Origin: Cliona cf. orientalis
Lineage: Eukaryota; Porifera; Demospongiae; Clionaida; Clionaidae
Direction of reading: 5' to 3'
Length of the DNA: 64,000 nt
Assembly: GCA_963930775.1 (NCBI GenBank)
Contig: OZ005706.1
Location: 6,626,428-6,690,427 of the forward strand
The position numbers were made by a program, and so were the translations under genes. Below the pieces are notes generated by a model. It was given only the letters and a program-made list of their open reading frames with translations. It was not told where the DNA came from and ran no database searches. This document shows positions 1 through 64,000 of the stretch, in pieces (position 1 is the first letter of the stretch; each line of letters opens with the position of its first letter).

Positions 1-2
1 TG

Positions 3-1997
3 TTGAAAGCAGAGAGTACAAGAACTGTCAACGATATGAAAAATTGCAATCTCACGATACTCCTACAGACTGCAGATCGAAAGAGTATCACCACAAATAT
101 ACACATCACCATGCTCCGTTGTCCACCAGGGTATCGAATCAATAAGGAATCGAAATCATGCCAGTGTCAAAAGAAACACAATTTCAATGGATTACTCTCG
201 TGTACTCAATCATACTTCACCTCCAGTATATTTGCTGGTTACTGTATAACTTTCAGCAACATTAGTAAATCAGAAAAAACGCAGAATGAATTTATCGTTG
301 CACGCTGCCCTTATGTAGTTGGAAACTTAAAATCCCTGCACGTTGAGCTGCCACTATACGGTGTACATACGAAAGGGGATGAATTCTGTCAACCTTTTCA
401 GCGTTCCGGTAAGCTTTGCGGGGAGTGTAAAGAAGACTTAGGACTTGATGTCTACTCCGCTAGCTTTAACTGCACCAAGTGTCATCACATACACATAAAC
501 TGGATCAAAGTGATCGCAGCTTCTACAGTACCCACAACTTTGCTGTTCATTTTGTGTACAATATTCCACGTCAGTATCACCTCAGCACCCATCAACGGAT
601 ATATATTTTTCAGTCACATGATAACGATGCGACTAGATGTGCTGACTGTGCGGTATCTCTGGGCAACCCTGCACGACAAGCACTCTCTATCTAGGGTGCT
701 CCACGTACCATATCAATTGTGGACGTTTGATTTTCCACAAATTCTCCTCCAGGATATCTGTCTTGGTAAATCGTTCAAGGTCGTACATGCACTGGCACTT
801 CAGTACCTCAGCGTTCTGTATCCACTACTACTCGTCTTCATTGCTATCATACTCATCGAGCTTCACGCTAAAAATTGCAAGCCACTTGTTTGGCTGTGGA
901 AGCCACTCTGCTATCTGTGCATACGATTTCGACACAGCTGGCACATCAGGACGACAGTGATTGACACTTTCGCTTCGTTCTTACTGCTTAGCTACAGCAA
1001 CTTGATTGGAGTTTCAATGTCTCTGCTCACCCCTAGTAATATAATCCAGAGTGATGGTACAGTCGCGGGACGTATTCTCAACTACGATACGAGCGTTGAA
1101 TTCTTTGGACCTACCCACTTAAAATTTGGAATATTTGCTATCATCATCCTCTGTACACTTGGTGCAATTCCTCCCGTTCTTCTCATCCTATACCCCTTCA
1201 AGTGGTTTCAGTATATGCTCAATCGCTGCCACTTGCGAGGTTGGCGATTTCTGCATGTATTCGTAGACGCTTTTCAAGGTTCGTACAAAAATGGCATCAA
1301 GGGGTACCCAGAACGTCGCTACTTTGCAGGAGTCTACTTTCTTTTCCGGATAGCTATCAATATCATCTACTTAGCCGTTGAAGATATGATCAACCTCCAC
1401 TTAATTCTTACTCTAACGTACACGTTCTTCATGCTCATCCTAATGGCGCAGCGCCCGTATAAAAAGAATTTTTACAATATTCTGGATGGCGTTTTTATGT
1501 CAATTTTAGTCACAACACAAGCCATGACAGTTTATCTATTTTACCACGCATCGGTATTTAATAATGTTCCAAGAACTGCATGGTACTTCACGTACTCCAT
1601 CCAGCACATCCCTACACTGTACATGATACTGCTGGTCACATACCTGGTCAGTTTTCGAATGCGCTGTGTCAAACGGTTCTGCCTCGCTCATTTCAGCGGA
1701 CGATCGCTATTCTTCAAAAACGACGACGCGTTCAGCGATAAAACAAGCCCAAAGAGTCCTGTTATAAACTACGATTGGCCTAGTTCTTCGAGCTTGGTCA
1801 TTCCCTCTCCCTCCTCACCTCACGCTCAGTCGAGAAGCATCAGTGATATTCCAGACAGGGTGGAGAATCCTCAGAGATATGAACCGTTGGTGGACTCGTG
1901 GCAGTATCCCGGCCAGAAATCAAGTCTCCAGGACTTTAGTGGAGTGGTGTCGAAAAGTAGCAAGAATATTCCAGACTATGGGAGCAGCTTGAACTAG
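3..1997 (+). CDS. Multi-span membrane protein, C-terminal part of a beta-helix family (5' partial)
   Basis: This open frame of 664 codons runs in from the left window edge, so the start is missing; it ends at the TAG at 1995-1997. The N-terminal 150 residues are Cys-rich, with a CPPGY motif and a GKLCGECKEDLGL motif that match CPVGF and GVLCGGCQKHFSL in the 1,542-residue protein at 33058-37686. About eight hydrophobic segments follow, then a Ser/Pro-rich cytoplasmic tail of about 100 residues. By comparison with that paralogue, the missing part should be a signal peptide plus a beta-helix repeat ectodomain. Such proteins are found in sponges and cnidarians; their function is not known, and adhesion or sensing is only a guess. 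The visible part has no intron. I am sure of the coding status and the family link, not of the role. Confidence 0.85.
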   Translation: MKAESTRTVNDMKNCNLTILLQTADRKSITTNIHITMLRCPPGYRINKESKSCQCQKKHNFNGLLSCTQSYFTSSIFAGYCITFSNISKSEKTQNEFIVARCPYVVGNLKSLHVELPLYGVHTKGDEFCQPFQRSGKLCGECKEDLGLDVYSASFNCTKCHHIHINWIKVIAASTVPTTLLFILCTIFHVSITSAPINGYIFFSHMITMRLDVLTVRYLWATLHDKHSLSRVLHVPYQLWTFDFPQILLQDICLGKSFKVVHALALQYLSVLYPLLLVFIAIILIELHAKNCKPLVWLWKPLCYLCIRFRHSWHIRTTVIDTFASFLLLSYSNLIGVSMSLLTPSNIIQSDGTVAGRILNYDTSVEFFGPTHLKFGIFAIIILCTLGAIPPVLLILYPFKWFQYMLNRCHLRGWRFLHVFVDAFQGSYKNGIKGYPERRYFAGVYFLFRIAINIIYLAVEDMINLHLILTLTYTFFMLILMAQRPYKKNFYNILDGVFMSILVTTQAMTVYLFYHASVFNNVPRTAWYFTYSIQHIPTLYMILLVTYLVSFRMRCVKRFCLAHFSGRSLFFKNDDAFSDKTSPKSPVINYDWPSSSSLVIPSPSSPHAQSRSISDIPDRVENPQRYEPLVDSWQYPGQKSSLQDFSGVVSKSSKNIPDYGSSLN

Positions 1998-2174
1998 TGC
2001 TCTCAACTAAATACATTACGTAACTGATTCTTCATGACAGCTGCTTCAATATTTCTTAAAGTATTATATATGGTAGCAATAATGATCATTATATTTTTTA
2101 TTCAGAAATTTATAAATAATACGACATTGTGGAAAATATGGGATAATGGACTTATAACCTGCACGATGCTGGAA

Positions 2175-2180
2175 TTTATT
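2175..2180 (-). terminator. Possible poly(A) signal of UFC1
   Basis: AATAAA on the minus strand, about 75 bases past the UFC1 stop. The position fits a short 3' UTR; other AT-rich hexamers nearby cannot be excluded. Confidence 0.45.
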
Positions 2181-2254
2181 TAATATAAAACTATTATACA
2201 AAAAGTAAATGTATAGTTTATGAGTGTTAAAATTTAACGACCGTGAATAGTTAT

Positions 2255-5200
2255 TTAGTTTTTCTCGTCCTTTTCTTTGTGGGTGATTAACCCTTTCTCT
2301 ATCAAATCAGGAATCTCAACGGCTAACCAAGGACCAAGCTACAATATGCATGCAGTACAGAATTAACATCCATCCTTCCTCCAGTATTAATTTAAGGATT
2401 TCACTCAAGAGGGGGGGGGGGGGAACGCATAGTGCCAAATTCAGGCCGGGGGAGGGGGCGCAACATAAACCCAAGGGGGTAACCACATAATAGGTGTAGG
2501 AGGCAAAAGTAACCCCTGCGCCCCCCCCCCCCCTTCCCAACAGAAATGAACTCTACACTGAAGTATTGTACTATGATCGAAGATGGTGATTCTAGTATGA
2601 TTTTACCACTCACCCCTAGTGCCATTGCATGAGCTATTCCAAACTTTGGTACATTTCTTGCCCATAGCGGCTTGAAGTGGTCAGTGAGGCAGATTCTACC
2701 ACCCCTGCGATAACGAACACAAATCAACATAATCATTTTACTATTCCATGCATATTGTGTCTTTGGTAAGCGTCTTAAACATGACTTATGCACCTGGCAT
2801 TGAATGATGATGAAGGTCTACCATTAAATTTTGCTTACCTGTACATCTTTGCTGTCTTTCCGTCCAGCTCTGGGATGGCTATTTCGGGAGCAGTGGCTGG
2901 GTATGTCACTGGCATCTATATCGAAAATTAAAATGCCACTGTGTTCATTAACGTGCATCATAGATTATGGATACAACTATTGTTGATGCCACTATACTCT
3001 CATTAACACCAATAAGACCTATAAGATTCGGTGGTGCAGGAGGTGCTTCAGTAAATTATAAGGGGTTCAATGGCTACTCTAGTCAGCCACATCACTGCTT
3101 TATCACAAATCAACATAATAACTAGTGACATGCAGAACATGGTTTGGGGCGAGCCTGAGCTCGTGTGCAGAATGGAATGGGAATGGGAATTAAATGTGCG
3201 CATATGCGCATGCGGATGAAGGCCGGCTGAACTGGTCCGGATCACTTTTTTAGCTGTAATTCGGTAATGATCGTTGTAATAATAATTGTGGCACCTCGTG
3301 GCTGTCACGGTTTGTATGATATGAACTTCTGAAGGTGTGAAGTTTTATGTGAACGAAAGATGGCTAGCAAGAGAAAGCTGGACTATTTCAAAGTGTCTGA
3401 GGCGAAGGAGAGCTCTAGCGCTGTTGTTGATGGAATGTTGACCGAGCTGAGCCCCGTAAAAAAAAGCAAGAGAGACGACTCTGTAAAGTATTTTACCGGG
3501 GAAGTGTGCGACGGAAAGGGTAGTGTGAGGGTGATCTGTTTTGAACCACAGCTACGAGCAAAGTTGAGCAGTGCCTTTGAGGAGAAGAGTGCTGTTTCCC
3601 TGGTCAACTGTCAAGTGAGGGCAGCTCGTGGAGGTGGATCAGAGATCTTATTGACAAAGTCTTCTAAGGTGGAAGCCTCCCAAAAGAAGTTTAGTGGCGT
3701 TGATGTGGCTGTGCGCAAGGAGCCTGCTGTAATAAAGATGAACGATGTGAGTACTGTGACAATGGATCAAGCCGTTACTGTAACTGTGAAGGTGATAAGC
3801 GTTGAGCCGCCTCAAGAAGTGAAAAACAGAGATGGCAAGATTCTAAAAAAGCAGGACTGTGTTGTTGGAGATTGCGATGGGTGTGGAAGAGTTGTTTTGT
3901 GGGAGAAAGATGTGGGAAACATGGAGGAAGGAAGGAGCTACAAATTGAAAGGAGTGACTGTGAGGTCCTACCGTGGTGCGGACTATTTGTCTGTAGGAAA
4001 AGAGTGTGAGATCATGAGCGTGGAGGACATTGGAGAGACTGCTAATATTCAAGAGGGTGATCTGGAGGAGAAGGGAATCGTTAGGAAGGTGGTGGAGGGT
4101 GACATTGACGGAGTGGTGTATGTTGAAGATTATGAAGGGTGTATCGGTTGCACTGCAAAAGTGACGGGTGGTGACAAGGTGGCTGCGGAATGTACTAAAT
4201 GTGGGATGTGGATGAAGCGGAGCAAGTGTAAAAGGCTTATGACAGCTCGTGTTGTTGTCGACGGGAGTGACGGCAAGAGGCATACACTGATGATGTTTAC
4301 TGATGCACTGAAGAGCATCATTGGTGAAGGAGAAACGAATGTGAGGCTGGCACTTTTGTCCACTGGTAAGCTGAAATTCCTTGTGGACAAGGGAGATGTT
4401 GTGTACTCCGTGCAACAGCTGTAAATGTTATAACTGTTGCTGAACCATGATCATTATTTATGCACCAATCTCTTATTTAATACTTACCCTCACTGATTCA
4501 TTGTGATCCACTTTTATTCACTTTTATTATTGATTCTTATATTAATCATTTATTCACTTTCACTGATTATTAAGAGTAAAAATTGTTTACGTGAACAGAT
4601 TGTTGGTGCACAGATATGGGGCAGGAAGGAGTGAAAATAAAAATAGGTTAGGGAGGGGGGCTTGGGATGTATCTAGGTGAAGTTGGATTCCACATGAAGG
4701 TGGACTCGGAGTGGGGGAATCCATTTGGAACGACGAGGGAGGGGGACTCAGAGTGGGGGAATCCACGTGGGAAGGCAATAAAGGTGGACTCAGAGTGTGG
4801 GAATCCACGTGGAAAAGAGAGAGGGGGGGACTCGGAGTGGGAGAATCCATGTGAGTTGGTGATAAAGGTGGACTCAGAGTGGGGTAATCCATGTGAGAAG
4901 GTGATAAAGGTGGAAGCCTTCAGCAAATAATGTGAAGTGTCAGTGATTATTGTGCATGATTCAACATGATTCAATGCACATATGGAAAAGGTCGTTGTGT
5001 AGTGGGTAATGGTCCTTTAGTGCACTTTGGACTTTTGACCACTTGCGCAATTGCAATTGCATGCTTTTTCTGGGCTCATGAAGATGGGCTCACTGTCATC
5101 TAAAGATGACCGATCTGTGAAATCTGTTGACATTAGTTCTATGAAAAAGAAGGAGGAGGAGTTAAAGCAACGACAGGAAGAACTTAATAGAAGAGAAGAG

Positions 5201-8200
5201 GAGGTGAAGTCAATGATAGAAGATGAGAAAAAACTGGAGAAGATGAGGAAGGATAGTGAGTATCGTTTACGAAAAGAAGTCATGTTGTTGAGAGAGAAAG
5301 TAGCGAAGTTTGAGAATCAAGAGGAGGACAGAGAGAGAAGAATGTGCGAAAGGTATAGGCGAAAACAAGTGGAAGATGAGACGAGAAAGAGAGTAAGGAT
5401 TGAGGAGGAGAGAGAAAAAGTAAGAGAAGAGATTAGGCGAAAGAGACGTAAACTGAATTGAAACTTGTGCTGGCAAATCACTTGGAAACTTCAAATCATC
5501 AATTTATTCATCTTTCTTATATTTGCATTGTGATTGTTTATTTACTTCATGTTATTTATTCAAGTCATTAGACATTTCCAGCTTTCTTTTTTTGTGCAAT
5601 GTTAATCACGAGTTTGACAACAGCTAGGCAATTCTATTTAAAGCACAGTCTTCACAGTTGCTTCTGAGCAAGTTCTTAGTAGATTTCACCTCAACGACAC
5701 AGCACCCTCTAGCTAGTCATACATACTGATCGTCTACACTCTACTCATGGCTACTGTAATATGTATGTGCATCAGCATAGTGACGATCTTTACCTTCACA
5801 TTTGCGCATGCGTGATAAACACATGGACCACCTATAGACAATACAGTTAATTCGCCATAATATTCTTGTATTAATAGAATGCATGGATACAAAATTAATA
5901 GACTTGCGTATGGACAGTTTGAAGAATAAAAGTATGAAAAAATAATGAGTATTGGGAACAGTTAGCATCTGTTAGCTGATGTGGAGTATCTGGAAGTGTG
6001 TGATGGTCAAAATAAAATGTGCACGAAGCTGAAGTCCAGGGAAACTTTCTGAACATGTAGAACATTTAGGTTAACTTAGAGTGGCAAAGCGTTCGTGAAA
6101 TCTTCTCATCTTTGCCTATGTATAATATAAAATATTAACATAATGTCAGTTGACTGCAAAGGTTATAAAACTGGAAGTGTTAAGGAGAACACAAATAGAG
6201 TATATGTAAGTATACCTGAACTGAACGTTTCTTAAAAAGTTGTTCACCACTCTGAAGACATTCTCGTTCTCCTTCACTGACATGTTGCAATCGAACTTCT
6301 CTCTCTTCGATGGTTTCAGCAGCCATTCTTTCACGCTGAGTATCACTCATTCGCTGTAGCCTGGCTTCTCTCTCTTCTGCTGACTCGTTAGCGAGGCGGT
6401 CCCTCATCTGTTGTAGCCTGGCCTCTCTCTCTTCTGCTGACTCGTTGGCCAGGCGGTCCCTCATCTGTTGTAGCCTGGCCTCTCTCTCTTCTGCTGACTC
6501 GTTGGCCAGGCGGTCCCTCATCTGTTGTAGCCTGGCTGCTCTTTGCTGGGACGATTCGTTAGCTCTTGTATCCCTTGACACTTCCCTCATGTGCTGCAGT
6601 CTAACATCCCTTTCTTCACCAGACTCAGCGTTTAGCCTTTCCCGCCTACGTTGAAGAAGAGTTTGTCTTTGTTCGACTGACTGGGCTTCACGCCTAGCTC
6701 TGTCTCTGATTCTCCTTCTGCTCAACCGCTGTTCCCGTTGTTCGGCTGTTTCAGAAGCACGATGCGCTCTCTCTCTTTCGCGTCTTCTTTGAAGCCTTCT
6801 CTCTCTCTTCGCTTCAGCAGATTCAGTGTTAGTAGAACTCATATTAAAAACAGTAGCAAAGAACAAGTATAGTCGTAATAAAGTGGCCAAAAAAAATGGC
6901 GAATTTCACTGAAATAGTGTCAAAAAACACGTGTCTATGCTGACGCAAATGTTTTCATGCGGCCTTTTGAAATATACCGCGCAGCGCTGTACAATGTCTA
7001 TGGCGGTTCGCGCGTGACAGACGTACCATACATAATAATAATAATAATAATATATGGATTGCGAGCGTTCACCTCGTCTATGTGGGGCTCGCTCAGGCTC
7101 GCCCCAATTATTTACTTACATCAAATTCAATATCAAACTCGTACTTCAGTAGATTGTGTACATGCCAGCACTTTCCAAACCACCTGCAACATGAAATACA
7201 ATAGATATTTAAATTTTTATATTCACAGTGCTCAATGATCAATCTGGTACTACCCGAACCCAAACCCCAACCAGCCAATAATGTGATCCGAGGCCCATGC
7301 TGCCCAGCCCTGAGCATAATATCATATCCGACAAATGGCTACACTTTAATAGCTACATGTACATGTATAGTCTTGTCCCCAGACCCTCTAGTGCGCGAGA
7401 AGAGAGAGGGAGGGTCTGGAACATAACCCTGGGCAGAAGTGTCCCGAAGGCAGAAATTCCGCGACAGGTGTTGATTGGCCACAATACAGTGTGTTAAACC
7501 ACTATACTCGAACGGACAACAAAACGTGCCCAAACGTGCTGCATGCACTGCAGTTAGTGCTGTAGCTGCTGGAAATAAATACAGCAGCACAAGTGGTCCA
7601 TGTACTGGTGGAATAGCACCTTTAGCTAAACTTTATATTTGCCGTATTTTTTCTGGAAAGAGCTTCAGGTGGGAGTGGATGATTGATGCCCTGAACCATC
7701 TCATTGATCTCAAAAAGAATTCTGGGGATCGAATCGATATTGTTGTGTTATCATTTGGAAGCAGATATAGCAACTCAGACGTCGAGAATAAGTTGAAAGA
7801 GCTTGCTGATCTAGGAGTTGTCATTGTTGCGGCAGGTGGAAATCATGGTACCAGCAGGGATGGTGAGGATTTTCCTTCCAAACACAATTCTGTTATGTTA
7901 TATCTGTGGGAGCTCTTAGTGTGGATGGTTCTGTAGCCCAGTATTCTGCTAGATATTGTCGTATTTATGCCCCTGGTATGTCCGTCTTGGTTCCTTCAGT
8001 TTGTGATATCCAATCAATCACTGACGTATGCAAACAAAGTGGAATATAGTTTGGATTTTCCTTCCAAACACAATTCTGTTATATCTGTGGTAGCTCTTAG
8101 TGTGGATGGTTCTGTAGCCCAGTATTCTGCTAGATATTGTCGTATTTATGCCCCTGGTACGTCCATCTTGGTTCCTTCAGTTCGTGACATCCGATCAATC

Positions 8201-10619
8201 ACTGACGTATGCAAACAAAGTGGAACATCGTTTGCTGCACCAATGCTTGCTGGGTTCCTTGCTCTTCTTCTTCAGAGTGCAAATGAGTACATAGTGAAGA
8301 AGTATCATGATATTAATTTCCTCAATACTTTCCTGCGAGATCACACATTTGTGAGCAATGGAAAGCTTAACAGAGTTGTCCAAGATATTCAGAACAATCC
8401 GAAGACTATAGTTACCCTGGTCCAAGCACACTATCCTCATGACTCCATATGGAGGATATTATGAATATGAATATTTATTATTCCTTGTCATTTTGACTGT
8501 ATATTGTTTCAAGCGAGTGATGCAGATACAATAGGATTTTGGGGAAAGCATGACTGCGCAATTTCAGCTGCTATTAAACATTCACCGTAGAGCTTACCTT
8601 AATTATTGTAGCATTTTATGAATCTACTGACACCTTGCCTGGTCTGGAATGTACAGTAGTGGTCAATAGAGAGTTGACGTTCCGTTTTGTAAAAACGATA
8701 GTGCTCACATTTGTACGCAATCATTTTATATAGCACCGTTTGCACGCAGCAAGCAACATGCGCAATAGTAGGCATGAACGTACTTATGCCAGTGCCTCAA
8801 CGTGTGAACGTAATCTAATATCTGGTCTGCTAAGTAAAACGGTCACACCCCCTTTGCTGTGTTCAGACCAGTTGAATGTTTTTTGTGTGTGTGTGTGTGT
8901 GTGGAAGTGTGAAACAGAACAGAGATGGTCTATATACTCCAACTACAAGGAACAACGTATGCTTGCACTCGCCTTACAGGGCTACAAAGCCCCAAATATC
9001 CACAGGAAAAATGCCCTGCACATATGGGAACATGGAATTTCCTTGTAATTTCGCAGATAGGCTTCTAAACGGACTGTACACGTGACTAATATGGGGACCA
9101 TTGGCTACCCGTAGATCAACCGCAATATTTGTATTACATAATGTTGCACGTTTACGGGATACCGTTTGTAAAATGATCGACAGACGATTCACCGTTTTAG
9201 TGTACCCGTTTACGATCACCTTTGTGAGCCCCGCTTGACTCTGCCTACTTTGACTTATGCGCATGCTCGTGTTTAAATTTGAAATGACAGCTGCAGGCAA
9301 CAATGAGGGGATAAGGCTAAAGAGGAATCCTATCTCAAAGAATTGAGGGATATAATTCAAAGAAACTCAGCCAAACAGAGAGGTCTAGGGTATCTACTTG
9401 GGAGCACCCCATCTCTTTCAAATACAGTGCAACCTCGATTATCCGGACCTCGTTTATCCGGAACCTCGATTATCTGGACTAGCCAGAGACCTAAAAATAC
9501 ATTACCACGCATGCGCAGAAGGCGTGACCGATGATCTTTTGTGGGTGTGGTTATAGATTGAGCGATGAGCTATGGACTCTACAGGCTTGCCTTGGCCAAA
9601 ATTGACTGACCAAAGTACTTTTCTCAACACTGCTGGCCATAATCATACTGTATAGGTATCGTTTATAGGCTAGGTATCATAAACCAGGCGAGAAATGTAG
9701 GCATTTCAGTTATCCGGACATTTCACTTATCCGGTATGGCAGTGATCGGCCGGTGGACAAAGGGGTCCAGATAATCGAGGTTGCACTGTATTCAGTGCAG
9801 TTAAGGCATGTCTGATTATCGTTGCCGTGCGCCCGTCTACGAGCCAATTAGTGGCTTGTATTGTGACGTCACTGTCATATCAGCCTTGAACAAGCCACGG
9901 CAAAAAGCCCGCACAGCTGCAGTTTTGAGCTCACTTGATCAAGCAAATGCCGTCCGGAATTGTAGCGCTCATGGTTTCGCAGCACTAATGATCGAAAACC
10001 AAAACTTACGATCGATGTTGACGATCTATCGAACGGATTGTCGATGGCTGCTTTCAGTTCGGAGCTAGATGCGAAACATCATGCAGTGGATCCCCCCAAA
10101 ATCTAGTTTTTTGCTCGTGCGCGTGCGCACTTCAATAAGATACTACGTAATTTGCATTTTTTGTATGCGCGCAAAACCACAAAGGCCAGATTACGCGTCA
10201 TGATTACTCGTGCGCAGCATTCCTTCGGGACACTTCTGCCCGGGGTTATGTCCCAGACCCTCCCTCTCTCTTCTCGTGCACTGGAGGGTCTGGGGACGAC
10301 ACTAGCACATGCACATGTATGTGTACCTTGTTCCATCTTTATTTGATTCCAGTCTAAACCAGTCATTGTCCGCCTCTTTGTTATTACCTACATACTGCAG
10401 GTAAAAATGAAAGGTGACTCAGAGCATCAGGAATCTCAACATGTAATTTTATCAAATTTTAGTGAGTCCCATGATCCGGCACTACGTTTAGAATACCTTA
10501 ATGAGGCTGAGGTACTCTTCCTTTAGCCTGGTCGCCCATTGGTCTCCGTCCCGCGGACCAGCGTTGGTGCGCAACAGCGGAATAGAAGCAAGAGTCTTCT
10601 TTGTAGCCTCGTCCACCAT
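2255..10619 (-). CDS. UFC1: UFM1-conjugating enzyme UFC1, six exons
   Basis: UFC1 is the E2 that accepts UFM1 from UBA5 and passes it to ER-bound targets through UFL1. Exons in reading order are 10497-10619, 10327-10394, 7120-7183, 2839-2915, 2614-2704 and 2255-2338; all junctions are GT-AG and in phase. They give 168 residues (human about 167). Diagnostic stretches are [72 protein letters not shown] and [13 protein letters not shown]. The catalytic Cys of the ICLTDHF motif falls at residue 116, as in human. A possible AATAAA signal lies at 2175-2180. Intron 2 (3.1 kb) and intron 3 (4.2 kb) carry other ORFs and repeats. The start lies only 234 bp from the CBS stop, so a promoter must sit in that gap or inside CBS. 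Confidence 0.96.
3360..4424 (+). CDS. RPA-like OB-fold and zinc-ribbon protein, single exon, inside UFC1 intron 3
   Basis: An uninterrupted frame of 354 residues starts at the ATG at 3360. The N-terminus is Lys/Ser-rich and charged. The middle has alternating beta-type segments such as [18 protein letters not shown] and [11 protein letters not shown] that look like OB folds. The C-terminus carries a zinc-ribbon pattern, CIGC, 13 residues, CTKC, followed by more beta-rich sequence; this resembles the C-terminal DNA-binding domain of replication protein A1. At 354 residues it is much shorter than RPA1 (about 600). Single-exon RPA-like genes are known in Helitron-type transposons and as dispersed invertebrate copies, so a transposon origin is plausible. 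It lies on the strand opposite its host gene. I am fairly sure of the OB/zinc assignment and not of the biological role. Confidence 0.6.
   Translation: MASKRKLDYFKVSEAKESSSAVVDGMLTELSPVKKSKRDDSVKYFTGEVCDGKGSVRVICFEPQLRAKLSSAFEEKSAVSLVNCQVRAARGGGSEILLTKSSKVEASQKKFSGVDVAVRKEPAVIKMNDVSTVTMDQAVTVTVKVISVEPPQEVKNRDGKILKKQDCVVGDCDGCGRVVLWEKDVGNMEEGRSYKLKGVTVRSYRGADYLSVGKECEIMSVEDIGETANIQEGDLEEKGIVRKVVEGDIDGVVYVEDYEGCIGCTAKVTGGDKVAAECTKCGMWMKRSKCKRLMTARVVVDGSDGKRHTLMMFTDALKSIIGEGETNVRLALLSTGKLKFLVDKGDVVYSVQQL
4690..4925 (+). repeat. 42-bp minisatellite, five full units plus a partial
   Basis: The core GGACTCNGAGTGGGGGAATCC recurs with starts at 4702, 4744, 4786, 4828 and 4870, and a degenerate unit starts at 4912; the spacing is exactly 42 bases each time. 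Because 42 is a multiple of three, the array gives an open frame at 4667-4930 with a 14-residue DSEWGNP repeat. I see no other support for a gene. Confidence 0.9.
5078..5461 (+). CDS. Highly charged coiled-coil protein of unknown function, in UFC1 intron 3
   Basis: The frame from the ATG at 5078 gives 127 residues, almost all Glu, Lys and Arg after residue 20, in continuous heptad-like runs ([21 protein letters not shown]) and ending in a basic RRKRRKLN that could be a nuclear signal. It lies 650 bases past the RPA-like ORF on the same strand. The two may belong to one transposon or to one gene with a missed intron; no splice junction convinced me. No enzyme domain is visible. It could also be chance coding in a purine-rich strand. 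Confidence 0.45.
   Translation: MKMGSLSSKDDRSVKSVDISSMKKKEEELKQRQEELNRREEEVKSMIEDEKKLEKMRKDSEYRLRKEVMLLREKVAKFENQEEDRERRMCERYRRKQVEDETRKRVRIEEEREKVREEIRRKRRKLN
6216..6842 (-). CDS. Arg/Glu-rich 19-residue repeat protein, probable first exon of a transposon-type gene
   Basis: From the ATG at 6842 the frame encodes a basic, helical sequence built of [27 protein letters not shown] units. Near the C-terminus three copies of the 19-residue unit [19 protein letters not shown] are nearly identical and correspond to 57-bp DNA repeats starting at 6359, 6416 and 6473. The frame meets a good donor (CAG|gtatac) after 6216, so the protein probably continues in another exon that I did not find. Similar Arg/Glu-rich repeats often precede Helitron-type Pif1-like helicase proteins in invertebrates. 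With the RPA-like ORF in the same intron, a decayed Helitron is a reasonable inference; no helicase motif is visible. Confidence 0.5.
6359..6540 (-). repeat. 57-bp coding tandem repeat
   Basis: Three near-identical 57-bp units start at 6359, 6416 and 6473, and a diverging unit starts at 6530. They encode the 19-residue helical repeat of the surrounding ORF. Confidence 0.9.
7376..7458 (+). repeat. Dispersed inverted-repeat element, copy 1
   Basis: A segment from CCCCAGACCCTC through GAGGGTCTGG and on to GGGCAGAAGTGTCCCGAAGG. It is repeated in reverse orientation at about 10218-10302. The inner CAGACCCTC/GAGGGTCTG pair can form a hairpin. Both copies lie in UFC1 intron 2 or beside its exon 2. 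Confidence 0.7.
7490..8464 (+). pseudogene. Broken subtilisin-like (S8) protease, in UFC1 intron 2
   Basis: Two pieces in one frame resemble the second half of a proteinase-K/subtilisin domain: a [10 protein letters not shown]-like strand, [21 protein letters not shown], and then [19 protein letters not shown], with the catalytic Ser codon at 8228-8230. No Asp box is visible, and the His box (normally HGT) reads [10 protein letters not shown], so two of the three catalytic residues are missing. The middle is a tandem duplication: the segment from 7867 recurs at 8053, and copy 1 carries a 5-bp insertion (GTTAT) that shifts the frame to a stop at 7936. Skipping copy 1 restores the frame. It is probably a relic; an upstream exon supplying the Asp and His boxes cannot be excluded. 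Confidence 0.7.
9425..9788. mobile_element. Tigger/pogo-type MITE with TA target duplication
   Basis: Begins CAGTGCAACCTCGATTATCC and ends with the inverted form, ATAATCGAGGTTGCACTG, flanked by TA on both sides. The 364-bp body has no open frame. This end sequence is of the Tc1/mariner Tigger-pogo type. Confidence 0.85.
10218..10302 (-). repeat. Dispersed inverted-repeat element, copy 2
   Basis: Reverse-complement copy of the element at 7376-7458, 25 bases beyond the UFC1 exon 2 donor. The pair in opposite orientation could fold within the UFC1 pre-mRNA. Confidence 0.7.
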
Positions 10620-10853
10620 CGCGATATCGTGTGTTTATCAAGTACACGTGGATTTCAATTTTACCCTACTTCGTTCAATTGGATGAGACCCTAGATGTAT
10701 ACTATTAACGACCATTACCTTCGGGCATTGCAATTCCACATAAACAATGACATCATAATAATCATTATACATGTCAATAATTATACCAGTGCACCAGTAT
10801 AGCATAATGTAGAGTAGACTTGAGGAATAATAATAATAATTACTATGATATTC

Positions 10854-17178
<6,325 letters not shown>

Positions 17179-17507
17179 CTTCGATCGATCACCTCCTGTA
17201 TACTGTAAAATCCTGATCAGAAAACTGAGAAAAAGTTTCCGGCCGCAAAGGCAACGCTAATTAAAATTCTAAAGCACACAATGCAGCACTGCACTGTGCA
17301 TGCAGTGGGCCATGGGCGTTTTGAAGGTGTGCTTCATTCGGAGGTCACGCGCACGTTCAAGTTTGCACGGAAATTAATTTTAATATTCGTCTCGTTCCCA
17401 AACCCGTCCTCGCGCTCGCCTCATGGAGATTGGGGCATGTTCTAAATAAACGAATTACACGTCAGACAATTTACAAAATTTTTGAAATCTTAAAAAACAC
17501 GAACAAG
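17179..17507. promoter_or_regulatory. Likely bidirectional CBS/SELENOS promoter
   Basis: A 329-bp gap separates the divergent start codons of CBS and SELENOS. It is richer in GC and CpG than the surroundings and has no TATA box that I can place with confidence. Shared control is an inference from the spacing. Confidence 0.55.
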
Positions 17508-19936
17508 ATGGTGAGTCAAGAGCATTGATTTCTAGTTCTCATTCGGTTATGGTACAACATATTTGATAAATTATGTCTAGGATGCGGCTACTGATTCAGG
17601 AGCTGCGAGTCCAGGTGTACGTGTCGGAGGAGCTCAGGCTGATCCCCAGCCAGGTGGCGCGGGCACTCCGGGAAGTCACGGAGCTGGAGGAGGTGATGGC
17701 GCTCTGCCGGTGGAATCGGCCATCTTTTCAGCCTACAGCAATGGTGAATGGCTTAGGCACATATTATTATTATGTAGCGTCGTAGAAAGTATAGAATGGG
17801 GGGGGGGGGGGGGGGGGGGGGGTCACAAGAGAGGAAGGAACTGGTACCCCAGATTATTTTTCGTATAATTTGCTAGACTACTCTCACAGAAAGAGAGAAT
17901 AGTGATCTGCTATATTTTGGATATTTTCACCAGTAAAATATTTTGTTTGATCAATTATCACGTAGTCTAATTTTCGTCGCATACACGAACGAACGTACGT
18001 AATACATCACCGTATTAACTAACAAGCACAAAATATTTCGTGTATTTAATTTTCGTCGGGAAAGATTGTCGATGAAAAAATTTTAACAACAAAAATTTCC
18101 CGATCCACGGTATATAATTACATCTATTAGGTCTCTTTCTTCTGTCCAACTACGGCTGGTACCTCTTGCTAATCATCATCGTACTCTTTATCGTGTGGGC
18201 CAACATCAAGCCGAGCGTGGAGAGATGGCTGAAGAAGAGAGAGGAGAGGATAGAGGAGGAGAACTTTGACCCCGTGAAGGCGGAGAGGTTCCAGGATGGT
18301 GTATTGAGATCTCGGGAGAAGATGCAGAGAGAGCTGGAGGAGAAGGCCAGGGAACACCAGGAAGTAGTTGAAGAGGTACATGTACATGTACGATGTAGTC
18401 AGGAGTACATGACTAGGATTGTGCAACCCACATAGTAGTAGTACAATCATCTCTTTCCAGATTTGACTACCGTAAATCACGAATATTTTGTTGTTAAAAT
18501 AATTTCGGACAGCCTGGCTTGTGTGAAAATTAAGCACACAAAAATACATGCACAATATTAACGATAATGTGGTACAGGGTCGTTTGTCCGAAAATTATTT
18601 AACATGAACTCAATTTATCGCATGAAATATTTTAGACACGAAATATTTGCAATTTACGGTATGATTAACACACAACCACTAAAACAATGAAGAACGTAAC
18701 TCAGTGGTTGTAACTTTTATGATATTCAGGCCCATGTACAAGGGTACTCCTAAAGTAGTCTTTCGGGTGCAAAGGTTTCCCCAGAAATTCAGTGTAGAGT
18801 GGTATTCTTGTTCATTTTGGTCCAAGATCAAAGGGCTTTAACATTCCTGTATACATTTCACTGACCACATCAAAGGGAAATGGACAGCATAATGACACTC
18901 GACTCTGCCCTGGGGAATCCACTGAGGGTATAATACAATGTCATGTATTATGGTAGTAGTTGGATACTGAGTCCGAGGGATCTACATGATTTAGAGACCC
19001 GAAGGCCCAAGGCTATAATATAGTATCCTGAGCTCAGTGATGGTGCTACTAAGAGCTTAAAGGGTCTCGATCCCATTGGATGAGGTATCTGACTATAACT
19101 GTAACTATTTCGCAGAGGAAGCTCACAGAGCCAAAGACATTATTGTATTGATGAATTTTTTTTCCTCCAGCGGAAAGCGAAGGAGAGAGATGAGAAGATC
19201 AAACAGTGGGAGGAGTTTAAGGTCGTCACAAACCCAAAGAGACAGCCAAAGCCACAGGTCAGAGTTCAACAATTTATGTATGGCATTCTTCTAGTTCCAA
19301 AATTGAAGGCTCATTAGTTTTAATCAATGGAATGGACCCATAATAATATTATTATAGTATTATTGTCCTACGTTATCACTGTATGAATTTCTATCTGTAG
19401 GATGACTCTCGGCGGTATAATCCCCCGTCTCGCCGGGACTACTTCCCCCTGGGGGGAGGGGGAGGGGGAGGAGGGTACAGACCATCAAGGAGGACTTGTA
19501 AGTATATTATACGCATAATCATGTACACGGTTCTTAGGGGCACTTGTGAAGTCGACGACCCTTACCTGTTTTAGGCGGTGAGGTTCAGATGTATGGCCGA
19601 CCAAAAGCACCATTTGTAGCATTTGTGGTCCTTATCACATCATTTTAGAACAATGGTTTTTTTCACTATGTCAACCATTAATTTTGGTCACTAAAATCAA
19701 CACCTGTATTGACACTGTTATGGTCCATATGCACTGATAACAGTGATAAGGCTGTATAATCGAGTATGGTGCAGTATATCCCTTATCTGTAATGCAGTAC
19801 TCTGATACTTTAAAACGCAGTAGTTATACCTTGATTTTTTTTCCCCTCATGAAGTTAGTATCACTTTGCATGGGTATAATAATCATTCATTTTTTTTCCT
19901 TTTTTTTTTGCAGTTGGTGGAGGTGGATGAGGGTAA
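17508..19936 (+). CDS. SELENOS: Selenoprotein S (VIMP), UGA read as selenocysteine, six exons
   Basis: SELENOS is a single-span ER membrane protein that links p97/VCP to the Derlin channel in ERAD and has a redox-active C-terminus. Coding exons are 17508-17510 (ATG only), 17581-17743, 18131-18375, 19171-19257, 19401-19497 and 19914-19936. The membrane span follows SNYGWY (LLLIIIVLFIVWANI, about residues 66-80); a long charged helix and then a Gly/Arg-rich tail follow. The last exon reads F-G-G-G-G-TGA-G-stop, so the TGA at 19928-19930 is the penultimate codon, exactly where vertebrate SELENOS has Sec (GGUG-end). Length is 205 residues with Sec204 (human 189, Sec188). The p97-binding helix is weak: human RQEALAAARLK reads RFQDGVLRSRE. 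A SECIS follows in the 3' UTR. A gene finder would truncate this protein by two residues. Confidence 0.93.
17798..17822. repeat. 25-base G homopolymer in SELENOS intron 2
   Basis: Uninterrupted G run 55 bases past the exon 2 donor. Its length is probably unreliable in an assembly. Confidence 0.9.
18470..18659. mobile_element. 190-bp CCGTAAAT MITE in SELENOS intron 3
   Basis: Starts CCGTAAATCACGAATATTTT and ends AATATTTGCAATTTACGG, with TA on each side. It is the reverse-complement relative of the copy at 23640-23825, sharing CATGCACAATATTAACG and GGACAAACGACCCTGTAC-type internal stretches. Confidence 0.85.
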
Positions 19937-20093
19937 ATCAGCCACATGCACATGCACACCTTCACATCATGAACTCTGTGTGCAGTGCGGTGGCTAGTAT
20001 CATTCGTCAACTAATGTCAAGATCACAATACCTTTGAGGAAACTATAGTCTATATAATATGTAGGTGGTTTTTGCTATCTAGCTAGCTATAGT

Positions 20094-20162
20094 GTTCTTG
20101 TCATGAAGGCTTGCTCTCAAAGCACACCTGTTGGTGGAAGGAGCGAGCTGGATCATAGGAAC
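20094..20162 (+). ncRNA. SECIS element (type II) of selenoprotein S
   Basis: The segment folds as a SECIS. The lower stem is GTTCTTGT with its partner up to 20162. The non-Watson-Crick quartet is ATGA (20103-20106) against GGAT (20150-20153). The 8-bp upper helix is GCTTGCTC (20109-20116) with GAGCGAGC (20141-20148), including one G-T pair. AAA (20119-20121) lies in the internal loop, and an extra CACC-TGTT-GGTG mini-stem marks type II. It starts 158 bases after the stop, in the 3' UTR, as expected for recoding the UGA. Confidence 0.85.
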
Positions 20163-20758
20163 TGTGTTCTTGTTGCCAATAATAATAACAGTAACTGTTT
20201 TATTCTTTACTACAGTCATGAAAGTTACCGGTAGTGACATGACATAGTGCTAAATAATGATGTACAAAATTTAATAATTACTAGCTTTGTGATTATGTGA
20301 CATAGCAAAACAAATCTCTCATCATAATCATATTATATTATAATAATATTATTAATTATTATTAGTACTATAAGTCTAGTGATAGTGATTATGTCTCTGA
20401 GCACAGCTTGACAGCTAGACTCCAGACCTGGCCTGTCGCCTATATATTTACCAAAGCCATCCAAATAGACACATAACTAGAGCTCTGTAGAGCACATACC
20501 CCGCGCGCCATGTAGCCACTCTAGCAACACTATGAGGCACACATGTAGCGGTTTCATGACGTGACGACCCTTTCCAACACAGTACTTGAGCATGCGCAGT
20601 CGCATCCGCATACTATTATGCTAAAAGAGTGGGTGTGGTCGATAAACCACAGGCATGCTGAACAGAAAATGCACGATTTGTAGAACTAGTAAGCCTTTTT
20701 GAGAAATTCGAAGCGCGTGCAAACCATTTTTTCACCGATATCTACCGATTGGTTATGC
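20163..20758. other. Spacer between SELENOS and the ISG12-like gene
   Basis: AT-rich sequence with ATTATA tracts around 20330-20370. I see no gene or clear repeat; the SELENOS 3' UTR probably ends here. Confidence 0.5.
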
Positions 20759-21142
20759 TTATAGCACGCACAGACGCCTAGAACTCGAGATCTGGCGATT
20801 TTCGTGCCGACGACGACAACGACAACAGACGTACAAACCGATTGCTTTGCCCCTAGCGCATGCGCGCGGGGTAATAATGCCGACAACGATAGCAATTAGA
20901 AGTATTATCATGCATGGAAGGTTTCCTGTAGCTCCAATACGTTGAGCAGTGGCAAACACACTCTTCGCGGCCACATTACCGATGTTGGCTTGAATGCCAG
21001 CGGCTCTACTCCCGGCAACAACGCCAGCGCGGCCGAAACCAAACACACGAAGGCAACAGACGAGGAGAGCACACACGGCGATAACAAGTAAAACGACGGC
21101 GACAACTGACCATGGATCCATTTTGGATGTTTGATCCTCCAC
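20759..21142 (-). CDS. ISG12/IFI6-27-like small membrane protein 1
   Basis: A single-exon frame of 127 residues; the ATG at 21142 or the in-frame ATG at 21121 could be used. A hydrophobic segment (WSVVAVVLLVIAVCALLVCCL) is followed by the Gly/Ala-rich ISG12 motif GRAGVVAGSRAAGIQANIGNVAAKSVFATAQRIGATG, a second hydrophobic segment and a basic Cys-rich tail. In vertebrates this family (IFI6, IFI27) is interferon-induced and sits in mitochondrial, nuclear or ER membranes. The motif is clear; here it carries charged residues not seen in the copy at 30133, and the tail is unusual. Function in a sponge is unknown. Confidence 0.75.
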   Translation of the reverse strand: MEDQTSKMDPWSVVAVVLLVIAVCALLVCCLRVFGFGRAGVVAGSRAAGIQANIGNVAAKSVFATAQRIGATGNLPCMIILLIAIVVGIITPRACARGKAIGLYVCCRCRRRHENRQISSSRRLCVL

Positions 21143-21959
21143 TTTTTCAGCTCAGCATTTAATAACTTCAAATTTCAAATCAAGTTGGTCCGATAATCAA
21201 CGAAGATTATGCGCATGCGTAGGTCTCGTGCCCTATTTTTAGTACAAGTGGGAGGGGCTGGCTGTTAAGTAGTTTACTCTACAAATATTTCAATTACCTT
21301 TCGTGATTAGCCAGTATAGCTATCATTCACATCACAGTTTCATGATCAATATCACAATGACTTGTAAACAAACATAATAATAATTGAATATTATGACATT
21401 GTAGGAGTATCAGGTAGCCGCACATGCTTACTCTACAAGCCGCATACATGCACAGCTGGATGCACACCTGTTAGTCTCATCCCAGGCCTTCAAATACGAA
21501 GTTCTTACATGATTTCAGTGTGAGTTCCGAGAAAATTAGTGAGGAAATGTGTGTAGTAGCTAGTACTCATCCACACCTATCAATTTCATCAACTAAATAA
21601 TGAGATACTACACAATAATGTACAAACTGTGATACAATCATAATACTTGCAAACATATACAGTAAGTTAATTAGTACCATGATGGAGCTCAGTAAATGCC
21701 TAGAACATGTCAGCTCGCTCACCTGAAATACTTTCATGACTTTGACTTGGTATCTAATGCTGTGTTACTCTTTGTATAGTATAGCATGCCTGTATTATTG
21801 CTTATGATATTAACTTTAGCAAGCTATATACTACAATAGCCATGATCCAAAGTGATGCGCATGCGCCATATCCGTGTCAGCCCCACCCCTTTTGCGGACT
21901 TTCACCTCCCACACCTGTCCTCGTTCCCAGGCCACCCCCCAGTTTTTCACAACTCAAAG
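21143..21959. other. Spacer upstream of the GTPase-kinase gene
   Basis: AT-rich DNA with no exon that I can defend. The last 120 bases (from 21850) are C-rich, and a promoter and 5' UTR are likely there, although no TATA box is visible. Confidence 0.5.
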
Positions 21960-26498
<4,539 letters not shown>

Positions 26499-26986
26499 GT
26501 TTTTCAATAGTACTTTTGCTTTTTACATTCATTGGCACATGCAGCCACACCCATACTGCAGAGGGTGTGTCATTCCATAATGCTTGCTATTGTGTTTACC
26601 TCTTGTGCAATGACTGCATTGATAGGTGGGCATTAACCACAAAAAAAGTACCAGGGAATTCCCTCACACATTGCATGATTCTAATAATAATATACAAGCT
26701 CTTGTCAGTTTAATTAGCATTGAATACTTTTACCCCTGCGCAGCCGGCGCAGGCTGCCAAGCCAGGTGACAGAGAGTGATATACATTTAGGAAGGAAGGT
26801 TGGCTGGCCAATGAAATCCTAAGAGTTCCTTTGTGCATGCATATCAGAGATACACATGTAGTTGTGGTTAACTTAGTTGTCACATGATCTAAGTATGTAT
26901 ATGTATACCATTGTGTAGTCTAGTTTTGCTTGTATCTCTGCCCCTTTCTACATTGACAAGTGCAAGGTAATTACTCATCTGTAGTC
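26499..26986. other. Spacer between the two kinase genes
   Basis: 488 bases. The first 80 (3' UTR) are repeated near 29925-29990. No other gene is visible. Confidence 0.5.
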
Positions 26987-29598
26987 ATGGCTTCCAGAGC
27001 AACATTTACTGGGTTTGATACCTACAAGCTGACTGAAGTTAGAATCACAGATCGAAAGCTGGGACATGGCTCCTATGCTACTGTACTAGAACTAGAATAC
27101 ATGGGACTGAAATGTGCTGGCAAGAAGATCCATGAAGTGCTGCTAGAGCAGGGGGATACCAGCTACACTGTTCGCAGATTTGAGGAAGAATGTCGTCTAC
27201 TAAGTCAAGTACGCCACCCCAACATTGTCCAGTTTCTGGGAGTCGATTTCCAGCAAGGAGTGCGAGCACCCATCTTAGTTATGGAATTTCTCCCCACCAA
27301 CCTCACCTCATGCATTGAGCAATATGGCATTCTCCCAAAGGAGATCAGCTACTCCATCCTTCATGACGTGGCTCTCGGCTTGTGCTACCTCCACAGCCAA
27401 ACTTCTCCCATCATTCACCGAGATCTCTCTTCCAACAATATCCTCCTCACCCCCAACATGACGGCCAAGATCTCTGATCTGGGTGTGGCCAGGATCCTCA
27501 ACCTAACCCCTCTACAGGTCAGCCGCATGACCCCGACTCCGGGCACCCTTGCCTTCATGCCACCAGAGGTGATGGTAGCCAACCCAAAATACGACACAAG
27601 TGTTGATGAGTTCTCTTACGGCATTATGATGATCCACATCTTTAGTGGTCAGTGGCCAGAGCCACAGGTTGGTCAAACACGAATTGAAGAGGGCAAACTG
27701 ATTCCAGTCACAGAGGCTGAACGACGTGAGAAATTTTTTGAAGCAATCGAAGATGGTCATCCACTGATGGACCTCATTCATGGATGCATCAACAATGATC
27801 CCCAACTGAGACCACATGCTGGTGAGATTATGTGGCGAGTAAAAGAGATAGCATCACAGTTTCCTGCCTCCTTTGCCAACCGACTGGAATTACTGAGACA
27901 AATTGAAAGAGATAGAAGGGAGAAAAGTGATTTGACTGAAGAGGGCGAGAGAAAGGAAAACCTAATTTCATCACTCAGAAAAGAAGTGCAGGTTGAAAAG
28001 GAACAAAAAACTATAGAAATGGAGCGATTAAAGTTTTTTCATTCTACTGAAGTGGATCAGCTCCAGCTGCAACTTAGAGATATGAAAACTCAGAATCAAT
28101 ATACAAAAGCTAAAAATGAGGCTGAGATAGTAGAACTCACATCTAAGTATTTTGCTTTTGAAACTCAAATAGAGAATAAGACGGAGATCCTACTTGAAGA
28201 AAAAGAGAAATCTGCAAGGCAGCTGAGAGAGGAACAAGAACAACGTGAGATACAGTTGAGAAAGGAATTTCAACAATTAGAAATTCAGATAGCAAAAGAA
28301 AGAGAACTATTTACTGAGGAGAGAGAAGCAAACAGCAAATTAATATCAGATTTATCAAGATCAAAATCAGAAATTACCACCCTTCAAGGTACTGTTTCAA
28401 GGCTACAATCAGATATCATAGATAAGGATACTGTTATTCAAACAAAAGAAGCTGTTGTCAGACGAAAGGATTCTGAACTTGAAGCCAGGAGCAGAGCTCT
28501 AGGAGAGAAAGCTGCAACTATCTCAGCAATGAGTGAGCAAATCATCAAAACAAGAGAGTACCTGGCTACTAAACAATGGGTGAGTACCTACCTTAAGTGA
28601 CTACATTTTTCTGAGATTTTGGCTTAAAATAATATTATGTTTCATGAGCACTAAAATTATTTTACAATTTGTGCGTAATAATTTAGATTCTTCGGGCAAA
28701 CATCACCTGGAAAGAGTGTGCAAACATGCCAACCAGATTAAGACTCGTAAAGACTACAGCGATCAGTATCAAGGTCTACTGTGGAGGAGGAGTGTCTGAT
28801 GATGAGCACATTGTCTACTGCTATGACCAATCCCAAGACAAGTGGACCACTCTACCACCACTTCCTGTCAAATTCTTTGGTCTGGGTCAAGTCAATGGCA
28901 AGCTAGTAGCTGTTGGGGGATGGAAAGGGAATGAAATGAATGATGTATATACATATCATGAGCAATCACAAAAGTGGAAGCAGACTATTCCTCCCATGCC
29001 AACAGCTAGATGGGTCCCAGATGTCTTGAGCCTCCAGTCAGCACTTGTAGTGGCAGGTGGATTCACATCAACATTCAGCGATGCAGTTGATATCTTCAAA
29101 CTAGACACATCACAGTGGTACAGGACTGACCCACTACCAACAGCTTGTCGTAACATATCACAAATTGCTATTGGCAAAATCTGCTATGCACTAGGAGGGT
29201 ACAATAGCTCAAAACTCAACCAAGTACTCTATGCCTCAGTTGATGATCTCCTTGGCAATGCTGTACCAGCCAATCAGACCACCCACAGTGGTAGCAGTGA
29301 CACTCAGTCAGCTTGGAAGACACTAGCCAACACTCCAACCTATCAACCAGCTGCAGCCAAGCTAGCTGGCAACCTTCTCGCTATAGGAGGGGATGAAACA
29401 TCTATAGGAGGAGCTGCCAAGAAGGAAATCTACATGTACTCTCCCTCCACCTACTCCTGGATCTATATCAGCGATCTACCGGCTCCACGAGATGGTGCTG
29501 CAGTTGCTGTTTTATCATCAACAGAGATCCTAGTGATTGGAGGCTATGATGATGGCAGAGTGAACACTGTGTACAAGGGTACACTTATATTACAGTAA
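26987..29598 (+). CDS. TKL-type kinase fused to coiled coil and Kelch propeller
   Basis: Two exons, 26987-28579 and 28687-29598, give 834 residues. The kinase domain (about 18-290) has a Gly loop GHGSYATV (26-33), AGKK (K46), HRDLSSNN (144) and DLG (164) instead of DFG, with a PPE motif in place of APE. A charged coiled coil (about 300-530) precedes five to six Kelch repeats (545-834) with GGG/GGW/GGF/GGY blades and conserved W-T-x-L-P-P. Kinase-Kelch fusions are strongly expanded in demosponges, which supports the organism call. I chose the ATG at 26987; the frame is open a little further upstream but lacks an ATG. It is probably a cytoplasmic signalling protein with substrates recruited by the propeller (inference). 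Confidence 0.92.
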
Positions 29599-29741
29599 CT
29601 ATATTTTTTTGAAATTGCTGGTTTAGACGTTCGCTTAAAAACACATACATGTGCACATGCACATAATATTATGCACATCTTGTTTTCTGAAGTGCAATCT
29701 ATTCTTGGAGTATAAGATGACCCCTGAGTTCTGGTGAGGTA

Positions 29742-29990
29742 TATAGCTACTTGCACTTTTCCAGAGGCCAAGAAGATGCCTTCCATATTGGAGAAGGTCT
29801 CTGCAAACTGGTCACCGCTCTATCGGATGATTGTGTCGTGCATAAAGGATAACCCTGAAGATCGTCCAACTATGGCTAGGATCGTTGACATGCTTAGAGA
29901 GCTTCCTCAAAGCAAATAAATGTTATTAATAATTTTCTGCTTTGTACATTCATTGGCAAGCTCAGCACTGAGTGTGGTATTCCATGACAT
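29742..29990 (+). pseudogene. Duplicated 3' end of the GTPase-kinase gene
   Basis: The stretch TCTFPEAKKMPSILEKV through DMLRELPQSK plus the stop repeats, almost unchanged, the last 58 codons of the kinase at 26320-26498; similarity continues into the 3' UTR (TACATTCATTGGCA). No upstream kinase exon accompanies it and no own start is likely. It is an unprocessed fragment lying just after the kinase-Kelch gene. Confidence 0.85.
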
Positions 29991-30132
29991 TAATTTTATT
30001 GCGCATGCCCAGAAGAGATCAACAATAATAATGGAATTACATGTATCAATCACGATTTTTTTTTTAATTATTACGGATCAGTTCAAGTCTCTATAATTAT
30101 AGTCTGTCCATTTCTCTCACGATCGCGATCCT

Positions 30133-30402
30133 TCACCCAGCTATCCAACCAATCACGGCTCCTGTGCCTGTGATCGCACCGGTAGTCAGCCATGATATAC
30201 CAGCCGCTCCGGCACTTTGTAGGACGGCGAATGTGCTTCCAGCAGCCACGCTGCCGATACCAGATTGAACACCAGCAGCTATGCTTCCCCCCACGACACC
30301 AGCAGCGGAGAAACCGATAGTCGATAGGGCCACCGGGACGCCGATAGTGGCCGCGCTGATACCGACTATTCCACCCACAACGAGACCAGCGACACTAGGC
30401 AT
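30133..30402 (-). CDS. ISG12/IFI6-27-like small membrane protein 2
   Basis: A single-exon frame of 89 residues, almost all Gly, Ala, Ile, Val and Ser. It has the ISG12 signature GFSAAGVVGGSIAAGVQSGIGSVAAGSTFAVLQSAGAAG and two to three membrane-type helices. It fits the usual family length (80-130) better than the copy at 20759. A fragment of its 5' end and upstream DNA recurs at 40042-40270, where it marks the edge of a segmental duplication. The family is interferon-linked in vertebrates; no such pathway can be assumed here. Confidence 0.85.
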   Translation of the reverse strand: MPSVAGLVVGGIVGISAATIGVPVALSTIGFSAAGVVGGSIAAGVQSGIGSVAAGSTFAVLQSAGAAGISWLTTGAITGTGAVIGWIAG

Positions 30403-31544
30403 GATACCAATAATTTATTATTATCAAGTCTTAAATTACTATCCGACCTCGCAGTGATACTGACTGAAAAGAAGCCTTGGCCAATAATTATAGTGACTGA
30501 GCAAAGAAAACCGAGAATGCTAAATTTAGACGGGGCAAGATGATGTCATCCTTTAAAAATGTGGGCGTTAGGGGCTCTTTGAGCATGCGCATTAACCAGA
30601 TTGTGGTATACCGTAGGTACTCGGTATGAATAATTAGTATAGTTATTGTCCATCATTCTTACATTATCACGTATGACTATGTTCAATAGCAGCTTCTGTT
30701 TTCAAACAGCTCTATGCCTTGACCTCAAACTTTATAGACTCAGGGAAACACTCAGAGTAGATCCAGTTTAAAGAGTTCCATTAACATGTAATGTGTTTTT
30801 CTTATACGTAGACCCTGAGGTGGCTGCTCAGCAGATAAGCTTCATGCATTAACTAGGACTGCTTTATGGCTAGTGTACGTTATGATAATATCATTGTCTG
30901 TGTATGAATTCAATGCTACTGTCATATAGCATGCATGCATAGGGCCTGACTAGTCCTAAGGAATGACATTGTGGTTATTTTGTAAGTTGCTGTTAATGGG
31001 TGTGGCAGTATAATAGCACTGTTGAACTAACTATAGTAGTAGGGCAGATTTTCCCGTATCATACATACAAAGGGTTGATGGCGTCAAAATAATGTAGCAT
31101 GCACAAAATTCTCAAACCAGTTCCTGTTATTGACTGAATTTCTATTTAATTAGTAGTAGCTAAGCGATCACATGCAAATTTCTCATGATGTTTTATGAAT
31201 CACTTGAATCACAACTCTTATGTCACAGTCACGATGTATAATATTATTAATAATATAAGACTAGTAGTAGCTATAGCTAGGTCCCATTGTTACAGCACAC
31301 AATCATCCTTTATGCAGTCACGGAGGGGGGCACCCAATTCTGAGTCTGCATTCTCGATCTAGTCTGAATGTTGCACACGTATTCGCACACATATATATGT
31401 AGGTTAGCTGATCCTATAAAAGCATGTGACTTGGGTGCTATTCTTACATGAACTGGAATATTACTCGATCATCTACATCATCTGATTCAAGGTTTACCAC
31501 TGCCAGCAGCTAGCTACTTTCTACACTGAAGCTGATCATTCAAT
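30403..31544. promoter_or_regulatory. Upstream region of C2-EGF copy 1, with TATA box
   Basis: No gene is visible between the ISG12-like start and the C2-EGF start. The whole stretch is duplicated at 40060-41438 and partly at 38585-39288. A TATAAAAG box at 31415-31422 lies about 125 bases before the ATG and is kept in all three copies (39149, 41307), in the context GCTGATCCTATAAAAGCATG. Confidence 0.7.
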
Positions 31545-32485
31545 ATGAAAGTCATTGTTCAACCAGTTGGACTGTTGCTTCTGGCAAGTCTCAGCTTGCT
31601 TGGATGCACTGCAGTAGCAGCTGTTCCTAGTGACCAAGATTCAGCTGGCAAACTGTCAAGTGAAATCAGCAGTGTTGCTCATGTAATACATAATAATACA
31701 ATAACCATGATCAATTGCACCCTGCATGGACGGGTAGCTATAGCTATTATACAGTAGGGGGTTCACATTACTTATAACTTTCATACATGATGGCTCTGTT
31801 GTTTTTGTGTGATTCTCATAGGTGTATACACATGATGTGAATCTAGTAATTAAGCATCATGGGCTAGATTGAAACCTAATTCAGAAGTTATATATTTTTT
31901 CAGGAACGTGCTGTTCGCAGTGCTCAGGCTTGCTCAATCTCATGTACACCTGGCTCCTCCGGCTTACTTGGAACACTCACTGTTCACGTCATGCGAGCTG
32001 AGAACCTTCCAGACACAGATGGACTCTTCAGTGGAGATTCTGACCCCTATACCAGAGTGACAGCCCTTCAAGGGGCTGGGGTTCTTAGCACGACAAGGGA
32101 AACAAGCACTATTGGAGGCACTGAAAATCCAGTCTGGAATCAAGCTCTCCATTTCGGCTGTGGAGAGTGGAGATTTATCGATGTCAGTGTGTGGGATAGT
32201 GATAGTGGTGGAGACGATCTGTTGATGCCTGTCAAACGCTTCCCTATCTGCAACTCAGGAAGGTGCTCCATCACATACGTCAACTCTGGGTCTATTCTCT
32301 ACTTTGACGTCGAGGTGAACCCTCGACAGCCGGTGAATGAGTGCTCTTCTTCCAATCCTTGCCTTAATGCAGGGACCTGTGTGGATACTCCTTGTAGCTT
32401 CAGCTGCAACTGTCTTCTAGGGTTTGAGGGTGATCGATGTCAAGATTCTCAGTGTGAAAATGGGCAAGTTTGTGAATTGCCCTAG
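31545..32485 (+). CDS. Secreted C2-EGF protein, copy 1
   Basis: Exons 31545-31682 and 31904-32485 give 239 residues. A signal peptide (VGLLLLASLSLLGCTAVA) is followed by a short linker ending exon 1. Exon 2 has a C2 domain (LGTLTVHVMRAENLPDTDGLFSGDSDPYTRV ... NPVWNQALHF ... VWDSDSGGDD), with Asp residues placed for calcium binding, and one EGF module (CSSSNPCLNAGTC ... CNCLLGFEGDRC). It should be an extracellular calcium-binding protein; partners are unknown. Copy 3 at 41439 is about 90 percent identical by eye. The start ATG is the first after the TATA box. Confidence 0.88.
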
Positions 32486-33057
32486 ATGGCTTTGTCATTG
32501 ATAAAGCTAAGAACTTTCATGGACTTTGAGCAACTAGCTATAGCTATAGAGGAACATTTTAAGAAGAATGAGTGTATAAATAATTAGTATAATATAGTTA
32601 TTGTGTTCTATGATAGCTATCAAGGCCTTGATAAACTTCATAAGATGTGTTCTCAGCCTGAGATGATCAATGATTCTGCTGTGCTATGCATAATCATTAA
32701 TGGTTCAATGTTCTTGGGGCTCTGGAATGAAGGCATTGTTATAATATAGTTAGAATAACTTTACCAAACCATTTGCAACCATTATAAGCTATAATACAAA
32801 AACTATACAATAATAATACTTATTATTACTCACAATTAAGACAAAACAATAATATTCCAATTATTAAGAGACACACTCTGATAAATGGAATGATGTTATT
32901 ATCTTAGAAGAAAACTGAGTATATATTATTATTTACTAGAAAGCAATAGCTATAGTAAGACTAAGTATCTACAAGTGCACGTAATAATAAATCATTGGAT
33001 TCTCTATTAAACGTACATGTAATTGATTTAACGCTGCATGATCATGCATGCATGAAG
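32486..33057. other. Spacer with duplicated 3' flank of C2-EGF copy 1
   Basis: AT-rich; the first 230 bases match the sequence after copy 3 (42428-42720). Nothing else is recognised. Confidence 0.5.
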
Positions 33058-36000
33058 TTACTGATACACAGGTGTTGCTGTGCATATAATTTCTTTGACC
33101 TCAGTCTGATCATTGTTTTCCTCTGGAGTTGGAGACTGATCTCGAGGCTTGGGGATTTCAATGACAGAGAAAGTCACTTCATCTTTACCAGGTTGAACTG
33201 GAGCCAGGGGATACTCATTCACCTCCTCTCCCAGCCGGGGATGATCCTTTCTAATCAGCAAGTAGACGTGATAGACAATCACTCCAACCAGAAGGATGAA
33301 GGTTATGATGGTAGAGGTGTAGGCCACAGCTGTCTGCTTTGTAGCGTCAATTTTGAAGCGGTACCAACTAAAAGCAGACAATGCAAGAAGATTGAAGTAG
33401 AGCATAGCCTCTATGAAGCTCACGAATGATTTTTTGTACACCCTCACCCCAGTAATTTCTTTAATAAGAAAGAGGCTTCCAACTATGATAATTGTTATTA
33501 GGAGTGAAGTTTGAGGATCTCTGGACACAGTGACTGAAGCAGTGATGTACAAGACCACCCTCACGAGCAGTAGCAAGCCAGTCCAGTAACGATACTTACT
33601 GTTGTATGGAGCATGGTAGACAGAGATAAAGGCATTGAGCTTAGTGTTCCTTGTCCACTTGAAAACCTTCCACTCTGGAGCACGAACAAGCCACTGCCAG
33701 AGAAAGAGAAGAATTGTGTAGGGGGCACCAACTAGAATAATCAACAGGGCAATGAGGACAAGAGCTACGTGCTTCCCTCGAAAGTATGGCACATTTCCAT
33801 CAGGAAGCCATACAGTCTCATGTGCGCCATCGGGATAGTCAAGGACAGCAAACGACAAAGCTGTGATAGTCACTGAGAGGAGTTTGGCATAAGATAGCAG
33901 GATTAGTGTAGCTAGAGTTGCAATTGGGTCTTTCTTTCCAATTAGTCCAGCAAATCGAGGGGAGTACTCACTGACTATGATTACAATAATCACTAGGGAG
34001 ATAATGTAGACGGGAAATGCCAGTTGAAGCCAGGTTTTGATGTATGTATCAAGGCCATCAAAGAAACAGACATCAATTCCTATGTCCAGATTAAGCCAAG
34101 CTACAAACACAGTGGGAAAGCTAGGCTCTGACGATGGAAAGAAGACGCCATTGTTAGCTGCTACGATGTTGGCATAAAAGATAAAGCCATTGATCAGTCC
34201 AACAGCCACTGTCATGTTGAGGGCTAACAGTGCAGTCACCAGCAAGATTCCTACTACAAAGGTAGCTAGGAGAATTACAACAAGCGCTGCAGGCCAGTGA
34301 CTGTGACAAGATAAGCAACGTGAACTACCTAGGGAGAGGCTGAAGTGTTTCTGACAACCTCCACATAAAACTCCACTACGATTGTAAGCACATTGTGCGT
34401 CTGCTCCATCAGGAAGGTTGAGATTCATGCTGACATTTTCAGTTGGAGGTTGGCAGTAGTCCAAAGGGCAGTTGGGATGAATGATATAGCCAGGTGGGTC
34501 AGTGTCGTTGATATGAGTGATCCATGAATTAGTGTTCACTCTCACAAGAAATTTAGTTGTCAAGTTGCAGCTAATGATATGGGGAGACAATTTTGAGTCG
34601 CAATCACATCCACATCTTGTATCACTATCAAGAGGATGAAAGCCAACTGGGCAAGTGCACTCACTGAACTCTATATACAAATGTCGTGTGGAGAGCTTGG
34701 AGCTTCCACAAGGACCATCGGCAAAGAGGTTTATTATTTCAAAGTCGTAACGAGAGAATACATTGAATTTTACATTGCTACAATTTTTCCCTACACTCTG
34801 AGTTTGCTGTCCTTCACTAAAGCCACCGTCTTGTGAAGATAGAGAACTGATGATGTTTGCATCTACAGAATGATTGACCTGATCCACTGCAACGAGTGGC
34901 ATAGTGAAAGCTTCTCCTTTCTTGACTTTGATGGTTGGTGGCTGGTAATCGCAGTCTGGCTCACTCTCACTCTTACAAAAACAAACTCGAACAGGCAGAG
35001 AGGATATGGTATCTAATAATGCTGTTATGTTAGTGATGTCACCAAGGTAACTGACACCACTGTAGTGTGGTGGTGGTGGTGCTTCCAATCGCCTGTACAC
35101 TTCAGCAAATGGACTTGGGATGCATCTGTCCAGTAATCCTCCAAAGATGTTGGCTCCTTGCTGACTTGCAGTGTTGCCAAAGAAAAGTGTGTTTATTACA
35201 TTAAATGTATAATACTCAGGATATTCAATGAATCTATGAAGTGCAAGTGTTTGGATGAAGCATTCATTGTCAGGTGAGCAAGCACCAGCATTGGTATTGT
35301 CTGCCACATATATGGCTCCTCCATAGTTGGCATGGTTAGCTCGGAATAGTAGGTGCTCAGAGCGAGCATTCCTAAAAATCGGTCGAATTTTCAGTACATA
35401 CAATTTTGCATTAATTTCTAAATAAAGTCCACTTCCACTTTCTGCTCTGTTGTTAATGAATTGAAGTGTCCATGGTTGATATACAGTAACAGTTGAACTA
35501 GTGGCATGGATTCCTCCACCCCTCAAAGCATCGTTGCCAGAGATGATACAGTTTCCTCTGACTTCAAGATCACTTTGTTGGAGAGAAATCCCACCTCCAC
35601 TGCTGACTGTGGCTGTGTTGTTTGCTATTGTTGTTTCACCATACATCATGATTTTACTCTCGATGGCTAATATTGCTCCACCACGCCTTGCTTGGTTGTT
35701 TGATAATCTGCTTACTCCAGTGAAGATCAGAGTTGACTGGAAGCTTGTGATTGCCCCTCCTTCTTCTTGAGCACCTAATGTTTTGTTTGATTGTTCTGCA
35801 GAGTTCTCTAATCTTGAGTAGCCACTGAAAGTGAGGTTGCTATAAAAAATGTAAAGTGATCCTGAATTATGATAAAATGTACAATTAGTAACATGTGAGG
35901 AGCTTTCTATAGTGAACATTATTCCTCCATGGCTGCTAACTTTGTTACCATAAAAATTGCTACCAATAATGTTGAATAATGAAGTAATGCCCCATGCTAC

Positions 36001-37686
36001 ACCACCATCAGCTGCACTGTTGTTAGTGAAAGTACTACTAGTAATATTAAATGTCGAACTTAATGTGACCATGACACCACCATAATTTGCTGCATTGCTG
36101 TTACCATCACGAGAAGCTGCACTGTTGTTAGTAAATGTACTGCTGATGATATTAAATATTGAATTAACTGTGATCATGACACCACCACTATCAGCTACTA
36201 CACTGTTCGTAAAAGTACTGCCGGTGATATTAAATGATGAATCAGATGTGAGCATGATACCACCCTGAGCTGCACTGTTGTTAGTGAAAGTACTGCTAGT
36301 AATATTAAATATTGAATTAAATGTGACCATGGCACCACCATAATTAACTTTTGCTGCACTGCTGTTACCACCACGAGAAGCTGCACTGTTATTAGTAAAC
36401 GTACTGTTGGTGATATTAAATATCGAATTAAATGTTCTCATGACACCACCACTATCAGCTGCACTGTTGTTTGTAAACGTACTGTTGGTGATATTAAATA
36501 TCGAATTAAATAAGCTCATGACACCACCATGAGAAGCTGCACTGTTGTTAGTAAAGGTACTGCTGGTGATAATCAATAACGAGTTAACCATGTACAGGAC
36601 ACTACGAAAAGAAGCTGCACTGTTGTTGGTGAAAATACTGCCAGCAATAATGAATGAGCCATTAATTGCACAAATTACTCCACCGGACCTTTTAGCTGCA
36701 TTATGACTAAAATTGCTATCTGTGATACTGAACATTGAGTCAATTGTCAGTATTACTCCTACACCATCAACACTGTTGTTAGTAAAAGTGTTACTATGGA
36801 TATTGAATAAGTCTTCATATGCTATCATCACTCCACCATAGATCACGGCTGCATTTTCAATGAAATTGCTATTTTTAATGTTGATTGAGGATTCAGATGT
36901 GATCATGACCCCAGCAAAACTGGCTTTATTGTAACTATAAGTGCTTCCAACAACATGGAGACTGCTATTGTGGGCAAACAGTGCTCCTCCTATCTCGGCT
37001 CTATTGTCTGTGAACTTGCTGCTAACAATTGAAACATTGCTGAAGGTTGCGTACAATGCACCACCAACTGCAAGCGATGGATCTCGATTTAGATAGAGAT
37101 ATTTCAGTACCTGTTGATCATTTGCAAAAGGTGAGATTTCAAGATATTCAAATATGCCAGCATGTACATTGGAAAGGAATGAACTACTTGTAATGCTAGC
37201 ATCAGTCACTTGATTCAGCACTAGTGCTGTGCCTCTGCCTTCCACACCCTCAAAGATGGTGTCTTCAACTATAAACTGCTCCACTTGGCTAACTCTGTTA
37301 CCTCCACAGCCAACAAAGTGCAGATCCTTTACCATAGCAAATGTTGTCTCACTGATGTTGAACTTTCCTGACTGACTGCCACATTCTATATACACAGTTC
37401 CATTGCCTTCTGTGACCATTGTCATTGAGAAGTTGTCTGCATGAGACAGAGAGAGCTCTCCATCAAGACTGTGATTTCCCGGCAGAAAGAAGAGAGATAT
37501 GTTAGCTTCATTTCCGAGGTAGCTGGTGGAATTAGCAGCCAACTGTGGTAGAGTAAGGCAGGGATCTCCAGGACAGTCAACACTCAGTGAGGGTGTGATG
37601 AAGTAGTGTGTCTGGCTGTTTGAGTCAGCATACACCAAGAGGAACAGTAACAGGTGCAGAGTGAGAGCAAAGTGACGGCTACTCAT
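33058..37686 (-). CDS. Beta-helix repeat ectodomain with multi-span membrane domain, 1,542 residues, single exon
   Basis: An intact frame from the ATG at 37686. A signal peptide (LTLHLLLFLLVYADS) leads into an ectodomain of about 1,080 residues. Between about residues 190 and 720 it contains some 15-20 degenerate repeats of the type FNITNSTFTNNSAADSGGVM, the hallmark of right-handed parallel beta helices of polymorphic-outer-membrane type; Asn-Ser-Thr sequons are abundant. A Cys-rich part (CPVGFHPLDSDTRCGCDC, then GVLCGGCQKHFSL) precedes seven or more hydrophobic helices and a charged tail of about 60 residues. At the DNA level the repeats at 36010-36640 are similar enough to recombine. The gene lies between C2-EGF copies 1 and 2. 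Related to the partial gene at 3-1997. The function is unknown: receptor or adhesion protein by layout. Confidence 0.9.
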   Translation of the reverse strand: MSSRHFALTLHLLLFLLVYADSNSQTHYFITPSLSVDCPGDPCLTLPQLAANSTSYLGNEANISLFFLPGNHSLDGELSLSHADNFSMTMVTEGNGTVYIECGSQSGKFNISETTFAMVKDLHFVGCGGNRVSQVEQFIVEDTIFEGVEGRGTALVLNQVTDASITSSSFLSNVHAGIFEYLEISPFANDQQVLKYLYLNRDPSLAVGGALYATFSNVSIVSSKFTDNRAEIGGALFAHNSSLHVVGSTYSYNKASFAGVMITSESSINIKNSNFIENAAVIYGGVMIAYEDLFNIHSNTFTNNSVDGVGVILTIDSMFSITDSNFSHNAAKRSGGVICAINGSFIIAGSIFTNNSAASFRSVLYMVNSLLIITSSTFTNNSAASHGGVMSLFNSIFNITNSTFTNNSAADSGGVMRTFNSIFNITNSTFTNNSAASRGGNSSAAKVNYGGAMVTFNSIFNITSSTFTNNSAAQGGIMLTSDSSFNITGSTFTNSVVADSGGVMITVNSIFNIISSTFTNNSAASRDGNSNAANYGGVMVTLSSTFNITSSTFTNNSAADGGVAWGITSLFNIIGSNFYGNKVSSHGGIMFTIESSSHVTNCTFYHNSGSLYIFYSNLTFSGYSRLENSAEQSNKTLGAQEEGGAITSFQSTLIFTGVSRLSNNQARRGGAILAIESKIMMYGETTIANNTATVSSGGGISLQQSDLEVRGNCIISGNDALRGGGIHATSSTVTVYQPWTLQFINNRAESGSGLYLEINAKLYVLKIRPIFRNARSEHLLFRANHANYGGAIYVADNTNAGACSPDNECFIQTLALHRFIEYPEYYTFNVINTLFFGNTASQQGANIFGGLLDRCIPSPFAEVYRRLEAPPPPHYSGVSYLGDITNITALLDTISSLPVRVCFCKSESEPDCDYQPPTIKVKKGEAFTMPLVAVDQVNHSVDANIISSLSSQDGGFSEGQQTQSVGKNCSNVKFNVFSRYDFEIINLFADGPCGSSKLSTRHLYIEFSECTCPVGFHPLDSDTRCGCDCDSKLSPHIISCNLTTKFLVRVNTNSWITHINDTDPPGYIIHPNCPLDYCQPPTENVSMNLNLPDGADAQCAYNRSGVLCGGCQKHFSLSLGSSRCLSCHSHWPAALVVILLATFVVGILLVTALLALNMTVAVGLINGFIFYANIVAANNGVFFPSSEPSFPTVFVAWLNLDIGIDVCFFDGLDTYIKTWLQLAFPVYIISLVIIVIIVSEYSPRFAGLIGKKDPIATLATLILLSYAKLLSVTITALSFAVLDYPDGAHETVWLPDGNVPYFRGKHVALVLIALLIILVGAPYTILLFLWQWLVRAPEWKVFKWTRNTKLNAFISVYHAPYNSKYRYWTGLLLLVRVVLYITASVTVSRDPQTSLLITIIIVGSLFLIKEITGVRVYKKSFVSFIEAMLYFNLLALSAFSWYRFKIDATKQTAVAYTSTIITFILLVGVIVYHVYLLIRKDHPRLGEEVNEYPLAPVQPGKDEVTFSVIEIPKPRDQSPTPEENNDQTEVKEIICTATPVYQ
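36010..36640 (-). repeat. Coding tandem repeats of the beta-helix protein
   Basis: Units of roughly 66-100 bp containing GCTGCACTGTTGTTAGT and ATATTAAATATTGAATTAA recur about eight times. The length per unit differs by multiples of three, suggesting in-frame gain and loss of helix turns. Confidence 0.85.
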
Positions 37687-38584
37687 TGCTCCAATAGCTG
37701 ACTTAATAATATTATTATGTAGTAAGTATACTGTCTTTAGATGATATACTTGAAGCAGTGCCTTCTCTGCAATATTATATACTGAGGAATGTGTACGGTA
37801 GTATCAAGAGTATAATATTATTATGCTCTTGGTAATATATTTGATGGTTATAATAGTAGCTATCGCAGAATCTGATTGCTTAGGCTTTGCTAAATTTTAA
37901 CCGAATCCTTCTATGAGGCACTTAAATAGCCACGCAGCCTCGCTGATCATGAGCCATGGAGTCTACGTGACTTCTAGGAAAGCTAGTAACATGCATCATG
38001 ATGCATTCTATTATACAATGTCATGTAATAATTTAGGACAACTGATCAGTTGTCCTAAATCATTACATAACATTGTATAATGGAAACTCACCCTATATAT
38101 ACATGGTACCCATGCTATGGACACGGACATGACCAGCCATAATTATGTATGCCAAGCATAGTGTAGTAACATTAAATTTTAATCACTACATGCATGCATG
38201 CACATATTATTTTATTACTATAGAATTGGCTAAATATACCACAATAGGTGCAACACAATTAAACTAAGTATAGAATAATTAGCAATAAGCTAAAATAATA
38301 AGTTTTGCTAGCAAGTACACATAAAATTAATAAAAACATCGTCCAATATCTGATCATTTACAACTGGGTCAATCTTGACATCACGGATAAACCTGGCACA
38401 AAGAGATTCTTGCATGGTCAGAGCAACATTTCAAATGACGGTGACCGTACAGCTTGTTATAACCCAAACTGGTAAAGGCCAGGATAGAGCTTTGTGTAAA
38501 GACATCAAATAGCACAGGGGACTTACTAATATACTTTATAGCTGATATCAAGAGCTTACTGGATCTGGTAATAACCATGTTATA
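37687..38584. other. Spacer holding a 70-bp palindrome
   Basis: AT-rich, without a defendable gene. A near-perfect palindrome lies at 38011-38080 (TTATACAATG ... CATTGTATAA, centre between 38045 and 38046, two mismatches per arm). Confidence 0.7.
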
Positions 38585-40041
38585 GCTAAATGCTGTGCGA
38601 TTCAATGCTAGCTACAGTCATAGCATGCATGCATAGGCATGACTAGTCCTAATTAAGGAATGACATCATGTTTATCTTGTGAGTTGCTGTTAATGGGTGT
38701 GCATGACACTGTTGAATTCGAATTAATTATAGGGGCAGATTTATGGATACAAAGGGTCGATGGAATCAAAATAATGTAGCATGCATGTACAAAATTATTG
38801 TCCAATGGCATGACTCCAGTTTCTGTTATTGACTGGAAACACCCCCTGCTTGGATTTATTATATCGATCTGATTTAATTAGCAGTAGCTAGATGATCACA
38901 TGCAAATTTCTCACGACATTTTATGAATCACTTGAATCATAACTCTTATGTCACAATGTATCATTAATAATACGTATACAAGACTAGTAGTAGCTAGAGG
39001 CTAATAGCTAAGTCCAATTGTTACGTCACACAATCATCCTTTATGCAGTCACGGAGGGGGGCACCCAATTCTGAATCTGAATTCTTGATCTAGTCTGAAT
39101 GTTGCACACATAATTGTATACCATACATGCATGTAGCTTAGCTGATCCTATAAAAGCATGACATGTGACTTGGCTGCTACTCTTACATAAACTGGATTAT
39201 ATCACTCGATCATCTAGTACATCATCCGATTCAAGATTTACCATTGCCAGCAGCAGCTACTTTCTACACCGAAGCCGATCATTCAACATGAAAATCATCG
39301 TTGATCAATTGCAACCTGGGTGGGTAGCTAGCTATTATGCATTAGACTCTAGTTGTAACAAATTCTGTCATTTGATTGGTTGGAATCAAGTATCTAAGTC
39401 ACTTAGTAAACCTACAACTTAGAAAGCTTACAACTTAGAATACTTACAACTTAGAAACCCAGTTTTTGATACCTAGGGCAACAACTTGCATCATGTTACT
39501 TAGCAACCTCATGCTAGAGTCTAAATAAGTTAGACACTTCAGCCAATGGGATCTACAGTCTTTAGAATACTTCAGACACTTATAAAACCCTCAGGCTTCG
39601 CCTTCGGGATTTTATATCAGTGTCTTCAGTATTCTAAATCCTGTAGATCCCTTGGCTTCAGTGTCTAACTTATATGTAGCTACTGTAATAGCTATAGTTA
39701 CCAACCTAGGTTGCATAGGGGTTCATAACTTGACTTGCATACAGGATGGCTCTGTTATTTTTGTGTGATTATTTTCATGATGTGAATCTAGTAACTAAGC
39801 ATCATAGGCTAGATTGAAACCTAATTCAGAAATTTCTATTATTTTTTCAGGAACGTGCTCTTCGCAGTGCTGCTTGCTCAATCTCATGTACACCTGGCTC
39901 CGGCTTACTTGGAACACTCACTGTTCACGTCATGCGAGCTGAGGACCTTCCATGCAGACACCGATGGACTCTTCAGTGGAGATTCTGCCCCCTATACCAG
40001 AGTGAGAGCCCTTCAGGCCGGAGACTGGTGTTCTTAGCACG
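38585..40041 (+). pseudogene. C2-EGF copy 2, broken
   Basis: Homologous to copies 1 and 3 from about 38585, with promoter and TATA box kept (39149). Exon 1 begins at 39289 but jumps after five codons into what is intron sequence in copy 3, so the signal peptide is gone. A hairpin-rich insertion lies at about 39345-39700 in the intron. Exon 2 restarts at 39852 (ERALRSAACSISCTPGSGLL) but carries indels and stops in mid C2 domain at about 40041, where the sequence switches abruptly to DNA homologous to the 5' end of the ISG12-like gene at 30361. The EGF part is missing. It is a recombination relic, not a working gene. Confidence 0.85.
39527..39672. repeat. Inverted repeat inside the copy 2 intron
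   Basis: AAGTTAGACACTTCAGCCAA and GGGATCTACAGT are mirrored by GATCCCTTGG and AGTGTCTAACTT. No counterpart occurs at this place in copies 1 or 3, so it was inserted in copy 2. Confidence 0.7.
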
Positions 40042-41438
40042 ACCGACTATTCCACCCACAATGAGACCAATGATACCGGACATGATATCTTATTGTCAAG
40101 TCTTACTATCAGACGTAAAATATTATTCTATCATGCGCTCTGGCAGTGATAGCTACTGACTGAAAAGAAGCCTAGGCAATTATAGCAAGGGCTTACAAAA
40201 TAAAGATAACCGAGAATGCTAAATTTAGACGGGACAAGGTGATGTCATCCCTTAAAAACGTGTGGGCGTTAGAGGCTCTTTGAGCATGCGTATTACCACT
40301 CTTGGCATTACCTGGATGTCCATACTGTAGAAAATAGGCTTTTGGATTTGTCCATCATTCTTGCAATGTCATGATTGTGTGATCATGTTTGATAGCAGCT
40401 TCTGTTTTCAAACAGCTCTACCCACTAATAGCCTTGACCTCAAACTCAGAGAAACACTCAGAGTATAGCTATAGATCCCCCTGAAACAGTTTAAAGAGTT
40501 CCATTAATGTGACGTGTAGTGTATGTTGAAGTGGCTACTCAGCAGCTGAGTTTCATGCATTAGGACTGCATGCTTTATAGCTCATGTTATGATATCATTG
40601 TTTGCATTTGTATGAGTTCAATGCAGTGTTCCCCCTAAAACTAGGTAATCGAGGTAAATACCGCGTTTAGATTCCAGAATACCGAGTTAAAGTTTCGGAG
40701 CACTATATTATAGACTATTGTAATACCTCACCAAGAAAACACGAACATCAGTATTTTACCTACTTAAGAAAATTTCCTGGGGGGAACACTGGTTCAATGC
40801 TACTGTCATAGCATGCATGTGTGTATAGGCATGACATTGTGTTTATCTTGTAAGTTGCTGTTAATGGATAATATTATGTTGAATTAATTATAGTGGGGGC
40901 ATATTTTCCTGTATTATACATACAAAGGATTGATGGCGTCAAAATAATGTAGCATGCATGCACAAAATTGTCTGATGGCACCATGACTCCAGTTCCTGTT
41001 ATTGACTCGAAAACTCCCACTGTTTGGAGTTCTATATCAAACTGATTTAATTAGCAGTAGCTAAGTGATCACATGCAAATTTCTCACGACATTTTATGAA
41101 TCACTTGAATCATAACTCTTATGTCACAATGTATCATTAATAATACAAGACTAGTAGTAGCTATAGCTATAGCCCCATTGTTACAGCACACAATCACCCT
41201 TTATGCAGTCACAGAGGGGGGCACCCAATTCTGAGTCTGAATTCTCGATCTAGTCTGAATGTTGCATACGCAATTGTATACCATACATGTATAGCTTAGC
41301 TGATCCTATAAAAGCATGTAACTTGCCTGCTACTCTTACATGAACTGGATTATTACTCGATCATCTACATCATCCGATTCAAGATTTACCACTGCCAGCA
41401 GCTATAGCTACTTTCTACATTGAAGCCGATCATTCAAC
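40042..41438. promoter_or_regulatory. Upstream region of C2-EGF copy 3, with ISG12 fragment and TATA box
   Basis: The first 230 bases copy the 5' end and upstream DNA of the ISG12-like gene (30361-30600) without a full frame. The rest parallels 30600-31544, interrupted by the MITE at 40624. The TATAAAAG box at 41307-41314 lies 125 bases before the ATG. Confidence 0.75.
40624..40791. mobile_element. 168-bp hAT-type MITE with 8-bp target duplication
   Basis: Termini CAGTGTTCCCCC and GGGGGAACACTG. GTTCAATG at 40616-40623 is repeated at 40792-40799. The homologous place in duplication copy 1 (ATTCAATG at 30908-30915) has one target copy and no insert, an empty site. Confidence 0.93.
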
Positions 41439-42427
41439 ATGAAAGTCATCGCTCAACCTGTTGGACTGTTGCTTTTGGCAAGTCTCAGCTTGCTTGGATG
41501 CACTGCTGCAGCAGTAGCAGCTGCTCCTAGTGATCAAGATTCAGCTGGGAAACTGTCAAGTGAAGTCAGCAGTGTTGCTCATGTAATACAGAATAATTAT
41601 TTACAATAATCGTGCATTGTTATGCCCCATGATCAATTGCAACTTGGGTGGGTAGCTAGCTATTATACAGTAGCTAGCTACTAGAATAGCTAGTTACCCC
41701 ATAACTTATAACTTGCATACAGGATGGCTCTGTTGTTTTTGTGTGATTCTCATTGGTGTATACACATGATGTGAATCTAGTATTAAATTAAGCATCATGA
41801 AACCTAATTCAGAAATTTCTATTGTATTTTCAGGAACGTGCTCTTCGCAGTACTAGTGCTGCTTGCTCAATCTCATGTACACCTGGCTCAGGGTTACTTG
41901 GAACACTCACTGTTCACGTCATTGAAGCTAGAAACCTTCCAGATACCGATGGACTCTTCAGCGGAGATTCTGACCCCTTTACCAGAGTGAGAGCTCTTCA
42001 AGGGGCTGGTGTTCTTAGCACGACAAGGGAAACACGCACTATTGGAGGCACCGAAAATCCAGTCTGGAATCAAGCTCTTCATTTCGGCTGTGGGGAGTGG
42101 AGATTTATTGATGTCAGTGTGTGGGATAGTGATAGTGGTGGAGATGATCTGTTGATGCCAGTCAGGCGCTTTCCTATCTGCAACTCAGGAAGGTGCTCCA
42201 TCACATACGTCAACTCTGGGTCTACTCTCGACTTTGACGTTGAGGTGAACCCTCGACAGCCGGTGAATGAGTGCTCTTCTTCCAATCCTTGCCTCAATGG
42301 AGGGACCTGTGTGGATACTCCTTGTAGCTTTCGCTGCGATTGTGCTCCTGGATATGTGGGTGATCGATGTGAAGAGTTTGAGTTTCTTTGTAGTGATCCA
42401 AACAGGCCAGTAGAGCTCTGCCCATAG
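41439..42427 (+). CDS. Secreted C2-EGF protein, copy 3
   Basis: Exons 41439-41582 and 41834-42427 give 245 residues. Layout is as in copy 1: signal peptide with an Ala-rich end, C2 domain with the acidic loops DTDGLFSGDSDPFTRV and VWDSDSGGDD, and an EGF module that here has the more canonical CLNGGTC and CDCAPGYVGDRC. The C-terminus differs (EEFEFLCSDPNRPVELCP against QDSQCENGQVCELP). Splice sites are at identical positions in both intact copies. Both look functional; the role is unknown. Confidence 0.88.
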
Positions 42428-44111
42428 CTAGTTAGATCATGACCTGGCTTTGGCATCTAATTTCCAAGTAAAGACTTTAATCTAAGAACTTTCATGAACT
42501 TTGAGTAACTAGCTAGCTATATATAGCTATAGAGGAATATTTTAAGAAGAATATTATTATCATGAATTAGTATTGTGTTCTAGCTTAATTATTAACTATA
42601 CATGATAGCTAGCTATCAAGGCCTTTTATAAATAATTATTCATACTGATGTGTTCTCAGCCTGGGATGCATATGATCAATGATTCTGCTGCACTATGAAT
42701 AATCATTAATTAATCATAATGGCTCAATGATCTTGGGCCTCTGGAATGAAGATCTATACCTTTCATCGCCACAGTGACCATGAGTGAGCTGCCGGGGCTA
42801 CTCTGGAATGAAGCCCTCTCTTTAGGATAGTGGAGATTAAATATGCAGCATGTGGGACAGTGATGCATGGGGATAATGAACTCAGAATGCACCCCCCCCC
42901 CCCCATTTGCAACTCTGGTTGAAAGTGTTCCAAATCACCTAATTTTACTCATTAGTAACTCTGGATCTATACTCTAACTATTTGTTTAATTCTGGGAATG
43001 AGACTGTAATTTTTGCACACGGAGCTAGTAATGAATTCCTTTAATGAGGCAAGCATGACCAGCTGTGCACTTTAATTTATGCATGCTCAGCATGCTCAGT
43101 GACTATTAAACCTCCGCTACTAGCAATAGCTACGTACTTGAACTAAAGTCCCTGAAAATCGGACTACGTAGCTATTGCTAGTAGCGGAGGTTTAGTAGTC
43201 ACTGAGCATGCTGAGCATGCATATAAAATTAAAGACTAATAAAGTGCACAGCTGGTCATGCATGCTCATTAAAGGTATTCATTACTAGCTCCGTGTGCAA
43301 AAATTACAGTCTCATTCCCAGAATTAATGAGCTGACCTCGACCTCAAGAAGCTCGCCCAGAGCCGCGCTATCGGGTAAGGAATTGAAATCCACCTATTTA
43401 TTCATAATTTGTACCATAATATTATAGCTAAATCCGCTGATTGAGTGCCTAGAATATCTTGTACTACTACTATAGAGCAGAATGCTAATGGTAGCATAGC
43501 ACATGGCTGCTAAAGGGAGGGGCCGCTAGGGACGAGCCAGGACCTGCATGGTATAAAGGGCCAGTAGACTCTAGCTGCTGATCATGGTCCTAGCTGTCAG
43601 ATAGTCAAGAGTTTGTATGAAACAATATGCACAGTGTAGCTACACAACAATCATGCATGCGGCATGAATTCAGTGTTAGCCGTTCTATCATGATTAGCTA
43701 TTCATATCTTTAGTATGTTCTCTAACACTATAAATACCCTAAATAAAATTGTCAGAAAAACCAATGATCTTGTCACTTAACAACTGTGCACAGCTTATGG
43801 CCGGTATGGTTGACTAGATCAATGCACAGGTGTTTTCAAATCTAGAAGGTTGAGACGACCATTAAAGTTATGGACACCATTGTGGCCGTAGCTATGGGCC
43901 TGTGACAAGGCAGTAAGGAGGTGTTCTTGCTTTAGCTAGAGATCATGTCTGTATGCGATATGATCGAAGCTGGGACAACAGATTAGAGAGAGGTCCGACC
44001 TTGCTTCAGAGGACCTACTAGATGTTGTTCTTACTAATTTTTTTACATAGGTATATATAATTATTTGTCACTAGGTTCATTGAACTCTTATCATCGACGG
44101 TAGCAGCTGCT
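42428..44111. other. Spacer with poly-C run and foldback repeat
   Basis: Contains the duplicated 3' flank (to about 42720), a 13-base C run at 42892-42904 and the foldback at 42988-43325. Past 43340 I see no gene; a TATAAAG at 43552-43558 follows a GC-rich stretch and could belong to an upstream untranslated exon of receptor A. Confidence 0.5.
42988..43325. repeat. 338-bp foldback inverted repeat
   Basis: The arm beginning AATTCTGGGAATGAGACTG (42988) is mirrored by the arm ending CAGTCTCATTCCCAGAATT (43325). Arms are about 150-160 bp with small indels, and the loop is 28 bases (43137-43164). No coding capacity. Confidence 0.9.
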
Positions 44112-47100
44112 ATGGCTATGACAAACAAATTCGTACTCTGTATAACAATTCTGATCCTTGCAGCTGTGGCTGAGTCAGGTAAATCCTACATATACTGCTA
44201 TACTAAGTGGTGGATGATTAAATTTTGTTCTAATTTGCAGGAAGGAATGATCTTAGATTAGTGACAGATATCTCAGGTGCTGCTTGTCCTGGTAATGTGC
44301 TGACGTATGAATGTGACATTGCTGGAGCTGGAAATACGATATGGAATGGAACTACATTCGATTGTCCGTTGAAATCGAATGAAATAATCTTACGTCATAG
44401 CCAGTTTAGCAGTGGAACTTCTGGAAGTTGTAATGACGGAACATTGATAGAGGTACAAAGTCTTGGAGTCATCAATAACTGCTTCTCCTCACAACTTAAC
44501 ATCACTGTCACATCTGATTTGAATAACAAGACTATACGATGCTCTCATTCTTCAAGTAGAATAGTAACGATTGGAGAAATTCGACTTTCTGTTGCAACAG
44601 GTATGTATGGATTAGTTAGGGATATGGTATAGCTACATTCCTGTAGTATGGAAACTTTTTTAGAGCATCTGTTGTTAGATATTACCTAGGTAACTAATGA
44701 CAGACTATTTTCCAATACAGAGGAACATCAATATTATTATGGTCTCAAATAGGTTCATGTTAGTGTACACAGTGACACTGTGGTAATGTAAAAGAATAGA
44801 TATATACTAATTAAATTCCTATGTCAACGTTTAAATACCCATAACTTACATGTATAATAGTTATCTGATAGTAATTGGGGTGCATGAGATGCTAGTCTCG
44901 TGCCCATCCCCTCCTACGCAAAAAGGGAGAAAGGGTCCCTCCAGAATGCAATACCATATAGCCGGAAATATTGGCAGGAATTAAATTTGGTGGTTGAGCC
45001 CAAAATCGCTATTGCAAGAATATTGGCGGATTTAAATTTGGCGGTTCAGTACGGAATTGCCATATGTATAATATATGCAAGTAGGAAATTTTGGCGAATT
45101 TTAATTTGGCAGCTGTAATACAGACCGCCAAACTGCCAAATTTAATTCCCCGCCAAGTTTTCTGGCTATACGGTAATTGGCGTTTTGGTGTGCGTTAAAT
45201 AAGAAATAAACCATACCGTGCTCGCGCATAGCTATAGGTCGAGTGCACACGATAATTACATTCCAATAGTTGTGTGACTGCAATCTGATTGGCCATGTAT
45301 GATTTTCAACGTGGGGACACGGTAGTGCGACCTTTCTCCACCCTTTTTGCGTAGGAGGGGCTAGGCACGAGACTAATGAGATGCATGGTCGAATGCACCC
45401 CAATTACTGTCAGATAACTATTTTGTTGGTAGTTGACCTCTGTTCATCATTGGCCTACTTTATGATGACCCACCCCCTTCCTATATATTATTATTATTTG
45501 CATCATACACCAACATAGGTACACAAAAAATTATTAAATTGCCCATAAAAACTTTGGTTGCTAGGCAAATTCCAACAAAATTGTAGCTATGTTTACAATT
45601 TTCATGTTGTAGAGTGGTATACTTATCAAAACTTGATTATCTACCTTGGTTATCAGCATAGCTGTGGTCGTTTCAATTTGTTTGCCATAGTGTATCAGTG
45701 ACCTCTGTACCCTTCATCATAATCAGACTTGCTCTCTCTCTCTTTCTCTCTCTCTCTCCCTCCCTCTCCCTAGTCCCCTATCCTTCTCCTTCAAATGTGA
45801 GATTAGCTGAGGTTCGTACAAGAGAGCTTATCTTTCGCTGGGATGAGGGTGCTGATCGTCCGACTGGTCTCTATTATATCATTAATTCAACATGTGGAAC
45901 TTGTCCTAATATGTCATCTACAACAGTGGCCAATTGTTCTGATTTTAATGTGTCAACTACTCTTACCACGTGTACTTTCAGTGTTCAGAGTGTGGCTTGT
46001 GGTACCATTGAAAGTCCTAGTCTCCCAGTCGTGGTGACTCTAGCAGGTAGCTCCTCTCTCTCTCTCGACTCTCTCTCTCTTCAAATCTTTCCCCTCTTTC
46101 TCTGATTTTTTCTGCAAATCCAGTCATTAACAAGAGATTATTTCAGTTCCAGATATTCCTGATGCTGCAATTATTCCTCAATATTCACAGAACAATGGAC
46201 AGTTAATAGCAATCATAGTGCGTGTAAAACAAAACGTAAGTCATGATAATTAATAATAATAAAGGTCAATCAGTATACGTGATATTGTATTGTGTGAATC
46301 TACTACAGGTAACTTCATTTTCCATAAGTAATACAATCTCCGGATCCACAACCAGCTATCACATTCTTTCCTCCGGTAGCAGTGTACCAGGCCAGCCTGC
46401 TTGCATGGAGGATACTTGTGAATACACATTTCCTCCTGATTGCTCTGGATCAAGTGTTGATATCGCTGTTGCAGCTGCTAATAGGCTTGGAGTTGGGCCA
46501 CCTTCTGAACCCAACATAATTGGTATGTGCTAGTAACAGGCCATAGTCTGTATGTATTAAATTTCTCCTAGTTTGATAAATTATCTTTACACCACCACTA
46601 GTAGCCAGCTACTATACACCTACATGCATGAAACTGCCATATCCACAGCAATAAAGGTATAAATTTCCTTCACTTAGCGTTTAAGGAAATCAGTAGGAAA
46701 CACTGCACTATTAAGCAAGATTGCATGAAGTTCGGTATTTTCTGATATAGGAAATTCAACTGCTATAGCAGACCTAGGAGCTTGTGATCATGAGATCCCG
46801 TAGATTTCTACTGATTAAAATTTAATCATACGTGTACATGTACTATACAGAAAACACCTCACCACTTGCCTCAGATATATACACTGGGATCTTTTTTGGC
46901 CGGCCTATCTATGCTATTGTAGGGTTTCCAAAACCACTGGTACAGGTGGCTGTTTACCTATCATCACTCAACTAATTTAGCCCACAATGTACTACCCATA
47001 ACCAAGCTCGATATTGTGTACAGGCACACACACACATAACAATATTATGTACACACATATATATAATAATTATGCACTCTTATAGCCTCGTCCCCAGTGT

Positions 47101-47946
47101 AACATTGAAAAGTGGCCTAGGGACAAGGCTACACACACACTATATATAGCTCTCTCTCACACTCATATGCACTCACACACACATGCACTCTGAGGTTCTC
47201 TCTCACATGCACACACACACACGGCTTTAGAGTGCAATAATCGATTTGTGAAAGTGGAATATGATCCCAGTACCACGACCATCTCTTGTGTATTTGAAAA
47301 TGAATCGGACTTATCTAAGAAATCATGCAGTGTTGACTATGGACTGTGTGGCAAAGAAAGAAATTCTGTTCAGAACAGTACCACTGAAGGCTCTCCGTCT
47401 ACTATCACATTGAAGTTGAGTGCAATTGCTACAAATTCAAAGTATTGTTATGTGGTAACGGCAAGACTTAGTAATGACACACTCACAGTCATGGTGAAAG
47501 GAAGCTTTGATACTCAGTCAAGTAGTAACGTGGGCGTGATTGTTGGTGCTGTGATAGTTGTCATAGTAGGATTGGTAGCGGGGATTGCTATGATCGTGAT
47601 TGTGATCTATTTTGTTGTAAGAAAATATTCTGGTATGTTAAACCAGGAGTGTATTAGCCGCCCATAGACTAATCATGATGTTAATTAATAATATTATTAT
47701 CTATAGCCACTAATGGGCATCCAAGTGAAGCAGATGTGGTAAAAAACAATAATTTTTATTGCATCCATGCACTAATTGTATTATTGTATTAATTTGAAGG
47801 TGGAAATGAGTGAGTCAGACGTCAAGGATTCTTCGTCACAGCAGAATGTGGCCACAGTAGCTACTGTAACAGCTGATGCAAAGGCTGAGAATGACACTGT
47901 TTCGGAAGATTTTGAAGTGGTAAAGATAGTCAGGGTTTCATCCAGT

Positions 47947-47977
<31 letters not shown>

Positions 47978-48053
47978 GGGGGGGGAAGCTTCCCCCCCAA
48001 AACACCCAGCTTCCCCCCCAAAGAGAAAGAGAGAAAGAAGAAATGAGGAAAAG

Positions 48054-48087
<34 letters not shown>

Positions 48088-50570
48088 TGCATGGTGTGGG
48101 AAAGGGAGCGTGTACATTTTTGCGTCGCATTGCAAGTGATTAGTATAGTCTCCTACTTCATGACTCAATTATTTAAGAGCACTAGATAAAACTATGCAAT
48201 ACCTCAGTGACATCAGAAAATACAATCATTAATCGATATGAATTCTTAATTGGGGGAGGGGTCACGGTGCGTGAAACTGCCACGCCCACTCCCCCCCCCC
48301 CCCCCCCCCCAAATTTTTTTCTGGATGAAACCCTGATAGTATAATTATTGTGTCCTAGCTCTGATTAGGAGAGCCTAGCTGAGCTTCTATAATTCGTGTA
48401 CAGGTGGATAAGGACGTATACAAAGATGATCTGACAGAGATCAGATCAGTACAATTCAAAGAATCAACAGTTCAAAGTGATTGTAAATTAGATGACCTTA
48501 AGCCCAAACATGGCAAATATATATTTGTTGACTATAAACATCGCACATCGGAAAAAGTCATCGATATTATGCTTAAGGATAAGGTTTGTCGTAGCTATAG
48601 TCACATGTGAATACATTTTGATCAGCTATATATGTACGCATTAGCTATTATATTATACTCCCTATAGTAGGCACCTCTGCCTTTTTCTGCGATTAGCTTT
48701 GCCTAAGTAGGCTATGGGATGGTTGCCTCTTACTGGGTATTATCTTGGAATACTAGGCAGTATATAGGGTTAATATACTCAAAGTTCATGTGTATATTAT
48801 GCAGGATGGGCAATGGTTCTCTGGTATTATTGCACGGGATGGAATCAGCCAAGAGCAGAGGGATACTTGGGAGAAGGTGTTCGTCTTACTGAATCAAAGG
48901 GAAGTTTTCTTAAACAAGGATGAAGTCATTCTTCATCAGGTACCAAGATTAATGGCTGATCTACTCTTACTAATGTATAGTGCCATCCAGCTTGCTCTAA
49001 TTAGCTATGTGTAAGGCACAATGATTACAAATATACCGTAAAGTCTGGTTAATAAGCGCACATGCTTATTAAGCGCATATTTTTTAATAAGCGCATGCTT
49101 CCTTCCTGTTATTAAGTATCGTCTAATAAGTGCATGCGTCCAAAAAAGACGACAGTAATATTCACTGTTCGAGCATGAGTTCTCCATGTTCTACATGGTT
49201 AGAACTTGTTTACCAACCTAGTTTCGGATAGCCAGCTGCACGAGATCGGCTTTACTCAACACTGAGACGATCCACTGAGATGGATTCGGACTTTTGACCT
49301 TCACTTAGAAGTGAGTATTGCCAAAGAAATCTGCTATTTTTCCGGTTTTCTTCCAGCGATGGCTTCCGATCATACTCCTATGAACTATTGATTACTCCAA
49401 GAATCGCTGTATTCATAACCTGCTAGCTTTGTGATTGAGCGCTCGAATGTGCTGGCAGTGGGCGGGGCCAAAACTTCACTCTCTATTAAGCGCACATCGT
49501 CTAATAGACGCATGTTTCCTTACCACTGAGAGTGATAAGTGCATGCGCTTATTAACCAGACTTTACGGTATTATGTGTATGGCTCTTCATCCTGTACAAC
49601 TTAACGTACTAGTAATGCTCTCTCACGGTAGAAACAGTTTGTACAACCACTAATTTAATTTCTGTAGCACACACTATAGCTGGGTGTAGCTGTGATATAA
49701 TAAATTATATATTAATCATCCATGAAAATGGTAAGAATTATTATCATTATACAGGATAGCGACCAGCTAAAAAAGATGCTAAAATTTCGAGTATTTGATG
49801 TGGATGAATTAGATAATGATGGTGAAGGCCCTAAGTTGTCACAACTGAAGATCGATAAGTTTGATTATGCAAGAGCCTACTATGAGTTTTCAGATGGTAA
49901 ACTGGATCTCCTTTATTACCGTGAAATTATAGAAATATCTAATTCTAAGGTATTCTATGTAAAATTTTGATGGAGTGAGTGGCATGTATGTAGGTATACA
50001 TGCAGTCGAACCTGTATTATTATAGTGGTCACTGTGTAAGGTAGCAACCCCATTATCTTATGCATGGTTGACGCTCCAAGTGGCAAAGCTCCATACATTG
50101 CATATTCACCACTTTATTTAAAGCAGTCATGTACCTATCTGCTATATATTATAGCTAGCCACTGATTTTTTTTTACCTATGGTGACCACTCTAGACAGGT
50201 TCCATGTATACATCTTGATCGTGTTTACGATATAATTGTATTATTTTAGCTCAAAGAAGCTAAGTCGGCTGGAAATGGTTACATCATACTTGAATCCAGT
50301 ACCGGCCGTGGTATTCACATGTTCTATAAGTTGAAACCGCAAGCTCCTGGTGTGAAAATAACGCGTCCAAACGTTAAGAATGGTCGCTGTTTTGTCCAAG
50401 GTACGCCACAAGATTTGGACCACTGTCTTAAAGTTGGATCATTAATACTTTACCAGGTATGTATAGGGTACAAAATTAGTTTAATATCATCAGTAAAGAT
50501 CCTATTGCCTTTGAAATTAACACGAATACATGCACTATAGGAGGATGTAGATTCTGAAAGTCACAGATAA
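44112..50570 (+). CDS. Receptor A: Ig-like + FN3-like ectodomain, one membrane span, novel cytoplasmic tail
   Basis: Thirteen exons: 44112-44178, 44241-44600, 45774-46046, 46147-46235, 46309-46522, 47231-47632, 47707-47738, 47800-47919, 48404-48583, 48805-48939, 49755-49949, 50250-50456 and 50541-50570, in phase to 767 residues. A signal peptide is followed by an Ig-like module (ACPGNVLTYEC ... IWNGTTFDC ... EIILRH), an FN3-like module (NVRLAEVRTRELIFRWDEG), a second FN3-like module split over exons 4 and 5 (AAANRLGVGPPSEP) and a Cys-containing membrane-proximal module. The membrane span VGVIVGAVIVVIVGLVAGIAMIVIVIYFVV follows. The tail of about 280 residues has an acidic Ser/Thr-rich start, then a folded-looking part (YIFVDYKHRTSEKVIDIM, MLKFRVFDVDELD) that I cannot assign. 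Ectodomain exon junctions are mainly phase 1, tail junctions mainly phase 0. Its 3' end faces receptor B, 183 bases away. Confidence 0.85.
44856..45422. mobile_element. 567-bp element with long terminal inverted repeats, in receptor A intron 2
   Basis: AATAGTTATCTGATAGTAATTGGGGTGCAT at the left is mirrored by the right end up to 45422. Inside, GTCTCGTGCCC and CCCCTCCTACGCAAAAAGGG recur inverted. No open frame of note; a non-autonomous DNA transposon is likely. The target duplication is unclear. Confidence 0.8.
47931..48335. mobile_element. 405-bp inverted-repeat element with G and C homopolymers, in receptor A intron 8
   Basis: Termini CAGGGTTTCATCCAG and CTGGATGAAACCCTG, flanked by ATAGT on both sides (47926-47930, 48336-48340). 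A 30-base G run (47947-47976) just inside the left end faces a 20-base C run (48291-48310) near the right end. Internal GA repeats create false ORFs. Confidence 0.85.
49036..49568. mobile_element. 533-bp CCGTAAAG MITE, in receptor A intron 10
   Basis: Termini CCGTAAAGTCTGGTTAATAAGC and the inverse GCTTATTAACCAGACTTTACGG, flanked by TA. It is a longer relative of 16452-16857, sharing the AATAAGCGCAxATGC subterminal repeats. Confidence 0.88.
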
Positions 50571-50753
50571 TGCATACTCACAAGGGTCTATAATATATAT
50601 TATTATTTTAATAGTATTACGTTTTGGATCTATAATATTGTAAACTCAAGATGTATAGTAGTATAGTAGCTATTTAGATTAATTTTGTTTTGTTCCTAGA
50701 ATTTTGCAACGTGACTGAACTGTTAATAATATTATTGTAAATTTTTATGTTTT

Positions 50754-53632
50754 CTAAAAGATAGAATTGCTGTTGTTAACTTTCCTCTTAGCCTCTGTGA
50801 CTTCCTCCCATGTTGGCTTGCTTGGGTGGTTCCTTAGCCAGTAGTCAAGCACCTCAACCAGACACTCCTCATCAGAGTGATGCTTTATGTGATTCAAGAT
50901 ATCTTTGGGCAGTCCGATAGCCAATCCAAAGGAGTACCACTTGGAGGAAAATGATCCTCGAAGAGTATGCACCAAGCTATTCAGATCACACACTAGAGTT
51001 TCATCTACAATATTATTATTACATAATAATAATAATAATAACATTCTATTGCACAGTCTGATTATGAATCAGAAACTCAACCTTTTCTGGAGCTGTCTGT
51101 CTTCAAAACAGTAACATCATCAAGACTTTCGTCACCAAGGTTATAGATGCCCATGTTCTAATTTTATGTGTAGCCTATGATAAACTTTTAGCATCAAATT
51201 AAGTAATGGCAAACAGTTTACCTCATTGTCAAAAGCTTTCAAAGTTACATCTATATAGCTTTTAACTTCATTACGATTCGTTACCTACATGTTATAGGGT
51301 GAGACTCAGTTACACTATCTAATGCAGCCATTTTGGTTTTACCAGTGACTGTCCATAATAATAATAATATGTAGTGCAGCGCAAGCATTGTGATAAAAGT
51401 CAATTTACTCAGCTACTTGCAATTGTGTACCCTATAATTCTTAATTTTTAAAATTATGCCAGTTGATGCCTATAATATTATAGCATAATTCTCAAATGCT
51501 TACTTGTGACACACACCTACTATGCTCAATTTTATTATGCCGGCATAATTTACCCACTCCTAGCTGTTATAATCATATTATATGCGTAGACTGAGCTAGC
51601 TATTACCAGATGATGTGTACTTTCTTCTGGCAATGGTGCTTTAGGATCCGTATTATGGCTACAAGTTGCATTACATACAATAATTGCATAATAATTATTA
51701 GTCACCATAATTTAGTATTAATGATGTCACTTACGTTGATGGGATAGACCTTTTACGAAATTTAAATCCAAGCAGAAATAATGGTATGGTTGCCAAGAGA
51801 AGTAAAAACAAGAGTACAAAAACACCAAAAGTGACCAGAATATTTAACACCTCGGGCCCTGAGCCTGCTATAGATAAAAGAAATTCTAGTAAGTAGGTAT
51901 AAAATATTATTATACGTACTATGGTATTAACAATTGGGTGATTCATGAAATCATTATGAGATGTGCATGCATGACCTTAATTGTATATATTTTATTATAC
52001 CTTCTATAGTTCCCATATCCATGTAAGTGCTGGTAGATAGAGAGAGTGTACTTGTATGCATGCAGATATCGATAATAGATGTGTTGACATTCAAGCTTAT
52101 GGAACCAACAAGGTTTTCACTTATACCATTATCGTGAGAACACGCAATGACTTTTCCAATCATTCCAGACCTTGCAATAACAACCAATTGTGAAGTATAA
52201 TGATTGCTATCATTTCCCATCGTTACATTCACACTCTGAACATATATCATGCCGCCATTATTGCACATGATTGCACTTGCTGTCACAAAGTTAGTATGTA
52301 GCAGTACAATCTCAATATCCTTAGAGTTACATTCATCAAAAGCAGATCCTTTCCAAACAGTGGCATCGCTTTCATTTCCATTTACAGTGCACTCAATTGT
52401 CGTATTAATGCTCCAAGGACAGATACTGGTGGTAATATTTGTGATAAGCTGTAGGTTACCAGCTCCTTCTTTGTTGCCAGCTTACAATAATATAAAATAA
52501 TACTGTACTTTATCTAATACTACGTATGGAAAAAATTTTGAAAAACGCGCGTTTTTCTGGTAAAGGTCGTCAATCGCTCCATATATATACGTTATGAGAA
52601 TTCTTAAAAATCTACGTTAGATTGGATCATACGATTAACTACGGTAGTTATTAAAGAGGCTCAGTTATGAAAATGAATGCACTAGAGTGCAGAATCCTCA
52701 CCACTACATGCATGCATATGCATGACTCATGTGCGTGTAAAGCATGGCTCACTGTGTATAGCTATGCCTATTCAACATCAGGAGTATTGAGCTATAATAT
52801 TATAGCTACATACCCTGCAGCAGTGCACCTGAATAATATTATGGTTATGGACGGTACTGTTCAAGTCTCTTCAGAATCAGTGCACATGGTCTATGAGTAT
52901 AGGCCACTCCAAATAAATTTCCTGTTTCCCGTCCACCGCCCGCATCCTTTTCTGGCATGTCACGAAATTTTCCATTATTAGTACTCTTGCATGTATGCAA
53001 TATCCGCATTTACTTTTGTACACGTAGTATACTTGCCTCAAGTGAGTGATAATTAATTAGTTTAAGTGTTTCCTGTAGGCCTTGCTACTAATGGGATTTA
53101 CCGCCCGCCCGCATACTACATTAGTTCTTTCCAGGACGGGAAACAGGAAATTTATTTGGAGTGGCCATAGTAGGGAGGAGGCACCTGGCTATGTCACTAT
53201 AAACTATAGCTACAAATGAAAGCTTTTGTGACATAATAATTATACCTATTAAAACTGAATTATGCGCTTGAGGGCCACTGCCTGCCAGTTTACACTGTCA
53301 CTGTTGATAACTGACAAGCAAAGCACAGTCAATCAGCTTAGGTAGCTATAAGCCTCGAATGCAATGCGTACTTTCTCTCATACCATTTAGCACAGGAATC
53401 GCCGAATGACTCTCCGCCTACGCTTTGCGGCAAGGATTATAATGAGGATCTATAATATAGTCTACGTATACTAAATATTATTATGAAAGACTTACCCGAT
53501 CCTTCAATTGCAAGCAGACATAAAATTAATAATAGCAGCTTCCACAGCTGTATCCATATAGTACTATTGTTCACTCTCACATTCAAAAATAACCATCGGA
53601 TTATCTGGACAAATAAATTATGCACTTACCAT
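50754..53632 (-). CDS. Receptor B: Ig-like ectodomain, membrane span, Death domain
   Basis: Eight exons: 53630-53632 (ATG only), 53496-53547, 52001-52480, 51735-51867, 51607-51658, 51222-51284, 51082-51157 and 50754-51004, in phase to 369 residues. Signal peptide LWKLLLLILCLLAIEG. The Ig-like module in exon 3 has CPWSINTTIECTVNG, TVWKGSAFDEC, EIVLLH and a late Cys (VIACSHD), with many Asn sequons. A membrane span (VLNILVTFGVFVLLFLLLLATIPLFLL) and a basic stop follow. The C-terminal 82 residues form a Death domain: SSKWYSFGLAIGLPKDILNHI ... ECLVEVLDYWLRNHPSKPTWEEV. Death domains recruit FADD- or MyD88-like adaptors by homotypic contact. The exon 7 donor is the weaker GTTGAG. Paralogue of receptor D with the same exon plan. 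Stop codons of A and B are 183 bases apart, tail to tail. Confidence 0.85.
51415..51565. repeat. Dispersed AT-rich repeat, copy 1
   Basis: AGCTACTTGCAATTGTGTACCCT ... ATTATGCCGGCATAATTTACCCACTCCTAGC in receptor B intron 5. An inverted relative lies at about 54465-54612. Confidence 0.75.
52902..53166. mobile_element. 265-bp element with GGCCACTCCAAATAAATTTCC termini
   Basis: The first 33 bases (GGCCACTCCAAATAAATTTC on) are exactly inverted at 53134-53166. It lies in receptor B intron 2. Subterminal CCGCCCGCA/CCGCCCGCCC stretches are direct repeats. No coding capacity; the target duplication is uncertain. Confidence 0.85.
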
Positions 53633-54464
53633 TACGATTGTTTGAATGCTCTGTGCTGTTGGACTCAACTGAGTTAGCTAGTGTATTTCAACTAGAATGT
53701 GTATAGCTACTGTAGTTGTAGCTACGTGTTCACTATCAGATTCCCGATGCATGACATGATTGTGATTTGTCAACATACATTTCCCAAATGGGTGCTGAAT
53801 AATAATATTATTGTAACACTGTCATTGTTACTGTAGTGTTTGCATAATCATGAATAATTATTATGAATGAGTATTATTATAGTTATTATACATATACTGG
53901 TACCCAGGGCATTGATTGTGATTTCTGTCAGTGTACTATAGCTAGAAGGTCTATAGTGATAGCTATAGGTGTGCAAATGTATATATAGCTTGCTGAAATA
54001 ATATATATGAAACCTTTGATTCTGAGCATCAGGTGGGAAATCCAAGACCAAAGTTGCAGCTGTATTAATTTTGTCCGTATATACCGTCTCTATGTTTTCA
54101 CTCTCTGAGCAGCTAGTCCCAAATGAAACTATGTTATACTCCAGTGTTGATCATGTTATTATACAATCAAAGTACCGTAGCTAACATACAACTGTTCCCA
54201 ATTGCAATTGCAAGCAAAGCATGATTGCTGAGTCATGGCAGATGGTTGCACTTCTGTTACTGTCATGTAGCTATGCTCATGACAACTACATGAGCTATAG
54301 TTATTATCAAAACTTTCACTTCTGCTAGTGCATGTATTTGAGCAAAATTTGTCAATAATTATTATGAAGTATCTTTATTACCAGAATGATCCCGAACATT
54401 AATTTTGGTGCTTCGGTCAATTGGAACCATGTATACTAGGCAGTATGGCCACGGAATATCGGTG

Positions 54465-54612
54465 CTAGTTAGGGGTAGGTAAATTATGCCGGCATAATAA
54501 TTAATTTTTGAGCATAATAGGTGTGTATAAGCATTTGAAAATTATGCCAGCATTTTAGGTATCAACTGGCATAATTTTGAGAATTTTAGGGCACACAATT
54601 GCAAGTAGCTGT
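54465..54612. repeat. Dispersed AT-rich repeat, copy 2
   Basis: Inverse of the element at 51415-51565 (TAGGGGTAGGTAAATTATGCCGGC ... CACACAATTGCAAGTAGCT). Confidence 0.75.
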
Positions 54613-55187
54613 TAATCGACCTTTGTTACAACGCCTGGACTACATACTATGGACTGGTAAAGGGTTGATCAATCAGCTGGTACCCACTTTAGAATCTGAG
54701 CACATGTAAAATTGAAATAATATTATATAAGTATACACTTGATGATAGTGTAACTGAGTCTCATATTATTTAATAACTATATTATAATCGTTTCACACTC
54801 GAGCATAATTATAGCCTTAATTTCTACAATTTCCCCTGCAGCATGGCTTATGAGACAAGCTAGACAGCAATCACCTTCCATTATGTCCGATTCCATAGAT
54901 AAAGATGATCCTATACTTGTAATGATCTGATTGGTTGAACTGCAGTATCTATATCCTTCATAATAAAACCTTGTAAGCCCCATGGCATAAAATATTTTTG
55001 CCCATATGGCTAATTTGTTGCTAAGCAGTGGGCATTATTGCTAGGATCTTAAGTAGTTAGACACTGTTTAGTCAGTTTCTATGTGATTTATAATTAGAAG
55101 ACCTCAGGGCTCAGTAGAATTAACCCTTGCTTCGCTCGGGATTCTATACAGAGCCCTTCTGTCTTCTAGATCAGGTAGAAACCTCCC

Positions 55188-55378
55188 GATTAGGGATGTA
55201 GCTACATTGCATGCATTGTATTATCAGCAGAGATAATAAAGGTCATTAATTGGGACTATTGTAATAGTTAGACATTGTTTAGGCTAAACAATGTCTAACT
55301 ATTATAATAGTCCCAATTAATGACCTTTATTATCTCTGCTGATAATACAATGCATGCAATGTAGCTACATCCCTAATC
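55188..55378. repeat. 191-bp near-perfect palindrome
   Basis: GATTAGGGATGTAGCTACAT at 55188 is mirrored by the end at 55378. The arms are 95 bp with a single-base spacer at 55283, and I find one mismatch (G/A in ATTGTAATAG against ATTATAATAG). It could extrude a cruciform. Confidence 0.95.
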
Positions 55379-56057
55379 TGGTGAGCTAGCCCCTTCACAA
55401 GACTAGCTACATCGATTCCCTACCAAGGATAACCCAAGGATGTGAACGAGGAAGAAAGAGACTCTGAGTGGCTGATTGAATTAGCTAAAAGCTAGCTAGT
55501 AGGTATACTTACTGTACATGTGTGCATTCTGATCAGTGGTTACAGATAAAATAAATTAAATAGTATTATAGAGAGATAGTGCCGTATATTACAGTGCTGT
55601 TACTCACTGTAATGAGGGCCTTGAAGGGTGAATCCAAATTGATATGCAATAATTGTATTATAATAGCGTGTATGCGCCAAAGGAAGTGGAAGCTCAGCAT
55701 ACAATGTCATGTATTAATTTTGATGATGCGGAAGCATAATGATAATGAAAACACTACGTATGCATGATCACCGTAAACATGTTACTGATATACTGTACAC
55801 AATATCTGAGCCATCAATAACATCAATCAACCACAATAAGATTTTTTGCAAGGCAGTAAACAAGAAAGAAACTGTGAAAATCATTCAGTTTTGATTAGCA
55901 CACTTATACTCTACTGGCTACGTAGTAGTTAGATCTAGTGATAAATTGCAATTGTCACGTCACTTTGTCACTGCATGAAATAAACATTGAAGGTGCTAAT
56001 CTATGATAACTACGTATAGTCTAAGAAAAAGAAGTGTCTCAGATATCAATAATAATC

Positions 56058-57460
56058 ATGCTTGCTATCATCCTCTTATATGAAATGATTCTCATTCTGT
56101 ACAGCACTCCGCTTATAATATCAGGTAATTAAAAAATAATTGCATGTTAAAGCTACATGCTTGCATCAGTATTTTTGCATCATATAGAAGCAAGTGAGCT
56201 GCGAGTCCTTAATAGAACAAATGGAGTTCATGCTTGTCCAGGAAGAATTTTAACGTTTGAGTGTATTGTGAATGGAACGTCAGGAGATTCTACAGTCTGG
56301 AGGGGAACAGCTTTCAGTGATTGCGAGATTATATTGCTACACAATCGATTTGAGAATGAGGAAGGTACTACTACCTGCAGCAATAGCAACATAACTGGTC
56401 GGAGTGTGAGGATTGAAGGAAGCCGCTATATTTCACAACTTGAGATTACTGTAGATCCTGAAACGGTGGGAAAGAGTGTAGCCTGTGCTCGTGATGATGG
56501 AAGTAAATCATACACCATTGGAAGCTATCAAATAAGTGCAGGTATAATAGCTATTAATAAAAACAGTGGTAACTTATAGTTTGTTGCTTGTATATTATCA
56601 TTATTAGTGTTGATAGTCTGAAAGTGAATAATTATTAGTAATATTATTATTGCCGGTAATTGATCTTTTTCCTTGTAGTTTCCTCCTGGCCACTTCGCAT
56701 TCAGGTTGACAATCAATCAGCACCTTTTTTGGTAAATTCACAACTCTCCTTTAGCTGGGAGCCTGCCATTTCTGATTGCCCAACTGCCGATATTCGCTAC
56801 TATATCTTAGCAGCAAACTGCGGTACCTGTCCTATTGCAACAGCTGACACTCCTATCACTTGCGATGATGTGCCTTTGTGTGGGTTTTGCATACTGGCAG
56901 TACAGACTGTCATTGGTGATTATGCTGTGAAGGACTTACTAAGTGATCCTGCTTACATTTCATTGAATCAGACGAGAAATTGTGTACAAATTGGGTCTAA
57001 CAACACGGAGTCAAACACTGGTAAAGAAAATTGGATTGCATATACATGATATAGTGTGTCAGTTTCCCCCCATAAGGTAAACTTACCCCAACATGTATAC
57101 ATATACAAAAATAGGGAGTAGGAAAGGGGGGGGGGGGATCATTATGCTTCAATTACATCTAACTTTCTTGATACAGAATCTGATGTGAATAGTGGCAGGA
57201 TCATAAGCTTCACTACATTTGTGGCATCCATTGCTTCCACTGCTGTAATTGCTGCAGCTTTGACACTTTGTATCATCATGATCATCATGGCTTTGAGATT
57301 TACGGTAAAAAAGAGGGCGAGAAGTTTAAAATCATTACAGCGGGCTGATGCTGAAAAGCACCAGGCGGCAGAGGTACGACTTTATGAACCAACTGAACCT
57401 ACAGCTATAGCACATCTGAAGTTGGACTGTGTGACCGTTGAAAATACTGTGTATGCATGA
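56058..57460 (+). CDS. Receptor C: Ig-like + FN3-like ectodomain, membrane span, short tail
   Basis: Four exons: 56058-56124, 56188-56541, 56679-57020 and 57177-57460, joined in phase 1 to 348 residues. After a signal peptide the Ig-like module shows ACPGRILTFECIVNG, TVWRGTAFSDC, EIILLH and SVACARDDG, the same pattern as receptors A, B, D and E. One FN3-like module follows (PFLVNSQLSFSWEP ... ILAANCGTCP). The membrane span is FVASIASTAVIAAALTLCIIMIIMAL, then a basic stop and a tail of about 55 residues with tyrosines at RLYEPTEP and ENTVYA that could be phosphorylated; they do not match a full ITIM. It lacks the long tail of A and the Death domain of B and D. Tail to tail with receptor D (195 bases between stops). 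Confidence 0.85.
57125..57137. repeat. G homopolymer in receptor C intron 3
   Basis: Thirteen G in a row shortly before the exon 4 acceptor. Confidence 0.9.
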
Positions 57461-57655
57461 TGCCAGTAGCATTAATTACCGTCGTTACAACACATAATCG
57501 GCAGTAGCTAAAATTCCATTAACTTTAATTTCACACAAAATTTACTATCATTAAATTTTAAATTTGAATGTGATTCTACAACAGTTACAGTTACTATATT
57601 AAAGTACATTGTTGCAGCAAACTAAGTCAGGAGTTTCAATTAGCATGCATGATAG

Positions 57656-59629
57656 TTATATTGTGCTGTACTTGCTTGATGCAATTCTGTTCTTGGCGTC
57701 CATGACCTCTTGCCATGTTGGTTTGCCAGGATGTTGCTTAAGCCAGTAGTCCAGCACTTTGTCAAGACACTCTTCATCGGAGTCACATTTCAGCTGATTC
57801 AGGAACTGTTTTGGTACTCCAAGGGCTAACCCGAATGTATACCACTTTGAGGAAACTTGTCCTCGAAGTGCACACACTAGACTATGTTTAAGATTACAGG
57901 ATGAAGTATCACCTGTAAAGTAACTAGTATGATGCATGCTATACACAATAATAAGAAATTATTATGCAAGAAAAATTGGCATTTTAGGTTGCTATATTAT
58001 CTGACTAGCTCACCTTGCACTGTGAAATTTTCTATATCAGAGAGACTATAGATGCCCAGTGTTGACTATAATAGAATTAATAATGATACATGCATGAATG
58101 AAACAGGTGACTGAGAAGTGAAGGAAGAAAAAAATTCAGGACTAAGCCAGGATTTGAACCAGGACCTTCTGAATTCTAGAGAATGTACATACAATAATAT
58201 TATAGCTACATGCATGTACATGCATGTATGTATACTGTACATGTCATTACATGTTGAGTTGTACCTCATTATCAAAACTCTTCATAATCTCCACACAACC
58301 TCCAGCTTCATATCTGATAGCCTATGTTACAGTACATGTTACAATATATTATAGTTGTATTTCACAGTGCATTAATTCTTATGTCACTAGGCCAAAATGA
58401 TATTATTAGTTTCTTATACCTCCTGCCATGCCAAAACATATCCGACTCATTTCCTACACTATGTATCTGGTATAGGGTAGAATTTCATACAAATGAATGA
58501 AATTTTGCTGTATCCTACAAATTTCCTACGTACATGTATACAGCTCTTAGTAATATTATTGCATTAATTAATATTATACCTGACGTATGTTTTCTCCTAG
58601 CATTCTATCTCCACTATCATGCCAATAAGAAATATTCATCATAATCAATTACCTATATTAAGTGTAATAGCTATCTTACATTGGTTTGGAGCGGAACTTT
58701 TTATAGAGTCCACACAGTAACAAAGGTACAATGAAGAGTACTATGAATAGGAGTGAGAGAGTACTAGAAATAACAATGATGTCCAACTCTAAGACTTGTG
58801 ATTCGGTTCCTGTAACACAATCATTAAATTTTTATACGTATGTAGCTAGTGAGTGAGCAAGCTATTGCACCACAGCTATATAATATACCTTCCATGGCCA
58901 ATGTTGTGGTGTAATTTATTGCACTATCATTTAATAAGTCTTCCGATGATGTACAGATGTAAGATGTATTGATAGTAATCGAATCAACAACTGTTTCAGC
59001 TGTGCCATCATCGTGAGCACAAGTAACACTTTTCAAAGGCATTTCGTTAAGACCAGGTTTGACTAGAACCTCCAGTTGTGAAATGTAACTGTTATTTCTA
59101 ACCCCTATGCTCCGACCAGTCAATGATATGTGACTAGTGTTGCACTGACTAGAGTCAGTTTCTCGGCTATGTAGGAGTACAATCTCTTCGTTAGTATCAT
59201 CACAGCCACTGAAAACTGTTCCCTTCCAGACTGTAGAGCCTCCTGATGTTCCTCCATTGACAGTGCATTCAAATATGACTCTCCAGTTGCAAGGGAAAGC
59301 ACTGACTGTGTCTGTTCTTATCTGCTCAAGGCTACTAGCTCCAACTTCACAGAGTTCATGCATATAGGCAGAAAATATGCGGTAACCTATAGGTCTCTGC
59401 GTCAATGTGAAGGCTTTAATCTAGAGCTATTATAGTGCTTACCCAATCCAGGATTATGAAGCAGACGAAAATTCATGATCAATAGCAAATTCCATAGCTG
59501 CAATAATTGTAATATTAATACCATATTAATTATTTTCATCAAATAAGGTCATGCATGCTGAATCAATTCAGAATCTTATGTATATAGCTGTAGACATAGT
59601 TATGATACTTTTTCACTTACTATCATCAT
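57656..59629 (-). CDS. Receptor D: Ig-like ectodomain, membrane span, Death domain
   Basis: Eight exons: 59621-59629, 59443-59497, 58889-59344, 58680-58809, 58580-58613, 58265-58321, 58014-58065 and 57656-57912, in phase to 349 residues. The plan equals receptor B exon for exon. The Ig-like module has FPCNWRVIFECTVNG, TVWKGTVFSGC, EIVLLH and SVTCAHDDG. Membrane span IIVISSTLSLLFIVLFIVPLLLCGLY. The C-terminus is a Death domain: SSKWYTFGLALGVPKQFLNQL ... ECLDKVLDYWLKQHPGKPTWQEV, about 60 percent identical by eye to that of B, against a much more diverged ectodomain. An alternative acceptor for exon 3 at 59386 would add 14 residues. Cytoplasmic exons 5-7 (GIYSLSDIENFTVQ, MKSFDNE) match B (GIYNLGDESLDDV, LKAFDNE), so the linker is conserved too. 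Confidence 0.84.
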
Positions 59630-60676
59630 GGATGGATTATAATAGCATTGACGCTCAAGGAATTGAGACATGTAGTAACGTTTCAATCGAAGCTAGTTAT
59701 CAGTAGCTACTGCACGTGCATGTTATTTAGCTATAGTATCTAGCTAACAGTGGCTGTTATATCTGCTCCACATATTAATATTATGCCAATGGACAGAATT
59801 TGTCAACAAATATATATTTCCCAAGTTTACGATGTATTAAGTAAATAATATCATAACATTCTATGCATAATATATTAGCCAAACAACGGACACTTTCAAA
59901 ATTGGGGGTAATATAAATTCAGCTGTTTCAGTGTCCCTTAGTCGGCATGCAGTAGCTAAAATAGCTCAGACCACAAACCTTCAACTCTTAAAAATTAATA
60001 TTAAGTGATTCAAGGCTAATTGTTATCTAATTATTGCGTTTTGCCCCTACCCTCAAAGGATATTACTGAATATGGGTGAATAGCCTGTAAATTAAATTAA
60101 GTGCCTGTAGCTAGCTACATGCATGAAAATCAAGCAAAAGAAACACCTGCGGCTGCTGTTGGCACTGGTAAAAGGATAGTAGGCTTATTATAATATTGTG
60201 AATGAAATTGAGGTTGAATTGGCACAATCTGATCAGTGAGAAATTGTGTGCTTTTGGGCAGTATTGTCGCGTCGGGGGCGCGCAGGGCAGGGGCGGGGCG
60301 TGTTCAGGACCGCATTCCCTAGCTCACGCGCTTGTAATCATGTGATTCACTAGAGCGGCTACTTTTCGTGGCGATCGCCGGAGATCTAGCTATAATTATG
60401 ATAGCTGAGGAGCTTCCGATGTCTGGTAAGCTATTGAGTTCCGTTTTGATTGATCGCGCTATTAATACTTGTATAGCTACATATACTCCTCCATTTTCGT
60501 AATAACTGCGGGCCTGCTCAAATCACAGTATTGATTATATTATACGCCCCCTTCCCCTATGGTACAACTATTTACTATATTATGTACTATAATAGGTTTA
60601 TACTAGCAACCACGGGCCTCAAGTTCTACTGAATTAGATCACCATCAGCTCATGCAGGTACCGTATAGCTATAGCC
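59630..60676. promoter_or_regulatory. Head-to-head spacer of receptors D and E with a GC-rich patch
   Basis: Mostly AT-rich. At 60260-60440 a GC- and CpG-rich stretch (GTCGGGGGCGCGCAGGGCAGG) stands out and could be a promoter. It is followed by ATG ATA GCT GAG GAG CTT ... TCTG|gtaagc (60398-60425), a possible alternative first exon of receptor E with the right phase but no signal peptide. Confidence 0.5.
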
Positions 60677-63600
60677 ATGTATCGGCGCTGGATAGACCGT
60701 ATGTCATACGGTATGTTCTTCCTCCTTGCAATTGCTGTGTCTCACTGTTTCATTCTAACTGAGTCAGGTAATAGCTAAGTAGTAATGTTCATAAGTTGAA
60801 ATTATCTGACATATCTATAACTCTGCAGCAAGCAATGAATTTATGCCACAGACTGTGGGAGATGCTTGTCCAGGTGACGTGCTAATGTACAATTGTACAA
60901 TTAATGGAGGTGGAAGCACGATATGGAGTGGAAGTGCCTTCGACTGTGAAACGAGGAATGACGAAATCATTCTACGTCACAGCCAGTTTGAGCCAGGATC
61001 ACCGTCTGGGAACTGCAACGATGGAGCAGTAACTGCACAAAGTCTTGGTGTCGTTGACACCTGCTTCTCCTCACAACTTAGCATTGCTGTTGATTTGGAA
61101 ATGAATAATAAAACTGTGCAGTGTGCTCATTCTACCACAGTAATAACACCTATTGGAGTAGGTATAATTTCCATTGCAACCGGTGAGTCAGTTTTGTGGG
61201 GGTGGGGTTGCTTTAGGTTCGTATGCATGCTTTATTATACTAGCTAAATCAACATTATGTTATAGTTATAGCACGGGGCCAGGGATTTATGGCAGTAAAC
61301 CGACCCGAGTCCGAGGGCGTAGCCCGAGGATAAGGGCGGTTTACGTCGCCATAAATCCCTGGCAACCGTGCTATAACTATTATATATCCCACCTGATTGG
61401 CTAAAAGTCACGCGCACCATAGTCTACATGCATAGCAACAACCGTTCTAACCTAGCAACAATAGTTCTGAACAGAAAGAGAGTTGCACAGTAAAAACAAA
61501 CCAGCAAAGAAGCAACCGATGACGGATGGCTTGAGTCACGGAACCATGGCTAGTTAAATCAACCAGTGCTTCAGCTTTCCGTGAACAGAAGACAGTCAGG
61601 TAGCTTCGAAAACAAATAGAATAGTTTCACTGTTCAACAAACTCGGGCAATGGCTATTGAGACCTGGACCAGCAGCTAATACAGCTACAGTTCACTTGCA
61701 GTTGAACTTGCCACGTGGTAGAACTGACAGATCGAGTGATAGCTAATTGGTTCCTGATTAATGTCAATTAGTGTGCGTGTGTTTCCGTGTCTGTGTAAAC
61801 AATGTCTACTGCCTATGTACAGTGGAGTGTGTGTGCAACCATGGTGCAATCAGTAGTGGCACTGTGCTGATGCACACGCAAATATAGTAGGTATGATGAT
61901 GTGACTGCGTGTGTGAACTAAAACAATGGCTCTGATTGGTCAAAGTAATAGCCAGAGGGAGGGAAATATGGATCATATTTTCCCTTGTACCCCTCAGGGA
62001 GGGAAAATATCCTAGTTATACCCCGGCTGATATAGTACTTAGGTATACTTAGGTGGGATATATTGTGCTTTATATAATAGCTAAATCAACATAATTTATA
62101 TATAGTCAAGTGCTGCAATTGTGTATCTATGATAAATACTACCATGGTAGATAAGTTTCCAATGTGGGGAAAGTAGCTAATGCGTGCAATGTTTCATAGT
62201 TAATTACTCAGTGCCATACATAAAGTAAACAGAGTCAGGGGCAGGTTTTAGGGGTCAGCTACACCCAGCCTATGTTTACTCTTAGGCATATTTGTGGGGA
62301 GGGAGCATGCCATATTATAGCTATAGGATAATATTAGATTAAATACTATATTAACAATATATTTTGTGGTTATAATACTTGCTAGTATATATGGCTATGA
62401 TTATTTATAGTGATATGTAGATCAATGGGCTTGTGGTTAAATTTGACCTCTGTATGTATAGTTGCATGTAGCTATCATACTTAATCTGTACGTCTTGAGC
62501 TGCTCTCCATCCTCCCCCCTTCCTCTCCAATACACGCCCAATGCATTCTCAACAGCCCCTCCAGCCGATGTGAGATTGTCTGAAGTTCGTCCTGGAGAGC
62601 TCACCTTCAACTGGAGGACTAGCACTGATCGTGAAACTGGACTTAACTACACTGTCAATTCCACCTGTGGAGTCTGTCCTATTGTGACCAATACAACAAT
62701 GGTCACTTGTTCTGCCCCTACTCTATCCACTACTCCTACCATGTGTACTTTCAGTGTTCGTAGAGTGGCATGCGGTACCATTGGGAGTCCTAGTCTTCCA
62801 ATCATTGTGACTCTAGCTGGTAATTTCTCTCTCTCTCTCTCTTTCTCTCTTCTTCTTATTCTCTCTCCCTTCCTTCCTTCCTTCCTTCTCTGCAAATCAA
62901 AATTTCAAACTTATTTTCCTTTAGTTCCAGATGCTCCTAATGTGACAGTTGTTCCTCATCATTCTCTGAAGGATAATAAGCAGTCATTAACAGGAATTAT
63001 AGTCCGTGTAGAAGACGTAAGTAATGATTTCTCATATTATGCAATGAATACATATACATGTAACTCATGAATATTCACTTTATTTCACTGTTCAGGTTAC
63101 CACATTTTCCATCACTGACACAATACCAGGATTCATTACCAGCTATCGCATCTCCTATGGTAGCAATATGCAAAACAAGTTTGCTTGTATGAGTAGGACT
63201 TGTGAATACACTGTTGATCTACCCCCTTCCATTTGCTCCACAACTGGACCGGGTGTTGACATCGCCGTTGCCGCAGCTAATGTCCTGGGATTTGGACCAC
63301 CTACTGAATCCATTGCCATTGGTACATAATATGAAGTTTGTAATAATTATTATACTGTATACTTTCTAAATTTCAGAGTGCAACAGTCAATTTGCTCGAG
63401 TGAATTACTACTCAATAAATACAACGTTGTCTTGCACATTTTTGAGCGAATTAGACACATCTCCTAAATCTTGCACTGTTAGGTATGGAATTTGTGGACA
63501 GGAAGAGTACACTATTCAAGGCAACGTCAGTGATGAGTCACCTTTTGAGATCTCAATAGGACTGAATTCAAGTATTGTAGAATCAATAAACAATTGTTGC

Positions 63601-64000
63601 TACATCATTACGGCAAGAAATGGAACATACGAGATTATAGTGAATGGAAGCTGCACAAGTCTACCTGCGAGCGAAGGGGTTGATAATGCTCGAGATCTCA
63701 GACTGGTTTCTCTCATAGTACTACTAACAATTCCAATAACAATTATTATTCTAGTGGTACTTGGATTTATCATTTTTTGGAGAAGAAAAGTACATGGTAA
63801 CCAATTGTGTGATCTGGCCCAGGGGTTGCTGGTATAACTTAGATTTTATCCTTCTTTGCCTGAATAGCAATACACCCCCACTGAATGTACTATGTACTTA
63901 CATAAAGTTTTGAATAATTATTGCAGGTAGATGTGCAGATGATGACATGCATCAGCATGGTCATGAGGTATATATCAAAGCCATAACATAAGTATAAGTT
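60677..64000 (+). CDS. Receptor E: Ig-like + FN3-like receptor, 3' partial
   Basis: Exons 60677-60767, 60829-61182, 62556-62819, 62925-63016, 63096-63321, 63377-63796 and 63927-63967; the gene continues past the window. Exon order and phases equal receptor A: signal peptide (FFLLAIAVSHCFILTES), Ig-like module (DACPGDVLMYNC ... IWSGSAFDC ... EIILRH), FN3-like module (DVRLSEVRPGELTFNWR), split second FN3-like module (AAANVLGFGPPTES), membrane-proximal Cys module (SCTVRYGICGQEE) and membrane span (LVSLIVLLTIPITIIILVVLGFIIFW). The first tail exon (RCADDDMHQHGHE) has the place of GHPSEADV in A but is unrelated in sequence. The start ATG at 60677 is chosen for the signal peptide. The ectodomain is clearly paralogous to A; the tail is not visible. 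Confidence 0.85.
61262..61380. repeat. 119-bp hairpin in receptor E intron 2
   Basis: ATAGTTATAGCACGGGGCCAGGGATTTATGGC is mirrored by GCCATAAATCCCTGGCAACCGTGCTATAACTAT, with a GC-rich loop (CCGAGTCCGAGGGCGTAGCC). It is unlike the AT-rich surroundings; a small inverted-repeat element is likely. Confidence 0.85.

What the first reader, a model, noticed from the sequence alone, without database searches (positions are those of the whole stretch)
44112..64000. Alternating-strand array of five related Ig-like receptors, built from tail-to-tail pairs with Death-domain partners
Order and strands are A(+) B(-) C(+) D(-) E(+). A/B and C/D are convergent, with 183 and 195 bases between stop codons, and each pair joins an Ig+FN3 receptor to an Ig+Death-domain receptor. 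All five share one Ig-like module. This looks like a duplicated two-gene cassette, perhaps ligand-sensing and death/inflammatory partners of one system, and could be an undescribed innate recognition or self-recognition locus. Overlapping antisense 3' UTRs are possible.
Basis: partly seen in the sequence, partly recalled or inferred. Interest (0 to 1): 0.88.

Follow-up and report, generated by a model that had tools for sequence, protein, structure and literature searches.

The report
Sponge Ig receptors with swapped tails
A stretch of a reef sponge's genome holds a row of predicted cell-surface receptors that share one antibody-like outer domain but carry different inner signalling tails, one of them a cell-death domain; they belong to a family with hundreds of outer-domain exons, and are good but untested candidates for how sponges tell self, partner or microbe apart.

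Summary
Five gene models A–E close with GT-AG introns on the stated strands; stops of A/B and C/D are 183 and 195 bases apart. Beyond the window E meets a Death-domain gene F on the opposite strand (406 bases), then G(-) and H(+): eight genes. Chromosome lengths identify Cliona cf. orientalis, chromosome 18.

All eight share one Ig module (V-set-like in an AlphaFold model, moderate scores; phase 1-1 exon) with three tails: Death domain (B, D, F, G), long unclassified (A, E), short with tyrosines (C, H). The locus is an outpost of a family with at least 237 Ig exons, 141 on chromosome 1. Death and long-tail genes also lie tail-to-tail at five places on chromosome 1 (0.42 expected; post hoc p = 0.00035, 0.039 without near-copies and query seeds); most relatives are not so paired, and head-to-head neighbours are as common.

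Best reading: a lineage-expanded IgSF 'paired receptor' system coupling one recognition module to Death-adaptor, phosphotyrosine or unknown signalling. Ligand, function, expression and polymorphism are untested; average dN/dS shows constraint, not diversification. My paper searches listed no such Ig–Death family.

The parts
44112..50570 (+). Gene A: signal peptide, Ig module, FN3-like modules, one TM, long (about 300 aa) cytoplasmic tail of unknown family; 13 exons, 767 aa
44241..44600 (+). A exon 2: shared Ig module, phase 1-1
47231..47632 (+). A exon 6: membrane-proximal module and TM
48404..50570 (+). A exons 9-13: long tail; relatives in about 25 genes of the genome (my count of terminal-exon hits)
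50754..53632 (-). Gene B: signal peptide, Ig, TM, Death domain; 8 exons, 388 aa
52001..52480 (-). B Ig exon, phase 1-1
50754..51004 (-). B Death-domain exon
50571..50753 (.). 183 bases between the convergent stops of A and B
56058..57460 (+). Gene C: signal peptide, Ig, FN3-like, TM, short tail with tyrosines; 4 exons, 348 aa
56188..56541 (+). C Ig exon, phase 1-1
57656..59629 (-). Gene D: Ig, TM, Death domain; 8 exons, 349 aa; weak signal peptide
58889..59344 (-). D Ig exon, phase 1-1
57656..57912 (-). D Death-domain exon
57461..57655 (.). 195 bases between the convergent stops of C and D
60677..64000 (+). Gene E (A-like); runs on to window coordinate 65206, 12 exons, 761 aa; Ig exon 60829-61182. 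Then, outside the window: F(-) 65613-67160, G(-) 69461-71245 (Ig-TM-Death) and H(+) 72647-73847 (C-like)

Best explanation
The locus is a small cluster of a large, lineage-expanded family of single-pass immunoglobulin-superfamily receptors of a demosponge. Shown by sequence: one V-set-like Ig module on a symmetric phase 1-1 exon, often followed by FN3-like modules and one membrane span, is joined to one of three tails (Death domain; long unclassified tail; short tail with tyrosine motifs), and Death-tail and other-tail genes recur as convergent neighbours. Inferred: the members act as paired receptors. The shared module binds related ligands; clustering of a Death-tail member nucleates a Death-domain adaptor complex (apoptosis or NF-kB-type output), while the tyrosine-tail members recruit SH2/PTB proteins once phosphorylated and the long-tail members act through a domain not yet known, so that the balance decides between attack and tolerance. 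The gene pairs spread by duplication. Anatomy about 0.95 sure; mechanism about 0.45.
Confidence: 0.5

Rival explanations
1. Same receptors, but the ligands are microbes or the dinoflagellate endosymbiont: a pattern-recognition or symbiont-screening family rather than self/non-self between sponges.
For: Cliona cf. orientalis houses Symbiodiniaceae (passages of PMC12639293). In two other demosponges genes with Ig, Death, or Ig plus CARD domains change after microbial stimuli (passages of PMC6208332). Large tandem arrays and constrained sequences fit.
Against: No expression or binding data here. Expansion does not distinguish the ligand.
Confidence: 0.35
2. The tail-to-tail layout has no functional meaning: it is left over from duplications and inversions in a gene-dense cluster.
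For: Most relatives are not so paired (16 of 21 and 12 of 17 on C1). Among counted opposite-strand neighbours with a Death member, 10 are head-to-head and 6 tail-to-tail, 3 of each in C18 itself. Two of the C1 pairs have Death exons 96% identical, so they are one recent copy.
Against: Five long-tail/Death neighbours on C1 exceed circular-shift expectation, p = 0.00035, 0.039 in the strictest variant; A/B and E/F come on top.
Confidence: 0.45
3. Adhesion or aggregation receptors of development, not immune receptors.
For: V-set plus FN3-like ectodomains are also common in adhesion molecules (general knowledge).
Against: Death-domain tails, hundreds of copies and three swapped tails are unusual for adhesion genes (general knowledge).
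Confidence: 0.12
4. Artefact: unrelated neighbours, pseudogenes, or haplotype copies stitched into the assembly.
For: Some chromosome-1 rows have equal scores and look like twins (for example 2808239/3017875), so parts of that array may be recent or haplotypic copies.
Against: The eight C18 genes differ strongly (D/F/G dS 0.28-0.45 in the Ig exon, A/E 0.88), have no internal stops, and share introns by class.
Confidence: 0.03

Closest known systems
Botryllus schlosseri fester family / fester co-receptors (FF/FcoR)
   Different: Botryllus proteins carry Ig plus sushi domains and ITIM, hemITAM or SH2 parts; no Death-domain tail in the passages read. Roles in fusion/rejection shown there, not here. 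Different phylum, homology not tested.
Hydractinia Alr family (allorecognition complex)
   Same: Clustered family of IgSF genes of low mutual identity, at least 41 loci; Alr1 and Alr2 are single-pass membrane proteins (passages of PMC11067881).
   Different: Alr1/Alr2 are polymorphic and tied to allorecognition by genetics; Death tails are not mentioned in the passages read. Polymorphism untested here.
Vertebrate paired receptors (KIR, LILR, PILR, SIRP)
   Same: Very similar extracellular regions with different signalling parts (abstract and outline of PMC3533184).
   Different: Vertebrate pairs have inhibitory and stimulatory members; here one tail is a Death domain and one is of unknown kind, and opposing signals are not shown.
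UNC5 netrin receptors
   Same: Ectodomain with Ig, one TM, C-terminal Death domain (recalled).
   Different: UNC5 has TSP1, ZU5 and UPA (recalled); B/D/F/G tails of 141-163 aa hold little besides the Death domain and Pfam found none of these in B and D.
Sponge Ig-TIR (TLR-like) receptors
   Same: Sponge receptors with Ig outside and an innate-signalling domain inside (passages of PMC12909245, and PMC8242945).
   Different: TIR, not Death; few genes (6 in Dysidea avara).

Membership tests
Immunoglobulin superfamily, V-set | Ig fold of V type | tested here: met
Immunoglobulin superfamily, V-set | B- and F-strand cysteines and core tryptophan | tested here: met
   C24, W34, C100 (A exon numbering) conserved or nearly so in 23 rows
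Death domain superfamily | Six-helix Death fold | tested here: met
   pLDDT 84.6; the 13 leading Foldseek rows are Death domains, prob 0.87-1.00, E 0.4-1.2. DSSP lists five helices of 4+ residues; Pfam PF00531 is the best family but below cut-off
Paired receptors | Similar ectodomains with different signalling tails in one cluster | tested here: met
   similarity of the Ig modules is moderate (33-53% to A)
Paired receptors | Opposing signals from a shared or related ligand | not testable with these tools
   needs binding and signalling assays
Paired receptors | ITIM/ITAM motifs | tested here: inconclusive
   By eye one ITIM-consensus match (SDYENI) in six tails and no ITAM; otherwise YEEV/YEDI-type and NVAY motifs
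Allorecognition locus (Alr, fuhc) | High allelic polymorphism linked to fusion or rejection | not testable with these tools
   one primary assembly, no population data
Allorecognition locus (Alr, fuhc) | Diversifying selection on the ectodomain | tested here: inconclusive
   No average omega above 1: Ig dN/dS 0.20-0.63 between paralogues; site-wise and allelic tests not run
UNC5 | TSP1, ZU5, UPA | tested here: not met
   B and D scanned whole; F and G not scanned
Sponge Ig-TIR receptors | TIR domain | tested here: not met
   No TIR hit in A, B, C, D, the E ectodomain or the E tail

The most novel reading that the evidence does not exclude
The chromosome-1 complex (2.74-4.7 Mb) with its outposts, including this one, is the sponge's own histocompatibility and symbiont-screening complex: hundreds of V-set receptors in which one recognition module is dealt out to Death, phosphotyrosine and a new kind of tail, with convergent Death/partner cassettes keeping killer and restraining receptors of one specificity genetically linked. 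Paired-receptor logic would then reach back to sponges, with a Death domain as the activating arm.
Probability: 0.2. Interest if true: 0.95.

Novelty: new variant of a known kind. Interest (0 to 1): 0.72.

Why it matters
Sponges tell self from non-self in grafts, yet the genes are not settled; the transcriptome study whose passages I read found no significant enrichment of adhesion, apoptosis or aggregation-factor genes after grafting (PMC5450542). This family gives a concrete, mapped set of candidates. If the Death tail works, contact recognition would lead straight to cell death by one membrane protein. The shared Ig module with three tails, in linked pairs, makes the origin of paired receptors testable in an early animal lineage. 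Profile searches miss it here, as neither the Ig module nor the long tail matches Pfam and the Death domain is below cut-off, so it may lie unnoticed in other sponges; none could be searched.

Tried and rejected
Alignment search of the own genome was not accepted, so single proteins were used. A COX1 search for the organism did not complete twice; chromosome lengths in PMC12639293 settled it, while Eunapius fragilis did not fit. PDB profile searches with the Ig, Death and both tail alignments gave nothing convincing. The idea that the two halves of the long tail are repeats was not borne out (hhalign probability 1.4%). The first count of the long tail (one foreign hit) was misleading; a chromosome-1 query showed a family. 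Scan of viral contigs with the Ig alignment: 3 pattern matches, no relative. Diversifying selection and variability concentrated outside strands: looked for, not found. Copying of one fixed two-gene unit in step: rejected by the tree. Rows dropped: for I used 21 long-tail genes with a terminal-exon hit and left out places hit only by the preceding exon or only weakly (e.g. C1 3219166, 3226973, 3264633, 3873619, 4452111, 4507115, 3645831) and the weak Death rows C1 4559847 and 4572383; with these nine added the result is 5 pairs, p = 0.0005. One search merged starts within 250 bases, tails within 700. One search used 23 Ig rows (partial ones from L027 and L030 dropped by length), 5 of them without a tail label. 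The gene lists, the 3 kb limit and the test were chosen after the first pairs were seen. Other limits give p 0.013 (1 kb), 0.0039 (2 kb), 0.0018 (5 kb), 0.021 (10 kb). The short-tail pair at C1 3.633 Mb was found later and is not in the test.

Full report
WHERE IT IS. The window is chromosome 18, 6,626,428-6,690,427, of a 216.8 Mb genome. Nine numbered contigs whose lengths I had have the lengths of chromosomes 1, 2, 3, 5, 9, 10, 11, 14 and 18 of the demosponge Cliona cf. orientalis (37.5, 14.8, 11.96, 11.46, 9.89, 9.79, 9.46, 8.4, 7.76 Mb; passages of PMC12639293). The total differs a little (216.79 against 217.17 Mb; 149 contigs against 307 scaffolds), so the match rests on the chromosomes.

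THE GENES. I modelled eight genes by hand from open frames and GT-AG introns, and each reads from ATG to one stop: A(+) 44112-50570, 767 aa; B(-) 53632-50754, 388 aa; C(+) 56058-57460, 348 aa; D(-) 59629-57656, 349 aa; E(+) 60677-65206, 761 aa; F(-) 67160-65613, 355 aa; G(-) 71245-69461, 372 aa; H(+) 72647-73847, 307 aa (window coordinates continued past 64000). Exon phases are identical in A and E up to A's one extra tail exon, identical in B, D, F and G, and identical in C and H; the Ig exon is phase 1-1 in all eight. The first exons of B, D, F and G are very short (3-9 bases), and D, F, G and H have weak signal peptides by hydrophobicity, so 5' ends are the least sure part. No transcript was seen.

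THE TAILS. (1) Death: B and D fall below the Pfam cut-off, but the model (of B, aligned with D; pLDDT 84.6) matches ankyrin, FADD, Fas, TNFR1 and other Death domains with Foldseek probabilities of 0.87-1.00 in the first 13 rows, E 0.4-1.2. (2) Long tail: about 300 aa after the TM in A and E, no convincing match in Pfam or by PDB profile. (3) Tyrosine tail: C and H end in short tails with tyrosines. Genes of a big chromosome-1 array have the same plan (Ig, FN3-like, TM) with YEEV/YEDI-type and NVAY motifs, repeated in some. C and H tails resemble these only weakly (best E 0.07), so common descent of that tail is likely by plan, not proven. That YEE[IV] suits Src-type SH2 domains and NxxY suits PTB domains is recalled.

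THE FAMILY. Three Ig queries (each capped at 150 rows) merge to 237 distinct Ig exons, 141 on chromosome 1; this is a lower bound. Thirty-one are followed by a related Death exon on the same strand within 5 kb (the Death list is also capped at 150). C1 2.74-3.02 Mb holds 74 Ig exons, all on one strand, 70 followed by a tyrosine-tail hit. C1 3.02-4.70 Mb holds 60 on both strands. Long tails lie mostly at C1 3.18-4.52 Mb, a few on C5, C16 and C18. A full A-type gene was read at C1 3.424-3.430 Mb. Death genes elsewhere may have Ig alone or Ig plus FN3-like modules.

THE CASSETTE. Of 21 long-tail genes and 17 Death genes that I counted on C1 3.18-4.58 Mb, five are convergent neighbours within 3 kb; circular shifts give 0.42 on average and 0.035% reach five. 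With A/B and E/F that makes seven; C/D and a short-tailed pair at C1 3.633 Mb are further convergent pairs. Only the C1 3.42 Mb pair was read through on both sides; at the others I saw some exons of each partner. Against this: two of the five are recent copies (Death exons 96% identical) and two supplied the query or were found beside Death loci first; leaving out one copy and the seeds, 2 pairs remain against 0.32, p = 0.039. At such short 3'-to-3' distance the orientation is nearly forced, so proximity is what is tested, and the test was made after the first pairs were seen. Sixteen of 21 and 12 of 17 are unpaired, G has no convergent partner, the big array is one-stranded, and head-to-head neighbours are at least as common in a coarser count (10 against 6 with a Death member, where missed exons can break adjacency). 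So the convergent unit is recurrent, not universal.

HISTORY AND SELECTION. In an Ig tree of 23 rows A, E and the C1 long-tail gene form a group (92/90), D, F and G another (96/93), while C, H and B join the D/F/G group only with 57/96. Tail labels need 4 changes, shuffles 7.3. Thus the tails keep partly separate Ig lineages, and part of the similarity is local. Among Death exons the other C18 genes are the nearest to D (85, 82, 61%), then C1 (57%). dN/dS is 0.42-0.63 (Ig) and 0.20-0.48 (Death) among D, F, G, 0.42 for A/E and 0.31 for C/H in the Ig exon. The genes are constrained; diversifying selection was not seen. Variability is not significantly higher outside strands (p = 0.14).

HOW IT MIGHT WORK. 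Shown: shared module, three tails, linkage. Inferred: ligand binding by the module, receptor clustering, and then a Death-adaptor platform, SH2/PTB recruitment, or the unknown output of the long tail. The receptors would share or compete for ligands like paired receptors. Whether the ligand is another sponge, the dinoflagellate partner or bacteria is open.

WHAT IS KNOWN. Eight topical paper searches and one for the organism in an open-licence library listed no Ig-TM-Death family in sponges; several lists were cut to their best rows, most listed papers were not opened, and subscription papers are mostly absent, so this is weak evidence of novelty. Nearest in passages read: an Ig plus CARD gene and Death-domain genes responding to microbial molecules (PMC6208332), few Ig-TIR genes (PMC12909245), Hydractinia Alr (PMC11067881), and adjacent FF/FcoR receptor pairs of Botryllus (PMC12065747). 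A title in a reference list links a Death-domain protein, DD2, to sponge allograft rejection (the paper itself was not read). I rate it a new variant of a known kind: paired-type IgSF receptors with a Death arm and an unnamed third tail.

Noticed in passing
window 33058-37803 (-): Single open frame of 1581 aa with many FTNNSAA-type repeats (Chlam_PMP in Pfam, E 1e-6) followed, by eye, by several membrane spans.
   Followed up: no
window 25095-29598 (+): Two adjacent protein-kinase frames with coiled-coil-like stretches (by eye) and a kelch frame.
   Followed up: no
window 31880-32485, 39818-40159, 41801-42427 (+): Related frames near the receptor array; the third has a C2 plus EGF pair, the first looks the same and the second resembles its start (by eye).
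   Followed up: partly
L003 (C2 about 2.99 Mb), also L004, L006, L008: Long open frames (869-894 aa) with a Death domain. L003, of which 616 aa are held, has by eye a membrane span after the Death domain and then a P-loop STAND-type NTPase: an odd order for an NLR-like protein. The other three were not looked into.
   Followed up: partly
C2 11.0-13.9 Mb: Dozens of related Death exons where no row of the three capped Ig searches falls; L042 and L043 show tyrosine motifs (VYADIGP, VEYA) just before the Death domain.
   Followed up: no
C1 2.80-3.02 Mb: Twin rows with equal scores (e.g. 2808239/3017875, 2804546/2934409, 2802472/2932335): perhaps recent segment copies or unpurged haplotypes.
   Followed up: no
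L010-L013, window coordinates about 77000-97500: Downstream frames that look like a GABA-B-type receptor (-) and further Ig/FN3-like receptors of another type; judged by eye only.
   Followed up: no
Ig exon, A residues 15, 24, 41, 63, 100: An odd number (five) of almost invariant cysteines, which may leave one free for a disulphide-linked dimer.
   Followed up: no
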